A DNA stretch of 64,000 nt from Dysosmobacter sp. (GTDB lineage Bacteria > Bacillota > Clostridia > Oscillospirales > Oscillospiraceae): NCBI GenBank assembly GCA_022778785.1, contig JALFSO010000033.1:49291-113290 (forward strand). Direction: 5' to 3'. The first letter of the stretch is position 1. Each line of letters opens with the position of its first letter. Positions 1-64,000 of the stretch are shown here, in pieces. The position numbers and the translations under genes were made by a program. The notes below the pieces were generated by a model. It had not been told where the DNA came from, made no database searches, and worked only from the letters and a program-made list of their open reading frames with translations.

Positions 1-2
1 CG

Positions 3-155
3 GCGCCTAATCTGGAGGAAATTCTGAACCTGCTGGCGGGGCAGATCTCCAACGACGACATGGTGGAGATGACCTATCAGGTGGACGTGGAGGGCCGGAC
101 TGTGGACGACGTGGCCCATGAGTTCCTGGTCTCCCGGGGTTTTCTCAGCGAATAA
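3..155 (+). CDS. C-terminal end of an osmoprotectant (glycine betaine/choline-type) ABC substrate-binding protein, 5' truncated by window edge
   Basis: Only the last 50 residues are in the window, in the frame starting at base 3 and ending at TAA 153-155. The fragment has the helix-rich ending typical of the OpuAC/OpuCC-type substrate-binding domain: a segment LLAGQISNDDMVEMTYQVDV, then VAHEFLVSRGF just before the stop. Proteins of this family capture glycine betaine, choline or similar compatible solutes outside the cell, sometimes fused to the permease. The family call is from this C-terminal pattern alone, so fusion and substrate cannot be judged. The strong hairpin right after the stop shows this is the last gene of a plus-strand unit. 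Confidence 0.6.
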   Translation, partial: APNLEEILNLLAGQISNDDMVEMTYQVDVEGRTVDDVAHEFLVSRGFLSE

Positions 156-170
156 TATTATCGGATCATG

Positions 171-215
171 AAAACAGACGGGTGAGAGGCCTGCGCCTCT
201 CGCCCGTCTGTTTTG
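171..215. terminator. Bidirectional intrinsic terminator
   Basis: A 17 bp perfect stem (174-190 with 195-211, around a short CTGC-centred loop) is flanked by an A-run on the left and a T-run on the right. It therefore can stop the plus-strand transporter transcript and the minus-strand AraC transcript that converge here. Confidence 0.85.
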
Positions 216-1202
216 TTACGCTTTTTCGTCTTCCGTCCGTTTCCGCACGGGGCGGATATACTTGAAATACTGTCCGGGATCAAAATAGAAGTACATGATC
301 CGGCCGGGGGTGGTGTCCAGACAATAGCCGCTTCCGGAGAAGTCAAAGGATGCCATGGCCTGTTCAATCTTCTCCTCCACGGTGCGGTTCTCCTGCTCAT
401 AGTCAAAGGGGCCGTGTTCAAAGACGATATATTCTCCCTCGGGGATATCCGCCAGCAGCATCTGGGGCGGCACTTCGCCCTGATAACCGGCGGGAAGCCG
501 CACGCCCCAGCACTCCGTCCGGGGGATGCCCCAGTCACAGAGCCTTCCCCTGGGGTCGTTGATATAGGCCATGATCTGCCCGCTGCCGCAGTTCGCCTCG
601 CTGCCGCCGCTGTCGTCCAGCTTGCCCTTGATGCTGTCCAGCAGTCCGCAGACCGTCTCGTAGTCCTGGCCGGGGATCTGGTTCTGCTTCTGCCAGAAGT
701 CCCAGTAGCCGTTGCTCTCGTAGTTTTTCACGTGCAGGAATTTGTGCGCCGGGATGGTGATGAAATAGGTTTTCACGCCGTCCGCCGATTTGACCATGCC
801 GATCTCTCCCAGTCCGAAAAAGTAGCGGTCGAAGGGGTTGATCTTGGTGCGGAGGACCACCGGGCGGGGATCTCTCCGGTACTGGCTGGGGGTGACGCCG
901 TAGGTGTCCCGGAACGCTCTGGTAAAGGCCTCATGGGAGGAAAATCCGTAGTCCAGGGCGATGTCCAGAAAACTCCGTCGGCTGTCCCGCACCTCTTTCA
1001 GGGCGAAGGCCAGCTTCCGCCGCCGCAGATACTCCCGGAAGGACATGCCGGAGATCTCCCGGAATTTCCGGGTCATGTGGAATTCGGAATACCCCAGACG
1101 GCCGGAGAGGGCCCGCAGCGTCAGGGCCTCGTCCCGGTGCTCCCGGATACAGCGGTCGATCTCGTCCACCATGGCCTGGATCTGTCTCTGCCACTCGTAC
1201 AT
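216..1202 (-). CDS. AraC-family transcriptional regulator with a GyrI-like effector-binding domain
   Basis: About 328 residues. The first ~110 residues are an AraC/XylS double helix-turn-helix: LGYSEFHMTRKFREISGMSF, then the second HTH with ALDYGFSSHEAFTRAFRDTYGVTPSQYRR. The rest resembles the GyrI-like/integron-binding small-molecule domain found in SoxS/Rob-like regulators of this architecture (N-terminal HTH, C-terminal effector domain). The chosen ATG at 1202 has GAGGTGA nine bases upstream; a GTG four codons earlier (1214) overlaps that ribosome site and is less likely. No target can be named from the context. A TATACT -10-like box lies just upstream on the minus strand. It ends on the shared terminator at 171-215. 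Confidence 0.85.
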   Translation of the reverse strand: MYEWQRQIQAMVDEIDRCIREHRDEALTLRALSGRLGYSEFHMTRKFREISGMSFREYLRRRKLAFALKEVRDSRRSFLDIALDYGFSSHEAFTRAFRDTYGVTPSQYRRDPRPVVLRTKINPFDRYFFGLGEIGMVKSADGVKTYFITIPAHKFLHVKNYESNGYWDFWQKQNQIPGQDYETVCGLLDSIKGKLDDSGGSEANCGSGQIMAYINDPRGRLCDWGIPRTECWGVRLPAGYQGEVPPQMLLADIPEGEYIVFEHGPFDYEQENRTVEEKIEQAMASFDFSGSGYCLDTTPGRIMYFYFDPGQYFKYIRPVRKRTEDEKA

Positions 1203-1302
1203 CCGCCGATTCACCTCGCTTCAACTGCTCTGGGTACAGTATACCGGGTCCCGGAGACCGCCGCTTGATCCTGCTTGCGATCTTTGGAAAGGCGCAGGGC
1301 GG

Positions 1303-2457
1303 TCAGCGGTTTTTCCAGAACGCCTCGATCTCCTGCCGTGCGGCCTCCACGCTGCCCTGGGCGAAGCCGTTCCGTCCGCCGCCCCGGCCGTGGAGGGCGG
1401 CGTTGAGGGATTTCACCAGCGGCGCGATGTCTCCGCCGTCAGACCGCACCAGGGCGTAGCTGTATTTGCCGCCGTCCTCCCCGGCGAATACCGCCGCCAG
1501 ACCGCCGCACTCCTTTGCCACGGCGTCCGCCAGACGCCGCACCGCGTCGGAGGACATGGGAGAGCGGAACAGCAGCACGTCTCCCTGACCGGCGTATTCT
1601 TTTGCCGCCGCCAGATTGGCGGCCTCCTCCAGCTCCGCCATCCGCAGCTTCACGACGTGCAGCTCCGACAGGGTCCGCTCCACCGCCGCGGCGGTCTGAT
1701 CCGGCTTCACCGACAGGGCCTGGGCCACGGTGCGGTTCTGGTCGTAGACCGTGGAGAGGAACCGCAGAGCCCGCTGGCCGCAGAGGATCTCCATCCGCAC
1801 GCCCTCCCGGAACTTCTGGACGGACAGCACCTTCACCAGACCCACCTGTCCGGCCCGCAGCACATGGGTGCCGCAGCAGGCGCAGCAGTCCGCGCCGGGG
1901 AAGGTGACGATGCGCACCTGTCCCGTCAGCTCCTTCTTGCTGCGGTAGTCGATGGACTTCAGCTCCTCCCGGGAGGGATAGGCGATCTCCACCGGACGGT
2001 CCGCCCAGATGATCTCGTTGGCCTTCCGCTCCGCGTCCATGGCCTGCTCCCAGGAAATGTCCGTGTTGTAGTCGATGGTGACGGTGTCGGCGCCCATGTG
2101 GAAGCCCACGTTGTCGCAGTGATAGTCGGCGCACAGGATGCCGGAGATGATATGCTCGCCGGAGTGCTGCTGCATGTGGTCGAACCGCCGTGCCCAGTCG
2201 ATGCGGCCGGTGACGGTCTCCCCAATCTCCACTTTTTTATCCAGTGTGTGGAAAACCACGCCCTGTTTTTCGTGGACGTCCAGCACGCGGGCGTCTCCCA
2301 GAGTGCCGTGATCGGCGGGCTGTCCGCCGCCCTCCGGATAGAACGCGGTGCGGTCCAGCGTCACCAGAAAGCCGTTTTTGCCCGCCTCGCAAGACTGAAT
2401 CACGGCGGTGAATTCCGTCAGAAACGGGTTGGCGTAGTAGAGTTTTTCAGTTTCCAT
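1303..2457 (-). CDS. AlaX-type alanyl-tRNA editing protein with DHHA1 domain
   Basis: About 384 residues, long for AlaX. The N-terminal ~60 residues are the AlaRS-like beta barrel (start METEKLYY, FYPEGGGQPADHGTL). The zinc-binding editing site is visible as HMQQHSGEHIISG and, downstream, GADCCACCGTHV. The C-terminal ~150 residues fit DHHA1 (GGGRNGFAQGSV near the end). Family members hydrolyse Ser-tRNA(Ala) or Gly-tRNA(Ala) in trans in the cytoplasm. The start at 2457 is preferred over an upstream in-frame ATG because AAAGGAAG lies eight bases before it. The gene follows the membrane protein (ends 2477) by 19 bases, so co-transcription is likely. Confidence 0.9.
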   Translation of the reverse strand: METEKLYYANPFLTEFTAVIQSCEAGKNGFLVTLDRTAFYPEGGGQPADHGTLGDARVLDVHEKQGVVFHTLDKKVEIGETVTGRIDWARRFDHMQQHSGEHIISGILCADYHCDNVGFHMGADTVTIDYNTDISWEQAMDAERKANEIIWADRPVEIAYPSREELKSIDYRSKKELTGQVRIVTFPGADCCACCGTHVLRAGQVGLVKVLSVQKFREGVRMEILCGQRALRFLSTVYDQNRTVAQALSVKPDQTAAAVERTLSELHVVKLRMAELEEAANLAAAKEYAGQGDVLLFRSPMSSDAVRRLADAVAKECGGLAAVFAGEDGGKYSYALVRSDGGDIAPLVKSLNAALHGRGGGRNGFAQGSVEAARQEIEAFWKNR

Positions 2458-2476
2458 GTGGAAAACTTCCTTTCGT

Positions 2477-3391
2477 TTATAAGATCGACACCACAAAGCG
2501 CCAGATGGGTTCCATGAGATACCAGCCCATCAGGGCGGAGCAGATGTTGGCGGTAAGGCCGTAGGCCGTGGCCCGGCGTTTGGACCGGCCTGTGAGATAC
2601 CGCCGGTACAGCAGGATCTCCGCAAGGGCAATGGCGATCTCCGCCGGGACGAACAGCAGGAAGTACCCGAAGCCCACGCCGTTCTGCACCGCCTGGATAC
2701 TGAAGTACAGGGAGAGTCCGCCCTGAGTCACCAGATTCGTCAGCAGAAACGGCTTCCAGTTTCGCTTCCAGGAGTAGCCGAAGGCCAGCAGGAGCAGTCC
2801 CTCCGCCAGCAGCGTGGGCAGGCAGGTACACAGAAACTGCACCGCATAGCCCATCCAGGCGGGCGGGACGGAGACGGTCTTGATCTCCCAGTCCACCGTG
2901 ACGGAGGATTGGAGGGCGGCGCGGAGATAAGTGCCGGAGACCCAGGTATCCCCGCTCTCCGTGGCGATGACAATGCGGTAGGTGCGGGGGACGCCTACAT
3001 AGCCGAAGGTGTGGAGCGGATCGCCGCCGGCGTCCACGTCCTCCGGATAGAGCTGGCCCCACATAGGCGCGCCGCCGGTGCCCTCCGCCGTGCAGGCGTG
3101 CCAGCCGTCCGGCACCGCCGCCCGCAGGGCGTCCAGCAGGTCTTCATTCAGAGCGGCGGCCTCCTCGTCAGAATAGCTCCAGTCCAGACCGCTGTAGGGG
3201 GAATTGCCATCGCCGTAGGTGTAGTCCTCGTACTCACCCTCTGCCAGCAGGTCCAGATAGTACAGCTCCTCCGGAGCGTGTTCCACCCGGACGGTGAGCT
3301 GGGGCTTCGGCCCCATGTCGGCGGAGGCGAATACCGTCAATACCGCGCAGGAGAGAGTGAGCAGGACAAAGACGCGCAGAGAGTTCTTCAT
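2477..3391 (-). CDS. Secreted-domain/four-TM membrane protein of unknown function
   Basis: About 304 residues. It begins with a signal sequence (MKNSLRVFVLLTLSCAVLTV...ASA), continues with ~150 residues of acidic, Tyr/Asp-rich extracytoplasmic sequence (EGEYEDYTYGDGNSPYSGLD), and ends with about four hydrophobic segments from PPAWMGYAVQFLCTCLPTLL onward separated by basic loops (YSWKRN, RRYLTGRSKRR). I do not recognise the family. The ATG at 3391 has AAAGGAG upstream; 15 extra upstream codons are rejected for lack of a ribosome site. It sits between a GNAT gene and the AlaX gene on the same strand, but nothing links its job to tRNA editing. Confidence 0.7.
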   Translation of the reverse strand: MKNSLRVFVLLTLSCAVLTVFASADMGPKPQLTVRVEHAPEELYYLDLLAEGEYEDYTYGDGNSPYSGLDWSYSDEEAAALNEDLLDALRAAVPDGWHACTAEGTGGAPMWGQLYPEDVDAGGDPLHTFGYVGVPRTYRIVIATESGDTWVSGTYLRAALQSSVTVDWEIKTVSVPPAWMGYAVQFLCTCLPTLLAEGLLLLAFGYSWKRNWKPFLLTNLVTQGGLSLYFSIQAVQNGVGFGYFLLFVPAEIAIALAEILLYRRYLTGRSKRRATAYGLTANICSALMGWYLMEPIWRFVVSIL

Positions 3392-3466
3392 TGCAGACTC
3401 CTTTCCGGATCCTGTTGATCCGCAGGTGATATCCATTCCTGTTCCGCGGCGTCCGGCAGCAGAGCT

Positions 3467-4231
3467 TCACCAGTCCGTGATCTCAAAGGCCGTGTAGGGG
3501 TGGTCCAGCCGGTAGCCCAGCTGCTCCGCCAGCGCCAGGGACGCCGCCGTGTGGGCGTCCCAGCTGGGATACAGCCCCCGGTCCAGACACTCCAGGATCA
3601 GCCGTGCCCCGCAGGCCCGGGCCAGCCCACGGCGCTGATGATCCGGACGGGTGTCGATCTCAATCTCAATGCCCTCCCGGTAACGGGAAAAGGAGGAGGC
3701 CCCGGAAACAGGCTCCTCACCCAATAAGACGCAAAAGCCCAGCCCAAGGTGACAGAACTGCTCCCAACTGCTAAACTGCCCCAGCAGGTCCCGACTCCAC
3801 TCCATTTTACTACACTGATCGTATAATTTGCGGTCAATATTGCGGATCGTATAAGGATTCGGCAGGGAATCCGCCAGGACCCGCAGCCGCTCCGGGGAAA
3901 AGGACGGCTCTTTTTTCGTGGCGTACCGGGTGAATCGCCGGACCCGGGTTCCATAGATCTCTTCCATACATGCGGCCCATGCGTCATTTTGGGGGATCAG
4001 TAGGGCGTAGGGCTTCCGGTGTTCCGGCGGACGGAAGCCCGCCAGCTCTCGGTCCGGCGCACCGGCGAAGAAGCAGAAGTCCCCCAGATGGGCCATGGCG
4101 CTTCGGGGCCGGTCATGGTCGTCGCCCCAGACCTCCCCCATGACGCCCTCCAGACAGGACCAGAGGATGGTCTCCGGCCAGTCCCCGAACAGGGGCGCGG
4201 CCAGGCCGGGCTGGTTCAGACGGCAGATCAT
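3467..4231 (-). CDS. GNAT-family N-acetyltransferase (GNAT_acetyltran/ZmaR-like)
   Basis: About 254 residues. The C-terminal half carries the acetyl-CoA binding pattern of GNAT enzymes: IEIEIDTRPDHQRRGLARAC (the Q/R-x-x-G-x-A loop) followed by a helix and SWDAHTAASLALAEQLGY, which is the usual GNAT motif B. The long N-terminal half (WGDDHDRPRSAMAHLGDFCF) fits the larger 'GNAT acetyltransferase' subfamily rather than small RimI-like enzymes. Substrate unknown. Its ATG (4229-4231) overlaps the TGA of the upstream GH3 gene in an ATGA junction with GGAGGGATTG upstream, so the two are translationally coupled. Confidence 0.75.
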   Translation of the reverse strand: MICRLNQPGLAAPLFGDWPETILWSCLEGVMGEVWGDDHDRPRSAMAHLGDFCFFAGAPDRELAGFRPPEHRKPYALLIPQNDAWAACMEEIYGTRVRRFTRYATKKEPSFSPERLRVLADSLPNPYTIRNIDRKLYDQCSKMEWSRDLLGQFSSWEQFCHLGLGFCVLLGEEPVSGASSFSRYREGIEIEIDTRPDHQRRGLARACGARLILECLDRGLYPSWDAHTAASLALAEQLGYRLDHPYTAFEITDW

Positions 4232-5409
4232 ATCAATCCCTCCAACAGACCCAGGGCCTGCTTCCACGCCAGCACCCGGCGGCAGGCGGTGTCGATGACC
4301 GCCTCGTCCAGGGTACCGCTTTCCACCGCTTCAATGACCTTGGGGATCTGGGTGCGGTAGTCCGTGGTGACCACCATGTCGTTTCCGGCCTGAATGGCCA
4401 TCACCGCCACGGCACCGTCGGCGGCGTAGGCCGCCACCGCGTCCATGGCCAGATCGTCGGTCATGGCCACGCCGTCAAAGCCCAGCTCCCGCAGGAGGTC
4501 GTGGACGGCGGGGGACAGGGAGGCGGGCAGATCCGGGTCCATGCACTCCACAATGTTGTGGGACACCAGCACGGCGGTCTTTCCCGCGTCGCTGTCCCCC
4601 AGTTGAAAGGGCAGGAGGTCCGAGGCTGCAAAGGTCTCCATGGGCCGCTGGTCCACGGCGATGCCGGTGTGGGTGTCCGCGTTGTTCCCGTAGCCGGGAA
4701 AGTGCTTCAGGACGCTGCCCATGCCGTCGCCGTTCATCACGTCCACCACGGCGCGGACGTACTCCGCTGTGGCGGCGGCGTCCTGGCCGAAGGCCCGGCG
4801 GTGAATGAAGTCACTGGAGCTGGTGGACACGTCCGCCACCGGCGCGAAGTTCACGTTGATGCCCAGGGCCGAGAGGAGGCGGTCCTTCTCCCCGGTGTCC
4901 CGCCGGATGGCGTCCAGTCCGCCGTCGGCGAAAAGGGCCTGGGGAGAGCGGAATTTCGACGCCCGCAGATGGGGATTGGAGCTGACCCGCACCACGGTGC
5001 CGCCTTCCTCGTCCACGCCGATGAGCAGGGGGATGGCGGCGGTGTCCTGATAGGCGGCGATGGTCTGGATGACGTCGTTGGCGGTTTTGTCCTTGAAATC
5101 CCGGCCAAAGAGAAGATAGCCCCCCAGATGATAGGTCTCCACGTCCTCCACGGCGTTTTCCGCTGGACAGCGGACGAAGAACAGCTGCCCCACCTTCTCC
5201 GGCAGGGTCATGCCATCCAAAAGGGATTGCAGGGCGTCCGCCTCCGATTTTTCCGGAACGGCGATGTCCGGCTCCGCCGGGGATACCGCGGCAGAGGAGG
5301 CGGCAGGCGCCGGGGCGGAGGCGGACGATGCGGGCGCGCTATCCGGGGTACCGCAGGCGGTGAGGACAAACAGACATAGAGCGGCCAGCGCCGCGGAAAA
5401 ATGTCTCAT
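4228..5409 (-). CDS. Glycoside hydrolase family 3 lipoprotein (beta-N-acetylhexosaminidase, NagZ-like)
   Basis: About 393 residues. MRHFSAALAALCLFVLTACG is a lipoprotein signal peptide with the lipobox LTAC, followed by an Ala/Ser/Pro linker. The GH3 N-terminal barrel is shown by GVDEEGGTVVRVS, a conserved KHFPGYG-N-D-H block (LKHFPGYGNNADTHTGI) and GVAMTDDLAMDA, which holds the aspartate nucleophile of NagZ-like enzymes. Such enzymes release GlcNAc from muropeptides; this one would act at the outer face of the membrane. The start at 5409 has GGAGGG upstream. The open frame continues back into a duplicated fragment of aspS (5514-5566), which I treat as non-coding for this gene. Confidence 0.88.
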   Translation of the reverse strand: MRHFSAALAALCLFVLTACGTPDSAPASSASAPAPAASSAAVSPAEPDIAVPEKSEADALQSLLDGMTLPEKVGQLFFVRCPAENAVEDVETYHLGGYLLFGRDFKDKTANDVIQTIAAYQDTAAIPLLIGVDEEGGTVVRVSSNPHLRASKFRSPQALFADGGLDAIRRDTGEKDRLLSALGINVNFAPVADVSTSSSDFIHRRAFGQDAAATAEYVRAVVDVMNGDGMGSVLKHFPGYGNNADTHTGIAVDQRPMETFAASDLLPFQLGDSDAGKTAVLVSHNIVECMDPDLPASLSPAVHDLLRELGFDGVAMTDDLAMDAVAAYAADGAVAVMAIQAGNDMVVTTDYRTQIPKVIEAVESGTLDEAVIDTACRRVLAWKQALGLLEGLI

Positions 5410-5458
5410 AGTACCCTCCGTTTTCAAGCTTGATGGGTATAGTTTACCATAGGGTGTG

Positions 5459-5496
5459 GAAAAAGAAAAGACGCGGCGCATCAACGCGCCGCGTCT
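5459..5496 (-). terminator. Intrinsic terminator downstream of the aspS region
   Basis: An 11 bp perfect stem (AGACGCGGCGC, 5469-5479, with 5486-5496) is followed on the minus strand by a T-rich run. It lies beyond the duplicated aspS end and just before the GH3 gene. Confidence 0.8.
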
Positions 5497-5513
5497 GGTT
5501 TTCCGTATGGCTG

Positions 5514-5788
5514 ATTCCTCGGGCTTCACCAGGGCAATGTGCAGCTCGTCCAACTGCTTCTGGGTGTTCCCCAAAAGGCGGGCCTTTTGGGGAACCCTGA
5601 TGATTAAAATTGCTCGGCGGAAATGAATTCCGCCTCCGCCAAGGTTTTGCCTGACAGCAAAACGCTTGGACGCGCCGGACGGCGCGGCTCACCAAAGGCT
5701 CGCGCGAGGTCACCGTGGAAACGGGTATAAACTTTATTCCTCGGGCTTCACCAGGGCGATGTGCAGTTCGTCCAGCTGTTTTTGTGTG
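5514..5788. repeat. Duplicated aspS 3' end flanking a ~170 bp hairpin-rich insert
   Basis: Bases 5514-5566 and 5736-5788 are 53 bp direct copies of the aspS 3' end with six differences. All six are synonymous in the frame TQKQLDELHIALVKPEE. Only the 5736 copy carries the working stop codon (GAA TAA); the other reads GAA TCA and runs on. Between them, 5567-5735 holds a 13 bp perfect hairpin (TTCCCCAAAAGGC at 5567-5579 with its complement) and smaller palindromes. Confidence 0.8.
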
Positions 5789-7509
5789 ACCTCGCTGGGG
5801 GCGCCCATCATCACGTCCTGGGCGTTCTTGTTCATGGGGAAGGGAATGATCTCCCGGATGGAGTCCTCGCCGGCCAGCAGCATCACCATGCGGTCCACGC
5901 CCGGGGCGATACCGGCATGGGGGGGCGCACCGTAGGTGAAGGCGTTGTACATGGCGGGGAACTTTGCCTTCACGTCGTCCTCACCCAGACGGACCAGCTC
6001 AAAGGCCTTGATCATGATCTCCGGATCGTGGTTCCGGACGGCGCCGGAGCTGAGCTCCACGCCGTTGCACACCAGATCGTACTGGTCGGCGGTGATGCTC
6101 AGGGGATCGATCTCGCCCCGCTCCGCCTTCAGCAGCACGTCCAGGCCGCCCGCGGGCATGGAGAACGGGTTGTGGCAGAACTCCAGCTCACCAGACTCGT
6201 CGCCGATCTCATACATGGGGAAGTCCACGATCCAGCAGAAGGCGTACTGCTCCTTGTCCATGTGGCCGGGGACAGCGGCGCCCAGGGTCTTCACCAGCAC
6301 ACCGGCGGTCTTCTGAGCGGCGGGCAGCTTTCCGGCGGACAGGGCCACGAAATCGTTGGGCTTCAGGCCCAGGGCGGAGACCACGGCGTCCTTGGTGGGG
6401 GAGACGAACTTGGCGATGCCGCCCACGATCTCGCCCTTCTCGTCCAGGCGGAACCAGTAGGGCTTGCCGCCGGAGACGACCTCCACGTCCGCCAGGGTCT
6501 TGTCGATGAACTTCCGGGTCTCATGGAAATCGCTGACCACAACGGCCTTCACCACATTGCCCTCGAAGGGACCGAAGCCGCAGCCGCCCAGGACCTCCGT
6601 TACGTCCTGCACCGTCAGATCGATGCGCAGGTCCGGCTTGTCGGAGCCATATTTCTCCATGGCCACGGTGTAAGGGATGCGCTGGAAGGGGGCTTCGCTG
6701 GCCCGGTCATAGGTGCCGTACTTGGCGAAGATGGGAGGCAGCACGTCCTCCAGAACGGCGAACACGTCCTCCTGGGTGGCAAAGGCCATCTCCATATCCA
6801 GCTGGTAGAACTCGCCGGGAGAGCGGTCGGCTCGGGCGTCCTCGTCCCGGAAGCAGGGGGCGATCTGGAAGTAGCGGTCGAAGCCGGAGGTCATCAGCAG
6901 CTGCTTGAACTGCTGGGGCGCCTGGGGCAGGGCGTAGAACTTGCCGGGATGGTTCCGGGCGGGCACCAGATAGTCCCGGGCGCCCTCGGGGGAGGAGGCG
7001 GTCAGGATGGGAGTGGTGATCTCCAGGAAGCCGTGCTCCGTCATGGCCTGCCGCAGGGCGGAGACCACGTTGCACCGCAGAATGATGTTCTTCTTGACGG
7101 CGGGATTCCGCAGGTCCAGATAGCGGTACTTCAGACGTTGGGCCTCGTCGGCCTCCCGGCTGCGGTTGATCTGGAAGGGCAGCTCATTGTGCTGGCAGCG
7201 GCCCAGGATCTCCACGGTCTCGGGGACCACCTCGATGTCGCCGGTGGGGAGCTTGGGGTTCTTGCTGTCCCGCTCCCGGACGGTGCCGGTGACGGCAATG
7301 GTGGACTCCTTGGTGATGGCCTTGAACTTGGCTACCATCTCCTCGGTGTCCGCCACGATCTGGGTGGTGCCGTAGAAGTCCCGCAGCACCACAAAGGCCA
7401 GGCTGGCGGACACCACTCGGACGTTCTCCATCCAGCCGGACAGCTGGACGTGCTTGCCTGCGTCAGAGAGCCGCAGCTCCCCGCAGGTGTGAGTTCGATT
7501 CTGCATCAT
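5734..7509 (-). CDS. aspS: Aspartyl-tRNA synthetase
   Basis: 591 residues, the usual bacterial length. Visible parts in order: the N-terminal OB-fold anticodon-binding domain (VQ-like SGWMENVRVVSASLAFVVLRD), class II motif 2 in FYALPQAPQQFKQLLMTSGF and FRDEDARADRSPGEFYQLDMEM, the bacterial GAD insertion (VALSAGKLPAAQKTAGVLV), and class II motif 3 at the C-terminus (GAPPHAGIAPGVDRMVMLL). It charges tRNA-Asp in the cytoplasm. The start MMQNRTHTCGEL follows AAAGGAAC. A T-box leader with an Asp specifier lies ~3.3 kb upstream on the same strand, with two SLH genes in between. The 3' end is duplicated (5514-5566). Confidence 0.97.
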   Translation of the reverse strand: MMQNRTHTCGELRLSDAGKHVQLSGWMENVRVVSASLAFVVLRDFYGTTQIVADTEEMVAKFKAITKESTIAVTGTVRERDSKNPKLPTGDIEVVPETVEILGRCQHNELPFQINRSREADEAQRLKYRYLDLRNPAVKKNIILRCNVVSALRQAMTEHGFLEITTPILTASSPEGARDYLVPARNHPGKFYALPQAPQQFKQLLMTSGFDRYFQIAPCFRDEDARADRSPGEFYQLDMEMAFATQEDVFAVLEDVLPPIFAKYGTYDRASEAPFQRIPYTVAMEKYGSDKPDLRIDLTVQDVTEVLGGCGFGPFEGNVVKAVVVSDFHETRKFIDKTLADVEVVSGGKPYWFRLDEKGEIVGGIAKFVSPTKDAVVSALGLKPNDFVALSAGKLPAAQKTAGVLVKTLGAAVPGHMDKEQYAFCWIVDFPMYEIGDESGELEFCHNPFSMPAGGLDVLLKAERGEIDPLSITADQYDLVCNGVELSSGAVRNHDPEIMIKAFELVRLGEDDVKAKFPAMYNAFTYGAPPHAGIAPGVDRMVMLLAGEDSIREIIPFPMNKNAQDVMMGAPSEVTQKQLDELHIALVKPEE

Positions 7510-7663
7510 AGTTGGTTGTTCCTTTCTGTATGTGAAGTGGTAAGCGTTCTATCTGACAACAGGAGGGGCGGCGGGCCGGTCTTCAACAGGATGGCCCGTT
7601 TCCCGTCCTTTCATCACGATGGGGGAAGTGCCGCGCTTCCGCAGGGCTTCGCGCGGCAGGCAA

Positions 7664-9418
7664 TCAGGCAGAGAGCGCCTGCACCCGGGCGGCGATATCC
7701 GGGATGCACAGGCCGTCATAGGCCGCCGTGGCGGTGACATTCGCCTTTTCCGCCCACTGGGACAGCTGGACCTCCACGGCCACGCTGCCCAGAGAGCTGA
7801 TGAAGTCCTCGCTCTCCGCGGGATCGTCCTTCAGGTAGAGGTTGACGGTGCCGTAATCATCGGCCCACGCCTTTTCGTTGATGGGATTGGACAGACTGCC
7901 CACGGGCAGGTTCCGCAGAGCCGTCTGGTCCGCCTGGGAGAGACTGTCCACAGAGAGCAGATCCGGCTCCTCATACGCATCATGATAGCCATCATCATAC
8001 TTCCAGCCCAGATAGCCGAAGTAGTCGTCATCCTGTAAATGGGCCGCGGCCTCCCGCCGGACCGTCAGGGCCAGCTGACGGGCCTCCGCCTCCGTGCGGC
8101 CATACCAGCCGTCCTCACTGTCCTCCGTGTCATAGCCGATGGAGATGCACCGGCCATAGAAGCAGCCGTTGTCCGCCAGATATCCGCTGAGCTGGGACCT
8201 GGAGGGGGCGTACTTCTTTCCGGCGTTCTCCAGAAGGGCCTCGCTGGTGCGCCCGGCGATGATGAATTCTTCCGTGAAGCCGTAATAATCCGCACGGTCC
8301 TCCGCCACACCGGCGGCAATGTCCGCCTTCTGGGCCGCGGTCAGGGGATAGGCGCTGGCGTGGGTGAACAGCATAGCCACCTCTGTCAGGGCATCCAGAG
8401 TGTCCTCCGTCACCTTCTGGGCGGGGGACATGCCGCCCTCGTCCGGCTTATCCCACTGAACGGCGAACTCCTGCTCCACGTCGATGCCGTATTTCTCCAG
8501 CAGATAGGCGGCGAAGTCGTCGTATTCATAGAAGACCTCGTCGTCAAAATACTCGTCCAAATACTGGGCGTAGACGTCGTAGTATTTAAAGGACGCCGCC
8601 AGCATCTGGCTCTGGATGTTGCCGGATACTGTGTAGGCGTACAGCTCAGCGGAGACGTCATAGCCGTCAATGGTCAGCACCGTGGTCTCCGGCTCCAGGC
8701 CCAGCAGTTCCCGGGTGAAGCAGAACTCCTCCGGTGTGAACCGCACCCGCTGGCTGGGGTCCACGATGCGGGCCAGCATGGCCGCCGCCTGTCCACGGGT
8801 CAGGGAGTCAAAGCCGTGGAAGGTGCCGAGGGAATCGGTGCCGGTGAGGATGCCGGCGTTGTAGAAGGCCAGAACGTCCTCGTCGCCGCAGTCCGGCAGC
8901 GCCTGAATGGCGTTGATGGGCGTCAGGGCGCTGTCCGGCAGAACGGCGGACAGCAGCCAGACGAAGTCGTACCGGTCACAGGGGGTATTGGCCGTGTCCT
9001 CGAGAAAATCCAGATCTCCCAGCAGATCGTACTCTCCGGTGGTATCCTGCATCCACAGGTCCACCAGATAGTCCGCCGCCGGCTGATACCAGGCCTCGCC
9101 ATCGCCGGGGGCGTCGAATTTGCCGTCGCCGCCGTTCAGCAGCTCATGGAGCCGGGCCGTGATGACGGTGATCTGGGCGCAGGTCAGGGTGCCGTTGGGG
9201 TCGAAGCTCTGGGCGGACTTGCCCTCCATCAGTCCCGTCTCGTAGACGGTCTGGACGGCGTCGGCGCACCACCGGCCCTGTGTGTCGGCGAAGGGCCTCT
9301 CATAGGGTTTCACCTGGGGCAGCAGATTGCCCGCGCGGTAGGCGGCGGCGGGAGCGGTCAGGGAAAGGGTCATCGTCAGTGCCAGGAGCAGAGCGGAAAG
9401 ACGGGACTTCTTCATCAT
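7664..9418 (-). CDS. S-layer-homology domain protein with a C-terminal region resembling secreted foldases
   Basis: 584 residues. Signal peptide MMKKSRLSALLLALTMTLSLTAPAAAY, then SLH-type segments: FADTQGRWCADAVQTVYETG with LMEGKSAQSFDPNGTLTCAQ, and a later FYNAGILTGTDSLGTFHGFD with SLTRGQAAAMLARIVDP. SLH domains bind pyruvylated wall polymers and hold proteins on the cell surface. The ~330-residue C-terminal part (from TTVLTIDGYDVSAELYAYTV) resembles SurA/PrsA-type N-terminal regions in layout (GYDVSAELYAY..., then helices), but I see no clear parvulin core; this part is inference. It follows a related SLH gene by 100 bases and precedes aspS. Ribosome site GAGAGGTG is close to the ATG pair at 9416-9418. 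Confidence 0.75.
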   Translation of the reverse strand: MMKKSRLSALLLALTMTLSLTAPAAAYRAGNLLPQVKPYERPFADTQGRWCADAVQTVYETGLMEGKSAQSFDPNGTLTCAQITVITARLHELLNGGDGKFDAPGDGEAWYQPAADYLVDLWMQDTTGEYDLLGDLDFLEDTANTPCDRYDFVWLLSAVLPDSALTPINAIQALPDCGDEDVLAFYNAGILTGTDSLGTFHGFDSLTRGQAAAMLARIVDPSQRVRFTPEEFCFTRELLGLEPETTVLTIDGYDVSAELYAYTVSGNIQSQMLAASFKYYDVYAQYLDEYFDDEVFYEYDDFAAYLLEKYGIDVEQEFAVQWDKPDEGGMSPAQKVTEDTLDALTEVAMLFTHASAYPLTAAQKADIAAGVAEDRADYYGFTEEFIIAGRTSEALLENAGKKYAPSRSQLSGYLADNGCFYGRCISIGYDTEDSEDGWYGRTEAEARQLALTVRREAAAHLQDDDYFGYLGWKYDDGYHDAYEEPDLLSVDSLSQADQTALRNLPVGSLSNPINEKAWADDYGTVNLYLKDDPAESEDFISSLGSVAVEVQLSQWAEKANVTATAAYDGLCIPDIAARVQALSA

Positions 9419-9517
9419 ACACCTCTCAATTCATATGTCCGCTGGTAGACGCGGTCCAATGGGCCGCCGGAGTACGGAGAGAAACAGGGAAGGGGAGTGC
9501 GCGTCCATCTGCGGTAT

Positions 9518-10744
9518 TTACAGGAACGCTTTCAGCAGCCGCTGCTGGATGGAGGCCAGATCCAGATTTTCCAGAGCAGCGGAACGGGTGACGGTCATCT
9601 CACTGCGCACCTCGTTCAGCGCGGCCTCCAGATGGACCTCGGCATCGTTCCGGTATCGAACGGCGTATCGCTCCAGCAGCCGCTGGCGGAGATAGCTGTG
9701 GCTGTAAGCCCACAGCCAGCCCTCCCAGGTCAGGCCATAGCAGCCGTCTCCCGGAATGGGGCCGTAGATGGCCTCCAGCTCCGACGCCGTCCAGGAGACG
9801 CCCTCCCGGTCCGCCAGCACGCCGATGGCCGCGTCGTCCGCCAGCTCCTCCACGGCAATGTTCAGGCCCTGGGTCAGATCGTCCCGGGGGATGTCGCCGT
9901 CCAGCGCCTCCCAGCCCTCCTGACGCAGCGCCATGCCCAGAGTCTGGGCGGCCTGCTCCATGGTGATGACCGTTTCACCGGCGGTGAGGGCCGTGGTCTC
10001 CGGCTCCGTGTCCAGCACGTCCCGGCACAGGTCAAAGGTGTCCAGGGACAGCGGGACCCGCTTTTCCGGATCCACGATGCGGCTGAGGATCATGGCCGCC
10101 TCGCCGCGGATCACGGCCCGTTTCCCGTGGAAGGTGCCGTACCGGTCACTGCCGGTGAGGATACCCGCGTTGTAGAACCGATAGATACAGGGCTCCAGCG
10201 TTTCCATGTAATTTCCCGGCAGCACGTCCGGCAGCACCACCTGATTGATCTCCGGCAGAGTAACGCCTGCCAGTTCCAGGGCGTAGGCCGTCAGACGGAC
10301 GAATTCCTCCCGGGTGCAGGGCTCGCCCGCCATCCGGGCCATGACGTCCTCCCGCAGATAGATGGGCATGTCCAGGCCGCTGCCCTCTATGGCACGACGG
10401 AAATACTGGTAATAGCCCACCCACCAGGGGGCGTCGTCGTAGATCAGGGAAATATACCCGTTGCCGGTGAGCCGGGCATGGAGCCGGGACGCCACAGCCA
10501 CGGCCTGGGCGTTGGTCATGCTGTCGTGGGGGCGGAAGTCCCCCTGATACCAGCCGTCCATCAGGCCGGTTTCATACACCGGCTCCACGGCCTCCGCCCA
10601 GACGGTGCCGTCAGTATCCGGGAAGCCGGAACCGCTCCGGATGGCGGGGAGCAGCCGCCCGCCAATCTGGCTCGCCAGGGCGGGGGCGGAGAGGGGCAGT
10701 GCCAGTGTCAGCGCCAGCAGGGCTGTGATCAGACGTCTTTTCAT
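9518..10744 (-). CDS. S-layer-homology domain protein, paralogue of the next gene downstream
   Basis: About 408 residues. Signal peptide MKRRLITALLALTLALPLSA, then SLH repeats: FPDTDGTVWAEAVEPVYETG with FRPHDSMTNAQAVAVASRL, and FYNAGILTGSDRYGTFHGKR with AVIRGEAAMILSRIVDP. The spacing and phrases match the neighbouring 584-residue protein (VYETGLM, YNAGILTG, TFHG, ILSRIVDP), so the two are tandem paralogues that differ mainly in the C-terminal part. Start at ATG 10744 with AAAGGAC upstream; 60 upstream codons are rejected because they run into the T-box terminator. Directly preceded (by ~86 bases) by the Asp T-box leader. Confidence 0.78.
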   Translation of the reverse strand: MKRRLITALLALTLALPLSAPALASQIGGRLLPAIRSGSGFPDTDGTVWAEAVEPVYETGLMDGWYQGDFRPHDSMTNAQAVAVASRLHARLTGNGYISLIYDDAPWWVGYYQYFRRAIEGSGLDMPIYLREDVMARMAGEPCTREEFVRLTAYALELAGVTLPEINQVVLPDVLPGNYMETLEPCIYRFYNAGILTGSDRYGTFHGKRAVIRGEAAMILSRIVDPEKRVPLSLDTFDLCRDVLDTEPETTALTAGETVITMEQAAQTLGMALRQEGWEALDGDIPRDDLTQGLNIAVEELADDAAIGVLADREGVSWTASELEAIYGPIPGDGCYGLTWEGWLWAYSHSYLRQRLLERYAVRYRNDAEVHLEAALNEVRSEMTVTRSAALENLDLASIQQRLLKAFL

Positions 10745-10828
10745 CACAAAATCAAGTCCTTTACGTATAATATAGGACAAATAATACAATAAGGATTCTA
10801 AAACCGGGCGTTTCAGAGCAGCGGGGAG

Positions 10829-11065
10829 AAAAAAACACTCCCGTCCCATTGCTTTGGGACGAGAGCGTGACGCTTCGTGGTGCCACCCAAATTCAAGAGG
10901 ACCTGGTCCTCTCCTTTCGGCCATCCTGTTACGGGGAGGGTGCCGTGAGCGTTTCCGCCCCCGCTCCGCCGCTGTCCTTCACCCAAGCCCCTCCGGGGAC
11001 GCTTTCAGCGGTGCGTCCCTCTCTGTACGGCAGGCTGTGGGTTACTGCTGCGGCTTCTGCACGGT
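10829..11065 (-). ncRNA. T-box riboswitch leader, Asp (GAC) specifier
   Basis: On the minus strand the leader shows stem I elements AGTAA (E-loop) and AGAGAGGGACG, then GCTGAAAGC, and on the opposite side GTGAAGGACAGCGG. GAC followed by A faces the AGTAA loop inside stems CCGC/GCGG and is read as the Asp specifier. Downstream is the T-box sequence GGGTGGCACCACG (10882-10894), then a terminator stem (CGTCCC...GGGACG, 10843-10862) and a run of seven T. T-boxes sense uncharged tRNA and raise expression of aminoacylation genes. Here the next genes are two SLH genes, and aspS is third. Confidence 0.9.
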
Positions 11066-11071
11066 AAGTCC

Positions 11072-11100
11072 ATTGTATGCAGATTTCGGTCAAAAGTCAA
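11072..11100 (-). promoter_or_regulatory. Sigma-A-type promoter of the Asp T-box transcript
   Basis: Minus-strand TTGACT (11095-11100) and TACAAT (11072-11077) are separated by 17 bases, giving a start near 11065 at the foot of T-box stem I. Confidence 0.8.
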
Positions 11101-11125
11101 GGCCGGAAAACGGGTGGACAGCCTT

Positions 11126-11539
11126 TCAGGCGATGGGTTTGGTGCGGGGATTCGTCATCAGACGCCAATCCAGATCGCCCCGGGCCAGACCGAGGATCAG
11201 CATCTCGGCGGTGGCGATGTTGCTGGCGAAGGGAATGTTGTTCTGGTCGCACAGGCGGGAGATATAGGACACATCGGCATCCATATCGTCGCTGTTGGGG
11301 TCCCGGAAGAACAGCACCATATCGAATTCATTGTAAGCGATGCGGGCGCCGATCTGTTGGCTGCCCCCGTGGGCATAGGAGAGGAAGCAGTGGATGTTCA
11401 GGCCAGTGGCTTCGGCTACTACATGGCCGGTGGTATTGGTGGCGAAGATCTCGTGGTGGGACAGGATGCCGGCGTAAGCGGTGCAGAACTGGGCCATCAG
11501 GTCTTTCTTGTGGTCGTGGGCCATCAGAGCAATGTTCAT
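11126..11539 (-). CDS. mgsA: Methylglyoxal synthase
   Basis: 137 residues, close to family length. It opens with MNIALMAHDHKKDLM, the MGS fold's first strand and loop, and has TNTTGHVVAEATGL, SYAHGGSQQIGARIA (phosphate-binding loop) and FFRDPNSDDMDADV with the conserved aspartates of the active site. The enzyme converts dihydroxyacetone phosphate to methylglyoxal, a bypass used when sugar phosphates pile up. It ends the mscL-rsmG-minD-like-mgsA run, 16 bases after the MinD-like gene. Confidence 0.95.
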   Translation of the reverse strand: MNIALMAHDHKKDLMAQFCTAYAGILSHHEIFATNTTGHVVAEATGLNIHCFLSYAHGGSQQIGARIAYNEFDMVLFFRDPNSDDMDADVSYISRLCDQNNIPFASNIATAEMLILGLARGDLDWRLMTNPRTKPIA

Positions 11540-11555
11540 GGGAGCGATCTCCTTT

Positions 11556-12311
11556 CTATTTTATCCGCATCAGAGGAATGTGCTTTCCCAAAATGCGGTT
11601 GGCGATATTTCTGTATGCCATGGCTGCCAGGGTAGAGTCGGAGAGTAATAACGGGACGCCCCGGTTCTGCGCTAAAAGCAGTTTCTCATCCTCGGGGATG
11701 ACGCCCAGCAGCGGAAGACCGGCGGTGTCAATGGCGTCGTCGATGGTGGCATGCATATGCCTCAGCAGCTTTCCCCGGACCCGGTTCACAACCAGATGGA
11801 GCTTGCCTCGGGGGAAGCGGTCCAGCTCCATGACGGTGTGCTGGGCGTCCCGCAGGGAGGAGGTATCCGTGGTGGTGACCACAACGCACCGGTCAGCGGC
11901 GCAGGTGGCCAGGGAGAAGCCGGAGCCCAGTCCGGCGGGCGCGTCCAGAAAACAGAAATCAAACTCCTTCCGGACGCTGCGCAGCAGCGCGGCCATCTCC
12001 TCCGGCTGCACAGGACGCCCTCTGGCGCGGGCCGGCGCGGTGAGCAGATACAGGCCGGGGATCTTGGGATGCTCCACAATGGCATCCTGTAATCCGCAGC
12101 GCCGCTGCGCCACGTCGGAGAAATCCATCAGCGTCCGATCAGACAGGCCCAGGGCCAGGTCCAGATTCCGGAGACCCACATCACAGTCAATACAGAGGAC
12201 CTGCTTTCCGGCAATCGCCAGGGCGGCACTCACGCCGGCAGTGAAGGAGGTCTTGCCGGTTCCGCCTTTACCGGATACCACAGCCACGCATTCTCCAGGT
12301 CGCTGTTTCAA
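11556..12311 (-). CDS. MinD/ParA-family deviant Walker ATPase
   Basis: 251 residues. Deviant Walker A motif VVSGKGGTGKTS at the N-terminus, CIDCDVGLRNLDLALGL as the MinD/ParA A' region, and FCFLDAPAGLGSGF as Walker B. The DxGLRNLD pattern is closest to MinD, which positions the division site with MinC. No minC or minE is beside it. The C-terminus (ANRILGKHIPLMRIK) could be a short membrane-binding amphipathic tail, as in MinD, but this is inference. Start is TTG at 12311 with AAGGAGG eight bases upstream. Placed between rsmG and mgsA, it could be septum placement or another polar positioning ATPase. Confidence 0.75.
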   Translation of the reverse strand: MKQRPGECVAVVSGKGGTGKTSFTAGVSAALAIAGKQVLCIDCDVGLRNLDLALGLSDRTLMDFSDVAQRRCGLQDAIVEHPKIPGLYLLTAPARARGRPVQPEEMAALLRSVRKEFDFCFLDAPAGLGSGFSLATCAADRCVVVTTTDTSSLRDAQHTVMELDRFPRGKLHLVVNRVRGKLLRHMHATIDDAIDTAGLPLLGVIPEDEKLLLAQNRGVPLLLSDSTLAAMAYRNIANRILGKHIPLMRIK

Positions 12312-12342
12312 CTGTGCCGCCTCCTTTCAGGTCCAATGGATA

Positions 12343-13059
12343 TTATAGGGGATTTTTCTTGATTTTAGCATACATCCGGGGATATTTCACCGGCGTGGAA
12401 GAAATTTTTTTCACCACGATCAGACGGTGGGTGACCTCTGCGCCGGGTATCACGTAATCCTTTACGTCCGACACCTGGCCTCCCAGCAGCTCCAGTGCCC
12501 GTTTCGCGCCGTCCAGTTCCTGCTGGGAGTCCACGGACTTCATGGGCAGAAAGGATCCGCCGGTCTTCACAAAGGGGAGACACAGCTCACACAGCACCGG
12601 CAGAGCCGCCACGGCCCGGGCGGTCACGAGGTCAAAACTCTCCCGGAAGCCGGGCAGGCGGGCCTGTTCCTCCGCCCGGCAATGGATGGCCCGGACGCCG
12701 GAAAGTCCCAGCGCCCCGCAGGTCTCGGACAGCCAGTCCACCCGCTTGCCCAGGGCGTCCAGTAAAGTCACATCCAGGGACGGCACCAGAATTTTCAGCG
12801 GCAGGCCCGGAAAGCCGGCGCCGGTGCCCACGTCCGCCAGCCTTTTCCCGGAGAAGTCCGCCAGATTCAGCAGAGCCGCGCAGTCCAGCATGTGGAGCCG
12901 CGCTACCTGCTCCGGTTCCGTAATGGCGGTCAGGTTCATCACCTGATTTTTCTCCAGCAGCAGCTGGGCATACTGGTCCAGGCGGGAGACGGCCTCCGGC
13001 GGAACGCGGTCCGTCAGGCCCAGCGCCGCCAGTCCGTCGGTGAGGAAGGTTTCGATCAT
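12343..13059 (-). CDS. rsmG: 16S rRNA (guanine-527-N7)-methyltransferase
   Basis: 238 residues. The SAM-binding core is clear: LADVGTGAGFPGLPLKILVP, followed by VTLLDALGKRVDWL and the late FDLVTARAVAALPVLCELC typical of RsmG (GidB). It methylates G527 of 16S rRNA. The N-terminal helical part (LDQYAQLLLEKNQVMNLTAI) also matches the family. The ATG shares one base with the stop of mscL upstream, so the pair is coupled. In many Firmicutes rsmG sits next to noc/parAB near oriC; here parAB is ~3 kb upstream, with serS and mscL in between. Confidence 0.96.
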   Translation of the reverse strand: MIETFLTDGLAALGLTDRVPPEAVSRLDQYAQLLLEKNQVMNLTAITEPEQVARLHMLDCAALLNLADFSGKRLADVGTGAGFPGLPLKILVPSLDVTLLDALGKRVDWLSETCGALGLSGVRAIHCRAEEQARLPGFRESFDLVTARAVAALPVLCELCLPFVKTGGSFLPMKSVDSQQELDGAKRALELLGGQVSDVKDYVIPGAEVTHRLIVVKKISSTPVKYPRMYAKIKKNPL

Positions 13060-13511
13060 CAGTCCTTTTGATTCTTCAGCAGATCCCGGATCTCCGTCAG
13101 CAGCTTCTCCTCAGCAGAGGGCTCGGGGGGAGCGGGAGGAGCGGCGGGAGCTTCTTCTTCCTTCTTGCGGTGCATGCCGTTGAGGAACTTGATCAGGCAG
13201 AACACGGCGAAGGCGATGATGAGGAAGTCCAAGATGGTGGCCAGGAAGGAGCCGTATTTAATGGCCACCTCCGTAGCGGGATCAATGACGCCATCGGCGC
13301 CAGCCACGGCCGCCTTCAGGACGATCTTCCAGTTGCTGAAGTCGATGCCGCCGGTGAGCATGGAGACGGCGGGCATGATGACGTCGTTTACCAGAGAGGT
13401 GGAGATCTTGCCAAACGCGCCGCCGATGATAACGCCGACGGCCATGTCCATCACGTTACCCCGCGCGATGAACTGTTTGAATTCCGCGATAAAGCCTTTG
13501 TCCTTTGCCAT
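13059..13511 (-). CDS. mscL: Large-conductance mechanosensitive channel
   Basis: 150 residues. FIARGNVMDMAVGVIIGGAFGKI is the hallmark first transmembrane helix of MscL, followed by LVNDVIMPAVSMLTGGIDFSN and the second helix FLATILDFLIIAFAVFCLIKFL. The C-terminus is a Pro/Ala/Glu-rich linker and a charged helix (EEKLLTEIRDLLKNQKD), which forms the cytoplasmic bundle. The channel opens under membrane tension to release solutes in osmotic downshock. Start at 13511 with GAAAGGA upstream; a 130-codon open extension is rejected. First gene of the run with rsmG, the MinD-like gene and mgsA. Confidence 0.96.
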   Translation of the reverse strand: MAKDKGFIAEFKQFIARGNVMDMAVGVIIGGAFGKISTSLVNDVIMPAVSMLTGGIDFSNWKIVLKAAVAGADGVIDPATEVAIKYGSFLATILDFLIIAFAVFCLIKFLNGMHRKKEEEAPAAPPAPPEPSAEEKLLTEIRDLLKNQKD

Positions 13512-13837
13512 ACGATTGAGTCCTTTCTGTATATTTTTAAATTTATAAATACGATAAGGATTATCCTGCTCAGGGCCCGGTTCCGGGTCCGGCAGATGCG
13601 CCAGTTCTGCGGCAAAGCGGCCCCACCGGCAGAGCCGGTGATGTTCCCGCAATTCGGGAAGCTCTGTAACCATTGCAGCGCAAGGGCTACAGGCTATAGA
13701 CAGCAATGGAGCCGATAGAATTGGGAAAATGGGACCTAGTATCGTTCTGATCCGCTCTATTCGCTGCAGAGCCGACGGTGATCCGCCGCCATTGAACAAT
13801 GCAGCACAGTTTTCCACAGGGAGAGGGGAGGGAGGCG
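13512..13837. other. Intergenic stretch upstream of mscL, no gene recognised
   Basis: The AT-rich part next to mscL (13525-13565) includes the palindrome GGATAATCCTTATCC-like sequence and probably the mscL promoter. Farther up are small inverted repeats: CCGGCAGAGCCGG near 13627, TTCCCGCAATTCGGGAA near 13650, and CCATTGC...GCAATGG spanning about 13670-13710. I see no protein and no known RNA family in it. Confidence 0.4.
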
Positions 13838-14058
13838 TTATGCCGGCGGCTTCTGCGCCGGAGGCCGCTGCTTCCGGATCCCCCGCAGGAGCAGAGTGAG
13901 GACTCCGCACAGCAGGTAAACTCCTGCCCAGATCGTCAGGGAACGGGGGAGGGCCGCTGCGCTGTCACCGGTGAGACCGAGGACGTTGTGCAGGAAGATA
14001 TCCGGATACTCGTTTGTCCGCAGGCAGCGCCAGAGATCCAGAAAACCATGGTAAGATC
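13838..14058 (-). pseudogene. 5'-truncated remnant of a small membrane protein gene
   Basis: A minus-strand open frame of about 73 codons ends at TAA (13838-13840). It reads like real protein: LDLWRCLRTNEYPDIFLHNV, then LTIWAGVYLLCGVLTLLLRG as one membrane helix and a basic, proline-rich tail (KQRPPAQKPPA). There is no start codon with a ribosome site after the TGA that opens the frame at about 14058, 27 bases below the end of serS. I take it as a gene whose 5' part was lost; a short functional gene with an unusual start cannot be excluded. Confidence 0.4.
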
Positions 14059-14084
14059 ACAGGAAGCTGGCGTTGGGATGCATC

Positions 14085-15389
14085 TTACTTCTTGGGGATC
14101 AGCACCTTAGTGCCGCCCATGTAGGGCCACAGCACCTCGGGGATCTTCACGCTGCCGTCGGCCTGAAGGTTGTTCTCCAGCAGGGCGATGAGCATCCGGG
14201 GAGGCGCCACGCAGGTGTTGTTCAGCGTGTGGCACAGCTGCATCTTGCCGTTCTCGTCCTTGTAGCGGATGCGGAGACGGCGGGCCTGGGCGTCGCCCAG
14301 GTTGGAGCAGGAGCAGACCTCGAAATACTTCTGCTGGCGGGGAGACCAGGCCTCGATGTCGCAGGACTTGCACTTCAGATCCGCTAGGTCGCCGGAGCAG
14401 CACTCCAGCTGCCGGACAGGGATATCGAAGTTCCGGAAGAGCTCCACGGAGTAGCGCCACAGCTTCTCGTACCACTCTTTGGACTCCTCAGGCTTGCAGA
14501 CCACGATCATCTCCTGCTTCTCGAACTGGTGGATGCGGTAGATGCCCCGCTCTTCGATGCCATGGGCGCCCTTCTCCTTGCGGAAGCAGGGGGAGTAGGA
14601 GGTCAGAGTCTGGGGCAGGCTCTCCACCGGCAGGATCTGGTCAATGAACCGGCCAATCATGGAGTGCTCAGAGGTGCCGATGAGGTACAGGTCCTCGCCC
14701 TCGATCTTGTACATCATGCCGTCCATGTCCGTCTGGGACATGACGCCCTCCACCACGTTGCCGTGGATCATGAAGGGGGGGATGCAGTAGGTGAAGCCCT
14801 TGCCGATCATGAAGTCACGGCCATAGGCCAGTACCGCCTCATGGAGACGGGCGATGTCGCCCAGCAGATAGTAGAAGCCGTTGCCGGACACCCGTCCGGC
14901 GGCGTCCATGTCGATGCCGTTGAACCGCTCCATGATGTCCACGTGATAGGGGATCTCAAAGTCGGGCACCACGGCCTCGCCGAACCGCTCCACCTCCACG
15001 TTGCAGGAGTCGTCCGGACCCAGGGGCACGGAGTCATCGATCATCTGGGGGATCACCATCATCCGCTTGTGGACTTCCTTCTCCAGTTCGTCCTCCAGCT
15101 TCTCCAGCTCCGCCAGACGGGCAGCCTCGTCCGTGACCTGCTTCTTTACGGCCTCAGCCTCCGCCAGCTTGGAGGGGTCCTTTTTGGCCTGTCCCATCAG
15201 CATGCCGATCTGCTTGCTGAGCCGGTTCCGATCCGCGCGCAGCTGATCGGCCTCCACGATGGCGGCCCGGCGCTTGGCGTCCAGTTCAATGACCTCGTCT
15301 ACCAGGGGCAGCTTGGCGTCCTGGAACTTTTTCTTGATGTTTTCTTTGACGGCGTCCGGGTTTTCCCGGACAAATCTGATATCCAGCAT
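14085..15389 (-). CDS. serS: Seryl-tRNA synthetase
   Basis: 434 residues. The N-terminal long antiparallel coiled coil (DELEKEVHKRM region, residues ~30-105) binds the long arm of tRNA-Ser. The catalytic core has class II motif 2 in SPCFRKEKGAHGIEERGIYR and HQFEKQEMIVVC, and motif 3 near the end as NTCVAPPRMLIALLENN. SPRQQKYFEVCSCSNLGDAQ is the usual serine-site loop. The ATG at 15389 has AAGGAG upstream. No T-box is seen in its short leader. It lies 79 bases downstream of a parS site. Confidence 0.97.
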   Translation of the reverse strand: MLDIRFVRENPDAVKENIKKKFQDAKLPLVDEVIELDAKRRAAIVEADQLRADRNRLSKQIGMLMGQAKKDPSKLAEAEAVKKQVTDEAARLAELEKLEDELEKEVHKRMMVIPQMIDDSVPLGPDDSCNVEVERFGEAVVPDFEIPYHVDIMERFNGIDMDAAGRVSGNGFYYLLGDIARLHEAVLAYGRDFMIGKGFTYCIPPFMIHGNVVEGVMSQTDMDGMMYKIEGEDLYLIGTSEHSMIGRFIDQILPVESLPQTLTSYSPCFRKEKGAHGIEERGIYRIHQFEKQEMIVVCKPEESKEWYEKLWRYSVELFRNFDIPVRQLECCSGDLADLKCKSCDIEAWSPRQQKYFEVCSCSNLGDAQARRLRIRYKDENGKMQLCHTLNNTCVAPPRMLIALLENNLQADGSVKIPEVLWPYMGGTKVLIPKK

Positions 15390-15468
15390 GGTGTGAATTT
15401 CTCCTTATATATATTTGAATGGGCTCATAGAATACGTTTTGATTTGACAGGGACAGACGGCAGGAGTG

Positions 15469-15484
15469 TGTTTCACGTGAAACA
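15469..15484. promoter_or_regulatory. parS centromere site 3
   Basis: The 16-mer TGTTTCACGTGAAACA is an exact palindrome and the standard Firmicutes ParB-binding site. It lies immediately after the stop codon of the coiled-coil protein gene (15486). Confidence 0.95.
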
Positions 15485-15485
15485 C

Positions 15486-16043
15486 TCACTGTACCGCAGT
15501 GTCCTCCCGGATCTCCAAATACAGCTGAGCGGGAGATTCGATGCCCTCCGTCGTTGTCTCGGCGGGGAGCAGCTTGTCCAGTCCGTCCTTTTCCATGGCG
15601 GCAATGGTCTCCTGACAGGCGACATCGTCCTCTGCGGCGTATTGCTGCTGAAGCGTATAAAAGGCGTTCATGGCCTCATACTGCTTTTTGGCGGACTCCG
15701 TCTCCTCCTGGCTTTTTGCCAGCTGCTCCTCCAGACTCTCCACGTTTTTCTGGAGCTGGGCTTTTTCCTCGTAGGCCACCTTCAGATCGTTCTGCAGCTG
15801 GATGTTCTCCCCCTGCGTGGCTTGCGTGGCCTGTAAGGCGTCCACTTTGTCCTTCAGTTCATCCATATCCACGCTATTGCTCCGCTGGTGCATGGCAAAA
15901 GACAGGGCCATCAGCAGAAACGCCACGATGAACAGGATCATGATATAGACAATGACGGGCTTTTTATTCCCGCCGGACGGGGCTTGTTCCTGAGACGCGG
16001 GTTCCTGCGCCGGAGCGCCCGCACTGCGTTTTTCCAATTTCAA
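15486..16043 (-). CDS. Single-pass membrane protein with cytoplasmic or extracellular coiled coil, linked to parAB
   Basis: 185 residues. Residues 1-27 are polar (Pro/Gln/Glu-rich), 28-52 form one transmembrane helix (PVIVYIMILFIVAFLLMALSF), and 58-130 form a heptad-rich coiled coil (MDELKDKVDALQATQ..., AQLQKNVESLEEQLAKSQEE). The last ~50 residues are acidic with no motif I know. By layout it recalls division or segregation accessory proteins, but this is only context: it follows parB by 39 bases on the same strand, and a parS site abuts its stop codon. Function unknown. Confidence 0.7.
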   Translation of the reverse strand: MKLEKRSAGAPAQEPASQEQAPSGGNKKPVIVYIMILFIVAFLLMALSFAMHQRSNSVDMDELKDKVDALQATQATQGENIQLQNDLKVAYEEKAQLQKNVESLEEQLAKSQEETESAKKQYEAMNAFYTLQQQYAAEDDVACQETIAAMEKDGLDKLLPAETTTEGIESPAQLYLEIREDTAVQ

Positions 16044-16082
16044 TCCGAACAGTTCCTTTCTGATTTTCTCATTGGGGCCAGA

Positions 16083-16967
16083 TCACTGCCCGTCATTTTC
16101 CCGGCGGAGCCGGATGAGGGCCAGGGCCTCCAGCAGGTCGTTGAGATCGTCCATTCCGTAGTATTCCAACTCCACGCGGCCTTTTTTCCGGCCGGTGACG
16201 ATCTTCACGCCGCGGCCCATCTGGGCGGTCAGTTCCCGCTGGGCCTCCGCCACATAATCCACCTCATGGGGATCCGGCGTCCTGACGGGTTTCTTCTCCG
16301 CGGTGAGCCGCTTTACCAGCGCCTCCGTCTGTCGGACGGACAATCCGCCTGCAATAATGGACCGGGCGGTACTCTCCTGCATGGAGGGATTCAGCGTCAG
16401 CAGCGCCCGGGCATGGCCCGCGGACAGGGAGCCGTCCTCCACCAGCTTCCGCACAGCGGGGGAGAGGGAGAGGAGGCGCATGGAATTGGCCACAGCGCTG
16501 CGGGATTTGCCCACCCGCTTGGCGGCCTCTTCCTGAGTCATGTGATAGGTCTCCACCAGCGTCTGATAACCGGCGGCCTCCTCCATGGGATTCAGATCCT
16601 CCCGCTGGAGGTTTTCGATCATGGCCAGCTCAGCGGCCTTTCGGTCGTCGGCCTCCATGACGATGACCGGCACCTCGCTGAGCCCTGCGATCCGGGCGGC
16701 ACGCCAGCGCCGCTCACCCGCGATGATCTGATAATATCCGGAGGACAGCTTCCGCACCGTCAGCGGCTGAATAATGCCGTGTTCCCGGATAGAGGCCGCC
16801 AGATCCGCCAGCGCCGCTTCATCGAAATACTTCCGGGGCTGGGAGGAACAGCTTTCCACCTGGGAGATGGGCACCGACAGGGCACCGGTGGTCTCCGTTT
16901 TCAAAACGTCGTCACCCAGCAGGGCGCCCAGGCCGCGGCCCAGGCCAGAGGGCTTTTTGCTTGCCAT
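16083..16967 (-). CDS. parB: Chromosome-partitioning protein ParB (Spo0J)
   Basis: 294 residues. The CTP-binding ParB/Srx domain has the boxes SSQPRKYFDEAALADLAASI and the GERRWRAARIAG loop that binds CTP triphosphate. A helix-turn-helix follows (MTQEEAAKRVGKSRSAVANS, LLSLSPAVRKLVEDGSLSAG). The C-terminal ~50 residues are the dimerisation domain. It loads at parS as a sliding clamp and works with ParA and SMC. Exact parS sites lie at 15469, 17863 and 17999. It follows parA by 24 bases. A second ParB-like protein is encoded at 46788. Confidence 0.95.
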   Translation of the reverse strand: MASKKPSGLGRGLGALLGDDVLKTETTGALSVPISQVESCSSQPRKYFDEAALADLAASIREHGIIQPLTVRKLSSGYYQIIAGERRWRAARIAGLSEVPVIVMEADDRKAAELAMIENLQREDLNPMEEAAGYQTLVETYHMTQEEAAKRVGKSRSAVANSMRLLSLSPAVRKLVEDGSLSAGHARALLTLNPSMQESTARSIIAGGLSVRQTEALVKRLTAEKKPVRTPDPHEVDYVAEAQRELTAQMGRGVKIVTGRKKGRVELEYYGMDDLNDLLEALALIRLRRENDGQ

Positions 16968-16991
16968 CGTCGACAGAGCTCCTTTCGGATA

Positions 16992-17750
16992 TCAGGATGG
17001 GTTCTTTTTCAAAAACTCTTTTGCGAATGCGCCGTAAGCCTCGGCACCCCGGGAAGACCGGTCGTAGGAGAAAATGGGCTTTCCATGGCTGGGAGCTTCG
17101 GAAAGACGCACGTTCCGGGGAATCACAGTGGCGTAGACCTTGCCGGGGAAGTAGTGCTTGACCTCCTCCGCCACCTGGAGGGCCAGATTGGTCCGTCCAT
17201 CGAACATGGTCAGCAGGACGCCTTCCAGCTCCAGTCTGGGGTTCAGGGACCGCCGCACGATGCGGACGGTGTTCATGAGGTCACTGAGGCCCTCCAGTGC
17301 GTAATACTCTCCCTGCACCGGCACCAGAATGGAGTCCGCGGCGCATAGGGCGTTGAGAGTCAGCAGCTCCAGGGAGGGGGGGCAGTCGATGAAAATGAAG
17401 TCGTACTGATCCTTCACCTTCGCCAGCGCGTCCCGCAGGAGAAATTCCCGGTTTTCCATGCCCACCAGTTCAATGCCGGCTCCGGCCAGAGCCTTGTTGG
17501 AGGGAAGCACATCGCCAAACTTCGTATGGACCACGGCGTCCCGGGTCTCGGCCTCGCCGATCATCACGTCGTAGACGCCCAGCGAGACGGTCTTGTCCAC
17601 GCCCATGCCGGAGGTGGAGTTGGCCTGTGGATCGAAATCGCAGAGCAGGACACGCTTGCCCAGCTCCTGTAGTCCTGCTGCCAGATTGACACAGGTGGTC
17701 GTCTTTCCGACGCCCCCTTTTTGATTGACGATTGCTACGGTTTTTGCCAC
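16992..17750 (-). CDS. parA: Chromosome-partitioning ATPase ParA (Soj)
   Basis: 252 residues, the small chromosomal Soj type without an N-terminal DNA-binding extension. Deviant Walker A VNQKGGVGKTTTCVNLA, switch LLCDFDPQANSTSG, and Walker B FIFIDCPPSLELLTLNAL. Start is GTG at 17750 (GTG GCA AAA ACC), preceded by AGGTG. It binds DNA as an ATP dimer and drives origin segregation with ParB. A good promoter lies in 17796-17824, and two parS sites lie upstream at 17863 and 17999. Confidence 0.95.
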   Translation of the reverse strand: MAKTVAIVNQKGGVGKTTTCVNLAAGLQELGKRVLLCDFDPQANSTSGMGVDKTVSLGVYDVMIGEAETRDAVVHTKFGDVLPSNKALAGAGIELVGMENREFLLRDALAKVKDQYDFIFIDCPPSLELLTLNALCAADSILVPVQGEYYALEGLSDLMNTVRIVRRSLNPRLELEGVLLTMFDGRTNLALQVAEEVKHYFPGKVYATVIPRNVRLSEAPSHGKPIFSYDRSSRGAEAYGAFAKEFLKKNPS

Positions 17751-17795
17751 AAGGGCACCTGCTTTCCAGATTAGTTATATTGCTCACAATGTAAC

Positions 17796-17824
17796 ATTAT
17801 AGCAACAGTACAGAGCATATGCAA
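17796..17824 (-). promoter_or_regulatory. Promoter of the parA-parB operon
   Basis: Minus-strand TTGCAT (17819-17824) and TATAAT (17796-17801) are 17 bases apart. The nearest parS begins 39 bases upstream of the -35 box, so ParB spreading could repress it (inference). Confidence 0.75.
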
Positions 17825-17862
17825 GAATGAATGCACAAAAAATCTAAAAAAATCGAATGATT

Positions 17863-17878
17863 TGTTTCACGTGAAACA
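17863..17878. promoter_or_regulatory. parS centromere site 2
   Basis: Exact TGTTTCACGTGAAACA palindrome in the region between parA and the amylase gene. Confidence 0.95.
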
Positions 17879-17948
17879 ATGCCGTTTTCCGGAAAAGCGA
17901 TGGCAGCGGAGGAGATTCCACCGCGTGAAAAACAGGAGCAGCTGTATA

Positions 17949-17988
17949 AAAAAACCGCCGGGGAACACGCCGCAGCGTGCCCCGGCAG
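17949..17988 (-). terminator. Intrinsic terminator downstream of the amylase gene
   Basis: GC-rich stem (GCCGGGG...CCCCGGC arms, 17959-17986) followed on the minus strand by seven T (plus A-run 17947-17954). It lies between the two upstream parS sites and isolates parA from amylase transcription. Confidence 0.8.
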
Positions 17989-17998
17989 CTTATGAACC

Positions 17999-18014
17999 TG
18001 TTTCACGTGAAACA
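17999..18014. promoter_or_regulatory. parS centromere site 1
   Basis: Exact TGTTTCACGTGAAACA palindrome, 136 bases from site 2, immediately downstream of the amylase gene. Confidence 0.95.
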
Positions 18015-18029
18015 TCCGAAGAAAACTTC

Positions 18030-19901
18030 TCAGAACAGAAGATATCCGCTGCGGGGTGGCACTGTCAGGGACAATGCGCCGCTTTGCGCATGGAATGTCT
18101 CACCAGAGAGGAGATCCCGGCAGGACCGGCCCTCCCAGGGCAGGGAGAGGGAGACGGACTCATCCCCGGCGTTCAGCACCGCCGTCAGCGTCTTGCCGTC
18201 CGCCTGACGGCGGAAAGCCATGCAGCGGCCCTCAGCATGGAGCCACTGCAGATCGCCCCGCCGCAGGGAAGCGTGGTCCCGGCGCAGCCGGCCCAGCAGA
18301 ATGTACCAGTCCTTCAGGACCGCGTCCTCCTTACCCCAGGGATAGGTGCCGCGGTTCAGCGGGTCCTCAAAGCCCTGCATGCCGGCTTCGTCGCCGTAGT
18401 AGATGGTGGGGGAGCCAGGAAAGGTGAACAGCAGCAGCGCAGCCAGCTTCACCAGCGCGGCGCCCCGGGCGTATTCCTCCGGATCCAGATGGTAGGAGGC
18501 CCGGGCAGCCTTGCTGCCGGGAGTGGTCCGCGCGCCCAACACCGTCAGGATGCGGCCGGTGTCGTGGGTGCCCAGGAAGTTCATGGCGGAGAAGAACGCC
18601 GCCGGGGGATAGTTCTCCCGTAGCGTCTCCATGGCGTCCCGGAAGCTCCCGGCGTCGCCGCCCTGAAGCCAGGCCAGCGCGGCGGTGCGGAAGGGATAGT
18701 TCATGAGACCGTGAGTCTCGCTGCCCAGCAGATATTTCCGGCGCTGGCTGTAGGCGATCTTGTTGGAGCCGTCCTCCCAGACCTCGCCCAGCAGGAAGGA
18801 GCCGGGCTTCGTCTCGTCCATGACGGCCCGGACCTTTTCGATGAACCAGTCCGGCAGCTCGTCTGCCACGTCCAGCCGCCAGCCGTCGGCCCCGGCCCGG
18901 AGCCAGTGCCGCACCACAGAGTCGGGATTCTCGATAATGTAGTCCACATAGGAGAGCGCACTTTCCTCCACGGCGGGCAGAGTCTTGATGCCCCACCAGG
19001 AGTCGTAGTCCTTCGGCCAGGGATGGAAGTGATACCAATCATACCAGGGGGAGTCCTGGCTCTGGGCGGCGCCCACCGTGGGATAGAAGCCGTCGTCATT
19101 GAAATAGATGCTCTGGGAGCCGGTGTGGTTGAAGACGCCATCCAGAATCACCCGGATGCCCCGCTTGTGGGCCTCCCGGCACAGCTCCGTAAAGTCCTCC
19201 TCCGTGCCCAGCATGGGGTCCACATGGAGATAATCCGCCGTGTTGTACCGGTGATTGGAGGCGGACTCAAAAATGGGGCACAGATACAGCGTGGACACCG
19301 ACAGGGACTCCAGCAGATCCAGCTTGGAACAGATGCCCTTCAGGCTGCCGCCGAAGAAATCCCGGTTTCGGATCTCACCGTCCGGGTCCGGCCGCCACTG
19401 GGGATGATCGGACCACCGCCGGTGGACCCGCCGGTTTCCCACCATTCCCCTGGGATCGGGAATGGACAGGCGGCAGAAACGATCTGGAAATATTTGGTAT
19501 GTAATCCCTTCGCCGAACCAGGAGGGCGTCTCCAGACGATCGCTGTAGACCGTCAGCTGCCAGCACACCGGATTGCCCTCGCTACGGTAGCCGGTCTTGT
19601 CCAGGAAGCAGCCGGAGCCATCCTTTCTCCAGAAGCGGAAGTAGTACCAGATCAGCTCCGGCTGGTCCGGGGCGGAAAAGGTCAGGGAAAAGCGGACACG
19701 GTCGCCGTCCATGCCGGACCGGGTCAGCTGGGTCTCCACGGTCTTTCCGGCGAATTCATGGATGCAGATCAACGCGCAGAGGTCGAAATTCTCCCGTTCC
19801 AGGGGGCGGACATGGAGGGTCACGGGGGTTCCCGCTGTCACGGCGCCGTAGGGCGTCTTGCACTGGTCACAGCGGGAATCAAAGACAAACGGTTCACTCA
19901 T
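18030..19901 (-). CDS. Glycoside hydrolase family 13 alpha-glucan hydrolase (neopullulanase/cyclomaltodextrinase-like)
   Basis: About 623 residues, no signal peptide, so probably cytoplasmic. An N-terminal immunoglobulin-like domain precedes the barrel, as in the CBM34-containing subfamily. The GH13 conserved regions are all visible: VILDGVFNHTG (region I), GWRLDVADELPDWF (region II, nucleophile D), FLLGEVWEDG (region III, acid E) and FLGTHDTGRI (region IV, D); GDEAGMQGFEDPLNRGTYPW is typical of maltogenic enzymes. It would break maltodextrins or cyclodextrins taken up by the cell. The ATG at 19901 has GAAAGGAC upstream; a TTG two codons earlier is less likely. Ends beside parS site 1. Confidence 0.92.
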   Translation of the reverse strand: MSEPFVFDSRCDQCKTPYGAVTAGTPVTLHVRPLERENFDLCALICIHEFAGKTVETQLTRSGMDGDRVRFSLTFSAPDQPELIWYYFRFWRKDGSGCFLDKTGYRSEGNPVCWQLTVYSDRLETPSWFGEGITYQIFPDRFCRLSIPDPRGMVGNRRVHRRWSDHPQWRPDPDGEIRNRDFFGGSLKGICSKLDLLESLSVSTLYLCPIFESASNHRYNTADYLHVDPMLGTEEDFTELCREAHKRGIRVILDGVFNHTGSQSIYFNDDGFYPTVGAAQSQDSPWYDWYHFHPWPKDYDSWWGIKTLPAVEESALSYVDYIIENPDSVVRHWLRAGADGWRLDVADELPDWFIEKVRAVMDETKPGSFLLGEVWEDGSNKIAYSQRRKYLLGSETHGLMNYPFRTAALAWLQGGDAGSFRDAMETLRENYPPAAFFSAMNFLGTHDTGRILTVLGARTTPGSKAARASYHLDPEEYARGAALVKLAALLLFTFPGSPTIYYGDEAGMQGFEDPLNRGTYPWGKEDAVLKDWYILLGRLRRDHASLRRGDLQWLHAEGRCMAFRRQADGKTLTAVLNAGDESVSLSLPWEGRSCRDLLSGETFHAQSGALSLTVPPRSGYLLF

Positions 19902-19985
19902 CTGCAAAAGTCCTTTCGGATTGGGATGGCTGGGGAACGGAGCGCGATTTTCCGGAAAGGCGTCGGGAAAAAGGCGATGAAAAAC

Positions 19986-20018
19986 AGCCGCCGCAGTTGT
20001 CCCCGAACTGCGGCGGGG
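19986..20018 (-). terminator. Terminator of the mreC-mreD-pbp2 operon
   Basis: CCGCCGCAGTT (19989-19999) pairs with AACTGCGGCGG (20007-20017); the minus strand continues with GCTGTTTTT. Confidence 0.8.
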
Positions 20019-20036
20019 TTGGATGCGATGTTTTGA

Positions 20037-22106
20037 TCAGGGCAGCAGCTCGTTTTCGCCCAGGATCATGGCCCCGGCTTCGCCGGAGGTGAAATAGGCG
20101 TTGAGGATCTCCACGGCGGTGGAGGCCAGGGCGGAGCCGGAGCCGCCGTGCTCCAGCACCACGGCCACCGCGATCTCCGGCTCGTCATAGGGGGCAAAGC
20201 ACACGAAGACGCCGTTGTTGGCCTTGTTTCCGCCCAGCTGGGCGGTGCCGGTCTTGGCGCCGGCGTCCACCACGCAGTTCTGGAAAGAGGAGGCCAGGCT
20301 GCCGGTGGTCAGATTTTTCATGCCGATCTTCACGGCCTGAAGGGTGGAATCGCTGATGGCAATGACGTTTTCCGGCTCGCCGGCGCCCACCGCCAGCACC
20401 TCGCTGTTGTCGTAGGATTTGACGGCCTTCAGCAGATGGGCGCTGCAATGCTGGCCGCCGGAGACCAGTGTGGCGATGTAGTTGGCCAGCTGGAGGGGGG
20501 TATAGAGCTGGTTGGCCTGTCCGAAGGCGGCCCAGGGCGCCTGGTTCTGACCGGCGGCGTTTTCCGGCAGGGTACCGGCCTTATCGCCGATCTCGATGCC
20601 GGTGCTCTGGCCCAGACCGAAGGCGGAGAGGTATTCCTTCAGGGTATCCATGCCCATGCGGTAGCCCATCTCCGCAAAGAAGTAGTTGCAGGAGTTGGTG
20701 ATGGCCTCGGTGAGGTTCTGCAGACCGTGGCCGGGACGATACCAGCAATTGGCATAGCTGCCAGAGGTGTCGTTGGGATAATACCACCGGCCGGTATCCC
20801 GGATCTTCTCCGTCAGGGTGGTGGTGCCGGTCTCCAGAGCGGCCACGGCAGTCAGGGGCTTCAGCGTGGAGCCGGGGGGATAAAGGCCCTGGGTGGCCCG
20901 GTTTACCATGGGGGTGCCGGGATCCGCCAGCAGGGTGTTGAAATCCCGGCGGTAGGTGGCCAGATCATAGGTGGGATAGGAGGCCAGCGACAGCACTTCG
21001 CCGGTGCCCACCCGGACCACGGCGGCGGCGGCACCCCGGGTCAGATCGCCGTCCTCGGCGTTCATCCTGGCCACGGCCGCCGCCAGAGCGTCCTCCGTGA
21101 ACTGCTGGAGATTCAGGTCGATGGTCAGCTCCACGGTGCTGCCGGGTTGAGGCTCGGCCTTGTAGTATTCGCCGGTGATCTTGCCGTCGCTGTTGGTAGA
21201 CACGATGCGGACGCCGTTGACGCCGTGGAGATACTTCTCAAAGGCCCGCTCCACGCCGCTCTGGCCCACAGTGGCGTCGCCGGGATAGTCCGCATAGTCC
21301 GGATTTTCCTTGTCCTCCGGAGAGAGATCGCCTACAATGCCCAGAATATGGGCGGCATAGGTGGTCTCATACTGCCGGGCGGTGGCAGCCACCACCTTGG
21401 CCCCCAGATATTTGCCGTCGTTGAGCAGGGCGATGAGGGCGGTGTCCACATCCGCCAGCATCACATAGGCGGAGGCGGAGGTCAGTTCCCGGATGGACAG
21501 CTCGTACAGCACGCCCAGCACGTCCCGTGCGTCAGCATCGGACCATCCGGAGGGGATGTCGAATTTCTCCCGCATCAGTTTGACGAGCAGATTGGCGGAG
21601 AGGCCTGCGGTGTTCAGCATGTCGGCGGTGAGATCAGAACTCTTGAGATCGGCGGACACCAGCTCCATCTTCTTCTGGAGGAAGCTGTTGAACCAGCCGC
21701 GGTAGGTGGCGGAGACCTCGTCCACTGTGTAGGTATAGGGCGCGGTGCGGCTCACCGGAAGATGGTCCTCCCAGGTCAGCCCTTGCTCCCGGAACAGCTG
21801 GATGAGCCGCAGAATGGCCTGATTCTTGTCGTCGCCCTTGCTGAGCATGCTGGTGTCGAAGGTCAGGTCATAGGTCTGCCGGTTGCTCACCAGCTCCCGC
21901 CCGTTGCGGTCGGTGATGACGCCCCGGGAGGCCTCAATGGTCTCTGTCCTGGTGATGGTGCGGACGGACTTCTCCAGATATTCCTCGCCCTGATTGTACT
22001 GGATGTCAAACAGAACGCCGATATAGATGGCCAATACCGCCAGCAGGAATCCGCCCAGAATATAGAGCCGGCGGGGATTGGTTTGTCTGTTGTCGTTTTC
22101 AGGCAT
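20037..22106 (-). CDS. mrdA: Penicillin-binding protein 2, elongasome transpeptidase
   Basis: 689 residues. One N-terminal membrane helix (LYILGGFLLAVLAIYIGVLF), the PBP dimerisation domain (GVITDRNGRELVSNRQTYDL), then the transpeptidase: SXXK as YPPGSTLKPLTAV, SXN as TNSCNYFFAEMG, and KTG as GAKTGTAQLGGNKANNG. It cross-links wall peptides during side-wall growth together with RodA, MreC and MreD. The rodA gene is not in the window. It closes the mreC-mreD-mrdA operon, 21 bases after mreD, and a terminator follows at 19986. Confidence 0.95.
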   Translation of the reverse strand: MPENDNRQTNPRRLYILGGFLLAVLAIYIGVLFDIQYNQGEEYLEKSVRTITRTETIEASRGVITDRNGRELVSNRQTYDLTFDTSMLSKGDDKNQAILRLIQLFREQGLTWEDHLPVSRTAPYTYTVDEVSATYRGWFNSFLQKKMELVSADLKSSDLTADMLNTAGLSANLLVKLMREKFDIPSGWSDADARDVLGVLYELSIRELTSASAYVMLADVDTALIALLNDGKYLGAKVVAATARQYETTYAAHILGIVGDLSPEDKENPDYADYPGDATVGQSGVERAFEKYLHGVNGVRIVSTNSDGKITGEYYKAEPQPGSTVELTIDLNLQQFTEDALAAAVARMNAEDGDLTRGAAAAVVRVGTGEVLSLASYPTYDLATYRRDFNTLLADPGTPMVNRATQGLYPPGSTLKPLTAVAALETGTTTLTEKIRDTGRWYYPNDTSGSYANCWYRPGHGLQNLTEAITNSCNYFFAEMGYRMGMDTLKEYLSAFGLGQSTGIEIGDKAGTLPENAAGQNQAPWAAFGQANQLYTPLQLANYIATLVSGGQHCSAHLLKAVKSYDNSEVLAVGAGEPENVIAISDSTLQAVKIGMKNLTTGSLASSFQNCVVDAGAKTGTAQLGGNKANNGVFVCFAPYDEPEIAVAVVLEHGGSGSALASTAVEILNAYFTSGEAGAMILGENELLP

Positions 22107-22127
22107 GGGGATACTCCTTGTATCAAC

Positions 22128-22640
22128 TCAGTCGTCAATGTGGCACTTCCGGTAGACCTTCCGGAACAGCAGAAACACCACAGGGACGAACAGCAGCGTG
22201 GCGCCGGTCTCCCGCAGAGCGGTGGACGCCGCGGCGGCCCAGGCGGCCTTGCCGGAGACGGCCAGCAGCAGGGCGTGAAAGCTCCCCGTCAGGGCGAAGG
22301 CCACCACGGAGACGGCCAGGGCGCAGGGCAGTCCGGCGGGCAGCCAGCTCTTGGAGAGGAGCCCGGCGCAGAGACCCGCCGCGGGGAAAACCAGCGTGTA
22401 AAAGCAGGGGATGGGTCCCGGCAGCGTCAGGTCGCACAGGATGCCCAGCACCAGACTGTACACCGTGCCGCCGAAGGCGCCCTCGTACATGGACAGCACC
22501 GCCGCCAGGGCGGGATAGAGAAAGGGCATGACGCCGAAGACCCGCAGATATTGCAGCAGAAAGCCCTGGAGCAGCAGCATCAGGAAGGTGGCCGCGCCGT
22601 AGAGCAGCCATTTGATATAGAACTCGGACCTGCCGATCAA
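22128..22640 (-). CDS. mreD: Rod shape-determining protein MreD
   Basis: 170 residues, nearly all hydrophobic, with about five to six membrane helices (KWLLYGAATFLMLLLQGFLL, FLYPALAAVLSMYEG, VYSLVLGILCDLTLPGPIPC). The pattern GxxxSLVLGxxxD is typical of MreD. It is an integral part of the MreBCD-RodA-PBP2 complex. The start is TTG (22640) with AAGGAGG eight bases upstream; no ATG in the first helix would give a full protein. 27 bases separate it from mreC. Confidence 0.9.
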   Translation of the reverse strand: MIGRSEFYIKWLLYGAATFLMLLLQGFLLQYLRVFGVMPFLYPALAAVLSMYEGAFGGTVYSLVLGILCDLTLPGPIPCFYTLVFPAAGLCAGLLSKSWLPAGLPCALAVSVVAFALTGSFHALLLAVSGKAAWAAAASTALRETGATLLFVPVVFLLFRKVYRKCHIDD

Positions 22641-22667
22641 GGCGGCCGCCTCCTTTCGGGGAAATGG

Positions 22668-23510
22668 TCAGCTGACGATCTCGAAGGACTTCACCACGAA
22701 GACCTCCACCAGCTCGTCAAACCTGGCGGAGGGCTCCAGTACGGCGTACTGGGTGGCGCCGGAGTCGTCCAGCCGCACTTCCTTCACGGAGCCGATGACC
22801 AGCCCGGAGGGATAGTAGCCGCCAAGGCCGGAGGTCACCACCAGGTCGCCCCCCAGCAGCTCCGTCCCCGCCGGAAGATGGGACAGCTTCAGAAGGCCCT
22901 GGCCCATCAGGGAGAAATCTCCCTCCGCCAGACCGATGTCCTCCGTCCGGAAGACCTGGGCGCCCAGGGAGGTGTCCGTGTCAATGAGGGTCAGGACGGT
23001 ACACCAGTTCAGTCCCACGGCGGATACCACGCCTACCAGATAGCCCTCCTCGGTGATGACGCAGTCGTTGATCTCCACGTCGTGTTCCGTGCCCTGATTC
23101 AGCGTCAGGGAGGAGGTCCAGTTGGTGCTGGAATGCTCCAGAATGTGGGCGGGCTCCAGATCGCCCAGATCCCGTTTCTTCTCCCGCAGGTTCATCAGCT
23201 TCCGGAACCGCTGGTTCTCCTCGCTGTCGGATTTGGCCTGCCGCAGATCCTCCTCCATGCTGGCGATCTGATTTTTCAGCGCCTGGTTTTCCTCCCGCAG
23301 GGCCTGCACGTCGGCAAAATAGTCCTGTTTCTCATTGAACCAGTTGGCCACCGCCGTATAGGCCGCCCGGAAGGGGGACGTGACGATGCCCGCCAGATTC
23401 ATCAGCGGGGAGGAGGTGGTGCTGAACAGGGACATAACGGCCAGCGCCACCGCGATGACCGCGACGGCGAACAGCACCCAAAGGCCGTGTTGTTTCAGAA
23501 AATTCTTCAA
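22668..23510 (-). CDS. mreC: Rod shape-determining protein MreC
   Basis: About 280 residues. One membrane helix (LWVLFAVAVIAVALAVMSLF), a coiled coil (VQALREENQALKNQIASMEE), then the extracytoplasmic beta domains with VVSAVGLNWCTVLTLID and GGDLVVTSGLGGYYPSGLVI. It links the cytoplasmic MreB cytoskeleton to PBP2. I choose the TTG at 23510 with GGAGG six bases upstream over an ATG 18 codons earlier (23564), whose extra residues read like untranslated leader. No MreB gene is in the window. Confidence 0.9.
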   Translation of the reverse strand: MKNFLKQHGLWVLFAVAVIAVALAVMSLFSTTSSPLMNLAGIVTSPFRAAYTAVANWFNEKQDYFADVQALREENQALKNQIASMEEDLRQAKSDSEENQRFRKLMNLREKKRDLGDLEPAHILEHSSTNWTSSLTLNQGTEHDVEINDCVITEEGYLVGVVSAVGLNWCTVLTLIDTDTSLGAQVFRTEDIGLAEGDFSLMGQGLLKLSHLPAGTELLGGDLVVTSGLGGYYPSGLVIGSVKEVRLDDSGATQYAVLEPSARFDELVEVFVVKSFEIVS

Positions 23511-23606
23511 GTCGGACCTCCATGCGCCCCATGGCGCGAAAACAAATGGAAACCTCTCTCCCATGGAGGTTTTGCCGCCGTCCGCCCCGGGGCGGACAGC
23601 CGGTAT

Positions 23607-23774
23607 TTAAGGCAGCACTGCACAAATGCATCGGCGGCGCCTTGCGGAAATTTTGCGCCATCCATGCGTTGCAATTTTTTGAAATACACCCGGTATTCCT
23701 GCAAAATTGCGCCTTTGTCTGACGCAAAATTTGCTCGCAAACCGCTCTTGCTGCATGATGCGGTGTTGCCTTAA
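23607..23774. mobile_element. MITE-like element with TTAA-flanked terminal inverted repeats
   Basis: 168 bp between TTAAGGCAGCACTGCA (23607) and its near-perfect inverse at 23759-23774 (two mismatches in 16). It holds an internal palindrome with arms GCAAAATTGCG and CGCAAAATTTGC (about 23701-23735) and no convincing gene. The right-hand TTAA supplies the stop codon of maf. Confidence 0.65.
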
Positions 23775-24349
23775 TCAAAAAAAGATACGCCGAACCGCTC
23801 CAGCATCCGGGACAGCCGCAGCACCGGCAGGCCCATGACGTTGAAGAAATCGCCGTGAAGGCCCTCTACCAGCAGCGCACCCTTGCCCTGGACGCCGTAG
23901 GCGCCCGCCTTGTCCATGGGCTCGCCGGTGCGGATATAGCCCCGCAGCTCCGCCTCCGTGGCGGGCCGGAAGACCACCTCCGTGGCCTCGCTCTCCGTCT
24001 CCAGATGGTTACCAAGTCCCACCGACACGCCGGTGCAGACGGTGTGTCGGCGGCCCTGGAGGGCCGTCAGCATCCGCAGGGCGTCGGCCTCGTCGTGGGG
24101 CTTGCCCAGCCGGGCGTCGTCCAGAAAGACCATGGTGTCGGCGGTGATGAAGATCTCATCCTCCGCGCACAGCCGCCGGGCGGCCTCCGCTTTTTCCCGG
24201 GAAATATACTCCACCGTCTCCCGGGGGTTCAGCCCGGCGGGATAGGTCTCCTCCACCTGGGGGACCCGGATGTCGAACTGTTCGATGCCGATACGGCGCA
24301 GCAGCTCCTGCCGCCGGGGGGAGCCGGAACACAATACGATTTTAGCCAT
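23771..24349 (-). CDS. maf: Maf family nucleoside triphosphate pyrophosphatase
   Basis: 192 residues, full family length. It starts with the signature VLCSGSPRRQELLRRIG, and has ADTMVFLDDARLGKPHDEADA and the ending GDFFNVMGLPVLRL. Maf enzymes hydrolyse modified or canonical dTTP/UTP-type nucleotides and are often found by the mre genes, as here. The TAA stop is formed by the TTAA at the end of the MITE-like element, so the element inserted right at the 3' end and may have trimmed or replaced the last codons (SFFD is the final stretch). Confidence 0.93.
   Translation of the reverse strand: MAKIVLCSGSPRRQELLRRIGIEQFDIRVPQVEETYPAGLNPRETVEYISREKAEAARRLCAEDEIFITADTMVFLDDARLGKPHDEADALRMLTALQGRRHTVCTGVSVGLGNHLETESEATEVVFRPATEAELRGYIRTGEPMDKAGAYGVQGKGALLVEGLHGDFFNVMGLPVLRLSRMLERFGVSFFD
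24192..24205. promoter_or_regulatory. Candidate Noc-binding site (NBS-like) within maf
   Basis: TTTTCCCGGGAAAT matches the published NBS ATTTCCCGGGAAAT at 13 of 14 bases and continues with A as in the extended site. It could be chance inside coding sequence. Confidence 0.4.
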
Positions 24350-24375
24350 GATTCGCGTCCTTTAATATGCAGAAT

Positions 24376-24807
24376 TTATTTTCCCGTGGAGCCGAAGCCG
24401 CCCCGGTCGGGGCCGTCCAGATGGTCCACGGTCAGGAATTCCAGCTGAGGCTGGTTTTTCATGATGCGGAACTGACAGATCCGGGCGCCCTTCTCAATGG
24501 TCACGTCCCGGGTGGCATAGACCGGCATCCGCCACTGGTCGTTGTCACCGCAGTAGGAGCAGTCCACCACGCCCATGGAATTGGTCTGCAAAATGCCGTA
24601 GTTCTTGAAGGTGGAGCTGCGGGGCACGATGTGGGCCTCGTAGCCCTCCGGCAGGGCGATGGCCACGCCCAGGGGAATGAGCCGGAACTCCCCGGCTTTC
24701 AGCGTGACCTCCTCCGCCGTGTGCAGGTCGATCCAGTCGGATTTTCCGTCCACATAGCACAGCGGCTCCATATCATCAGAGAAGTATTTGACTTTGATGG
24801 TCTCCAT
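24376..24807 (-). CDS. dut: dUTPase-family nucleotide hydrolase
   Basis: 143 residues. The trimeric dUTPase motifs are present: [20 protein letters not shown] (motif 2, with RSS), [12 protein letters not shown] (motif 3, with the catalytic D and Y region slightly altered), QFRI for motif 4, and GGFGSTGK as the C-terminal P-loop-like motif 5. The enzyme keeps uracil out of DNA and makes dUMP for thymidylate. Start at 24807 has CAGGAG upstream; 22 upstream codons are rejected. It lies between the U32 protease and maf, all on the minus strand. Confidence 0.88.
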
Positions 24808-24865
24808 ATTTGACTCCTGAAATAGAACGATTTGTAATATATAAACAAAATTATACAAAACGGAA

Positions 24866-26977
24866 TTACTCAACGCCCCGTTCGTACAGTCCGCGGGTGA
24901 ACTGGCCTGGCGCAGGCGTGCCGTTCCGGTAGTCCTGGAACACCCGCACGCATTCCTCTGCCGTCTCTGTGGTGAACCGCAGCCGCCCGTAAGCGAGGCC
25001 CAGCTTCTTCCACTCCGGACGGTCCCCGAGATACAGAGGCCTGCAGTTCTGCAGCTCCGTCCGGTGGCCGAAGGCGGGGAGCATGGGGAATCTGGCCCCG
25101 GTGCGGTCCTGGAGGAAGTGGGCGCCGCGGCAGGCGCCGCAGTCCGGCACCGCCGGACCCTGACGGTCCAGGGCGCAGCCGGTCCCGTTCTTCACCAGAC
25201 AGTTCTCCGTGATCATCAGCGGCAGCCGCCCGTAGACGATGGCCTCCGCGGGCAGAATTTTCCGCAGGTCCCGGATCTGGGCGAACCGCAGCTCAAAGGA
25301 TACCGCGGCGGAGGCAAGTCCCCGGTCCCGGAGAAAAGCCAGGGACCGGCTGTTGAACACATTCAGGCCATAGTCTCCGTAAACGGAGAACCCCATGCTC
25401 CGCACCAGGGACAGGTGGCCCAGATTGCCTGCCAGCACGCCGGTGACGCCCAATGTCTGCGCCTGTTCCAGCCAGGTTTTCAGCAGCGGCTCGTCCCGGT
25501 CCCGCCAGACCCGGGGCAGGATGGCGCACCACTCCCCGGAAAATACCGGCAGCGCGTCCCGGGCCGCCAGTTCCTCCAGCGGCACATAGATCCGGGCGGG
25601 AGAGAGGTCCAGCAGCGGCCGGGAGAGCTGCTCCCACCGGGCAACGGAAACGGTGAATTCCGGCGCGTCCGACGAACAATCCTTCTCCGGCAGCGGCTCC
25701 ACCGGATATTCCCGGCGCTCCGGCACTGCCGTCCGGGCGGCGGACAGGGCCGCCAGGGCGTCCCGCCGCAGCCCATTGACCGCGGAGGCGGACAGAGACA
25801 GACCGTCTTCCACGGATACAGCGGCATCCACGCAGCGATAGGCGGTGCCGCCGGTCTTTTGCAGCCGTGCGGCCAGATCCTCCGCCGTGATGGCCCGATT
25901 CCGGGCAATTTCCGGCACGGGGCCGGTGACGGTGACGGTACGGCCGTCGTCGTCCGCCGCCGTCAGGGATACGGCCTCTCCGGCAGAGACGCGGCAGGTG
26001 AACCGCACCGGCACGGTGCGGAGATCCTCTTTTTCATAGGCGGCCTTTGCCGCCGCGAACAGCTCCTTGGGATCGGCGGCGCTCTCCGGCCGGGTGCCGA
26101 ACATGCCGGGACCCTTCCGGCCCTTCCAGTACCAGTCGGTGAAGCCCTCACGGGAGAACGCGGCCTCCAGCGCCGCCTGTTCCTGGGCGGTGGGCCTCCG
26201 ATGCTCCTCCAGCAGCCGGGCGTAAATACCGGTGATCACCGCCACGTACTCCGGCCGCTTCATCCGGCCCTCCAGCTTCAGGCAGTCCAGCCCCATGGAC
26301 TCCATGGCGTCCAGCTCCTTGGCCAGACAGCTGTCCTTCAGGGAGAGGGGATGGTCCCCGGAGCACTTTCCGTCCACACCGTAGGGTAGACGGCAGGGCT
26401 GGGCGCAGATGCCCCGGTTGCCGGAGCGCCCGCCGATGAGGGCGCTCATGGCGCACTGGCCGGAGTAGCACATGCACAGCGCCCCGTGAACGAAGGCCTC
26501 CACCTCCGCCGGACAGCTCCGGCAGATGGCGGCGGTGTCTTCCCGGGAACACTCACGGGCGATGACCACCCGCTCACAGCCCAGCGCGGCCATCTCATTG
26601 GCGCCGCCGGTGGTGAACAGGCTCATCTGGGTGCTGGCGTGGAGGGGCAGATCCGGCAGGGCCTGCCGCAGAAGCTGGTACAGACCCCAGTCCTGCACCA
26701 GCACCGCGTCCACGCCAAGGCGGCAGGCGATGCGGGCAGTCTCCAGGGCCCGGGGCAGCTCCCGGTCTGTCAGAAGGGTATTGAGGGTCAGAAAGACCCG
26801 GACGCCCCGCTCATGGCAGTAGGTCAGGGCCTGGGCGAACTCCTCGTCGGAGAAGTTTTTGGCGTTCCGCCGGGCGTTGAAATCGCCCCAGCCCAGATAC
26901 ACCGCCCCGGCGCCGTTCTGGACGGCGGCCCGGAGGGCCTCCGGAGAACCGGCGGGAGAGAGGAGTTCCGGTCTCAT
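24866..26977 (-). CDS. U32-family peptidase (RlhA/YdcP-like, large form)
   Basis: 703 residues. The U32 core is clear: [23 protein letters not shown], then [20 protein letters not shown] and [17 protein letters not shown] with the cysteine cluster that in RlhA-type proteins helps bind iron-sulfur, followed by [20 protein letters not shown]. The long C-terminal extension, with [16 protein letters not shown] late on, fits the U32 proteins that modify 23S rRNA (5-hydroxycytidine) rather than true collagenases. Its ATG overlaps the zapA stop as ATGA. Exact substrate uncertain. Confidence 0.85.
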
Positions 26978-27327
26978 GTCCGGTTCCCGCCGTGATTATT
27001 GTTGTTCCGGCCGTCCAGACGCTGCTGGAGCCGGAAGACCTCCCGCTTCAATTCGCTGACCTCACTCTGGGCCTTGGCGGCCTCGTCCAGGCTCTCCTTG
27101 ATCTGGACCCGGAGCTTTTCCGAGGCGGCCTGCTCCTTGAACAGCTCGTCGGCCAGATTCACCGCCGTCAGCACGGCGGCGTCGGTGCGACCCACGTGGG
27201 CGGTGTTCAGGATGTCGCCCATCTTCTGGCCCACATAGGAGCCTACCTTCTGCATATAAGTGGCGGATTCCTCCGCGACAAGGGTGTAATCCTGGTCGCA
27301 GATGGTGACGACGACGCGGTTTTCCAT
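26974..27327 (-). CDS. zapA: Cell division protein ZapA
   Basis: 117 residues. It opens with MENRVVVTICDQDYTLVAEE, the short beta hairpin of ZapA, then YMQKVGSYVGQKMGDI and a long coiled coil (LRVQIKESLDEAAKAQSEVS...VFRLQQRLDGR). ZapA binds and bundles FtsZ at the division ring. The start at 27327 has AAAGGAGG upstream. A TGGTATACT extended -10 box lies upstream at about 27389-27397. The stop overlaps the start of the U32 gene. Confidence 0.88.
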   Translation of the reverse strand: MENRVVVTICDQDYTLVAEESATYMQKVGSYVGQKMGDILNTAHVGRTDAAVLTAVNLADELFKEQAASEKLRVQIKESLDEAAKAQSEVSELKREVFRLQQRLDGRNNNNHGGNRT

Positions 27328-27459
27328 ATCGAAAAGCCTCCTTTGTAAAATCCAACGGACACAATGACCCATTTTTACAATTTATCAGTATACCATATCC
27401 TCCGGGGACACGCCACAAAAATCTGAAAAATTTCAAAAACTTCCGGCCAATAATTTTAG

Positions 27460-27488
27460 TTGTCCTCCGGTGGGATTTCGTGTAGAAT
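27460..27488 (+). promoter_or_regulatory. Promoter of the DnaD-like/DnaC-like pair
   Basis: TTGTCC (27460-27465) and TAGAAT (27483-27488), spaced 17 bases, lie just upstream of the ribosome site and divergent from zapA. Confidence 0.65.
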
Positions 27489-27519
27489 AGGGGACACAAA
27501 CATGAGAGGAGGCGGGGAT

Positions 27520-28473
27520 ATGGCCGGCTGTCTGCTCCCCACGGGGAACGAGAGCGTCACGCTGTCGGTGACGGTGGTGCGGGCGCTGGAGCAGCGGGGC
27601 GACGGCGATGCGGCGCTGCTGTATCTGGCGCTGCTACGCCATCAGGGCACGGTGCCGCCCCGCTCTCTGGCGGGCGAGCTGCGCTGGGAGAAGGAACGCA
27701 TCGAGCGGGCGGAGGGCATTCTCCGGGAGCTGCGGCTGGTGGCTCCGGCGGAGGAGGAAGCGCCCCCCGCGCCGGCGGAGACCCGTCCCGAGTATACCGC
27801 CGACGATGTGGCCCAGCGCCTGGAGCACAGCGCGGAGTTCCGGAGCCTCACCGGCGAGGTGGAGCGGCGGCTGGGCCGCCGCCTGACCACGCCGGGCATG
27901 GGCGTGCTGCTGGGGCTGTGGGATGACCTGGGCCTTCCGGCGGATGTGATCTACCTGCTGGTGTGCCACTGCGTGGAGAAGACGGAGCGTCATCTGGGGC
28001 CGGGACGCCGCCCCGGTATGCGGCAGATCGAGCGGGAGGGCTACACCTGGGCCCGCCTGGGCATCGATACCCAGACGGCGGCGGTGGCGTATCTGAAGCG
28101 GTACGCCGCCCGGCAGGAGAGCCTGCCTCAGTACATGGCGGCGCTCCGTCTGCCGGAGCGGCCCGCCTCCCCGTCGGAGGAGAAGTACATCCTGTCCTGG
28201 CAGGACATGGGCTTTGGGCCGGAGGCCGTGGCTCTGGCCTACGACAAGACCATCCTTCGCTGTCAGGAACTGAAGTGGCCCTATCTCAACGGCATTCTGA
28301 AGAAGTGGCATGAGGCAGGGCTCCACACACCCGCGGAGATTGAGGAGGGAGACCGCCCTGCCGGCCGGAAGGAGCCTGCTCGTTCGGAGCGTCCCGCCGG
28401 GACCCAGCCGGATCAGGATCTGTCCTGGATGAAGAAGTACATTCAGCAGCGGGACAAGCACAGGGAGGTGTAA
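27520..28473 (+). CDS. DnaD-domain replication protein (primosome component)
   Basis: About 317 residues. After an N-terminal winged-helix-like part (LSVTVVRALEQRGDGDAALL), the DnaD domain appears as MGVLLGLWDDLGLPADVIYL, TWARLGIDTQTAAVAYLKRY and later SWQDMGFGPEAVALAYDKTI with ELKWPYLNGILKKWHEAGL, which is the DnaD/DnaB-type YxxxI ssDNA-binding motif (two copies of the domain). Such proteins help load the replicative helicase in Firmicutes. The ATG at 27520 has AGGAGG seven bases upstream; two earlier ATGs have no such site. Three bases separate it from the ATPase gene. Confidence 0.85.
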   Translation: MAGCLLPTGNESVTLSVTVVRALEQRGDGDAALLYLALLRHQGTVPPRSLAGELRWEKERIERAEGILRELRLVAPAEEEAPPAPAETRPEYTADDVAQRLEHSAEFRSLTGEVERRLGRRLTTPGMGVLLGLWDDLGLPADVIYLLVCHCVEKTERHLGPGRRPGMRQIEREGYTWARLGIDTQTAAVAYLKRYAARQESLPQYMAALRLPERPASPSEEKYILSWQDMGFGPEAVALAYDKTILRCQELKWPYLNGILKKWHEAGLHTPAEIEEGDRPAGRKEPARSERPAGTQPDQDLSWMKKYIQQRDKHREV

Positions 28474-28476
28474 GGC

Positions 28477-29472
28477 ATGGCATACGACGGAAAGATCATG
28501 CGCCGGGCGTCCCAGCGGTTCGAGGAGGACCGCCGCCGCCGTCAGGAGGAGTTCCGTCTCCGGACGGAGGCGGTCTACCACCGGGAGCCCCGCCTGCGGG
28601 AGGTCCAGCGGGAGCTGAACGCCACCATGAGCAAGCTCATCGCCGGGGCCCTGCGGCAGGGCACGGACCCCCGTCCGGCCATCGAGGGGCTGAAAAACCG
28701 GAATCTGAGCTTACAGGAGGAGCGGGCGTCCCTGCTGAAGGGCCTGGGCCTGCCGCCGGACTATCTGGAGGAGAAGCCGTCCTGCCCCCTCTGCGGAGAC
28801 ACGGGCCGCCGGGGAGAGGCGGTGTGCCGCTGTCTCCGGCGCTACTATGCTCAGGAGCAGCAGCGGGAGCTGAGCCGGATGCTGGACCTGGGCAGCCAGA
28901 GCTTCGACACCTTTTCCCTGGACTGGTATTCCACCCAGGAGATCCCCCAGACGGGCATCTCCCCCCGGAAGAACATGGAGCGGAACCGGGATATCTGCGT
29001 GGACTACGCCTACGACTTCAACGAAAAGAGCGGTAATCTCCTGCTGACCGGCGCGCCGGGCCTGGGCAAGACCTTCCTGTCCGCCTGCATCGCCCGGGTG
29101 GTCAGCGAGAAGAGCTGCTCCGTGGTGTACGACACCGCCGCCCACATCTTCCAGCGGTTCGAGGCCCAGAAGTTTGGCAGGGAGGAGGACGAGGAGGCGT
29201 CGGACGACGTCACCCGGGTCCTGAACTGCGACCTGCTGATCCTGGACGATTTAGGCACGGAGCTGACCACCAACTTCGTCCAGAGCACCTTCTATGAGAT
29301 CGTCAACACCCGCCTCATGGGCCGGAAGAGCACCATCATCAGCACGAACCTGTCCGTGGAGGACCTGAGCCGCCGGTATTACCAGCAGGTGGCCTCCCGC
29401 ATTGAGGGGGAGTATCAGATCCTGCTGTTCTTCGGCCAGGACATCCGGAAGCTGAAAAAGGAGCGGCAGTAA
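28477..29472 (+). CDS. DnaC/DnaI-like helicase loader ATPase with zinc cluster
   Basis: 331 residues. N-terminal helical region, then a Cys4-type zinc site CPLCGDTGRRGEAVCRC (residues ~107-123), then an AAA+ ATPase: Walker A LLLTGAPGLGKTFLSACIAR, Walker B LLILDDLGTELTTNF, sensor 1 STIISTNLSVEDLSR and arginine-finger region YQQVASRIEGEYQILLF. This layout (zinc domain plus AAA+) matches DnaI, which loads the DnaB-type helicase at origins and forks. Translated directly after the DnaD-like gene, so both likely serve one loading complex. Confidence 0.9.
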   Translation: MAYDGKIMRRASQRFEEDRRRRQEEFRLRTEAVYHREPRLREVQRELNATMSKLIAGALRQGTDPRPAIEGLKNRNLSLQEERASLLKGLGLPPDYLEEKPSCPLCGDTGRRGEAVCRCLRRYYAQEQQRELSRMLDLGSQSFDTFSLDWYSTQEIPQTGISPRKNMERNRDICVDYAYDFNEKSGNLLLTGAPGLGKTFLSACIARVVSEKSCSVVYDTAAHIFQRFEAQKFGREEDEEASDDVTRVLNCDLLILDDLGTELTTNFVQSTFYEIVNTRLMGRKSTIISTNLSVEDLSRRYYQQVASRIEGEYQILLFFGQDIRKLKKERQ

Positions 29473-29480
29473 ATGAAGCA

Positions 29481-29594
29481 AGGGCGCCGGGAATGTTCCC
29501 GGCGCCCTTCAGGCTGTCGAGAAACCCCGTTGCCGCCGAATTGCGCACCCGGGTTTCTCGACAGCCTGCGGGACGGCGCGGAAAGCGCCGTCCC
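29481..29594. terminator. Three hairpins between convergent genes
   Basis: Three separate perfect stems lie between the DnaC-like stop and the ggt stop: AGGGCGCCGGG (29481-29491 with 29498-29508), an 18 bp stem CAGGCTGTCGAGAAACCC (29510-29527 with 29551-29568), and GGGACGGCGC (29570-29579 with 29585-29594). None has a long T-run; they probably stop both converging transcripts together. Confidence 0.6.
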
Positions 29595-29641
29595 GTTCAT
29601 CATGGAAAACGGAATGGATGCGGCCGGACTGGGGTCCGTCC

Positions 29642-31465
29642 TTACTTGTTGACGCCCACGGCCTTGCCGTCCTGGCGGGGATCGGCGGTGCCGTACAGGG
29701 TGCCGTCCTCCAGGAACTCGATGGCCTGGACGGAGCCGGACGCCGCGGTGGTGATGTCGCCGTGGCCCATTTCCACCAGCTTGGCCAGCGTCTCGTCGGT
29801 GACGGCGTAATCCTCATAGCCCTTCAGGGCGTTCTCGTACTGCAGGTTGTTAGCACCGCCGTTGTTCCAGATCTTGGGAATGGAAATGGCGTCGTGCAGG
29901 GGGATGTTGTGGTCGATGACGCGGCTGATGACCTGCGCCACAGAGGCGAAGATCCGGGCGCCGCCGGGCGTACCCAGGACCATGAAGGGAGAGCCGTCCT
30001 CATTCAGGACCACCGTGGGGCTCATGGAGGACAGCGGCTTCTTGCCGGGCTCCACCTTGTTGACGGACTCGGGGTTGGTGGAGAAGTCGTCCATCTGGTT
30101 GTTCATCATGAAGCCGTAGTCGCCCACCATCACGCCGCTGCCGAAGTAGTAGTTGATGGTCTTGGTGATGGCCACGCAGTTGCCGTCCACGTCCGCCACG
30201 GAGTAGTGGGTGGTGTCGGTGTGCTCATACAGGGTGGGATCGCCGCAGTAGAACTCCTGGGCCTGGTCCAGATCGATGAGGGCGGCCCGCTCCTTGGCGT
30301 ACTCCTTGCTGGTCAGACCGGTCAGAGGCACATCGGGGACGAAATTGGTATCGGCCATGTACTGGGCGCGGTCCGCATAGGACAGCTTGAAGGCCTCGGC
30401 AAACAGGTGGATGTACTCGGGGGAGTTGACCTCCAGACTGCCCACGTCAAAGTTCTCCAGGATGTTCAGGATCTCGATGAGGTGGGTGCCGCCGGAGGAG
30501 GGAGGCGGAGAGGAGATGATCTTGTAGCCCCGGTAGGTGCTGGTGACAGGCTCATGGACCTGGACCTCGTAGTTGGCCAGATCCTCCAGGGTCATGACGC
30601 CGCCGTACTTCTGGATGGTCTGCACCAGAGCTTCGGCGACCTCACCCTTGTAGAAGCCGTCACGGCCCTCGTCCACGATCTTCTGCAGGGCCTTGGCCAG
30701 ACCGGGATTGGTGATGACGTCGCCCTCCTCATAGGGCAGACCGTTCTCATCCCAGTAGACGGACTGCATCTCGGGGAACTGCACAGCCTTGTCGTAGGCG
30801 TCAGCGATGGCGTTGGCGCAGTACCGGGAGACGGTGAAGCCCTCGGTGGCGATGCGGATGGCGGGGCTGATGACCTCCTCGCGGGTCATGGTACCGTAGT
30901 TCTCCAGCAGGTACAGCAGACCGGCCACCTCACCGGGCACACCGGAGGCCAGACCGCCGGTGACAGTGGAGCCGTTGCTCTTGCCCTCAGCGTCCAGATA
31001 CAGGTCCAGGGTCGCGGCGGCGGGAGCCACTTCGCGGAAGTCGATGAAGTAGTCCTGGCCGCCGGCGGTATGGATGGTGCAAAGACCGCCGCCGCCCAGA
31101 CCGGAGGTGAAGGGCTCACACACGCCCAGGGCAAAGCCCATGGCCACGGCGGCGTCCACGGCGTTGCCGCCCTTTTCCATGATCTCGGCGCCTACCTGGG
31201 AGACCTCGTACTTGGAGGCGCTGGCCATGGCCTGGGTGGCGGTGGCGTCACGGCCGGTGGTGATGCGGTTTCCGTCGGCATCGACGGTCTCAAAGCCCTC
31301 CACGGAATAGGCGGGGACCTTCTCCGGCTCCTCGCTGGAGGCGGAGGAGGAAGCGGCGGCAGCAGCAGAGGAAGAAGCGGCGGGGGTTTCTTTCTGTCCG
31401 CAGGCCGCCAGGGACAGCGTCATAGCGCCGGCAAGCAAAAGGGCACACAGTTTCTTGAACCTCAT
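29642..31465 (-). CDS. ggt: Gamma-glutamyltransferase lipoprotein, copy 2
   Basis: About 607 residues. MRFKKLCALLLAGAMTLSLA with lipobox LAAC anchors it outside the membrane; a Ser/Ala-rich linker follows. It is a full Ntn-type GGT: the small subunit begins at the threonine of TTHYSVADVDGN (autocleavage site), with GLGGGGLCTIH and SPTVVLNEDGSPFMVLGTPG downstream. Such enzymes hydrolyse or transfer gamma-glutamyl groups of glutathione or gamma-linked polymers. It is the last gene of the second island operon, paralogous to copy 1 at 34965. Start has AAAGGAG upstream. Confidence 0.93.
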   Translation of the reverse strand: MRFKKLCALLLAGAMTLSLAACGQKETPAASSSAAAAASSSASSEEPEKVPAYSVEGFETVDADGNRITTGRDATATQAMASASKYEVSQVGAEIMEKGGNAVDAAVAMGFALGVCEPFTSGLGGGGLCTIHTAGGQDYFIDFREVAPAAATLDLYLDAEGKSNGSTVTGGLASGVPGEVAGLLYLLENYGTMTREEVISPAIRIATEGFTVSRYCANAIADAYDKAVQFPEMQSVYWDENGLPYEEGDVITNPGLAKALQKIVDEGRDGFYKGEVAEALVQTIQKYGGVMTLEDLANYEVQVHEPVTSTYRGYKIISSPPPSSGGTHLIEILNILENFDVGSLEVNSPEYIHLFAEAFKLSYADRAQYMADTNFVPDVPLTGLTSKEYAKERAALIDLDQAQEFYCGDPTLYEHTDTTHYSVADVDGNCVAITKTINYYFGSGVMVGDYGFMMNNQMDDFSTNPESVNKVEPGKKPLSSMSPTVVLNEDGSPFMVLGTPGGARIFASVAQVISRVIDHNIPLHDAISIPKIWNNGGANNLQYENALKGYEDYAVTDETLAKLVEMGHGDITTAASGSVQAIEFLEDGTLYGTADPRQDGKAVGVNK

Positions 31466-31511
31466 TCGGTTTCTCCTTTCTGTCGTTGACGGGTGCATAA
31501 TGGATAAAAGA

Positions 31512-31540
31512 GAGGGGCGGCGCAGGGGACGCCGCCCCTC
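31512..31540 (-). terminator. Intercistronic hairpin between deacylase and ggt copy 2
   Basis: GAGGGGCGGCG pairs with CGCCGCCCCTC around a short loop; on the minus strand CTCTTTTATCC follows. It may act as a partial terminator or a stabilising stem before ggt copy 2. Confidence 0.55.
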
Positions 31541-31572
31541 GGACCACCAGTTTCAGCGGTCTGAAGATTTGA

Positions 31573-32721
31573 TCACATCAGGAAGCTGCCCAGACGGGCG
31601 CCGCCCAGCTCATCAGGATCGGCTTCCAGGAACAGCTCGCTGTACCCAGGGACCTCGCTGTAGACGATGGCCTTGTCGGGATTGGCGTTGTTGTAGGCGG
31701 TGACATACTCATAGATGCCCTGCAGGTGACGGCCGCAGCGCTCCTCGATGGGATGGCCGGTCTCGTCCCAGGGCACATACAGCATGCCCAGATCCTCACT
31801 GATGAGGTAGCACTCATCCTGACCGCCCAGCACCTGATCCACGGTGGTGGCGCCGCGCAGACGGCCCTGAGAGGCGTTGGCGGTCTCCATCAGGATGGCC
31901 TTGGTGTCGGTATAGTCGCCCAGCTCACGGTGGGTCAGACCGTGGAAGTTGGTGGGAGACTGCTCCAGGGACATTTCGATGCCGCTGAGCAGCAAATTGA
32001 TGCAGCCCTCGGAGGCGATCTCCATGGCGTCCTGGTGCGCCACGGTGGCGTTGATGACGGGATACTCGGGAGAGGCCTCATGCAGGTCGAAGGTGATGCC
32101 GATATCCTCGGCACGGATCAGCTCCGCCACACCGTAGGCCATCTTTTCGGTCAGGTTGCCGTCGGGACGGCCGGGATAGGCGCGGTTGATGTTGCGGGTC
32201 TCGGAGCCGGACAGCTGCTGGCCGGAGGGATAGTGGATGTACACATCGGGGTCGGGCCACTGATCCACGGGGTTGGTGGCGCGGGAGCCATAGCGGAAGG
32301 TGCGCTCGCCGCTCTTGGTCTGCAGGGTGAAATACTGCAGGTTGCCCTCGCTGGGGTCGTTGTGGGTCATGGCACTGTGGTTGGTGTAGGGGATGACGTA
32401 GACGGTGCCCTGCTCCACCACGGCGTTCTCAATGAAGGTGAAGGCGGACATGTAGCCGGAGACCTCGTTGGCGTGGGTGCCGCCCAGGATCAGGACGGAG
32501 CCGCCCTCCTTTTCGCCCTTCAGGACGTAGACGGGAGTGTCGCCGTTGGTATCCTTCAGACCGTCGAACCAGTCGGAAAGCATCTTCACCTCGGTGACGC
32601 TGGGGCCCCACTCGGGCAGGGGCAGCTCACGGGCCGCCAGGAAACTCATGCTGGTGGACACCATGACGGCCACAGCCACCACCAGGCAGATAGCGGCGGA
32701 GATATAGTTTTTCTTAGTCAT
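31573..32721 (-). CDS. Membrane-anchored zinc deacylase/peptidase, AstE-AspA/M14-like
   Basis: 382 residues with an N-terminal signal anchor (YISAAICLVVAVAVMVSTSM). The zinc site resembles M14/succinylglutamate desuccinylase proteins: LILGGTHANEVSGYMSA gives H and E, and FDLHEASPEYPV gives the later H with a nearby E. It probably hydrolyses an amide of an acidic amino acid outside the membrane. Known phage and Bacillus poly-gamma-glutamate hydrolases are zinc carboxypeptidase-like too, which fits the island, but this protein is not shown to be one. A related lipoprotein is at 38696. Ribosome site GAGGAGG; start 13 bases after the small gene stop. Confidence 0.72.
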   Translation of the reverse strand: MTKKNYISAAICLVVAVAVMVSTSMSFLAARELPLPEWGPSVTEVKMLSDWFDGLKDTNGDTPVYVLKGEKEGGSVLILGGTHANEVSGYMSAFTFIENAVVEQGTVYVIPYTNHSAMTHNDPSEGNLQYFTLQTKSGERTFRYGSRATNPVDQWPDPDVYIHYPSGQQLSGSETRNINRAYPGRPDGNLTEKMAYGVAELIRAEDIGITFDLHEASPEYPVINATVAHQDAMEIASEGCINLLLSGIEMSLEQSPTNFHGLTHRELGDYTDTKAILMETANASQGRLRGATTVDQVLGGQDECYLISEDLGMLYVPWDETGHPIEERCGRHLQGIYEYVTAYNNANPDKAIVYSEVPGYSELFLEADPDELGGARLGSFLM

Positions 32722-32734
32722 TATCCAGCCCTCC

Positions 32735-32881
32735 TCACTTGATCATCAGGGCGCGCAGGACCAGGGGAATCAGGACCAGGGCACAGTTCATCTGCATGGT
32801 GAGCTTCTTCTCTGTGAACATGTTCCAGCCCACCAGAGCGATGACGTAGACAACGATCAGTCGATAGATAATAGTAATCAT
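32735..32881 (-). CDS. 48-residue membrane protein in the gamma-glutamyl island
   Basis: ATG at 32881 with GGAAGGAG seven bases upstream, TGA at 32735-32737. It begins MITIIYRLIVVYVIALVGWN and ends LVLIPLVLRALMIK, which gives one membrane helix, a short polar link (TEKKLTMQMN) and a second helix. It lies 17 bases after the permease stop and 13 bases before the deacylase start, in a tight operon with its own ribosome site, so I consider it real. It might be a small subunit of the permease; that is inference from position and topology. Confidence 0.7.
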   Translation of the reverse strand: MITIIYRLIVVYVIALVGWNMFTEKKLTMQMNCALVLIPLVLRALMIK

Positions 32882-32898
32882 CTTTTTGCTCCTTCCGT

Positions 32899-34173
32899 TT
32901 AACCGAGAATGATGAAGGGCTCAAGGACGTTGGCAAACACAATGAAGAGAATGGCCCAGACGATGACGATCAGGCAGGGCACCAGGCACTTCTTCAGCAC
33001 GGGAGTGTACTTCTCCATGCCAACGACCTGGGCGGCAAAGATGCCGGCCAGAGCGGTGGGGGGCATCATATCGCCCAGAGAGGCGATCAGGGACAGGGCA
33101 GCGGCCACAATGATCTCCTCCTTGGCCAGGAAGGACAGCAGGAAGGGCACGCCCAGCACGCTGGCGGAGCCGAAGGAAGACACGGCGCCGAACAGAGGCA
33201 TGGACACGGCCATGGCGATGTAGCGGCCCCACTCGGGCAGGCTCAGGCAGCTGGTGACGATCAGACCACGGACGCCGGTGAGGGTCATGATCTGGATGAA
33301 CATGCCGACGCCCATCAGGATGCCCATGACGGGCAGCACACTGTTGACGGACTCCTTGGAGACCTTCAGCAGGTTGATCTTATAGCCGGTAAAGCAGCCC
33401 ACCGCGGCGGAGATCAGGAACACCAGCGGCATGCCGATGGAAAAGGAGGGGACCACCTTGGTCAGCACCATCAGAACAATGGCCAGTACCAGGGGGATGT
33501 AGACCTTCAGGCCGAACTTTTTGCGGGACTCGGTGTTCAGCTTGGACTGGACGTCCAGATAGTTCATCTTCTTGACGTACTTGTAACCGAACATCAGCAC
33601 GAACAGGGCGGCCAGCGGGAAGGTCAGCAGCGCCAGGGGCAGCTCAAATCCGCTGTAGGGGATGTCGATACCGGCGCCGATGATCATGGCGGGGATATTG
33701 GTGGGAGGAGCGATCATGCCCAGGATACCGCCCATGGCCAGAATGCAGGCGGTCTCCAATACCGGGACGCCCATCATCATCAGCACGGGAGCCATGATGG
33801 AGCCGGCGGAGAGCACGGAGGCGGTGGAGGAGCCGGTGATCATGCCGGGGAACATGATGATCAGCATGATCAGGCACAGCATCAGGGCGGGCAGCTTGTG
33901 GAACCGTTCAATGATCACGGAACAGATGGCGTCCAGCGCGCCGGATTCCTGGATGACCTTCATGAAGATCATTGCCGTGGCAATGACCAGAATGGTATCC
34001 ACATAGGAGAACATGCCCTCGACCAGGTGGCGCAGGGCGATGCCATGACCGCCCACAAGAGAACCAGCGATCGCGGAGAGCACCATGGAAATGCTGACCG
34101 GCAGCTTCGCCAGGAAGCAGCCCAGCAGGAACACGGCGACCATCGCGATGAAGGTAATCAGTTCATTAGTCAT
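32899..34173 (-). CDS. DctM-like (ion-transporter superfamily) permease
   Basis: About 424 residues, about 11-12 membrane helices. Two repeats each carry a hairpin motif: GMIAPPTNIPAMIIGAG in the first half and GDMMPPTALAGIFAAQVVG in the second, the PPT/PPA re-entrant loops of TRAP large subunits (DctM) and related carriers. Residues MITGSSTASVLSAGS and SSFGSASVLGVPFL resemble substrate or ion sites. Substrate is unknown; between two GGT genes and beside a lipoprotein, glutamate or gamma-glutamyl compounds are a fair guess. Start at 34173 with GGAGG upstream. Confidence 0.78.
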   Translation of the reverse strand: MTNELITFIAMVAVFLLGCFLAKLPVSISMVLSAIAGSLVGGHGIALRHLVEGMFSYVDTILVIATAMIFMKVIQESGALDAICSVIIERFHKLPALMLCLIMLIIMFPGMITGSSTASVLSAGSIMAPVLMMMGVPVLETACILAMGGILGMIAPPTNIPAMIIGAGIDIPYSGFELPLALLTFPLAALFVLMFGYKYVKKMNYLDVQSKLNTESRKKFGLKVYIPLVLAIVLMVLTKVVPSFSIGMPLVFLISAAVGCFTGYKINLLKVSKESVNSVLPVMGILMGVGMFIQIMTLTGVRGLIVTSCLSLPEWGRYIAMAVSMPLFGAVSSFGSASVLGVPFLLSFLAKEEIIVAAALSLIASLGDMMPPTALAGIFAAQVVGMEKYTPVLKKCLVPCLIVIVWAILFIVFANVLEPFIILG

Positions 34174-34201
34174 CAAAATACCTCCATGGTTGTTTTGATC
34201 G

Positions 34202-34230
34202 GGACGGCCGGCGCAGAGCACCGGCCGTCC
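34202..34230 (-). other. Intercistronic hairpin between lipoprotein and permease
   Basis: GGACGGCCGG pairs with CCGGCCGTCC around a nine-base loop; no T-run follows. Likely a stabilising or processing stem. Confidence 0.5.
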
Positions 34231-34252
34231 TTCCATTCAGAATCGAGCCGGA

Positions 34253-34891
34253 TTACTTGAATGCGGCGGGCAGCACGGTGGTGACGTCGCTGATGCTGTC
34301 GATGACGTCCACGGGGATGCCGGCACCGGCGCAGATATCGGTCATCAGGCCGTCGGTGTTGCCGCCGGAGACCACGATGGCGTAATCAGCCTGCTCAAAC
34401 ACGGGGGTGATGAACTTGTCGGACAGGTCGCCGCGGCGAGCCTCGCCGCCGGTGTGCATGGCGATGATGGACAGGCCGGCGTCCTTGGCGCCCTTGATCA
34501 GCTCGTCCAGACGGGCCAGCTCACCGTCGGCGTCGATACCGGCGGCGCCCAGACCCTTGGAAGAGCCGCCCACGACGACGATCAGGGTCTTGGCGTCGCC
34601 CAGATCAGCGGAGGTGGCCAGATTGTTGAGGGTGTAGTCCATGCCCAGCTTGCCCATGACAGTGCCGATCATCTGATAGTCGGCGCTCTGACCGCCGGAG
34701 GTGACCAGAGCGGGATACTCGGCGAAGGCCTCGGTCAGACCGGCGGCTTCACCGGAAGCGGAGGTGCTGGCCGCGGCGGAGGCTGCGGGCTTGGAAGCGG
34801 CCGCGGAGGAACCGGAGGAGCTGGAGCCGCAGGCGGCCAGAGAGAGCATCATAACGCCAGCCAGCAGCAGAGCAAAAATTTTCTTGGACAT
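34253..34891 (-). CDS. Small surface lipoprotein (DUF6305-like), possible binding protein
   Basis: 212 residues. MSKKIFALLLAGVMMLSLAAC is a lipoprotein signal with a long Ser/Ala linker. The folded part has alternating strands and helices: LGDAKTLIVVVGGSSKGLGA, LSIIAMHTGGEARRGDL, QADYAIVVSGGNTDGLMTDI and IPVDVIDSISDVTTV, which reads like a Rossmann-type fold. I associate the pattern with the DUF6305 group, but this is from memory. With the permease and 48-residue membrane protein downstream, it could serve as a receptor, as DctP does for TRAP systems; this is inference. Confidence 0.65.
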   Translation of the reverse strand: MSKKIFALLLAGVMMLSLAACGSSSSGSSAAASKPAASAAASTSASGEAAGLTEAFAEYPALVTSGGQSADYQMIGTVMGKLGMDYTLNNLATSADLGDAKTLIVVVGGSSKGLGAAGIDADGELARLDELIKGAKDAGLSIIAMHTGGEARRGDLSDKFITPVFEQADYAIVVSGGNTDGLMTDICAGAGIPVDVIDSISDVTTVLPAAFK

Positions 34892-34921
34892 AGTGATTGT
34901 TTCTCCTTTCGATTGTTGAGG

Positions 34922-34947
34922 AATGGGCGGCTGTGCAGCCGCCCATT
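34922..34947 (-). other. Intercistronic hairpin between ggt copy 1 and the lipoprotein gene
   Basis: AATGGGCGGCTG pairs with CAGCCGCCCATT around two bases, a very stable stem with no T-run. It ends just before the ribosome site of the lipoprotein gene. Confidence 0.55.
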
Positions 34948-34964
34948 TCCAAGAATTTTATAAC

Positions 34965-36809
34965 TTAGTAAGCCAGGCCCTTACCGTCACGGCGGGGATC
35001 GGCGCCGGCACGCAGCGTGCCGTCCTTGCAGATCTCGATGCCCTGAACGCCGCCGAAGAACAGGTTCCAGGAACCCTTGTCCTCAGTGGCATGGCCCATG
35101 GCCTCCAGCTCGGAAACAGTCTCGGCGGTGACGGGCGTGACACCGTCGGACTCGTAGCAGATCTTCTCGGAAGCGTTGTCATAGATACGCGCGATATTGA
35201 TCGCATCCTGAATATCCATGTTGTAATCGATCATACGCTGAACGACCTGCGCGATGGTCGGGAAGATACGGGTGCCGCCCGGAGTACCGATGGTCAGATA
35301 GGGAGTGCCGTCGGGATACAGGACGATGGAGGGGCTCATGGAGCTCAGCGGGCGCTTGCCGCCTTCCACGCAGTTGACGGACTGGGGATTGGTGGAGAAG
35401 TCCGCCATCTCGTCGTTCATGATGAAGCCGTAGCCGTCGATGGCGACCTTGCTGCCGTAGAAGTCATTGATGGTCTGCGTGCAGGCGACCATGTTGCCCC
35501 ACTGGTCGACCACGGAGAAGGAGGTGGTGGAGCCGGACTCATACAGGCCGGGATCGTCCGCCTCATAGCTACCGCTGGCGTCGGTGATCTTGGAAGCCAG
35601 CTTGGCGGCGTAGTCCTTGCTGGTCAGACCTTTCAGAGGAACGGTGGCGAAAGCGGTGTCGGCCATGTACTCGGCACGGTCGGCGAAGGCCATCTTGAAG
35701 GCCTCGGAGAAGTAGTGGATGTACTCGGGGGAGTTGATCTCGATGCCGGACATATCGAAGTTCTCAAGGATGTTGAGGATCTCGATCAGGTGGGTGCCGC
35801 CGGAAGAGGCGGGAGGCAGGGAGTAGATGGTGTAGTCACGATAGGTGGAGCTGACGGGCTCACGGACCTCGACCTTGTAGTTGGCCAGGTCGTCGGTGGT
35901 CATCACGCCGCCGTACTTGGACAGGGTCTCGACGATGGCCTCAGCGACCTCGCCCTTATAGAAGGCGTCGGCGCCGCCCTCGGCGATCATGCGGTAGGTC
36001 TTGGCCAGATCCTTGTTGGTCAGCGTGGTGCCGATCTCCAGAGGCAGACCGTTGGAGTCGAGGTAGTAATTGGCGACCTCCTCCATGTGGGCGACCTCAT
36101 AGTACTCGTCTTCCGTGCACTGTCTCATGGTCAGAGTGACGATGTAGCCGTTCTCGGCGAGATCGATGGCGGGCTGCATCAGCTCGGCGCGGGTCAGCTT
36201 GCCGGAGCCGAAGTTCTCCAGAGCGTACTCCAGGCCGGCGACCTCACCGGGGATACCGGCGGCCATGCCGCCCACCTGGTTCAGCTTGGAGTAATCGCCG
36301 GTGAACTCGTTGCCGTCGGCATCGACGAACTTGCCGACCTTGCCCTCGCTGTTCAGCCACATCTCGGCCGTCGCGTTGGCGGGAGCGATCTCACGGAAGT
36401 CAACGACTTTGACCTCCTTGGTTTCTGCGTCATAGATGGTCATGAAGCCGCCGCCGCCGAGGCCGGAGGTGTAGGGCTCCACAACGCCCAAGGTATAGGC
36501 CACTGCGACAGCAGCGTCAACGGCGTTGCCGCCGGCCTGCAGAATGTCGAGGCCAGCCTTGGAAGCATAGTAGCTGGAGCTGGCGACTGCGCCGTTGGTG
36601 CCAGTGGCGTCACGGTCGTCGCGCTTGGCGGTGAGATCCTCGTTGTAGGGCAGCCAGATCTCGTCGCCGGGCTCTTCCTCAGGCGTGGAAGCGGCGGGAG
36701 CGGAGCTGGCAGCAGGGCTGCTGCTGGCGGCCGGGGTGCTCTGGGTTCCGCAAGACACCAGAGACAGTGACATTGCCAGAGCCAGAACAAGCGCTAAGTA
36801 CTTTTTCAT
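34965..36809 (-). CDS. ggt: Gamma-glutamyltransferase lipoprotein, copy 1
   Basis: 614 residues. MKKYLALVLALAMSLSLVSC is a lipoprotein signal, followed by an Ala/Ser/Pro linker. The GGT fold is complete: GLGGGGFMTIYDAETKEVKV, SGGTHLIEILNILENFD, the autoprocessing threonine in GSTTSFSVVDQWGNMV, and PLSSMSPSIVLYPDGTPYLT. It would act on gamma-glutamyl substrates at the cell surface. It is the first gene of the second island operon, with a strong promoter at 36905-36934 and ribosome site AGGAGG. Copy 2 at 29642 is clearly homologous but has only moderate identity, so the duplication is old. Confidence 0.93.
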   Translation of the reverse strand: MKKYLALVLALAMSLSLVSCGTQSTPAASSSPAASSAPAASTPEEEPGDEIWLPYNEDLTAKRDDRDATGTNGAVASSSYYASKAGLDILQAGGNAVDAAVAVAYTLGVVEPYTSGLGGGGFMTIYDAETKEVKVVDFREIAPANATAEMWLNSEGKVGKFVDADGNEFTGDYSKLNQVGGMAAGIPGEVAGLEYALENFGSGKLTRAELMQPAIDLAENGYIVTLTMRQCTEDEYYEVAHMEEVANYYLDSNGLPLEIGTTLTNKDLAKTYRMIAEGGADAFYKGEVAEAIVETLSKYGGVMTTDDLANYKVEVREPVSSTYRDYTIYSLPPASSGGTHLIEILNILENFDMSGIEINSPEYIHYFSEAFKMAFADRAEYMADTAFATVPLKGLTSKDYAAKLASKITDASGSYEADDPGLYESGSTTSFSVVDQWGNMVACTQTINDFYGSKVAIDGYGFIMNDEMADFSTNPQSVNCVEGGKRPLSSMSPSIVLYPDGTPYLTIGTPGGTRIFPTIAQVVQRMIDYNMDIQDAINIARIYDNASEKICYESDGVTPVTAETVSELEAMGHATEDKGSWNLFFGGVQGIEICKDGTLRAGADPRRDGKGLAY

Positions 36810-37190
36810 GTTTTTACCTCCTATTATCCAATCTCATATTACAGTTGGCGGAGAGGCCCCGCCAATTCTGTGATGCAATCAGGCGAATACCTTCCTGCAT
36901 TTTAATTATAGAAGCTTTATGGCAGGACAGTCAATTTTTTCTCATATTTATCTTTAACAGAAAATTTACACGAAAGAGGATTCCTTTCTGCCTCGCCGTG
37001 TATAAAAACTGAAATGCACAAAAATGAGACAAAGAATCACTGAAAAATAGATAAAAATACGAATTACTTACAAATTGACCGGCCAAAACGGCGAAAGGGG
37101 AAGCAACGGCGGGTGTTTCGCCGCCCGGTCGGAAGAGGGAAAAGGCTTTGCGCCTGTTTTGAATGTTTGGCTTTTTCAGACTTCAAAAAT
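36810..37190 (-). promoter_or_regulatory. AT-rich control region upstream of ggt copy 1
   Basis: Minus-strand TTGACT (36929-36934) and TATAAT (36905-36910), 18 bases apart, give a leader of about 90 bases with a TTGGCGGGGCC/CTCCGCCAA hairpin (36845-36865). Upstream, about 36935-37075 is far more AT-rich than its neighbours and holds two TTTCAGT repeats, roughly 30 bases apart (near 37006 and 37040). It could be the binding region of the nearby response regulator. No gene seen here. Confidence 0.6.
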
Positions 37191-37230
37191 GAGAAAAATT
37201 GCCCCGCCGGAGATTTGCCTCCGGCGGGGC
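37191..37230 (-). terminator. Terminator of the pgs/two-component operon
   Basis: GCCCCGCCGGAG (37201-37212) pairs with CTCCGGCGGGGC (37219-37230); the minus strand then reads AATTTTTCTC. Confidence 0.85.
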
Positions 37231-37254
37231 GGGCTTTCCTGCGCGCTATGGTTC

Positions 37255-38670
37255 TTATGATTCCGCGGGTTCCTCAGAAAATTCCAGACAGATCCTGGTT
37301 CCCTGACCCGGATGGCTCTGGATATGGATCTCGCCGTGCATCTGCTCCACCACGTTGCGGACAAAGGCCAATCCCAGACCGCTGGACTGCCGTCCGGAGG
37401 TGCCCCGGTCCCAGATGCTCTGGAGCTGCGCTTCGTCGATGCCGGAGCCGTTGTCCTCCACGGTGAAGACCAGCCGATGTTCCCGTTCCGCGGAGCTCAC
37501 CCGCAGCCAGATCTGCGGCACGCGGTCCTGGGGCATGGCCTGGGCGGAGTTCTGGATCAGGTTCACCAGCGCCCGGGGAAACAGGAAACGGTTGGCGCAG
37601 ATCAGCGCCTGAGGCGCCTGGTTGTCCACGTGGAGATAGGCGGCGTAGTCATTCACGGAGCTTTGGGCCAGCACTACACCCACCAGCTTTTCGGTGGGGA
37701 TGGGAGACATCTGGTCCTCGTACAGGATCTCGGAGATCATGTCGCTCATCCGCTCCACCGCGTTTTCGATGTGGTCCAGATATTCCACGTCCCGCTCCCG
37801 CTGCTCCTCCTGACACTCAAGCTTCAGCACGCCCACCAGGGTCTGGGCTGCGGTCAGAGGGGATTTCAGGTCGTGGACCAGGTACTGCATCTCCTGATAG
37901 GTCCGGTTTTTCATCTCATTGAGCTGAGACTGGACCAGAATGGCCTGGTTCTGTTCCTTGAGAACACTCAGCTCCCGCAGGTTGTTCTCATCCCGCAGCA
38001 GAAGGAGTACCACCAGGGCAAAGGAGAGAAACAGGGTCATGCCCACCAGCGCCATGGTGTTGAGAATGGTATCCGCCCCCAGAACGGAGGAGGACATTTT
38101 GATATCCATGGACATCTCGCCCCGGCCCACTGGGAACCGGCTCATGACGGGCATGACGTCCAAAAACTGCAGCGCGGTCAGCACCAGGGCGATGAGACCG
38201 GCCTTTTTTACCAGCGAGACATACTGATAGTTGATCTTCCGGAACAGCAGCACGAAGGAAGAGAGCAGCATGGCCGGCAGGCCGAAGTCATAGTGAACAT
38301 CGTGGATAGCGCCGATGCCCTGATAGGTCAGTAGCAGGATCACCAGGATCAGCAGGGCGTTGACGGGCAGCGCCTTACGGCCGTTCCACCGGAATTCCAA
38401 AGCATCTCCAACGAAAAACGCGCCCACATAATGGGGGATGCCGCGGAGGGAGTTCAGGGCCACCAGCTGCAGCGCGGCGGCCATCAGATCCAGCTTTTCA
38501 CTGTTCCGCAGCGCCTTTCCGATGGAGCGCAGGACGGAGAAGTTCCGGACATTGAACAGCAGGGGCATGAAAAAACTGACGGCGATGCACAGCACGCCGA
38601 TGCACATCTCTCTGTGGTCAAGGGCGGCCAGATACAGCGTCCGCTTCTCCGGAGGGCTCTGTTTTTCCAT
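37255..38670 (-). CDS. Membrane sensor histidine kinase
   Basis: 471 residues. The first ~235 residues have about six to seven membrane helices with short loops (MCIGVLCIAVSFFMPLLFNV, VNALLILVILLLTYQGIGAI, LNTMALVGMTLFLSFALVVLLLL), then a coiled linker. The HisKA box is QEMQYLVHDLKSPLTAAQTL with the phospho-accepting His, and the ATP-binding domain has RALVNLIQNSAQAMPQD (N box), VEDNGSGIDEAQLQ (G1) and SSGLGLAFVRNVVEQM (G2). It should phosphorylate the response regulator encoded at 39517. The signal is unknown; the operon it ends suggests it senses envelope gamma-glutamyl material or a related state. Confidence 0.9.
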   Translation of the reverse strand: MEKQSPPEKRTLYLAALDHREMCIGVLCIAVSFFMPLLFNVRNFSVLRSIGKALRNSEKLDLMAAALQLVALNSLRGIPHYVGAFFVGDALEFRWNGRKALPVNALLILVILLLTYQGIGAIHDVHYDFGLPAMLLSSFVLLFRKINYQYVSLVKKAGLIALVLTALQFLDVMPVMSRFPVGRGEMSMDIKMSSSVLGADTILNTMALVGMTLFLSFALVVLLLLRDENNLRELSVLKEQNQAILVQSQLNEMKNRTYQEMQYLVHDLKSPLTAAQTLVGVLKLECQEEQRERDVEYLDHIENAVERMSDMISEILYEDQMSPIPTEKLVGVVLAQSSVNDYAAYLHVDNQAPQALICANRFLFPRALVNLIQNSAQAMPQDRVPQIWLRVSSAEREHRLVFTVEDNGSGIDEAQLQSIWDRGTSGRQSSGLGLAFVRNVVEQMHGEIHIQSHPGQGTRICLEFSEEPAES

Positions 38671-38695
38671 CCCGTCAACCCCTTTCTCCGGCCCG

Positions 38696-39505
38696 TCAGC
38701 GCAGGCCGTAGTAATTCAGCACATATTCTGTGAATTCCAACTGGTTGCGAACCCGCTGGGCCAGCGGCTCCTCCCGGTAGGTCTCCACCGTGATGACGGG
38801 GATGCCCAATTGCTCCGTCACCGTCTGGTTGATGCTTCCCGCTGGCGGCGAGCCGTACAGAGTCAGAGCGCCGGAGCACAGCAATCCCGCTTCGGAATCC
38901 AGCAGGGCGTCCAGGATCAGGTCACCGATCCCGTCCAGCGACTGGCAGATCAGGGAGTTGCCCAGGGCGTCCCGGCCACCCTGGACGGCTCGTGCCTCAT
39001 GGAGGTCCAGGACCAGATCCGGCTGCTTATCCTGGATGTCGGAAAAAATGGACCAGGCAATGCGCTGGGCGTCCCAGCCCTCTGGGTCACCGGGAAAATT
39101 CCGGTTCAGGTCCCGGTCGGATTTTGTGGTGCGCTGATCCTGCTCCGCGCCGTAGAGATTGGCGGGGCTGAGAATATAGAGCGTGCCGGCTTTCAGGGAG
39201 GCGTCCTTCAGAAGATTTCCCGCCCGCCAGCCGGCCACCTCGTCGCCGTGGACGCCGGCCACCACGTAGATCACCGGGCCGTCCTCCGCGCCCCGCAGGA
39301 CGCAGACGGTGTTCTCCTCCTCAGTTCCCTCCAGCAGGGGATATTCCTCCCGCTCTGTGTCAAAGGTCTCCTCCAGGCAGCCCTGAAAATCCTTCAGCAG
39401 CCAGGTGTCCGGCTCTCCGTCCAACCCCTGCTGTCCGCAGCCGGACAGCAGCAGACACAGTGCCAGCAGAAGGGACGCGGCGGTGATTCGGTGTCTGCGC
39501 TTCAT
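38696..39505 (-). CDS. Zinc deacylase/peptidase lipoprotein, AstE-AspA/M14-like
   Basis: About 269 residues. MKRRHRITAASLLLALCLLLSGC is a lipoprotein signal. Zinc-site elements resemble succinylglutamate desuccinylase/aspartoacylase proteins: VIYVVAGVHGDEVAGWRAGN (H and E) and PDLVLDLHEARAVQGG (second H), with RDLNRNFPGDPEGWDAQRIA, the RDxNRxFPG phrase common in this family. It likely cleaves an amide bond at the cell surface. Start at 39505 with GAGGAGG six bases upstream, 11 bases after the regulator stop. Placed between regulator and kinase genes, it may tie enzyme and signalling together. Confidence 0.78.
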   Translation of the reverse strand: MKRRHRITAASLLLALCLLLSGCGQQGLDGEPDTWLLKDFQGCLEETFDTEREEYPLLEGTEEENTVCVLRGAEDGPVIYVVAGVHGDEVAGWRAGNLLKDASLKAGTLYILSPANLYGAEQDQRTTKSDRDLNRNFPGDPEGWDAQRIAWSIFSDIQDKQPDLVLDLHEARAVQGGRDALGNSLICQSLDGIGDLILDALLDSEAGLLCSGALTLYGSPPAGSINQTVTEQLGIPVITVETYREEPLAQRVRNQLEFTEYVLNYYGLR

Positions 39506-39516
39506 CGGCGGCCTCC

Positions 39517-40164
39517 TCATTTCTTCAGACGGAATTTCTGCTTGGGACGGCCCACCTTGCCGTAGCTCTGACTGACCTCTACAAGGCCTTGGGAGACCAT
39601 GTGCTGCAAATAGCGGTAGGTGGTCTGATAGGCCAGGCCCGTGCGCTGAGAGAGGGCTTCCACCGTGAGAAATTCCTCCGTGTCCTGGAAGGCCCCCTCG
39701 ATCAGATCCAGCGTGGCGGGGCCGATGCCCTTCACCGGGGGCGCGGCGGAGGGCTTGGCCTGGGTCTTGTTCTTGAGGCGCTGGTTGCTGGACATCAGGC
39801 GGATATGCAGCCGGATGCGGCTGATGATATCCGGCACCTTGATGGGCTTCAGGGCGAAGTCGCTGGCCCCGGCCTCAATGAACCGGTTGGCCACCTCCTG
39901 GCTCTCGTCGATGGTGAAGACGATAATGGGCACCTCCGCGTCCAGCTCCCGGATCATCTGGACGCCCTTGATGCCGTTGATGCGGGGCAGGTGATAGTCG
40001 ATGAGCACCAGATTGGGGTGTTCCGTGCGGAACAGCTCCAGACCCGAGGGCACGTCCCTGGCGGACAGGGACGCCCATCCCTGAAACTGGAACACGGCCC
40101 GCAGCGCAAACAGGATCTGTTCGTCGTCATCGATCATCAGGATCTTCAGTTCACTGTCTGTCAT
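39517..40164 (-). CDS. DcuR/CitB-type response regulator
   Basis: 215 residues. Receiver domain: KILMIDDDEQILFALRAVF (acidic pair), LVLIDYHLPRINGIKGV (phospho-Asp in LIDYH), VPIIVFTIDES (conserved T) and FALKPIK (conserved K). The C-terminal half is a helix-turn-helix (FLTVEALSQRTGLAYQTTYR, then YLQHMVSQGLVEVSQSYGKV) like the DcuR/CitB/CitT group that answer to extracellular carboxylates. It is followed by a lipoprotein gene and the histidine kinase. Its ATG overlaps the pgsW stop. Confidence 0.88.
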   Translation of the reverse strand: MTDSELKILMIDDDEQILFALRAVFQFQGWASLSARDVPSGLELFRTEHPNLVLIDYHLPRINGIKGVQMIRELDAEVPIIVFTIDESQEVANRFIEAGASDFALKPIKVPDIISRIRLHIRLMSSNQRLKNKTQAKPSAAPPVKGIGPATLDLIEGAFQDTEEFLTVEALSQRTGLAYQTTYRYLQHMVSQGLVEVSQSYGKVGRPKQKFRLKK

Positions 40165-41258
40165 GGCGCATCATCCTTTCCTCTATTTTCCGGCCGTCGC
40201 CGGACCCACAGACACAGGACCAGCAGTCCGGCGGTCCCGGCCAATCCCGCGGCCAGCCATCTCCGGTCGTACCGGATGGTGCTGTAGGCCGCCGACTGAC
40301 CGATCTCCGGCCAGACCGCCGGGTCAAAGGGCATATCGTAATCGGCCATCAGCTTTTTGATATTCAGCAGATTCACCACCGGAAGGCCCCGGGACAGATA
40401 TCGCTGGACCAGCCCGCTGGACTCGTCGATCCGGACGGTGCCGGAGGGGTGCAGCACTCCCTGTCCCAGGGAGACGCCGCTCTCACCCTGTCCCAGAGAG
40501 GTCAGATTGCCTCCCACGGCCACGAAGCAGTCGATGGGCCCCTCTTGCTGGTAAAGGGCCTCCCGCCAGGCGATATTGGCGGAGAAATCCGGCTCCTCCA
40601 CCAGATCCAGTCCGTCCTCCCGCAGCCGCAGACGGACCGCGTCCGCCAGCTCCGGGTCCATGTCCGCGCCCACGTCGTGGTAGCCGCCCATGGTCACCGC
40701 GGCGCTCCGGGTGGAGATCAGCCCATCCTGTTCCAGACGGTACAGCATCTCCGGGAACGTCAGCTCCGGATTGTTGGCGCCGTAGGTGGACGCCCCCACG
40801 GAGGCGATGCACACCAGGCGGACGCCCATGCTCTCGCAGGCCGTCACCACCGCCAGATCCATACCCGGGAAGGACCCGGAGAAGCCGGCCCCCACCGTGT
40901 CGCCCGGCCGCACACCGGCCTCATACAGCATCCGCACGCACAGCGCCGCCATATCCGGCCAGGCCGTGGTGCGCTTGGCCTCCAGAGCGCCCTGGGTGGT
41001 GGTGATGCCGGAGTAGGGCAGGCCGATCATTCCGGTCTGATGCAGGTCATCCTCGCTCATGGGGATGCCCAGCTCCGACTTATATCCCCGGACGGCCTCA
41101 AAGCACTTCTCCAGCCGCCGGGCGGCCTCCACCTGGGTCTCATAGTATTCCGTCCGGACCGGACGGGCGCTCTGCCGGGCCAGCGCCGCCGCGGCGGTCA
41201 GCAGCAGAAGGACGGCGGCCAGCAGCGCCAGAACGCGTTTCTCCCGTTTTCTTCTCAT
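40161..41258 (-). CDS. pgsW: Poly-gamma-glutamate system protein (PgsW family)
   Basis: About 365 residues. N-terminal signal anchor (REKRVLALLAAVLLLLTAAA) and a C-terminal helix (WLAAGLAGTAGLLVLCLWV) followed by basic residues, with a large extracytoplasmic domain between. It carries AGFSGSFPGMDLAVVTACES, IASVGASTYGANNPELTFPE, GGYHDVGADMDPEL and FVAVGGNLTSLGQGESGV, phrases I recognise from the family found next to pgsB and pgsC in several anaerobes. Its biochemical role is not established. ATGA overlap with pgsC upstream and with the response regulator downstream gives a coupled operon. Confidence 0.8.
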   Translation of the reverse strand: MRRKREKRVLALLAAVLLLLTAAAALARQSARPVRTEYYETQVEAARRLEKCFEAVRGYKSELGIPMSEDDLHQTGMIGLPYSGITTTQGALEAKRTTAWPDMAALCVRMLYEAGVRPGDTVGAGFSGSFPGMDLAVVTACESMGVRLVCIASVGASTYGANNPELTFPEMLYRLEQDGLISTRSAAVTMGGYHDVGADMDPELADAVRLRLREDGLDLVEEPDFSANIAWREALYQQEGPIDCFVAVGGNLTSLGQGESGVSLGQGVLHPSGTVRIDESSGLVQRYLSRGLPVVNLLNIKKLMADYDMPFDPAVWPEIGQSAAYSTIRYDRRWLAAGLAGTAGLLVLCLWVRRRPENRGKDDAP

Positions 41259-41689
41259 GTCGGAAACACCCGCATTCCCTGCCACATCATCAGCAGCACC
41301 AGGATGCCCACCACCACGCAAAGAGACAGCATGGACTTCACCACGCCCTGCTTTTCCACCTCGTTGGCGATGATGCCGGGCACCAGCACGCCGATCATCC
41401 CCGGATCATAGGGCAGCAGCCCGGAGCGGACGATGAGGGCGTTGATGAGGAAGGACAGCAAAATCAGCACCGCGAACCGCCGCCGTCCGTACAGGATCAT
41501 CCAGCGGGACAGCACCCGGGCGACGCCCCAGGCGATGAGGGCGATGAGCAGCGTATAGACCACTCGTACCGGCGTCTGTAAGGAAAGGGCTATGTATCCG
41601 GGCACCACCAGTCCCGCCGGAGACAGTCCGGTGAACTCCGAAAACAGCAGGCTGACAGCCACGCCGGCCAGGACCACTTCATGGTACAT
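41255..41689 (-). CDS. pgsC: Poly-gamma-glutamate biosynthesis protein PgsC/CapC
   Basis: 144 residues, about five membrane helices, the usual PgsC size. It has the family start MYHEVVLAGVAVSLLFSEFT with GLSPAGLVVPGYIALSL, then VLILLSFLINALIVR and GMIGVLVPGIIANEVEKQGV, all typical of CapC/PgsC. It works with PgsB to make and move poly-gamma-glutamate through the membrane. Start at 41689 with GAGGAGG upstream; it overlaps the end of pgsB by 11 bases and the start of pgsW by ATGA. Confidence 0.92.
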   Translation of the reverse strand: MYHEVVLAGVAVSLLFSEFTGLSPAGLVVPGYIALSLQTPVRVVYTLLIALIAWGVARVLSRWMILYGRRRFAVLILLSFLINALIVRSGLLPYDPGMIGVLVPGIIANEVEKQGVVKSMLSLCVVVGILVLLMMWQGMRVFPT

Positions 41690-42809
41690 AGTCTTCCGCC
41701 TCCTCACGCACACGCTTCATCACCTGATGGCCGGGACCGGCCACGTTCCCCACCGCGAAGACCACCTGTCCGGCCGGAACCTCCGCCAGGGGCAACTGCT
41801 CCGCCCCGGAAAAGCGGCGGATGTCCGCCTGAGGGACCCTGCGCCGGACGGCGCGGGCCGTGGTCACCTGAGAGGCCCCCAGCAGCCAGACCCTGGCGGG
41901 CTGCAAGGCCCCGGCCACCATCACCATGTGTTCCGTCCGGTAGCCCCGGTCCGGCCGGTTGTTGATCAGCAGCGTCAGATCCCGTCCCTGCCAGCCGAAC
42001 CGCTCCGCCAGACGGCGGAACACCAGCTGGGTGGACTGGGGATCGTTGATGGACATGCCGTTGACAAAGATGCCGCCGCCCGGCAGACGGTGCAGGGACA
42101 GGGCGTAGGGGTCCCGCTGATAGTGGAGCATCCCCTCCAGCGCCGTGGATTCCTCCACGCCCAGATGGCGGCAGACCGCCAGCGCCAGGGCCAGATTCTC
42201 CGGAAAATCAAAATCCGGCAGGGAGCCGTCCGGCTCGGCCAGCTCCGCCTGACAGCCTATGGCTTCGGCGTTGCGGCGGAGCTGGGGATAGAAGTCCGGG
42301 TCCGCGGTAAAGAGATAGCCGTTTCTGGGAATGGTATTGGAAAGGGAGTCGCAGATCTCCTCCAGGGTCTCACCCATCTCCTCGGTGTGGTCCAGCCGCA
42401 CGTTGGTGATGACGCCCACGTCGCCTCGCACCATGCGGTGCTGGGCCACGTTCTGGAGGGCCGGGTCCACCGCCATGCACTCCAGGACCAGCACCTGGGT
42501 ACCCTCCCGGGCCGCCCGGTGAAGGATGTCGAGCTGCTCCCGGATATTGGCCCGGCCCCGCCGGATCAGCGGACGGGCCACGTTGTCCACGCCGATGGTC
42601 ATGGGGACGGTGCCGGTGGTCTTGCAGAACACTTTCCAGCCGCCGGCCCGCAGTCCGGCGTCGATGAGACGGGTCACGGTGGATTTTCCCCGGATGCCGT
42701 TGACGTGGACCACGTGCGCCAGCTTTGCCCGGTCCTTGAGGGCGCGGCGCTGCTCTAGCGCCAGCAGCGCCAGGATCACGCCCAGCAGTACGGCGACGAT
42801 CACGGCCAT
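41679..42809 (-). CDS. pgsB: Poly-gamma-glutamate synthase PgsB/CapB (Mur-ligase-like amide ligase)
   Basis: About 376 residues. An N-terminal membrane helix (MAVIVAVLLGVILALLALEQ) precedes a Mur-ligase-type P-loop VHVNGIRGKSTVTRLI. Family phrases follow: TTGTVPMTIGVDNVARPLIR, ECMAVDPALQN, ITNVRLDHTEEMGETLEEIC and VNGMSINDPQSTQLVF. It uses ATP to join glutamates through gamma-amide bonds. It is the first gene of the operon; a weak TTTACT/TAGGCT promoter with a 17-base spacer lies at about 42886-42914. No PgsA/CapA gene is in the window. Ribosome site GGGAGGGG. Confidence 0.93.
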   Translation of the reverse strand: MAVIVAVLLGVILALLALEQRRALKDRAKLAHVVHVNGIRGKSTVTRLIDAGLRAGGWKVFCKTTGTVPMTIGVDNVARPLIRRGRANIREQLDILHRAAREGTQVLVLECMAVDPALQNVAQHRMVRGDVGVITNVRLDHTEEMGETLEEICDSLSNTIPRNGYLFTADPDFYPQLRRNAEAIGCQAELAEPDGSLPDFDFPENLALALAVCRHLGVEESTALEGMLHYQRDPYALSLHRLPGGGIFVNGMSINDPQSTQLVFRRLAERFGWQGRDLTLLINNRPDRGYRTEHMVMVAGALQPARVWLLGASQVTTARAVRRRVPQADIRRFSGAEQLPLAEVPAGQVVFAVGNVAGPGHQVMKRVREEAEDYVP

Positions 42810-42963
42810 ACGGTCCCCTCCCATCCGACGAATGTCCCACGGCCGTATCCGGCGCGGCAAGAAGTTTGTGTGGACAGCCTATCACAATTAAAGGAAAAAG
42901 TAAAGGATTTCGCGGACCTCCGGAGGGGCAAATACGCACCCCGCAGACCGGCTCCTGCCGCGC

Positions 42964-43611
42964 TCAGGCGTTCCGGCGGTATGCCCGCCACACCGCCAGT
43001 GCGCTCACCGTCACGGCGGCGTTGATGCCCGCGGCGGTGAGCATGGCCGGCAGGGAGCGGCTGGCCAGCGCCGTCCCCAGAAAGGTGCCTGCCGCCAGAT
43101 GGGGCAGCATTCCTGCGAGACCCGCCGGGAGATACGTGCTGTACCGGACGCCGGAGGCGCCGAAAAATACGCTGACGGCGTCGCTGGGCAGCATACCGCC
43201 CAGCCGCACCAGAAACACCAGCAGGCCGTCGCTCCGCCCGTCTCCGGCCCGCTTCAGCAGCGCCAGCCGGGGATACCGGTCCAGCAGCCGGTCCAGCCGT
43301 CCCCGCTGGCGCCGTCCCAGCAGAAAGGCCGCCGTGGTGGAGACCGCCGCCCCCAGCAGGCTCACCGCCAGCGCCGTCCAGGGCGGGAACAGCAGTCCCG
43401 CCGCCGCCTGCAGCACCGACAGGGGAAAGAGGAACGTCAGTCCCTTTACCGTGTACAGCCCCAGGAGAAACAGCGCCGCCGCCAATGGACGGCGGGGCGT
43501 CCAGGACAGGATATCCCCGGCGTCCATTCCCCGCAGGCGGATGGCCAGCCAGAGCAGCAAGCCTGCCGGGACCGCCAGAAGCCCCCATCGGACCCATCGT
43601 CTGTGCCGCAA
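42964..43611 (-). CDS. TVP38/TMEM64-family (VTT domain) membrane protein
   Basis: 215 residues, about five to six membrane helices. LYTVKGLTFLFPLSVLQAAA, LLFPPWTALAVSLLGAAVST and VRLGGMLPSDAVSVFFGASG with PAGLAGMLPHLAAGTFLG are the VTT (DedA/SNARE-associated) pattern. These proteins help lipid scrambling or envelope transport; this one is not further known. The start is probably TTG at 43611 (LRHRRWVRW) with a GGGGGTG stretch upstream; a later ATG would remove the first helix, so this is uncertain. 155 bases separate it from pgsB, so it may not belong to the island. Confidence 0.75.
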   Translation of the reverse strand: MRHRRWVRWGLLAVPAGLLLWLAIRLRGMDAGDILSWTPRRPLAAALFLLGLYTVKGLTFLFPLSVLQAAAGLLFPPWTALAVSLLGAAVSTTAAFLLGRRQRGRLDRLLDRYPRLALLKRAGDGRSDGLLVFLVRLGGMLPSDAVSVFFGASGVRYSTYLPAGLAGMLPHLAAGTFLGTALASRSLPAMLTAAGINAAVTVSALAVWRAYRRNA

Positions 43612-43618
43612 AAGATCA

Positions 43619-43656
43619 CCCCCGTCTCCACACTAGTCTGTGCGGAAACGGGGGTT
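43619..43656 (-). terminator. Terminator of the reductase gene
   Basis: CCCCCGT...ACGGGGG stem with one mismatch or G-T pairs and a central TAG loop, just below the PanE-type stop codon. Confidence 0.6.
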
Positions 43657-43694
43657 CTTCTCTGGAAAATCCTTCTGTTACAATGAGTGGCGGA

Positions 43695-44642
43695 TCAGCG
43701 GGTGAAACCGGCGGCGATGTCCTGAAGGGCCGCGTAGTAGGCGGCGGTCACCGGCACGTCCACGCCGTGCTCCTCCGCCATGCGGATCACATCGCCGCAG
43801 AAGACCTCCAGCTCGCCGGACCGCCCGGCGGCGAAGTCCCGGCTCAGGGAGCTGGTGGAGTCGTCGGTGGTCTTCATGATGCGGCGGAGCTGCTTTTCCA
43901 CCAGATCACCGTCCAGTGGCACGCCGCAGGCCACGCCCACGCGCCGCGCCTCGTCCATCAGCGCCCGGCAGTCGTCCACCCGGCCGGGGTCGGCCTTGAT
44001 GTCGCCGATGGTGCAGGCCCACCGGGCGGTGCCCACGTTGTAGGCGCAGTTCAGCACGTACTTGTTCCAGATGGACACCCGCACGTCCTCCTCTACGTGG
44101 CACTCGATGCCCGCGCCGGTAAGGATCTCCGCCACCTCCAGGGCGGCGGCGTGTCCCGCCTCATCGCCGGGGGCGGTGCCGGTGTAGATCTGGGTGAATT
44201 TGCCCTTCTGGGTGATGGAGCAGTCCGCTCCGGCGCTGGACACGGTGTAGATAACACTCTCCAGCACGGTGCCCTTGCCCAGTGCCGCTCGCAGGACGCG
44301 CCCGGCGGTGACGCCGTTCATCACCGTCAGAACGATGGTCTCCGGTCCCACGATGGGCGCGATCTGCCGGGCCACCTCCGGAAGATTCCCGTTTTTTACG
44401 CACACCAAGATCACGTCCTGCACCGACAGTTCCTCCGGCGTCTCCGCTACCACCGGCGGATGGACCGTGAAGTCTCCGTACACATCGCTGCGGAGGGTCA
44501 GGCCCTCCGTCCGCAGGGCCGCGCCCCGCCGTCCCCGGGCCACCAGCGTGATCCGGTCTCCATACTGCCGAACCAGCGGCGCACTCAGCAGACCGCCGAT
44601 GCCGCCCAGGCCCACCACGGTCAGTTTCCAATTCTCCCGCAT
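43695..44642 (-). CDS. 2-dehydropantoate 2-reductase-family protein (PanE/ApbA)
   Basis: About 315 residues. NADPH-binding Rossmann start VVGLGGIGGLLSAPLVRQYG, then VILVCVKNGNLPEVARQIAP and ETIVLTVMNGVTAGRVLRAA, with the C-terminal NKYVLNCAYNVGTARWACTI holding the conserved Lys/Asn region of ApbA proteins, and SSLSRDFAAGRSGELEVFCG at the end. It may make pantoate for coenzyme A, but the family includes enzymes of other roles, and the active-site match is not certain. Start at 44642 has AGGAGG upstream. Terminator follows at 43619. Confidence 0.82.
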   Translation of the reverse strand: MRENWKLTVVGLGGIGGLLSAPLVRQYGDRITLVARGRRGAALRTEGLTLRSDVYGDFTVHPPVVAETPEELSVQDVILVCVKNGNLPEVARQIAPIVGPETIVLTVMNGVTAGRVLRAALGKGTVLESVIYTVSSAGADCSITQKGKFTQIYTGTAPGDEAGHAAALEVAEILTGAGIECHVEEDVRVSIWNKYVLNCAYNVGTARWACTIGDIKADPGRVDDCRALMDEARRVGVACGVPLDGDLVEKQLRRIMKTTDDSTSSLSRDFAAGRSGELEVFCGDVIRMAEEHGVDVPVTAAYYAALQDIAAGFTR

Positions 44643-44754
44643 ATCAAAAAACCTCCTGTGTAAATCATTTTGTTGATCTGATGAGCATTCTATCAAATCC
44701 CGGGGCAAAAGGAAAGTGAAAAATCAGGAGTTTCCATCCCCCGGAAAAAGAGCG

Positions 44755-44786
44755 CAAAAAAGAGACCGCCCGGGAAAGCGGTCTCT
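44755..44786 (-). terminator. Terminator of the VanW-type gene
   Basis: AGAGACCGC (44761-44769) pairs with GCGGTCTCT (44778-44786), with an A-run on the left giving the minus-strand T-run. Confidence 0.8.
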
Positions 44787-44795
44787 TCTCTGCAA

Positions 44796-46640
44796 TTACG
44801 GATTCACGACCTCGCTGCCGGGGTCCGCGGGCTCCGGCTCCACCACCACCGGAACAACGGGCTCCTCCGTCACAGGCGGTGTCTCCGGCTCTGTCACGGT
44901 GCCGGGATCGGTGACCGTGCCCGGCTCAGTGTTGGTGCCGGGATCGGTGGAGCCGCCGGGGATCTCCGCGCCGCCGGAGGCCGGGACATCTGCGGCTTTG
45001 CCAGTGCCCCGGGCGATGACCTGATTCCGGACCTTGTAATCGCTGCTGGCCTCAAAGGTGCTGGAGATCAGCTTCCCGTTTCCGTCGTAGAGGTTCCGGT
45101 AGGTCTCCACCTTGTAGCCGGTGTAGGGCGTCACCTTCTCCTCCTCCGTACCGGCGGGAAGGGTGTCGTCATCCTCATAGACGGTGGTCCACGGCGTGGA
45201 GGACAGCACCTTGTTGGTCATCTTCACAGTGATGTCATCGGTCTTGGTGCCGTAGAGGGTCATGGTCAGCTTGCCCTTGGAGTATGCGGCCACGATCTTG
45301 ATGGGATAGTCGGTATCATTGCGGAACTTGTAGTCCAGTGTGCCCCAGGACACGGTGGCGTCCATGCCCTTGGCGATGTAGGTGGGGGGATAGCGGTGGG
45401 CGTACCGCTCCACGATCTCCAGATTGGCGTTCAGACAGGCCAGATACAGGGTAGAGGAGGGCTGGCAGACGCCGCCGCCGATGGTGTCCACCGTCAGGCC
45501 GTTGACGTAGGCGGAGGCTGCGCCGTAGCCCTTGTCGACGGTCCGCTCGCCGGTGGTGTTGTTGTAGGAGAACACATCGCCGCTGTTGAGGACGATGCCG
45601 TTGCAGGCCTCGGAGGCCAGACGCACATTGTCCACCCGGGCGCCGGTGCCGCTGACATAGGTGGTGGCGGTGCCCAGCACATCCCGGAACAGCACGCCCT
45701 TCAGCTCCTCCGCCGTGACGGCGGGGTACTCAATAGCGGCGTCGATGCGGACCGTCTCGCCCGGCTCCGCGTTGTCCAGCTGCCGCTGGGCGTCGGCCAC
45801 GTCGAACTCCGCGCCCACCTGCTCCGGCGTGATGGACTTGGTGGCGGGATCATACCCGGCGTTTTTCATCTCGGCGGCCACCTCGTCGTGGACCTCCTGA
45901 GCGGTGAGCAGCTTGGCGGACTCCACGGTGTAGGGGACATCCACCCCCAGCTCACAGGTCCAGGACCCCTGATCCAGCTTTTCCGCCAGAACATCGGCGT
46001 CCACAGTGCGGCCGTCGGTGCCGACGGTGACCGTCAACTCCTCACCCTCCAACGTAAAGCTGCTGTCCACAGCGGCCTGAGACAGCGTTTCCGCCGTGGT
46101 TTGGGCGAATTGTTCCACTTTTGCGGCGTCCAGAGCCGGATTGTTCTGGCTGACGCCCATGAAATCAGAGCCGGAGTAGGTGAGATACCGCCAGCCGGCG
46201 GTGAAGAAGGAGCGTTCGCGGGTGTTGGCGTCGTGGGCGGCCTGGGCCAGCTGCCGGGTATCCACCTGCAGGCCCAGCTCCGAGAGGGAGATGCCGGCGT
46301 CTGGCTGGCCGGAACGCTCCGGCAATGTGGAGGGATCGCCGTCATAAAGGGCGTCGTCGTAGAGGTAGACGCCCACCTCCAGCGAGGGCAGAACGCTGTC
46401 CAGCTTCTGCGAGGCCTCCTCCACGGTCAGTCCGCCGATATCCTGTCCCAGAACATGGGTGTCTCTCCAGATGGCCTTGCCATAGGCGGCATAGGCGCAC
46501 AGTCCCAAATATGCTGCCGCCAGCACTGCCAGAACCATCCCCGTGATGATCAGCGGCTTCCTGCTATGGGGGGCGCTAGGCGCGACCCGTTTTCCGCCCC
46601 GCTTTTCCCGGACAGGGGCGGTCTGTTCCATATGTTCCAT
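44796..46640 (-). CDS. VanW-family membrane protein with G5-like and linker regions (YoaR-type)
   Basis: About 614 residues. A basic N-terminal tail, then one membrane helix (PLIITGMVLAVLAAAYLGLC), a long peptidoglycan-binding-like segment (residues ~60-280, with DIGGLTVEEASQKLDSVLPS), then the VanW core: LASEACNGIVLNSGDVFSYN, GYGAASAYVNGLTVDTIGGG, VCQPSSTLYLACLNANLEIV and HRYPPTYIAKGMDATVSWGT. A G5-type part (TGYKVETYRNLYDGNGKLIS) is followed by a Pro/Thr/Glu/Val repeat tail (about 30 residues of PGT-type repeats). The tail should lie in the wall. VanW-type proteins are linked to wall modification but their role is unclear. Start with AGGAGG at 46640. Confidence 0.82.
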   Translation of the reverse strand: MEHMEQTAPVREKRGGKRVAPSAPHSRKPLIITGMVLAVLAAAYLGLCAYAAYGKAIWRDTHVLGQDIGGLTVEEASQKLDSVLPSLEVGVYLYDDALYDGDPSTLPERSGQPDAGISLSELGLQVDTRQLAQAAHDANTRERSFFTAGWRYLTYSGSDFMGVSQNNPALDAAKVEQFAQTTAETLSQAAVDSSFTLEGEELTVTVGTDGRTVDADVLAEKLDQGSWTCELGVDVPYTVESAKLLTAQEVHDEVAAEMKNAGYDPATKSITPEQVGAEFDVADAQRQLDNAEPGETVRIDAAIEYPAVTAEELKGVLFRDVLGTATTYVSGTGARVDNVRLASEACNGIVLNSGDVFSYNNTTGERTVDKGYGAASAYVNGLTVDTIGGGVCQPSSTLYLACLNANLEIVERYAHRYPPTYIAKGMDATVSWGTLDYKFRNDTDYPIKIVAAYSKGKLTMTLYGTKTDDITVKMTNKVLSSTPWTTVYEDDDTLPAGTEEEKVTPYTGYKVETYRNLYDGNGKLISSTFEASSDYKVRNQVIARGTGKAADVPASGGAEIPGGSTDPGTNTEPGTVTDPGTVTEPETPPVTEEPVVPVVVEPEPADPGSEVVNP

Positions 46641-46787
46641 GCAGTCCTCCTGAATGTTACACGATGTATGGCTGAAACCCCGCGGACGGCAGAATCTCAG
46701 CCATCTCATTCTAACATATTCCACTGGGGAAGTGTATTACAATCCCGTAACAATCAGGTGACAAAATTCTACCAGCGGAGTGGGAAA

Positions 46788-47591
46788 TTATCCATGCACA
46801 CTGCGGGCCCGAGGCTGCTTTGGGATGCGAATGGTGAGCAGGATCTCCTCCTCCGTCTCCTCCCGGCCCGCCTGAGCGTCCACGCCCGCCTCCCGGATCA
46901 GGCGCAGCCCCCGGTCCACGCTGTTGAGAAACAGCCGCACGTCCTTGATGATGTACGTCCGCCGCCCCTTGGGAGGCGCGGCGGCCAGGGCCTGTAGCCG
47001 CTGGTCGATGTACCGCTCCGTCTGGGCCACGTTCAGCCCTGCGGAGACGATGTGCTTCAGCGCCGTCAGCCGCTCGGATTCGTCCTCCAGCCGCAGCAGG
47101 GCCCTGGCGTGGCGCTCGGACAGGTTGTGCTTCAGCAGCTCCGATGCGCACTGAGGGGACAGCCGCAGCAGCCGCAGCTTGTTGGCCACGGCGGAGGGGG
47201 ACCGGCCCAGCTTCTCTGCCAGCTGCTCCTGGGTCATGCCCGTCTGCCGCAGGAATGCCGCCAGGGCCGTGGCCTCCTCCAGATAATGGAGATCCTGCCG
47301 TTGGAGATTTTCCAGCAGCGCCAGCAAGGCGGAGTCGGTGTCACTCACCTGGGCCTCCAGACAGGGGACAGTCCGCAGTCCCGCCAGTCTGGCGGCCCGG
47401 AGCCGCCGCTCTCCCGCTATCAGCTCCCAGCCGCGGGCTGTCCGCCGCACGGTCAGAGGCTGCAGAATGCCATGCTGGCGGATGGAGGCCGCCAGCTCTT
47501 CCAGTGCGCCGCTGTCAAATACCCGGCGGGGCTGCATGGGATTGGGGCGCAGTTCCTCCGCCGGGAGCATCAGGACCTGCCGTTCCGGCAT
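46788..47591 (-). CDS. noc: ParB-like nucleoid occlusion protein Noc
   Basis: 267 residues. ParB/Srx box SGALEELAASIRQHGILQPL and CTP-binding GERRLRAARLAGLRTVP, then the HTH MTQEQLAEKLGRSPSAVANK and LRLSPQCASELLKHNLSERH. It is shorter than parB, lacks an adjacent parA, and resembles Noc, which blocks division over the nucleoid by binding NBS sites and membrane. The Noc/ParB split rests mainly on the HTH residues, which I cannot model here, so it could be a second ParB. Two NBS-like sites (24192, 56050) support Noc. Start at 47591 with AAAGGAGG upstream. Confidence 0.7.
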   Translation of the reverse strand: MPERQVLMLPAEELRPNPMQPRRVFDSGALEELAASIRQHGILQPLTVRRTARGWELIAGERRLRAARLAGLRTVPCLEAQVSDTDSALLALLENLQRQDLHYLEEATALAAFLRQTGMTQEQLAEKLGRSPSAVANKLRLLRLSPQCASELLKHNLSERHARALLRLEDESERLTALKHIVSAGLNVAQTERYIDQRLQALAAAPPKGRRTYIIKDVRLFLNSVDRGLRLIREAGVDAQAGREETEEEILLTIRIPKQPRARSVHG

Positions 47592-47720
47592 TTCAATGCC
47601 TCCTTTCACTTCCGGCGTCCCTGGGGAATTGTCCGGGTCCGGCCCCAGAGACTATCTGCATTTTCCATTGTAGCGGGCGTATCCGGAAAAGAAAGGGGAA
47701 AGCCGTCGAGAGGAAAAAGG

Positions 47721-47755
47721 AAAGCGGTGCATTCTTCAAAAATGCACCGCTTTTT
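47721..47755. terminator. Bidirectional terminator below prmA
   Basis: AAAGCGGTGCATT (47721-47733) pairs with AATGCACCGCTTT (47741-47753) and is flanked by A-rich and T-rich sides. Confidence 0.85.
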
Positions 47756-47790
47756 ATCCGCAAAAGTCCGAAATTCGCCGTTTTTCCGCC

Positions 47791-48744
47791 TCACCGGCAG
47801 ACGTAGGAGAACCATCCCTCGGACTGGTTGGACTCCAGAATGGCCAGCCCCGCCTGACGGAGCTTGTCCGCAACCTCCACCGCCCGGTCGTCGATGATGC
47901 CGGAGCAGATGAACACACCGTCGGGCTTCAGCAGCGGCCGCACCGCCGGCGCCAGGGCGATGATGACGTCCGCCACGATATTGGCCAGCACCACGTCGTA
48001 ACCGCCGCCGATCTCGGCCTGTAAGGCACTGTCTGTGAGGATGTCTCCGGTGCGGACGGTGTAGACGTCCTTCCCGATGCCGTTGAGGGCGGCGTTCTCA
48101 TAAGCCACGTCCTGGCACTTGTCGTCGATGTCGCAGGCGAAGGCGTGGGCCGCGCCCAGCTTCAGGGCGGCGATGGACAAAATGCCGCTGCCGCAGCCCA
48201 GGTCCAGCACCCGCTCGCCGCCATGGACCCGCTGCTCCAGCGCCTTCAGGCACAGCCGGGTGGTGGCGTGGCTGCCGGTGCCGAAGGTCAGGCCGGGATT
48301 CAGGATCAGAGGCACCCGGTCTCCGATGTCGGCGTTCTCCCACTCCGGGATGACAATGAGCCGATCACCGATCTCCATGGGCTTGTAGAACTGCTTCCAG
48401 TTGTTCTCCCAGTCCGACTCCTCCAGATTGTCCAGCGTCATCAGCAGGCTCCCACACTCCGGATGCCGCTCCTTGAACTCCGCCAGGGCGACGCGCACCT
48501 GCGCCAGTGTGGAAAAGCCGTCCTCGTTGGCCTCCAGATAGAACGTCACCCGGGACTTGCCCTTTTCCGCCGCCATCAGGTCCTCGTCTACGTAGTCCCA
48601 GTACTGGTGGTTGTTCTCCAGAAAATCCTGGAACTCCCCTTCGTCGTCAATGACCACGCTGTCGATGCCCTGTCCGGAGAGGAACGCCTCCACCTGCTCC
48701 AGACCCTGATGATTGGTGTCGATGTGTACTTCCAGCCACTTCAT
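47791..48744 (-). CDS. prmA: Ribosomal protein L11 methyltransferase
   Basis: 317 residues. N-terminal substrate part (WLEVHIDTNHQGLEQVEAFL), then the SAM-binding domain with LTFGTGSHATTRLCLKALEQ, ERVLDLGCGSGILSIAALKL and YDVVLANIVADVIIALAPAV, the NIVADV-type box that defines PrmA. It trimethylates ribosomal protein L11. The ATG at 48744 has AAGGAG. The short 5' region holds a GGAATTAG/GGAATGAG tandem repeat (48758-48793). Confidence 0.95.
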   Translation of the reverse strand: MKWLEVHIDTNHQGLEQVEAFLSGQGIDSVVIDDEGEFQDFLENNHQYWDYVDEDLMAAEKGKSRVTFYLEANEDGFSTLAQVRVALAEFKERHPECGSLLMTLDNLEESDWENNWKQFYKPMEIGDRLIVIPEWENADIGDRVPLILNPGLTFGTGSHATTRLCLKALEQRVHGGERVLDLGCGSGILSIAALKLGAAHAFACDIDDKCQDVAYENAALNGIGKDVYTVRTGDILTDSALQAEIGGGYDVVLANIVADVIIALAPAVRPLLKPDGVFICSGIIDDRAVEVADKLRQAGLAILESNQSEGWFSYVCR

Positions 48745-48757
48745 ATGCAGTCTCCTT

Positions 48758-48793
48758 GAAATTAGGAATTAGGAATGAGGAATTAGGAATGAG
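48758..48793. repeat. Short tandem repeat AATTAGGAATGAGG-type
   Basis: About two and a half copies of a 14 bp unit (AATTAGGAATGAGG, preceded by a partial copy) lie between prmA and the degV hairpin. Confidence 0.7.
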
Positions 48794-48794
48794 A

Positions 48795-48830
48795 GAGCCG
48801 GAAAGCGCAGAACAATGGGCGTTCCGGCTC
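48795..48830 (-). terminator. Hairpin downstream of degV
   Basis: GAGCCGGAA (48795-48803) pairs with TTCCGGCTC (48822-48830), with a partly paired loop (AGCGC...GGCG). No strong T-run. Confidence 0.5.
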
Positions 48831-48846
48831 CTCGTTCCTGATCGCT

Positions 48847-49719
48847 TTATCGCTCTGTTCCCAGGAAGAACAGGGCCACGGTGCCCGGCCCGGAGTGGTT
48901 GCCGATGACCGGCCCCACGTAGTTGATGCGGATGTCCTCCGTGCCGAACCGGCGGCGGACCTCACCGGCCACGAACTGCGCGTCCTCCAGGCAGTCGCCG
49001 TGACTGATGAACACCGTCTGACGCGCCGGGTCCACGGCCAGCGTTTCCATCCGGTCCACCAGGGCGGTGAGGGAGGCCTTTCGCCCCCTGGCCTTGCTGA
49101 CGGGCACCAGACGGCCTCCGTCGTCCATGTGCATCACCGGCTTCACCGACAGCATGGTGCCGAACAGCGCCGTGGCGGCGCTGATGCGTCCGCCCCGTTT
49201 CAGATGGTTCAGATCGTCCACCGTGAACCAGTGGCACAGGTGCATTTTCGTCTCCTCGGCGAAGTCCCGGACCTCCTCGATGGTCTTTCCCTGGCGCTGC
49301 TCCCGGACGCACAGATAGACCAGCAGTCCCTGGCCCAGGGAGGCGGAGAGGGAGTCTACCACAAAGAGTTTCGCCTCCGGAAACTCGCTTCGCAAGTCCT
49401 CCGCGGCGATGCAGGCCGACTGGTAGGTGGTGGACAGGGCGGAGGAGAAACTGATGCAGAGAACGTCCTTCCCGTTCTCCAGCAGCTTCCGCATGGCCTC
49501 CTGAAAATCCCCAACGCTGACGGCAGAGGTGGTGGCGGGAGTGCCCCGCCGGATCTTCTCATAGAACTGGTGGAAGTCCATATCCCGGCCATCCAGCCAG
49601 TTGCGGCAGTCCTGATCGCCTATGTGAAAGCTGAGGGGCAGTACCGTCAGCGACAACTCCTCCGCCAGAGCGGCGGTGAGATCACAGCAGCTGTCTGTCA
49701 CAATGGCAAAATCACGCAT
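48847..49719 (-). CDS. DegV-family fatty-acid-binding protein
   Basis: 290 residues. It starts with MRDFAIVTDSCCDLTAALAE and carries TSAVSVGDFQEAMRKLLENG, VLCISFSSALSTTYQSACIA and FVVDSLSASLGQGLLVYLC, the DegV two-domain signature in which the Ser/Thr pocket binds a fatty acid (FakB-like). DegV/FakB proteins present fatty acids to the FakA kinase; no fakA is in the window. The start overlaps the DUF1836 gene end by eight bases, which implies coupling. Ends with HSGPGTVALFFLGTER. Confidence 0.9.
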   Translation of the reverse strand: MRDFAIVTDSCCDLTAALAEELSLTVLPLSFHIGDQDCRNWLDGRDMDFHQFYEKIRRGTPATTSAVSVGDFQEAMRKLLENGKDVLCISFSSALSTTYQSACIAAEDLRSEFPEAKLFVVDSLSASLGQGLLVYLCVREQRQGKTIEEVRDFAEETKMHLCHWFTVDDLNHLKRGGRISAATALFGTMLSVKPVMHMDDGGRLVPVSKARGRKASLTALVDRMETLAVDPARQTVFISHGDCLEDAQFVAGEVRRRFGTEDIRINYVGPVIGNHSGPGTVALFFLGTER

Positions 49720-50299
49720 CCTCCGCAGCCTCCTTCTCCTGCTTCCGGCGCTCCTTCCGGCTGACCTTCTGGGGCTTTTTCGGCTCCTCCGGCTGACGCT
49801 GACGGCGCAGCAGCGCCACATACCGGCTGCTGGCTACCTCTGCGGCGTAGGCCAGCAGGGCGAAGTGGATGGCGGCGTCGGCAATGTCCTCCGGCTGGTT
49901 GTACGCCTCCATCATCTCCGTGATGAGGTTCAGCGCCTTGTCCAGACTGTCCCGGAACTGGTCATAGCCCTCGCCCACGTTCTGCCGCTGCTCCAACTGG
50001 GCGGAGAGCACCATCTCCATATCTTTTGCGGACATCACCCGCTTCAAAACGCAGATGGCCGTCAGATAGGCCAGATGGGTCCGGTTGTACTTCTTGCCCT
50101 CTGCCCGGGGCAGAAGACCGCTTTTCGTGTAGTTGTTCACCATGGCGGAGGTCAGTCCGTCGTCCTCCTCGAACCGCAGGATCTGCCGGTCCATATAGGA
50201 CAGCACCTGATCCATATACAGCGGGAAATCCGGCAGCTGTTCCCAGTTCACCGGCCGCTGGCTCCGCATCCGCTCCTGGATCTCCATCAATTCGTCCAT
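49712..50299 (-). CDS. DUF1836-family protein
   Basis: 195 residues. The central part LTSAMVNNYTKSGLLPRAEG with KKYNRTHLAYLTAICVLKRV is a MerR-like helix-turn-helix pattern typical of DUF1836. The last ~30 residues are very basic (PEEPKKPQKVSRKERRKQEK), probably nucleic-acid contact. The role of the family is unknown; these are thought to be small regulators. A strong promoter lies upstream (50404-50432), and the gene is coupled to degV downstream. Confidence 0.8.
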   Translation of the reverse strand: MDELMEIQERMRSQRPVNWEQLPDFPLYMDQVLSYMDRQILRFEEDDGLTSAMVNNYTKSGLLPRAEGKKYNRTHLAYLTAICVLKRVMSAKDMEMVLSAQLEQRQNVGEGYDQFRDSLDKALNLITEMMEAYNQPEDIADAAIHFALLAYAAEVASSRYVALLRRQRQPEEPKKPQKVSRKERRKQEKEAAEDA

Positions 50300-50403
50300 A
50301 AAAAACCTCCTTCGTCCCGCACTGATATCAGAAATGAAGACCTCCGTGCCGGAGGCCTCCGCCGCCAGCCGCCACCGGCTGCGGCAGCGTTTCTCACAAC
50401 ACT

Positions 50404-50432
50404 ATTATACAGCGGAAAAACGGTTTTGTAAA
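50404..50432 (-). promoter_or_regulatory. Promoter of the DUF1836-degV operon
   Basis: Minus-strand TTTACA (50427-50432) and TATAAT (50404-50409), spaced 17 bases. Confidence 0.75.
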
Positions 50433-50527
50433 CGAATCCAAAAAATTTTAAAAACCATGAGCAGGCATCTTGCAATCGTATGACACAGTCCTGCGGTGTC
50501 GAATTCCGGCGCAAGCTGCCGGAGCGG

Positions 50528-51910
50528 TCATTTCCCCACGCAGAACCGGGAGAAGATGCGCTCCACGATGTCCTCCCGGGCGGTACGTCCGGTGAGCTCT
50601 CCCAGGGCGTTGAGCCCGTCTTCGATGTCCGTCACCACGGCGTCGGGGGTCAGTCCGGCGGAGAGGGCCTCCCGCGCCCGGCGGACGGCTTCCAGCGTCC
50701 GGCGGACGGCGTCCTCCTGGCGGATGTCCGTCAGCAGGCCCCCGGCGTCCTTCGGGTCCCCGGCGGGGAACAGGTCCGCGATGGCGTCCTCCAGCAGGCG
50801 TAGTCCGTCGGGGGCCACGGAGCTGAAAGAGACGGCCTGGTCCGGCTCCCGCAGGGACCCGGGAATTTCCAGAACCGGGCAGGAACCCTGGGGGAGCAGG
50901 TCGGATTTGCTGAAGCCCAGGATCCAGTGGGGGGCGCGGCTGGCCAGTTCCAGGATCTCCTGATCCTCCTCCGTAGGGCCAGTGACGCCGTCGATGACGG
51001 CGATGACCAGCTGGGCGCTGTCCACGGCTCTCCGGCTGCGCTCCACGCCCAGCTGTTCCACGGCGTCGGCGCTGTCCCGGATACCGGCGGTGTCCACCAG
51101 ACGCAGCAGCACGTCCCGCACCACGGCGGACTCCTCCACCGTGTCCCGGGTGGTGCCGGGGATGTCAGTGACGATGGCCCGCTCATAGCCCGCCAAGGCG
51201 TTCAGCAGGGAGGACTTTCCGGCGTTGGGACGGCCCACGATGGCGGTCCGCACGCCGGCCTTCAGAACCTTTCCCCGCTGGCCGGTGGCCAGCAGCCGCT
51301 CCAGCGCTGACTCCGTCTCCGCCAGTGTCTCCCGGATCTGCTCCGGTCCGATGTCCTCGATGTCCTCGTCGGGGTAGTCCACCACGGCGTAGAACCGGGA
51401 GGCAATGTCCAGCAGCCCGTCCTGAATGCGCTCCAGCGGGCGGCGGAGGGCGCCGTCCAGCTGGGCCATGGCGTTTTTGGCGGCGGCGGCGGTCTCCGCG
51501 TCGATGAGGTCGATGACGGCCTCCGCCTGGGTCAGATCCATGCGGCCGTTGAGGAAGGCCCGCCGGGTGAACTCGCCGGGCCGGGCCTGCCGGGCCCCCA
51601 GGGCGAACAGCGTGTTCAGCACCTCCCGCAGCACCACGGGGGAGCCGTGGCAGTGGAACTCTGCGGAGTCCTCACCGGTGTAACTTCCGGGCCCGGGGAA
51701 CCGCACGGCAAGGCCCCGGTCCAGAACGCCGCCGCTCTGGTCCAGCACGTCGCCGTAGATCATCTTCCGGGGCTCCGTCTGGGAGAAGGGCCCGCCGTTC
51801 ATAGGCCGGAACACTTGGTCACACAGAGCGAAGCACCCCTCGCCGGAGATGCGGACGATGCCGATGGCCGTGGCGGCCTGTCCGGTGGCGATGGCGGCGA
51901 TGATGTCCAT
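50528..51910 (-). CDS. mnmE: tRNA modification GTPase MnmE
   Basis: 460 residues. It begins MDIIAAIATGQAATAIGIVR, the formyl-THF-binding domain, then a helical part and the inserted GTPase: VRTAIVGRPNAGKSSLLNAL (G1), GTTRDTVEE (G2), RLVDTAGIRDSADAVE (G3), and a GFSKSDL G4 form where NKxD is more usual. The C-terminal FCVGK is the invariant end. With MnmG it modifies the wobble uridine of tRNAs; mnmG is not in the window. Start at 51910 with AAGGAG upstream; seven extra codons from a TTG are rejected. Confidence 0.95.
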   Translation of the reverse strand: MDIIAAIATGQAATAIGIVRISGEGCFALCDQVFRPMNGGPFSQTEPRKMIYGDVLDQSGGVLDRGLAVRFPGPGSYTGEDSAEFHCHGSPVVLREVLNTLFALGARQARPGEFTRRAFLNGRMDLTQAEAVIDLIDAETAAAAKNAMAQLDGALRRPLERIQDGLLDIASRFYAVVDYPDEDIEDIGPEQIRETLAETESALERLLATGQRGKVLKAGVRTAIVGRPNAGKSSLLNALAGYERAIVTDIPGTTRDTVEESAVVRDVLLRLVDTAGIRDSADAVEQLGVERSRRAVDSAQLVIAVIDGVTGPTEEDQEILELASRAPHWILGFSKSDLLPQGSCPVLEIPGSLREPDQAVSFSSVAPDGLRLLEDAIADLFPAGDPKDAGGLLTDIRQEDAVRRTLEAVRRAREALSAGLTPDAVVTDIEDGLNALGELTGRTAREDIVERIFSRFCVGK

Positions 51911-51940
51911 AGGGTTCCACTCCTTCTTCAAAATCGATGT

Positions 51941-52519
51941 TCAGTCCGCCGCCAGCAGTTGGGCGGCGAAGGCACGGGCCCGCTCCGCTTTGTCCGGAGA
52001 CATAAAGACGTCCCTGTAGCCCGGGTCGTGCTCCGCCAGCATGCCCAGATAGGTGAGGCGGGAGTGCTTACAGTACCGCTTCATCCCCGCCTCCCACAGG
52101 TCAGCGCCCTTTTCCGGCGGATAGCCACAGGTACACAGCAGGGCCAGCTTCTTTCCGGCCCACAGGGAGGGGCCTTTTTCCTCGCCGTAGTATTTGTTCA
52201 TGCCGTATACCAACCGGTCCAGCAGGGCCTTCATGGGCGGCGTGCAGTACCAGGAGTAGATGGGCGTGGCCAGCACCAGCAGGTCCGCCCGGAGGACGCG
52301 GTCAAAGAGGTCCTGCACATCGTCCCGCTGACGGCAGCCGAAGGCGGTCCAGTCCCGCTGACAGGTGCGGCAGGCAGTGCAGGGCTGGATATCCCGGTCA
52401 TACAGCCAGACGGTCTCCGTCTCCGCGCCGCGGGCCTCCAGAGTCTCGGTAAAAGGTTCCAGAAGCTGTCGGGTATTGCCGTTTTTCCGGGGGCTGCCCA
52501 TGAGGATCAGCACGTTCAT
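51941..52519 (-). CDS. Flavodoxin-fold NAD(P)H-dependent FMN reductase
   Basis: 192 residues. MNVLILMGSPRKNGNTRQLL carries the FMN phosphate loop (SPRKNGNT), and ILATPIYSWYCTPPMKALLD-type sequence (LATPIYSWYCTPPMKALLDR) is the second FMN contact. Four cysteines (CTACRTCQRDWTAFGC) may be for iron-sulfur or disulfide binding, as in iron-sulfur flavoproteins. It reduces quinone-like or other acceptors; the partner is unknown. Start at 52519 with GGGAGG upstream, 30 bases before the mnmE start region. Confidence 0.85.
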   Translation of the reverse strand: MNVLILMGSPRKNGNTRQLLEPFTETLEARGAETETVWLYDRDIQPCTACRTCQRDWTAFGCRQRDDVQDLFDRVLRADLLVLATPIYSWYCTPPMKALLDRLVYGMNKYYGEEKGPSLWAGKKLALLCTCGYPPEKGADLWEAGMKRYCKHSRLTYLGMLAEHDPGYRDVFMSPDKAERARAFAAQLLAAD

Positions 52520-52594
52520 CCCGGTTCCTCCCTTCGGTATTCTGTGCGTATCAGGATAGCACATTCCGCATCGGGGTTCAAGCGCCCCGGAAGC

Positions 52595-52626
52595 GGAAAA
52601 GTCCCCCGGCGGAGAGCCGGGGGACT
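52595..52626 (-). terminator. Terminator of ileS
   Basis: AGTCCCCCGGC (52600-52610) pairs with GCCGGGGGACT (52616-52626), with the minus-strand T-run following. Confidence 0.85.
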
Positions 52627-52645
52627 GTCATACAGGGAAAAATGC

Positions 52646-55459
52646 TCAGAACTGGGGCAGCTTGCTGACCACGGCCGCGCAGCGGGGGCACAGGGTGGGA
52701 TGGTCGGCATCCTGACCCACGCGGGTGGAATGCATCCAGCAGCGCTCGCACTTGCCGCCCTTGGCCTCGCTGATCTCGATGGTCAGGCCGGGGAAGTTGG
52801 TGCCCTTGCCCACGATGGAAGTCTCCTCCGCGGGGGCGGAGGTGATGTTGCAGTCGGAGACGATGAACACCTCCGCCAGGCTGACGCCGAAGGTGGCCAT
52901 CAGGGCCTGGGCGGACGCGTCGTCCTCGGCGTGGAGGGAGACATGGGCCTCCAGGGCCTTGCCGATCTTCTTCTCGGCCCGGGCGGTCTCCAGCACGGCG
53001 TTGACGTCGTCCCGCAGCTTCTCCACGATGTCCCACTTCTCCATGGACTTGTCGCTGAGGGCGTAGTCGGTGAAGGGCTTGTTCATCTCGTTGAACACCA
53101 CGTTCCGGGCGTCGTCCTCGGCGCGGTGGGGCATGGCCTGCCAGATCTCGTCGCTGGTGTAGGCCAGGATGGGAGCCATGATCTTGGTCATGGTGTCCAG
53201 GATCAGGAACAGGGCGGTCTGGGCGGAGCGGCGCTTGGCGCCGTCCTTCTCCTCGCAGTACAGCCGGTCCTTGATGATGTCCAGATAGAAGTTGCTCATC
53301 TCCACCACGCAGAAGTCGTTGACGGCGTGGGTGACGGCGTTGAACTCATACTCGTCGTAGGCGGCGAAGCACTTCTCGATGAGGGCGTTAAGCTTGGTGA
53401 CGGCCCAGCGGTCCAGTTCCTCCATCTTGTCGGCGGGCACCAGATCGTCGGCGTTGAAACCGTCCAGGTTGCCCAGGCAGTACCGGGCGGTGTTGCGGAA
53501 CTTCAGGTAGTTCTGGCTCAGCTGCTTGAAGATCTCGTCGGAGCAGCGGACGTCGGTGTGGTAGTCGGCGCTGGCGGCCCACAGGCGCAGCAGATCGGCG
53601 CCGTACTTGTCCATGATCTCATAGGGGTCCATACCGTTGCCCAGAGACTTGTGCATGGCCTTGCCCTCGCCGTCCACGGTCCAGCCGTGGGTGACGCACT
53701 CCTGGAAGGGAGCGCCCTGGCCGAAGGCGCCCACGGCGGTGAGCAGGGAGGACTGGAACCAGCCGCGATACTGGTCAAGGCCCTCCAGATACATGGTGGC
53801 GGGCCAGAAGCCCTGGGTCTTCTTCATGGAGGCAAAGTGGGTGGAGCCGGAGTCGAACCAGCCGTCCAGGGTATCCTCCTCCTTGGTGAAGCCGGACTTG
53901 GAGCCGCAGTGGGGGCAGGCGAAGCCCTCGGGCAGGATCTCGGCGGCCTCCTTGGAGAACCAGGCGTTGGAGCCCTCGGCGGCGAACAGATTGGAGATGG
54001 CCTCAATGCTCTCGTCGGTGACGATGGGCTTGCCGCAGTCCTTGCAGTAGAACACGGGGATGGGCAGGCCCCACTTCCGCTGGCGGCTGATGCACCAGTC
54101 GGTGCGCTCCCGGATCATGGACTTCATCCGGTCGATGCCCCAGCCGGGGACCCAGCGCACGTCGTCGCAGGCGGCGCAGGCCTCGTCCTTGAAGGACTCC
54201 ACGGAGCAGAACCACTGGGGCGTGGCCCGGAAGATGATGGGGCCCTTGCAGCGCCAGCAGTGGGGATAGCTGTGGACGATGTCCTCGGAGGCGAACAGGG
54301 CGCCGCTCTCCTGCATGTCCTTCAGAATGACGGGGTTGGACTCGTCGGTGCTCATGCCGGCGTACTTGCCGGCGTACTCAGTGTGCTTGCCCTGGTCGTC
54401 CACGGGCACCACCATGTCCATGCCGTAGCGGCGGCAGGTCTGATAGTCGTCGGCACCGAAGCCGGGGGCGGTGTGGACGCAGCCGGTACCGGAGTCCATG
54501 GTGACGTAGTCCGCCAGCAGCAGGCGGGAGGTCTTGGGCAGGAAGGGATGGTCCGCCAGCATGTTCTCGAAGAACGCGCCGGGATGGCTCTCCAGGATCT
54601 CATAGCTGTCGAAGCCGCCGATGCGCATGACCTTGTCGGTGAGGGCCTCGGCCATGATATAGATCTCGCTGTTGGGAGCCTTCACCAGGGCGTAGGGCTC
54701 ATCGGGATGGAGGGAGATGGCCAGGTTGCCGGGCAGGGTCCAGATGGTGGTGGTCCAGATCACGAAGAACAGCTTGCTCTTGTCATAGCCGGGCAGCTTG
54801 CCCAGATCGTCGTGCATGGGGAACTTCACATACACGGTGGTGCAGGGATCGTCCTGATACTCGATCTCCGCCTCGGCCAGAGCGGTCTCGTCGTGGGGGC
54901 ACCAGTACACGGGCTTCAGGCCCTTGTAGATGTAGCCCTTCTTGTACATCTCACCGAAGACCTTCACCTCTTCGGCCTCGAAGCTGGGATCCATGGTCTT
55001 GTAGGGGTGCTCCCAGTCGCCGATGACGCCCATGCGCTTGAAGCCCTCCCGCTGCACATCGATATAGTGGTCGGCGAAGGCGTGGCAGGCGGAGCGGAAC
55101 TCGGGCACGGACATCTTCTTCCGGTCCAGCTTGTTCTGCTTGATGATGGCGGACTCAATGGGCATGCCATGGTTGTCCCAGCCGGGAATATAGGGGGTGT
55201 AGTAGCCCCGCATGGCGTAGGACCGGGTGATGAAGTCCTTCAGGGCCTTGTTCAGGGCGTGGCCCATGTGCAGGGCGCCGTTGGAGAAGGGAGGGCCGTC
55301 GTGAAGGGAGAACCGGGGCTTGCCCTCGTTCTTCTTCAGCAGCTCGTTGTAAACGTCCTGCTCCTCCCAGCGCTTGAGCATCTCCGGCTCCCGCTTGGGC
55401 AGGCCCGCCCGCATGGGGAACGCGGTCTTGGGCAGATTGATGGTCTTGTTGTAATCCAT
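52646..55459 (-). CDS. ileS: Isoleucyl-tRNA synthetase
   Basis: About 937 residues, full bacterial length. HIGH as PFSNGALHMGHALN, the editing (CP1) domain with TAPGFGADDYQTCRRYGMDM and the tryptophan cage WCSVESFKDEA, KMSKS as GEGKAMHKSLGNGMDP, and the C-terminal zinc finger CERCWMHSTRVGQDADHPTLCPRC. It charges tRNA-Ile and edits valine. The ATG at 55459 has AGGAGG upstream; 28 upstream codons are rejected. It is transcribed after the zinc-ribbon gene from the Ile T-box leader. Confidence 0.98.
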   Translation of the reverse strand: MDYNKTINLPKTAFPMRAGLPKREPEMLKRWEEQDVYNELLKKNEGKPRFSLHDGPPFSNGALHMGHALNKALKDFITRSYAMRGYYTPYIPGWDNHGMPIESAIIKQNKLDRKKMSVPEFRSACHAFADHYIDVQREGFKRMGVIGDWEHPYKTMDPSFEAEEVKVFGEMYKKGYIYKGLKPVYWCPHDETALAEAEIEYQDDPCTTVYVKFPMHDDLGKLPGYDKSKLFFVIWTTTIWTLPGNLAISLHPDEPYALVKAPNSEIYIMAEALTDKVMRIGGFDSYEILESHPGAFFENMLADHPFLPKTSRLLLADYVTMDSGTGCVHTAPGFGADDYQTCRRYGMDMVVPVDDQGKHTEYAGKYAGMSTDESNPVILKDMQESGALFASEDIVHSYPHCWRCKGPIIFRATPQWFCSVESFKDEACAACDDVRWVPGWGIDRMKSMIRERTDWCISRQRKWGLPIPVFYCKDCGKPIVTDESIEAISNLFAAEGSNAWFSKEAAEILPEGFACPHCGSKSGFTKEEDTLDGWFDSGSTHFASMKKTQGFWPATMYLEGLDQYRGWFQSSLLTAVGAFGQGAPFQECVTHGWTVDGEGKAMHKSLGNGMDPYEIMDKYGADLLRLWAASADYHTDVRCSDEIFKQLSQNYLKFRNTARYCLGNLDGFNADDLVPADKMEELDRWAVTKLNALIEKCFAAYDEYEFNAVTHAVNDFCVVEMSNFYLDIIKDRLYCEEKDGAKRRSAQTALFLILDTMTKIMAPILAYTSDEIWQAMPHRAEDDARNVVFNEMNKPFTDYALSDKSMEKWDIVEKLRDDVNAVLETARAEKKIGKALEAHVSLHAEDDASAQALMATFGVSLAEVFIVSDCNITSAPAEETSIVGKGTNFPGLTIEISEAKGGKCERCWMHSTRVGQDADHPTLCPRCAAVVSKLPQF

Positions 55460-55505
55460 ATCTGTGTCTCCTCCTGTGTCGGTATGATTGATTGTTATTT
55501 TGATT

Positions 55506-55706
55506 TTATTGATAGGGCAGAATGATGGTCTTGCAGTCCTCACAGCGCCAGGCGGCGGGATTGTTCGCCCGGAAGACGTCCGTCAGAGCGGCGACGGTCC
55601 GGAAGTGGAAAGGGGAGGGGGCTTCGCCCTTCTCCGACCAGAAGATGGGGTTCCGGGACGCCAGCGCGCCCTGCTTCATCTCTTTTCCGCAGTAGGGACA
55701 GTTCAT
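55506..55706 (-). CDS. Small zinc-ribbon protein (PF20097-like)
   Basis: 66 residues. Two Cys pairs make a zinc ribbon: MNCPYCGKEMKQGALASRN near the start and WRCEDCKTIILPYQ at the end, separated by a hydrophobic-aromatic middle (PFHFRTVAALTDVFRAN). The family is of unknown function and common in Clostridia. The ATG at 55706 has GAGGAGG upstream and lies just after the T-box terminator, so it is the first cistron of the ileS operon and should be induced by isoleucine starvation. Confidence 0.8.
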   Translation of the reverse strand: MNCPYCGKEMKQGALASRNPIFWSEKGEAPSPFHFRTVAALTDVFRANNPAAWRCEDCKTIILPYQ

Positions 55707-55730
55707 GAAAAGACCCTCCTCGCAAAATAA

Positions 55731-56011
55731 AAAACGCCTTGTCTCTGTCAAGAGACAAAGCGTTCAGAAAACACTCTGCGGTACCACTCTCGGTTGCCGT
55801 ACCCTCACGGGCCGCGGCCGCTCGCAGCCTGCTGTCACAGGCCGATGCGTTAACGGGCATCACACGTCCTTGCTTACTCGCGTCGTCTTTCAGCAGGAGG
55901 CTCCAAGGTGATCTTCGCCCTCCGCGCCCGTCCGCCTTGCACCAAACGGCGGCTCTCTTTGCGGGAACCAAAGGGGTACTCGTCCTTATCCACGCCGAAT
56001 ATTCAATATAC
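55731..56011 (-). ncRNA. T-box riboswitch leader, Ile (ATC) specifier
   Basis: On the minus strand: AAGGACGAGTACCCC (E-loop region), GCAAAGAGAGCCGCC, TTTGGTGCAAGGCGG and GGGCGAAGATCACCTTGG, in which ATC followed by A stands in the specifier loop. The conserved T-box AGAGTGGTACCGC lies at 55780-55792, and the terminator AACGCTTTGTCTCT with its complement (55735-55764) runs into a T-run. The element matches the normal control of ileS. Confidence 0.93.
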
Positions 56012-56017
56012 CCTGAC

Positions 56018-56045
56018 ATCATATCACGTTTTTCCGGTTTGTCAA
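56018..56045 (-). promoter_or_regulatory. Promoter of the ileS T-box transcript
   Basis: Minus-strand TTGACA (56040-56045) and TATGAT (56018-56023), spacer 16 bases. An NBS-like TTTCCCGGGAAA palindrome lies five bases upstream of the -35 box. Confidence 0.78.
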
Positions 56046-56049
56046 CCGG

Positions 56050-56063
56050 CTTTCCCGGGAAAA
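56050..56063. promoter_or_regulatory. Candidate Noc-binding site (NBS-like) upstream of the Ile T-box promoter
   Basis: CTTTCCCGGGAAAA matches NBS ATTTCCCGGGAAAT at 12 of 14 bases with a perfect inner palindrome of 12. Confidence 0.4.
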
Positions 56064-56089
56064 TTACCGTAAAAAATACGTTGGCCCTC

Positions 56090-57121
56090 TCAGCCGCCCT
56101 GCCAGCTCCGGGCGGCGATGGTGACGCCGGTATAATAGTGCTGGATAATCTCCTGCCAGGTCCTTCCCTCTTTCGCCATCTCATTGGCGCCGTACTGGCT
56201 CATGCCCACGCCGTGGCCGTAGCCGGTGACGAAAAACACCAGCTTTCCGTCCTGGACCTCCACATCGAAGGAGGCGGACCGCAGGCCGAAGGTGGTCCGC
56301 ACCTGACTGCCCCGGACGGACACGCCGCCGATGGTGACCCGATCCACGTTGATGCCCTCGGTGACAGTGAGATCCCGCACCCAGCCGCTGATATCTCCGG
56401 AGAGGTCCGCCTCAGGATAGATGGCCAGGAACTTCTCCCGGAACTCCGCCGGAGTAAATTCTACGCGGCTGTAATAGTTGGGAATTTCCGTATCCTTCTC
56501 CGGGCTGGACACGCTCTGGAGATAGGGGAGGTCCTGAGTCCACACTTCGCCGGCACTCTTGGTCTGTCCGGCGGAGGAGGAGTGGAACACTGCCAGAATT
56601 GGCTGGTCATCATACAGAATGGTCTGGCCGTCGGTGGCGGAGACGGCGTTTTCGATTTTGGCCTCGTACCGCTCCGCGTTTTCGCCCCAGTTGGCCGCGG
56701 CCTGCGCTTTCCCCAGATACGCCTGACAGCAGGTGTGATCGCCGCAGATGTCGGCGTCCGGGGCGTGATTGCTGCCGGCGGACAGCTTGTACAGGGTGTA
56801 GGTCCGGGCGGCCACCGCCTGGGCGCAAAGCGCCTCCTGCTCAAAGGAGGCGGGCATCTCCGCCCGGAGGACGCCGGTGAGATAATCCGCCATGGTCATG
56901 GTCTCCACCGTGTCCCCCAGCAGCACCTGGACGGTGCCGGAGCTGTCGATCTCGCCGGGGGGCAGGATCTCGATGGGCTCTGGCTCCTGTTCGCCCGCCT
57001 TTTCCTGCTCGTGACGGACCACTGTGACCGTGAACAGCGGCAGCAGGAACAGCAGGCACAGCAGCAGCGCCGAGACCCCAAAATTGTACCGCGCCCGTCT
57101 GGCGGTCCTTCGTTTTTTCAT
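56090..57121 (-). CDS. spoIID: SpoIID/LytB-domain protein
   Basis: About 343 residues. One membrane helix (VSALLLCLLFLLPLFTVTVV), then the SpoIID domain: TMADYLTGVLRAEMPASFEQ with EALCAQAVAARTYTLY (catalytic E region), VFHSSSAGQTKSAGEVWTQD and GYGHGVGMSQYGANEMAKEG near the end. SpoIID is a lytic transglycosylase that cleaves denuded peptidoglycan during forespore engulfment; the domain also occurs in amidase activators such as LytB. Start at 57121 with AGAGGA upstream. Its presence is the main sign of sporulation ability in the window. Confidence 0.88.
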   Translation of the reverse strand: MKKRRTARRARYNFGVSALLLCLLFLLPLFTVTVVRHEQEKAGEQEPEPIEILPPGEIDSSGTVQVLLGDTVETMTMADYLTGVLRAEMPASFEQEALCAQAVAARTYTLYKLSAGSNHAPDADICGDHTCCQAYLGKAQAAANWGENAERYEAKIENAVSATDGQTILYDDQPILAVFHSSSAGQTKSAGEVWTQDLPYLQSVSSPEKDTEIPNYYSRVEFTPAEFREKFLAIYPEADLSGDISGWVRDLTVTEGINVDRVTIGGVSVRGSQVRTTFGLRSASFDVEVQDGKLVFFVTGYGHGVGMSQYGANEMAKEGRTWQEIIQHYYTGVTIAARSWQGG

Positions 57122-57229
57122 GCCGGTATCCGTTCCTCTCTCCGTAAATTTCACATTCCGCACCCGGCGGGCCCGTCCCGCAGGTCCTGGGACAGTCTAT
57201 GTCCCCCGGAGAAAAATCATGCGGGGACC

Positions 57230-57259
57230 ATTATAGCATACCCGGCATACTTCCAACAA
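57230..57259 (-). promoter_or_regulatory. Candidate promoter of spoIID
   Basis: Minus-strand TTGTTG (57254-57259) and TATAAT (57230-57235), spacer 18 bases. This is a vegetative-looking promoter for a gene usually under a sporulation sigma factor, so it could also be a chance match. Confidence 0.45.
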
Positions 57260-57356
57260 GGGCGACAGGCAGTCTGGACCGCAGTCACACCCTCCGGGAC
57301 GGCGGCGTATTCTGTCATACGGGTGTAACCACGCCCTTATGACAGGAGGAATTTCA

Positions 57357-58115
57357 ATGAATCACGCACTCACATGGGCGGCGGCCGGTACGGGCTTCAC
57401 GTTTCTGATGACCGTGACCGGCGCCGCTATGGTGTTCTTTTTTTCAGGTGAGCCGAAGGCCAGATTTCAAAAGGCCATGCTGGGCTTTGCCGCCGGAGTG
57501 ATGACGGCGGCCTCCGTGTGGAGCCTGCTGCTCCCGGCCATCGACCGGGCGGCGGCGCTGGGCCTGCCGGGCTGGCTGCCGCCCGCGGCGGGACTGCTGG
57601 CGGGCGTCTGTTTTCTGGCGGCGCTGGACGGCGTTCTGCCCAGACTCCGGCGGGAGGACCGGGCCCACCGTACATCCCGGGCCACCACTTTGCTGGCTAC
57701 CGCCATCACTCTGCACAACGTGCCGGAGGGCATGGCTGTGGGGCTGGCCTTCGCCCTGGCGGCCAGGGGAGAGAGCCTGGCCGGAGCGGTGGCCTTGGCG
57801 CTGGGCATCGGCATTCAGAACTTTCCGGAAGGTGCCGCCATCTCCCTGCCCCTGCGGCAGGAGGGACTGTCCAGAAGGCGGGCCTTTCTGGGCGGAGCCT
57901 TGTCCGGGGCGGTGGAGCCGGTCTTCGGCGTTCTGGTGGTATTCATCGCTGCGGGGGCCACGGCGGCTATGCCCTGGCTGCTGAGCTTCGCCGCCGGGGC
58001 CATGCTGTATGTGGTGGTGGAGGAGCTGATCCCCCAGGCCCACAGTCAGGCGGGGACCCATGGATTTGTCACAGGGTTTCTGATCATGATGGTGCTGGAT
58101 GTGGCACTGGGGTGA
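57357..58115 (+). CDS. ZIP-family metal transporter
   Basis: 252 residues, about eight membrane helices. Metal-site motifs in helices IV and V are visible as ATAITLHNVPEGMAVGLAFA and LGIGIQNFPEGAAISLPLRQ; the His-Asn and Glu residues bind zinc or iron. AAGAMLYVVVEELIPQAHSQ is the last-but-one helix with its usual EELIP. It takes up divalent metal ions into the cytoplasm. The ATG at 57357 has AGGAGG upstream. It is divergent from spoIID and is followed by a region of inverted repeats. Confidence 0.92.
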   Translation: MNHALTWAAAGTGFTFLMTVTGAAMVFFFSGEPKARFQKAMLGFAAGVMTAASVWSLLLPAIDRAAALGLPGWLPPAAGLLAGVCFLAALDGVLPRLRREDRAHRTSRATTLLATAITLHNVPEGMAVGLAFALAARGESLAGAVALALGIGIQNFPEGAAISLPLRQEGLSRRRAFLGGALSGAVEPVFGVLVVFIAAGATAAMPWLLSFAAGAMLYVVVEELIPQAHSQAGTHGFVTGFLIMMVLDVALG

Positions 58116-58152
58116 TGAAGGGGGTGAATTTTCATCACGGAAGTCCGGTAAT

Positions 58153-58790
58153 GCGCCCCGTTCGGGGCGCGGGGAAATGCCGGGGAAGCCCGCCGGCTTC
58201 AAAACCCCCATTCTCTTTTTCCGAGGAAAAAGAGAATGCGCCTTTTGATGGTGTAAGAGAAAAAGGCTCGGGCGGCGGCATTCCGGACTTCGTCCGGAAC
58301 GCTCGCAGCGCCTATTACGGGGTTTTGGCTTGGCGGAAACCTGCGGGCTTTGCCCATTCAACCAAATACGGCAGTTACAAAAGTTGGGGTCCCGCCCGGA
58401 TGCACCGCCCTCCTCTTTTCGCTGCCGCACCCTGGCAGTTTGAGAGAGCCCGGCGCCGTTCTTTCGATACCCACCGAATTGCGTCAGCAAAAAAGAAGCA
58501 GGAGGCATCCGGGAGCACCCCTTCCACCAAGCTCCGGCAACTACCAGGGTGCGGCAGCAAAACAGGAGCAGGAGGCATCCGGGAGCGCCCCCAACTGACG
58601 AAACTGCCATACGCGGTTGAGTGGTCAAAAGCCCTCGAATCAGCCCCCCAATAACCCCTCGTAAAAGGCGGGAAAAGGCGTTTCAGGCAGAGCCTGAAAT
58701 GCCGCCGCCAGCGTCTTTTCTCTTGACACCATCAAAAAGCGCTTTCTCTTTTCGGCGCAACCGAAAAGAGAAAGGGGGGGTTGCCCGCGG
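58153..58790. repeat. Large imperfect inverted duplication of a repeat element
   Basis: Copy A (about 58195-58445) and copy B (about 58535-58790, opposite strand) align over most of their length. Matching blocks include GCGCCTTTTGATGGTGT (58238) with its inverse near 58727-58743, GCGGCGGCATT (58272) with its inverse near 58700, and GCTGCCGCACCCTGGCAG (58421-58438) with its inverse at 58541-58558 (one mismatch). Within it, CAGGAGGCATCCGGGAGC is repeated directly 70 bp apart (58499, 58569). Further short hairpins are GCGCCCCGTTCGGGGCGC (58153) and the paired arms at 58211-58236. No gene is seen in it. Confidence 0.72.
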
Positions 58791-58878
58791 CGGAGCCGCA
58801 AGCCCGCGGCCTTCGCCGCACCATCCCGCACCCCGAAGGGGCGCACCCCGCACCCCCGCGAGGGACAACTCCATCTTA

Positions 58879-59046
58879 TCATTGATACCGATAATTCCTG
58901 GCGGTACATTCATCCACGTATTTCATAAACTGCCCATGATCCCGGAACTCCATCAGGCAGTACCCCTCCGCCGGGTGAAAGGACACCACCCGCGCCGCGG
59001 CGTTCACCCATACCCGCCACACCGGCGGCTCCTCCTGCTTTGCCAT
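58879..59046 (-). CDS. 55-residue protein, paralogue of the one at 59482
   Basis: ATG at 59046 with AAGAAGGCG upstream, TGA at 58879-58881. The protein reads MAKQEEPPVWRVWVNAAARV then VSFHPAEGYCLMEFRDHGQF, YVDECTARNYRYQ. It is clearly homologous to the 54-residue protein at 59482-59646 (WRxWV, RxVSFHxAEG, LMEFR, NYRYQ/HYRYQ), so both are likely real. I do not know the family. It is divergent from the XRE gene and shares the operator region with it. Confidence 0.75.
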   Translation of the reverse strand: MAKQEEPPVWRVWVNAAARVVSFHPAEGYCLMEFRDHGQFMKYVDECTARNYRYQ

Positions 59047-59081
59047 TTCACGCCTTCTTTCTCCTCTGAATGCCTCTATTT

Positions 59082-59123
59082 TATGCGATTACTGCATAAA
59101 AATCAATATGCAATTTTCGCATA
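59082..59123. promoter_or_regulatory. Twin palindromic operators between divergent genes
   Basis: TATGCGATTACTGCATA (59082-59098) and TATGCAATTTTCGCATA (59107-59123) are two 17 bp dyads with the same half-site TATGC(A/G)A, centres 25 bp apart. A minus-strand promoter TTGATT-17-TAAAAT overlaps both. The neighbouring XRE protein is the likely binder. Confidence 0.65.
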
Positions 59124-59164
59124 CAATAGAATAAAGCGACTTGACAGCGAGGAGGCGGTCGGCG

Positions 59165-59407
59165 ATGTATCAGCGCATTCGGGACCTGCGGGAGGACCGG
59201 GATCTGACCCAGGGGGCCATGGCGGAGCTGCTCCACATTTCCCAGGCCACCTATTCCCGCTATGAGAGCGGCTCTCTGGACATCCCCAGCGCCACGCTGA
59301 TCGCCCTGGCCCGGTTCCACAGCACCAGCGTGGATTATCTGCTGGGCCTCACCGACGACGATGCGCCGTCCCGCCCGCCTGCGGGACGGGCGGATGGATC
59401 GGAGTGA
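59165..59407 (+). CDS. XRE-family helix-turn-helix repressor
   Basis: 80 residues. A single HTH_3 domain: IRDLREDRDLTQGAMAELLH, then ISQATYSRYESGSLDIPSAT and LIALARFHSTSVDYLLGLTD, the standard phage-repressor-like five-helix pattern. It has no extra ligand domain. The ATG at 59165 follows GAGGAGG by nine bases. Twin palindromes in the shared upstream region suggest it represses itself and the divergent 55-residue gene. It could also belong to a small mobile or toxin-like unit; no partner toxin is recognised. Confidence 0.82.
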   Translation: MYQRIRDLREDRDLTQGAMAELLHISQATYSRYESGSLDIPSATLIALARFHSTSVDYLLGLTDDDAPSRPPAGRADGSE

Positions 59408-59414
59408 ATGCGGA

Positions 59415-59455
59415 CAGAGCGGACACGCCTATGCGTGTCCGCTCTGTAATCTTTT
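59415..59455 (+). terminator. Terminator downstream of the XRE gene
   Basis: CAGAGCGGACACGC (59415-59428) pairs with GCGTGTCCGCTCTG (59433-59446), followed by TAATCTTTT; also serves the convergent small gene. Confidence 0.85.
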
Positions 59456-59481
59456 CCGGGTCCAGCAGGGCACTTTCCGCG

Positions 59482-59646
59482 TCACTGATAGCGGTAGTGC
59501 TTGCCGGTGAACTCGTCCACATAGTTCAGAAACATCTCATGGCTGCGGAACTCCATCAGCCGGCAGCCCTCGGCTTCATGGAAAGAAACGATGCGGTTCT
59601 TGGTGTCGACCCAGATCCGCCACATGGTATCCGTGCGCTGTTCCAT
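59482..59646 (-). CDS. 54-residue protein, paralogue of the one at 58879
   Basis: ATG at 59646 with GGAGG upstream. The sequence runs MEQRTDTMWRIWVDTKNRIV, SFHEAEGCRLMEFRSHEMFL, NYVDEFTGKHYRYQ. It matches the 55-residue neighbour across the full length apart from the N-terminus. An acidic-aromatic small protein with no known domain; possibly a small nucleic-acid or protein ligand. Convergent with the XRE gene and separated from it by the 59415 terminator. Confidence 0.72.
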   Translation of the reverse strand: MEQRTDTMWRIWVDTKNRIVSFHEAEGCRLMEFRSHEMFLNYVDEFTGKHYRYQ

Positions 59647-59809
59647 TTTCTTCTCTGCCTCCAAACACATATTCCAATCGCCTGCTCCCTTTCCGGTGAA
59701 ACAGTTCTGTTGTGACTTCCATCGAGAGTTCCCTCTAATTACTAAGACGAATCAGAAGGCAAAATAGTTGCACGAATTTTCAGAAAAATTTTTAAAGACT
59801 GTGGAAAAC

Positions 59810-60475
59810 TTACCGCTTCTCCTGCCGCAGCACCGCCAGCTCCGCCGACACATCGCTTAAAAAGGCGTCCCAGGCCTCCGGGTTTTCCACATAGTACAGG
59901 GGACACAGCTTTCCCGTCACATCGTAGTGGCGGATGACGTCCCGCTCCGGATCCAGCCGGAATTCCCGGCACAGCCAGGCCGTCAGCTCCACCACCCGGT
60001 CGTAGGTGACTGTGGAAAACTCCCCGGTGTCGTCGGGATGGCAGACCTCAATGGAGACGGTATCGCCGTTGCGGCTGTTAGAGGCGTAGGCCTCCTCCGT
60101 CAGGGGGACGCACAGCAGGACCTCCCCCTCCAGACCCACCACAAAGTGGGAGCTGGCATAGGTGCCGTCCTTTCCGGTGGACAGAGATTCAAAGTAATTC
60201 CGGTTGGCCTGAGCAGTGGTGCCGGGATTGCCCACGTAGTGGATGACGATGCCGTTGATCTCCTCCAGCGGCGTGCCGGGGCGGGACCACTGGTTCACCG
60301 TCAGCAGGTCCTCGGTCACGTAGTCCGGCAGCACCGTGTCCTCCGCCGGAGGACCGGCGGTGAGCCATCGGAACAGCCCTGCCACCAGCCCGCAGGCCAG
60401 CGCCAGCAGCGCGGCGCACAGGATCACGAACCGAGGATTCCACCGCCAGCGTCTCTTTCTTCTGCGTGCGGACAT
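59810..60475 (-). CDS. N-acetylmuramoyl-L-alanine amidase (Amidase_2)
   Basis: 221 residues. An N-terminal basic tail and membrane helix (NPRFVILCAALLALACGLVA) then an Amidase_2 domain: EINGIVIHYVGNPGTTAQAN gives the first zinc histidine, SSHFVVGLEGEVLLCVPLTE the central sheet, SRNGDTVSIEVCHPDDTGEF the substrate cleft, and VIRHYDVTGKLCPLYYV the second zinc His and the Cys/Asp. It cleaves the amide between MurNAc and the stem peptide. It lies four bases below the ABC permease start region but probably belongs to the same minus-strand transcript only as a neighbour. Confidence 0.88.
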   Translation of the reverse strand: MSARRRKRRWRWNPRFVILCAALLALACGLVAGLFRWLTAGPPAEDTVLPDYVTEDLLTVNQWSRPGTPLEEINGIVIHYVGNPGTTAQANRNYFESLSTGKDGTYASSHFVVGLEGEVLLCVPLTEEAYASNSRNGDTVSIEVCHPDDTGEFSTVTYDRVVELTAWLCREFRLDPERDVIRHYDVTGKLCPLYYVENPEAWDAFLSDVSAELAVLRQEKR

Positions 60476-60479
60476 GCGC

Positions 60480-62507
60480 TTATCCCACCGCTTCCGTCAC
60501 AAAATTCTCCGTGGGGCCGTCGGCGCCGCCGATGATGCCGATGGCCGCGGCCTCTGTCTCCGTCAGGATCTCCGTCGGGACCCCTCCGTATTTCAGGGCG
60601 AACTCCCGGTCGTCCAGTTCCGCGTAGGTCACCAGATCCCGGTCCGTTACCAGACCCAGCTCCTTCAGGCAGGCCACGGTGTTTTCCATGCCGGGACGGA
60701 CTCTGATGGTGATCCAGTTGCTGCTGCGGGTGGACTCATCGGCATAGCTGAACTGCAATTCCAGATCGATGGCGTAGTCACCCCCGCTGTCCTCGTTGAA
60801 CCAGTCGTAGGTGCCCCAGGTGCCGTCGGCGGCGTCTTTTGCCGCTGCCTCCAGAACAGAGGCGGCTTCCCGGCTGTTCAGATCATAGCCGCTCTCGCTG
60901 ACATCACAGTACAGATAGCCGCCCTCCACGGTGTAGCGGCTGTCGCCTGCGTGGAGCCGCCGGGTCTTCATCTCCTCGCCGTTGATGAGCCGGTCCAGCA
61001 GATTGTCGTAGGTGCCCTCCCGGGCCAGACGCTCCCGGGTCAGGGGTAACGTGTAGTACCGCCGCACCTCTCCGCCGCCGGTAAGATCATAGGTCAGGGC
61101 GACATAGGCGGAGGTCACGGTATCATCTTCATCGCCGCCAATGGGTGTGGCATATCTCCACACATCCTGCCAGGAGCAGATGTAGTCCTCGTCCGCCACG
61201 ATAGTCTGATGGAGCTGCCGGATCTGCTCGATGACCGCATCGTCCTCACCGGGATAGAGGGTGTAGCTGTTGCCGGCGGCGTTCAGACGGACCTCCTTCA
61301 CGCTGTTCAGCTCCGGCACCCGTCCGGCGATGTTCAGCACGTCGAACCGCAGGATGCCGCACAGGGCGATGCAGCCCAAGGCCACCGCCGCCAGCCCCGG
61401 CCAGCTCCTCCGGAACACCCGCAGGGACTTGGCCAGCAGCATGGATGCGCCGTAGTAGCCGATGGTGCCCGCCACCAGCATACACACCACCAGAGGAACG
61501 GAGTCGTAATACTGGCCGTCCTGGAAGCTGCTCCAGAACAGGGCGTACAGCAGCTGTCCGCCCAGCAGGGCCGCCAGGGCCGCCAGACCGAAGCGGAACA
61601 CCGGCTTCATCCAGCCCACGGCCACCACGTCCCCGGCGCTCTCGCTGCGGCGGTGGGCATACAGCGCCCAGGCCAGGGCCAGCAGTGCCACGCCCACCAG
61701 GGCGTAGACGCCGATGAGCCAGAAGTTCCGCAGCGTCACTTCCGCAAACTCGCTGGTGAAATAGCCGGTGTTGGTCAGCGCCGTCCGGGCCTGCACCTCC
61801 TGCCAGGTCCGGTCCACGTTCACGCGGTCCAGCAGATACACCGTGGGAGACAGAAATTCCACCGTGCCGGAGTAGCTGCTGGTGAGGCCGAACAGATAGC
61901 CCTGGGCGAAGATGGACAGCAGCCAGTCCAGCATCACGGCCAGGAAGTGGAGCAGGAAATACACCGCCGGCAGGGCGAAGATGTTGCCCACGCAGAAAGC
62001 CGCCAGGGTGGCGGTGGAAAAGTAGAAGAAGCTGTCTCCCAGCACGCCCAGAACGGTGACCAGCAGGCCCACCGGCTCAAAGCAGCTGTAGATCAGGGTC
62101 AGCAGAACGCACATGGCGCCGGTGACCACGTAGGGGATCAGCATCATGGCCATGCCGGAGAGGAAATTGGTGACGAACAGCCCTGACCGGCGGATGGGCA
62201 GGGTGTGCATCATGCTGACGCTGCGGGGGCTGTACAGATAGCTCCACACCGTCATGGCGCAGAGGATGGCGTAGCACAGGGAGACGATGGGCACGGCGTA
62301 GGCCAGAATGTCGTAGTAGCCTGCCGTCACCTCCAGGGGCTGGATGACCAACTCGGGATACCGCAGCTTCTGGAACAGCACCGCCAGCGGCATCAGCAGT
62401 CCCAGGAAGGAGGCCATGCCCCACAGGGGCCAGAAGCGGCTCAGGTTCTTCCGGAACAGTCCGGCGCTGAACAGTCCCCGGTCACAGGACCATGTCTTTG
62501 ACTTCAT
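60480..62507 (-). CDS. ABC exporter permease, ABC-2 type with long extracytoplasmic domain
   Basis: 675 residues. About ten membrane helices in two groups (residues 25-60, ~100-260 and 280-410: MASFLGLLMPLAVLFQKLRY, VTGAMCVLLTLIYSCFEPVG, LVGVALLALAWALYAHRRSE, WPGLAAVALGCIALCGILRF), then a ~250-residue soluble C-terminal domain (ICSWQDVWRYATPIGGDEDD). This shape, with an ABC ATPase upstream and a GntR regulator, matches peptide or bacitracin-type resistance exporters (YtrF/BceB-like in use, though not in sequence). Starts within the ATPase gene end (26-base overlap). Substrate unknown. Confidence 0.75.
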   Translation of the reverse strand: MKSKTWSCDRGLFSAGLFRKNLSRFWPLWGMASFLGLLMPLAVLFQKLRYPELVIQPLEVTAGYYDILAYAVPIVSLCYAILCAMTVWSYLYSPRSVSMMHTLPIRRSGLFVTNFLSGMAMMLIPYVVTGAMCVLLTLIYSCFEPVGLLVTVLGVLGDSFFYFSTATLAAFCVGNIFALPAVYFLLHFLAVMLDWLLSIFAQGYLFGLTSSYSGTVEFLSPTVYLLDRVNVDRTWQEVQARTALTNTGYFTSEFAEVTLRNFWLIGVYALVGVALLALAWALYAHRRSESAGDVVAVGWMKPVFRFGLAALAALLGGQLLYALFWSSFQDGQYYDSVPLVVCMLVAGTIGYYGASMLLAKSLRVFRRSWPGLAAVALGCIALCGILRFDVLNIAGRVPELNSVKEVRLNAAGNSYTLYPGEDDAVIEQIRQLHQTIVADEDYICSWQDVWRYATPIGGDEDDTVTSAYVALTYDLTGGGEVRRYYTLPLTRERLAREGTYDNLLDRLINGEEMKTRRLHAGDSRYTVEGGYLYCDVSESGYDLNSREAASVLEAAAKDAADGTWGTYDWFNEDSGGDYAIDLELQFSYADESTRSSNWITIRVRPGMENTVACLKELGLVTDRDLVTYAELDDREFALKYGGVPTEILTETEAAAIGIIGGADGPTENFVTEAVG

Positions 62508-63378
62508 AGTTCACACCTCCCAGTTCGTAGATGAAGATCTCCTCCAATGTCAGGGGCACCGCGTCCACCAGCAGCGGACTGTAGGCCGCCACCCGCTCCT
62601 CCGCCTCCCGGGCGCTCATGCGCATGATGAGGGTGTGGATGCGGCCCATCTTCGACGCGTGAAGTACCGGCAGCTCCGCCGGGACCTCCGTCACGCCGTC
62701 AGGAAACACCACCTGGAGCTTGACCATGTTGTCCTGGAGCTGGGCCAGAGACCGCTCCAGCAGCACCTTTCCGTGATCCATGATGCCCACATGGTCGCAG
62801 ACGTCCTCCAGCTCCCGGAGATTGTGGGAGCTGACCAGCACTGTGGTGCCCCGCTCCGACACGTCGCCCATCACCAGGGACCACACCTGCCGCCGCATCA
62901 CCGGGTCCAGGCCGTCCACCGGCTCATCCAGGACCAGATAGTCCGGCATGCAGCAGAGGGTCAGCCAGAAGGCCGCCTGCTTCTGCATACCCTTGGACAG
63001 GCGGCGGATGGGCCGCTTCTCGTCGATCTGGAAGACCTCCTTCAGCTTTTCATACCGCTCCATATTGAACGCGGGATAAAAGCTCCTGTAGAACCGCATC
63101 ATGTCCCGGATGGAGGACTGGGGGAAATAATACCAGTCGTCCGGAATGGCCGCGACCCGGGCCTTCAGGGCGCTGTTCTCCCAAACCGGCTCCCCGGCGA
63201 TGGAGATGGTGCCCTCGTCCTGGCGGTAAATGCCCGTCAGATGGCGGATCAGCGTGGATTTGCCTGCGCCGTTGGGTCCCACCAGTCCGTAGACGCTGCC
63301 AGTGGGCACCGACAGCGAAGCACCGTCCAGAGCGGCAAAGCCGTCGAACCGCTTCACAAGTTCCCGTACTTCGATCAT
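62482..63378 (-). CDS. ABC transporter ATP-binding protein
   Basis: 298 residues. Walker A GLVGPNGAGKSTLIRHLTGI, a Q-loop region, signature RRLSKGMQKQAAFWLTLCC (the LSGGQ variant LSKGMQ), Walker B LVLDEPVDGLDPVMRRQVW, and switch His in VLVSSHNLRELEDVCDHVGI. The ~80-residue C-terminal tail suits antibiotic-resistance type exporters. It powers the adjacent permease. Starts where the GntR gene stops (overlap of 4 bases) and overlaps the permease start by 26 bases, so the three genes form one coupled operon. Confidence 0.94.
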   Translation of the reverse strand: MIEVRELVKRFDGFAALDGASLSVPTGSVYGLVGPNGAGKSTLIRHLTGIYRQDEGTISIAGEPVWENSALKARVAAIPDDWYYFPQSSIRDMMRFYRSFYPAFNMERYEKLKEVFQIDEKRPIRRLSKGMQKQAAFWLTLCCMPDYLVLDEPVDGLDPVMRRQVWSLVMGDVSERGTTVLVSSHNLRELEDVCDHVGIMDHGKVLLERSLAQLQDNMVKLQVVFPDGVTEVPAELPVLHASKMGRIHTLIMRMSAREAEERVAAYSPLLVDAVPLTLEEIFIYELGGVNYEVKDMVL

Positions 63379-63734
63379 TGGTCTACCTCCTTCAGCAGCG
63401 CCGCCAGCTCCTCCTGGCTGACGCCCAGATACCGCAGCTCCCGGAGCAGGTCCCTGGCCTGCCGCAGCAGCTCCTCCCGCCGCCGGGCCCCGGCAGCGTC
63501 GTTCCCGGCGGCAAAGCTGCCCTTTCCGGGAACGGAATAGATATACCCCTCTGCCTCCAGCTCATTGTAGGCCCGCTGGATGGTGTTGGGATTGATGGCC
63601 AGCTGAGCGGCCAGCGCCCGGACGGAGGGCAGCTTCTCGTCCGTTGCCAGCGCCCCGCTGACGATCAGCTTCCGCAGCTCGTCCCTGATCTGCTCATAAA
63701 TGGGCCGGGAGTCCCGGTAATTCAGGCTGATCAT
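63375..63734 (-). CDS. GntR-family (YtrA-like) transcriptional regulator
   Basis: 119 residues. The winged-helix DNA-binding domain is clear: PIYEQIRDELRKLIVSGALA then KLPSVRALAAQLAINPNTIQ and RAYNELEAEGYIYSVPGKGS. It lacks a large ligand domain and ends with a ~40-residue helical tail (EELLRQARDLLRELRYLGVS), as in the YtrA group, which represses a cell-wall-antibiotic-responsive ABC operon. It is the first gene of the operon; ribosome site AGGAGGTGA. Autorepression is likely but no operator is proven. Confidence 0.9.
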   Translation of the reverse strand: MISLNYRDSRPIYEQIRDELRKLIVSGALATDEKLPSVRALAAQLAINPNTIQRAYNELEAEGYIYSVPGKGSFAAGNDAAGARRREELLRQARDLLRELRYLGVSQEELAALLKEVDQ

Positions 63735-63966
63735 CCGCTCACCTCCTACAATAATAATTACGGTTTAAGGCGCGGCAGCCAGCCGCGTCTTTTTCCATCT
63801 CAAAGCCGAAGCTGTTAGAATGAGAGAGTAAATGGCCTGACAGTAATCACCTTGGGACAACACGCCCGCACAGGAGTCCGTCAGCCGCCTCTTTCATTCG
63901 CAGCATTCGATTTGCGCAGGTAGAGCCACCTTGTGCGCTCGCGTCACCCAGGAGATTGAACAGGCA

Positions 63967-64000
63967 ATGAGTAAAGGGCGGAACGCCATATCCAATCAGA
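63967..64000 (+). CDS. Possible start of a plus-strand gene cut by the window edge
   Basis: ATG at 63967 opens MSKGRNAISNQ and runs off the end; AGGAG lies about 12 bases before it. A continuous in-frame open stretch also extends back to a TAA near 63843. Too short to identify. Confidence 0.3.
   Translation, partial: MSKGRNAISNQ

Follow-up and report, generated by a model that had tools for sequence, protein, structure and literature searches.

A gene set common to many distantly related anaerobes seems to build, cut, retrieve and sense a glutamate polymer

Gene content and transcription units

The window (the whole stretch of 64,000 nucleotides that was analysed) contains an island whose 12 genes all lie on the minus strand, running from 42809 to 29642; the gene content and placement given by a first-pass annotation were recovered for 12/12 genes. 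The genes and accompanying features are as follows.

41679..42809, minus strand: pgsB, poly-gamma-glutamate synthase ligase, Mur-ligase-like (TIGR04012, 306 bits, cut-off 222.7)
41255..41689, minus strand: pgsC, synthase membrane subunit (TIGR04011, 116 bits; PF14102, 107 bits)
40161..41258, minus strand: pgsW, protein with two transmembrane helices (TIGR04332, 332 bits)
39517..40164, minus strand: response regulator, receiver and IclR-like HTH (PF00072, PF09339)
38696..39520, minus strand: AstE/AspA-type zinc hydrolase lipoprotein (PF24827, 58 bits)
37255..38670, minus strand: membrane sensor histidine kinase (HisKA, HATPase_c)
37201..37230, minus strand: terminator-like hairpin 3' of the kinase gene (13 pairs, 11 G-C)
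36905..36953, minus strand: conserved box AGATAAATATGAGAAAAAATTGAC and promoter (box 36953-36930 running into the -35 hexamer; TATAAT 36910-36905)
34965..36809, minus strand: ggt1, GGT-family lipoprotein (PF01019, 537 bits)
34253..34891, minus strand: DUF6305 lipoprotein, candidate ligand-binding protein (PF19823, 168 bits)
32899..34173, minus strand: DctM-like permease, about 12 transmembrane helices (PF06808, 35 bits, cut-off 23.8)
32735..32881, minus strand: 48-residue two-helix membrane protein (no match in Pfam or NCBIfam)
31573..32721, minus strand: membrane-anchored AstE/AspA-type deacylase (PF24827, 33 bits)
31512..31540, minus strand: terminator-like hairpin in the deacylase/ggt2 gap (12 pairs, 10 G-C)
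29642..31498, minus strand: ggt2, GGT-family lipoprotein, likely start 31465 (PF01019, 553 bits)

The first block has the order pgsB-pgsC-pgsW-response regulator-AstE lipoprotein-kinase, and the three ATGA overlaps described for it previously are exact (pgsC/pgsW, pgsW/regulator and regulator/AstE). The hairpin 37230-37201 is probably the end of this operon; the region has 20 terminator-like hairpins, and shuffled versions of it average 7.8. In the second block, ggt1 is followed by the genes for the DUF6305 lipoprotein, the DctM-like permease, the 48-residue protein and the membrane deacylase, and then by ggt2. The first-pass annotation had taken ggt2 as a sure member of the second operon, which is not borne out: the hairpin 31540-31512 separates the deacylase gene and ggt2, so that ggt2 possibly forms its own transcription unit. 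All parts of the island are members of known families, and a literature search found no description of this combination of them.

The synthase and the polymer-cutting enzymes

The scores of PgsB, PgsC and PgsW all exceed the NCBI cut-offs, and the position of pgsW beside pgsB and pgsC is the arrangement of PgsBCW systems (TIGR04332). PgsW has hydrophobic helices close to both termini, its large domain is probably located outside the cell, and it perhaps stands in place of PgsA/CapA. The lack of a PgsA/CapA gene, noted earlier for this stretch, holds genome-wide: PF09587 has no match in the whole genome (95% complete) and none near pgs in other PgsW genomes. CapA as a distant partner was rejected, since it has no match in this genome and is unlinked to pgs elsewhere. 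Upstream (5') of pgsB, an element TTTACTTTT ... TGTGGTA is common to the window and to three other loci (L132, L133 and L134).

GGT1 and GGT2 match PF01019 and TIGR00066, the full PF01019 domain being present and the start of the small chain aligned in both. The lid-loop insertion of 2e0w is absent from GGT1, as aligned to 2e0w and 4y23, and from GGT2. The translation of the AstE lipoprotein contains a lipobox and HxxE...DLHE motifs, while in 29 aligned sequences of the membrane deacylase H83, E86, N177, R180, H214 and E279 are invariant. These residues fit the AstE/AspA pattern, in which we take the HxxE motif and a further His to be the zinc ligands and a Glu to be catalytic, with an NxxR motif in addition. 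The nearest solved relatives of the membrane deacylase are DoeB-like structures (E about 1e-11). An identity with PghP (PF05908) was rejected, as none of the Pfam matches in the island is to PF05908.

The permease and the 48-residue protein

The first-pass label of the permease as DctM-like agrees with its match to PF06808, but this match is remote, and the nearest solved structure is the TRAP DctMQ chain 9pym (E 8e-4). The family of the 48-residue protein comprises 81 distinct sequences, every one ending in P...R....[KR]. Its gene lies directly 3' of the permease gene in 76 of the 82 permease genes, and the order permease, 48-residue gene, deacylase occurs in 71/82, identical stretches being counted once (85 genes before repeats were removed; genes below 380 aa or 250 bits excluded). 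In the gene-order and box counts, L201, L188 and L186, which are the same contigs as L071, L073 and L085, were counted once, as were L096 and L101, largely identical loci from two genomes of one genus. Because the gene order is strict, we infer that the 48-residue protein is a small helper subunit of the permease. Beside the permease, 78 distinct stretches carry a GGT only (40), a C69-type peptidase only (23), both (3) or neither (12), the C69 and foldase labels coming from a scan of cluster representatives only. The two enzyme types are thus mostly alternatives to one another next to this cassette, a pattern that fits breakdown of the polymer better than its anchoring.

Distribution of the cassette and its link to PgsW

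Among 398 genomes from the phylum, 26 have PgsW and 23 have the permease subfamily. At E<=1e-60, 23/23 genomes bearing the subfamily also have PgsW, and it was found in 0 of the 372 PgsW-less genomes of this draw. The best permease score in the 23 PgsW-less genomes that are positive for DUF6305 was 32 bits, against 277-568. In a check of 65 genomes, the deacylase subfamily scored 557-600 bits in 4 of the 6 that have PgsW; the highest score in the 59 without PgsW was 49 bits. The first-pass annotation had named a second operon widespread without pgs genes as grounds for refuting its reading; this check did not refute it, the permease subfamily (398 genomes) and the deacylase subfamily (65 genomes) each being found only in PgsW genomes. 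The permease is present at 28 of the 36 named PgsW loci with more than 9 kb on both sides. Clostridia and Halanaerobium share the set, as do MAGs labelled Gemmatimonadota, Kosmotogales, Spirochaetaceae and Bacteroidetes; Fusibacter paucivorans DSM 12116 and Pseudoflavonifractor phocaeensis An901 are two strains that have it.

Counting against a recycling arm of the polymer system, 8 of these 36 loci are without the permease, which is wholly absent from 3/26 PgsW genomes, and extra cassettes lie away from pgs in some PgsW genomes. In several genomes two to four copies of the permease were counted, some of them at a distance from pgs; these numbers are lower bounds, as at most four candidates were scored per genome in the 398-genome search, and separate scoring of all candidates covered 29 genomes. 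With loci carrying multiple gene copies excluded and repeated loci included, distance correlations were 0.61 for PgsW-permease and 0.63 for PgsW-deacylase, both exceeding 500 permutations, compared with 0.85 for PgsW-PgsB and 0.96 for permease-deacylase. These values imply block inheritance of the cassette, with partial exchange against pgs.

The sensing arm and a conserved promoter box

The DUF6305 lipoprotein is modelled with alternating strands and helices (AlphaFold2 pLDDT 89) and PgsW with a pLDDT of 96. Function based on fold was rejected for both: PgsW has no PDB match at E<0.001 (Foldseek), and the sole match of DUF6305 below E 0.001 is TesA, with a TM of about 0.3. The N-terminal membrane part of the kinase is homologous to kinases of loci that have DUF6305 only, and the C-terminal region of the regulator belongs to a family common to these loci; kinase and regulator labels in the maps of the loci come from broad profiles, and the family assignment is drawn solely from profiles of these two parts. 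A DUF6305-kinase-regulator triplet of the same families occurs in 21 of the 23 PgsW-less genomes with DUF6305 (a count that includes both L096 and L101), mostly adjoining oligopeptide (opp) transporter genes. CapC was not found in 22 of these 23 genomes, so the ligand of the sensor need not be polyglutamate, and the earlier reading of DUF6305 and the two-component system as specific to the polymer is not supported.

A conserved box, AGATAAATATGAGAAAAAA, lies at the -35 region before the ggt1/DUF6305 operon here and before opp genes in PgsW-less loci (14 of 15 box targets there, again with both near-identical loci included). With up to 3 mismatches allowed, the genome gave no copy besides the one in the window. 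Outside the nine training loci, which were excluded from the box tests, the motif gave 37 upstream sites between genes, spread over 35 distinct stretches. As controls, eight column-permuted motifs gave 0-4 sites each and the reversed motif gave 17 intergenic sites in 15 loci, repeated loci still being contained in these controls. The reversed-motif sites imply that AT-rich promoter sequence accounts for part of the signal. A TATAAT-like hexamer stands at exactly offset 42 in 19/37 sites, the next best offset accounting for 11. Scored per stretch, the box and the regulator family occur together in 31, the regulator only in 24, the box only in 4 and neither in 70 (Fisher p 1e-10); the genomes are related to one another, so that neither this p-value nor the counts given here come from independent events. 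Counting against the association, the box is absent from 24 of the 55 regulator-bearing stretches.

By comparison of sequences, in which the box, the promoter spacing and the link to the regulator family agree, the box 36953-36930 is probably the site of the regulator. Since the same box precedes the ggt1/DUF6305 operon and the opp genes, the regulator probably controls the operon for cutting and import, which gives the sensing arm proposed at first pass a physical basis. No box was found before pgsB here, and among the loci only L137 has an intergenic site in that position, without a matching -10. Box control of synthesis is thus not claimed for this lineage, and the fully closed circuit suggested earlier is not supported here.

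Proposed mechanism and alternatives

We lean towards the view that the island is a gamma-polyglutamate system of the PgsBCW type with its own regulated recycling arm. Judging from their families, PgsB and PgsC, with PgsW replacing PgsA, would make and extrude gamma-linked glutamate chains. Outside the cell, the lid-less lipoprotein GGT would remove glutamate from the amino end of the chain, and the two AstE-type zinc enzymes may cut N-acyl-glutamate-like bonds in the fragments. The DUF6305 lipoprotein would bind the products, and the strict gene order points to their import by the DctM-like permease with its 48-residue helper. Because the triplet is conserved, DUF6305 and the kinase are read as ligand sensors; the regulator, acting at the candidate site in the -35 region of the ggt1 operon, would switch on cutting and import. 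Of the make-cut-import-sense reading offered at first pass, the PgsW-linked permease and deacylase and the sensing arm are retained, while the sure membership of ggt2 and the closed circuit are given up. More tentatively, and with some doubt on our part, DUF6305, the 48-residue subunit and the permease might form a dedicated three-part transporter that reimports the products of the cell's own extracellular polyglutamate. DUF6305 would then both bind these products and partner the kinase in sensing, and anaerobes of several phyla would use the polymer as a retrievable glutamate store.

An ordinary polyglutamate capsule locus, with GGTs that act like CapD in anchoring or trimming the polymer and a permease set that moves an unrelated dicarboxylate and stays nearby through co-inheritance, is unlikely. 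PgsB and PgsC are standard in such a locus, CapD of the GGT family is known from a cap operon (available part of PMC4497714), both GGTs match CapD chain 3g9k, among many other structures, and the permease is tied more closely to the deacylase than either is to PgsW. However, both subfamilies track PgsW across genomes, and the mostly exclusive occurrence of GGT and C69-type peptidases favours breakdown. We give still less credence to a module that scavenges foreign gamma-glutamyl or N-acyl amino acids or peptides, with a surface polymer only for binding or buffering: the box-bearing triplet beside opp genes in CapC-less genomes and the multiple permease copies would suit it, yet at the threshold used none of the 372 PgsW-less genomes gave the permease subfamily. 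That PgsBCW makes a different product here, for example another polyamide or only a short gamma-linked tail, is very improbable; the genome without PgsA/CapA and a PgsW without a fold match among solved structures would allow it, but PgsB and PgsC exceed equivalog cut-offs and gamma-glutamyl enzymes adjoin pgsB/pgsC.

Most discussion of bacterial gamma-polyglutamate treats it as capsule or slime material of Bacillus. The recurrence of this gene set across lineages suggests that such a polymer can serve as a store outside the cell, deliberately recovered under sensor control. To our knowledge, no role has been described for parts of the set, among them the 48-residue membrane protein; the proposal offers testable roles for DUF6305, the 48-residue family, PgsW and the DctM-like permease subfamily, and names a DNA box as the probable point of action of the two-component system.

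Comparison with known systems

In Bacillus, secreted GGT degrades gamma-PGA, and the PgsB and PgsC synthase and GGT are common to the island and to the pgs operon with PgdS and GGT (available part of PMC4497714). The island differs in having PgsW instead of PgsA, a GGT linked to pgs, and additional zinc enzymes, permease, DUF6305 and two-component system; no PgdS-type gene was recognised among its Pfam matches. The cap operon with CapD, as covered in the same part of PMC4497714, likewise combines relatives of PgsB/C with an enzyme of the GGT family in a single region, whereas the island is without CapA, gives no sign of anchoring and has extra genes for import and sensing. PghP (PF05908), a known gamma-PGA hydrolase, is a zinc enzyme related to carboxypeptidase A (also in that part of PMC4497714); the island enzymes, in contrast, match PF24827 (AstE/AspA), with DoeB-like deacetylases as nearest solved relatives. 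Compared with TRAP transporters (DctPQM), the permease is a remote DctM relative that is also adjoined by a lipoprotein and a small membrane protein, but neither DctP nor DctQ is recognisable in the island: the lipoprotein is DUF6305 and the small protein has 48 residues and 2 predicted helices. In Francisella, a gene termed 'capA, hypothetical poly-gamma-glutamate system protein' in the available part of PMC5362203 shares its wording with the name of TIGR04332, a comparison by name alone.

Organization of the Island

All genes of the island are encoded on the minus strand, on a contig of 113 kb from a draft assembly of 2.49 Mb (121 contigs, 95% complete). The first operon contains, in order, pgsB, pgsC, pgsW and the genes for a response regulator, an AstE-type lipoprotein and a histidine kinase, and its three ATGA overlaps are exactly as described in the first-pass annotation. 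Downstream are ggt1 and the genes for a DUF6305 lipoprotein, a DctM-like permease, a 48-residue membrane protein and a membrane-anchored AstE-type deacylase, with ggt2 last. Two hairpins interrupt this arrangement:

37230-37201, minus strand: terminator-like hairpin, 3' of the kinase gene
31540-31512, minus strand: terminator-like hairpin, between the deacylase gene and ggt2

The hairpin after the kinase gene probably divides the island into at least two units, and the one before ggt2 may make this gene a third. The second operon proposed earlier therefore stands from ggt1 to the deacylase, while the membership of ggt2 is uncertain.

A VTT-domain membrane protein (42964-43611, minus strand) is encoded between pgsB and a ketopantoate reductase gene and is absent from the labelled genes recurring in the island's relatives. 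Two proteins of the window (7664-9418 and 9518-10924, minus strand) match S-layer homology domains, so the cell surface may be SLH-anchored. A 675-residue reading frame (60480-62507, minus strand) has no Pfam match at E 1e-5.

PgsW and the Absence of PgsA/CapA

The suspected lack of PgsA/CapA extends to the whole genome, which has no PF09587 match. This family exceeds its cut-off in 19 of the 27 PgsW genomes but never near PgsW, the two being on separate contigs or, where the genome is a single contig (G168 and G315), more than 1 Mb apart; in genome G520 the PF09587 matches are sub-cut-off only, the nearest about 180 kb away. The hydropathy and charged ends of PgsW suggest an outside domain between two membrane helices. 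Its AlphaFold2 model is confident, and no similar solved fold was retrieved with Foldseek. PgsB and PgsC together with PgsW would make the polymer outside the cell. Of 282 named PgsW loci the best 80 were retained; among them, the closest PgsW is that of Pseudoflavonifractor phocaeensis An901 (82% identical). In four Atribacteria MAGs (L180, L184, L190 and L192), pgsW has no recognised pgsB or pgsC in the stretch examined and adjoins apparently one recurring set of other genes.

Curators have already linked PgsW to the polymer, as the name of TIGR04332 indicates, and the phrase 'poly-gamma-glutamate system protein' occurs in a passage of PMC5362203. Passages of PMC4497714 report that PgsB and PgsC co-occur in 250 bacterial species and describe PghP as a γ-PGA-cutting zinc enzyme related to carboxypeptidase A. 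A literature search covering few subscription papers found none naming DUF6305 or TIGR04332, none on pgsW together with poly-γ-glutamate, and none treating poly-γ-glutamate, γ-glutamyltransferase and a TRAP transporter jointly; succinylglutamate desuccinylase was absent from the matches listed.

Co-Occurrence across Genomes

Among 295 genomes of the order, PgsW is found in two and DUF6305 exceeds its cut-off in the same two, with sub-cut-off DUF6305 matches in two more. The second PgsW genome, G168, has all parts except the second GGT within about 11 kb. Among 398 genomes of the phylum, PgsW is found in 26 (25 over cut-off), DUF6305 in 46 and both in 23. A permease profile of 30 rows, drawn from the neighbourhoods of PgsW and DUF6305, matches 23 of the 398 at E ≤ 1e-60, all 23 with PgsW; at this threshold, the permease subfamily is confined to PgsW genomes, as expected if the second operon is not widespread without pgs genes. 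Permease scores in PgsW genomes are 277–568 bits. In a control of 29 genomes searched at E ≤ 1e-3, including 23 with DUF6305 but without PgsW, the best score outside the window's genome (G000) is 40 bits, and 32 bits in those 23, while for PgsW-less genomes beyond the control set it is established only that no match reaches E ≤ 1e-60. Three PgsW genomes have no permease match: in G473, PgsW is a 30-bit fragment; the G511 contig starts inside the deacylase and the G560 contig ends inside pgsB, so the missing permease of these two is possibly an assembly gap. The deacylase profile scores 557–600 bits in G000, G315, G520 and G511, has no match in the PgsW genomes G473 and G560, and does not exceed 49 bits in any of 59 genomes lacking PgsW. 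At the genus level PgsW occurs in 2 of 41 genomes (19 of the 41 at least 90% complete), and the island is thus patchy and may move horizontally.

Gene Order in Relatives

Gene maps cover the window together with 80 named and 61 unnamed stretches (142 in all, 138 distinct), and 82 permease genes in the distinct ones passed a length and score filter. The 48-residue gene lies directly 3' of the permease in 76 of the 82 and the deacylase then follows in 71, in agreement with the co-location anticipated from the window; immediately 5' of the permease, 65 have the DUF6305 gene and 11 a GGT gene. The 48-residue family comprises 81 distinct sequences, mostly from reading frames of 47–65 residues, all with P...R....[KR] as the C-terminal end and, for the window's protein, no Pfam or NCBIfam match. 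Among the 80 named loci (the best of 282 with PgsW), carriers of the cassette (permease, 48-residue gene, deacylase and partners) include Clostridium tetanomorphum, C. pascui, Fusibacter, Lutispora, Oscillibacter and Halanaerobium, as well as MAGs of Gemmatimonadota, Kosmotogales, Spirochaetaceae and Bacteroidetes; the loci of Atribacteria, Aminicenantes and Acidobacteriota lack it in the stretch examined. The permease is found in 28 of 36 named PgsW loci with more than 9 kb on both sides and in 24 of 44 shorter ones. Beside the permease, GGT and a secreted C69-type peptidase (labelled from one representative scanned, PF03577) mostly substitute for one another, with GGT only in 40, C69 only in 23, both in 3 and neither in 12 of 78 distinct stretches.

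A Conserved Box Upstream of ggt1

Alignment of the DNA 5' of the first ggt from eleven loci reveals one strongly conserved stretch, with the form AGATAAATATGAGAAAAAATTGAC in the window:

36953-36930, minus strand: box, extending into the -35 hexamer
36910-36905, minus strand: TATAAT, at a near-fixed distance from the box

The box is single-copy in the window, where it precedes the second operon only (100 shuffles gave no match), and in the whole genome at up to 3 mismatches (no control match). A matrix built from nine loci and scanned across all stretches finds, training loci excluded, 37 intergenic upstream sites in 35 distinct loci, 14 of them DUF6305-only (from genomes without PgsW); with repeated stretches kept, the counts are 40, 38 and 15. 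On the latter basis, reversing the motif yields 17 sites, spread over 15 loci (3 DUF6305-only), so AT-rich promoters supply part of the box signal, and eight column-permuted motifs give 0–4 sites. A TATAAT-like hexamer (4 of 6 matches or better) stands at exactly offset 42 in 19 of the 37 sites and at any other offset in at most 11. The genes 3' of these sites are ggt1 (10), DUF6305 (7), pgsB, permease and response regulator (1 each) and unlabelled (17). In DUF6305-only loci the targets are opp genes in 14 of 15 (BLASTP; repeats kept), and in L169 and L170 (C. tetanomorphum and C. pascui) the box precedes one co-directional run including pgsBCW, kinase and regulator.

Box and regulator family occur together in 31 distinct stretches, the regulator only in 24, the box only in 4 and neither in 70 (Fisher p 1e-10, which overstates independence because the loci are related). 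One box-only stretch, L110, comes from the end of a contig in G494, a genome that has its regulator on another contig (L072). The regulator most likely activates the ggt1/DUF6305 operon, for cutting and import, from a predicted site at the -35 region.

Enzymes and Transporter

Alongside gene content, order, co-occurrence and the shared box, the island has lid-less GGTs and conserved zinc-site residues. GGT1 and GGT2 are without the ten-residue insertion of 2e0w, where 4y23 aligns gap-free; 2e0w is E. coli GGT, and the insertion is its lid loop. Polymers can be within reach of lid-less GGTs. The known relatives of AstE-type enzymes cleave amide bonds adjacent to Asp or Glu and, by chemical analogy, those of the island may act on γ-Glu-Glu, an N-acyl-glutamate. 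The permease, its small partner and the lipoprotein resemble a reduced TRAP arrangement; however, DctP and DctQ are unrecognisable in the island, and the transporter is therefore not classed as TRAP. The island renders a proposed function in polyglutamate recycling directly testable.

The DUF6305-Kinase-Regulator Module

DUF6305 is followed directly by a kinase and a regulator in 21 of the 23 genomes with DUF6305 but without PgsW, and their loci contain relatives of the N-terminal membrane part of the window kinase (20 of 23) and of the C-terminal part of its regulator (22 of 23). Oligopeptide ABC transporter genes adjoin the module there; by Pfam, those of one such locus, L097, encode SBP_bac_5, two permeases and ATPases that end in oligo_HPY. 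CapC (PF14102) occurs in 25 of the 27 PgsW genomes but in 1 of these 23. With the triplet thus beside opp genes, the module extends beyond polyglutamate, and in pgs islands it is coupled to a transporter other than opp.

In L114, L126, L127 and L129, cassettes that combine deacylases and GGT with the permease and the 48-residue gene occur as paralogues in stretches without pgs genes; kinase and regulator come after the cassette in the first three. In nine loci (L159, L160, L161, L164, L165, L168, L171, L173 and L175), a gene of a PPIC-type foldase family (representative scanned) lies close to the pgs cassette.
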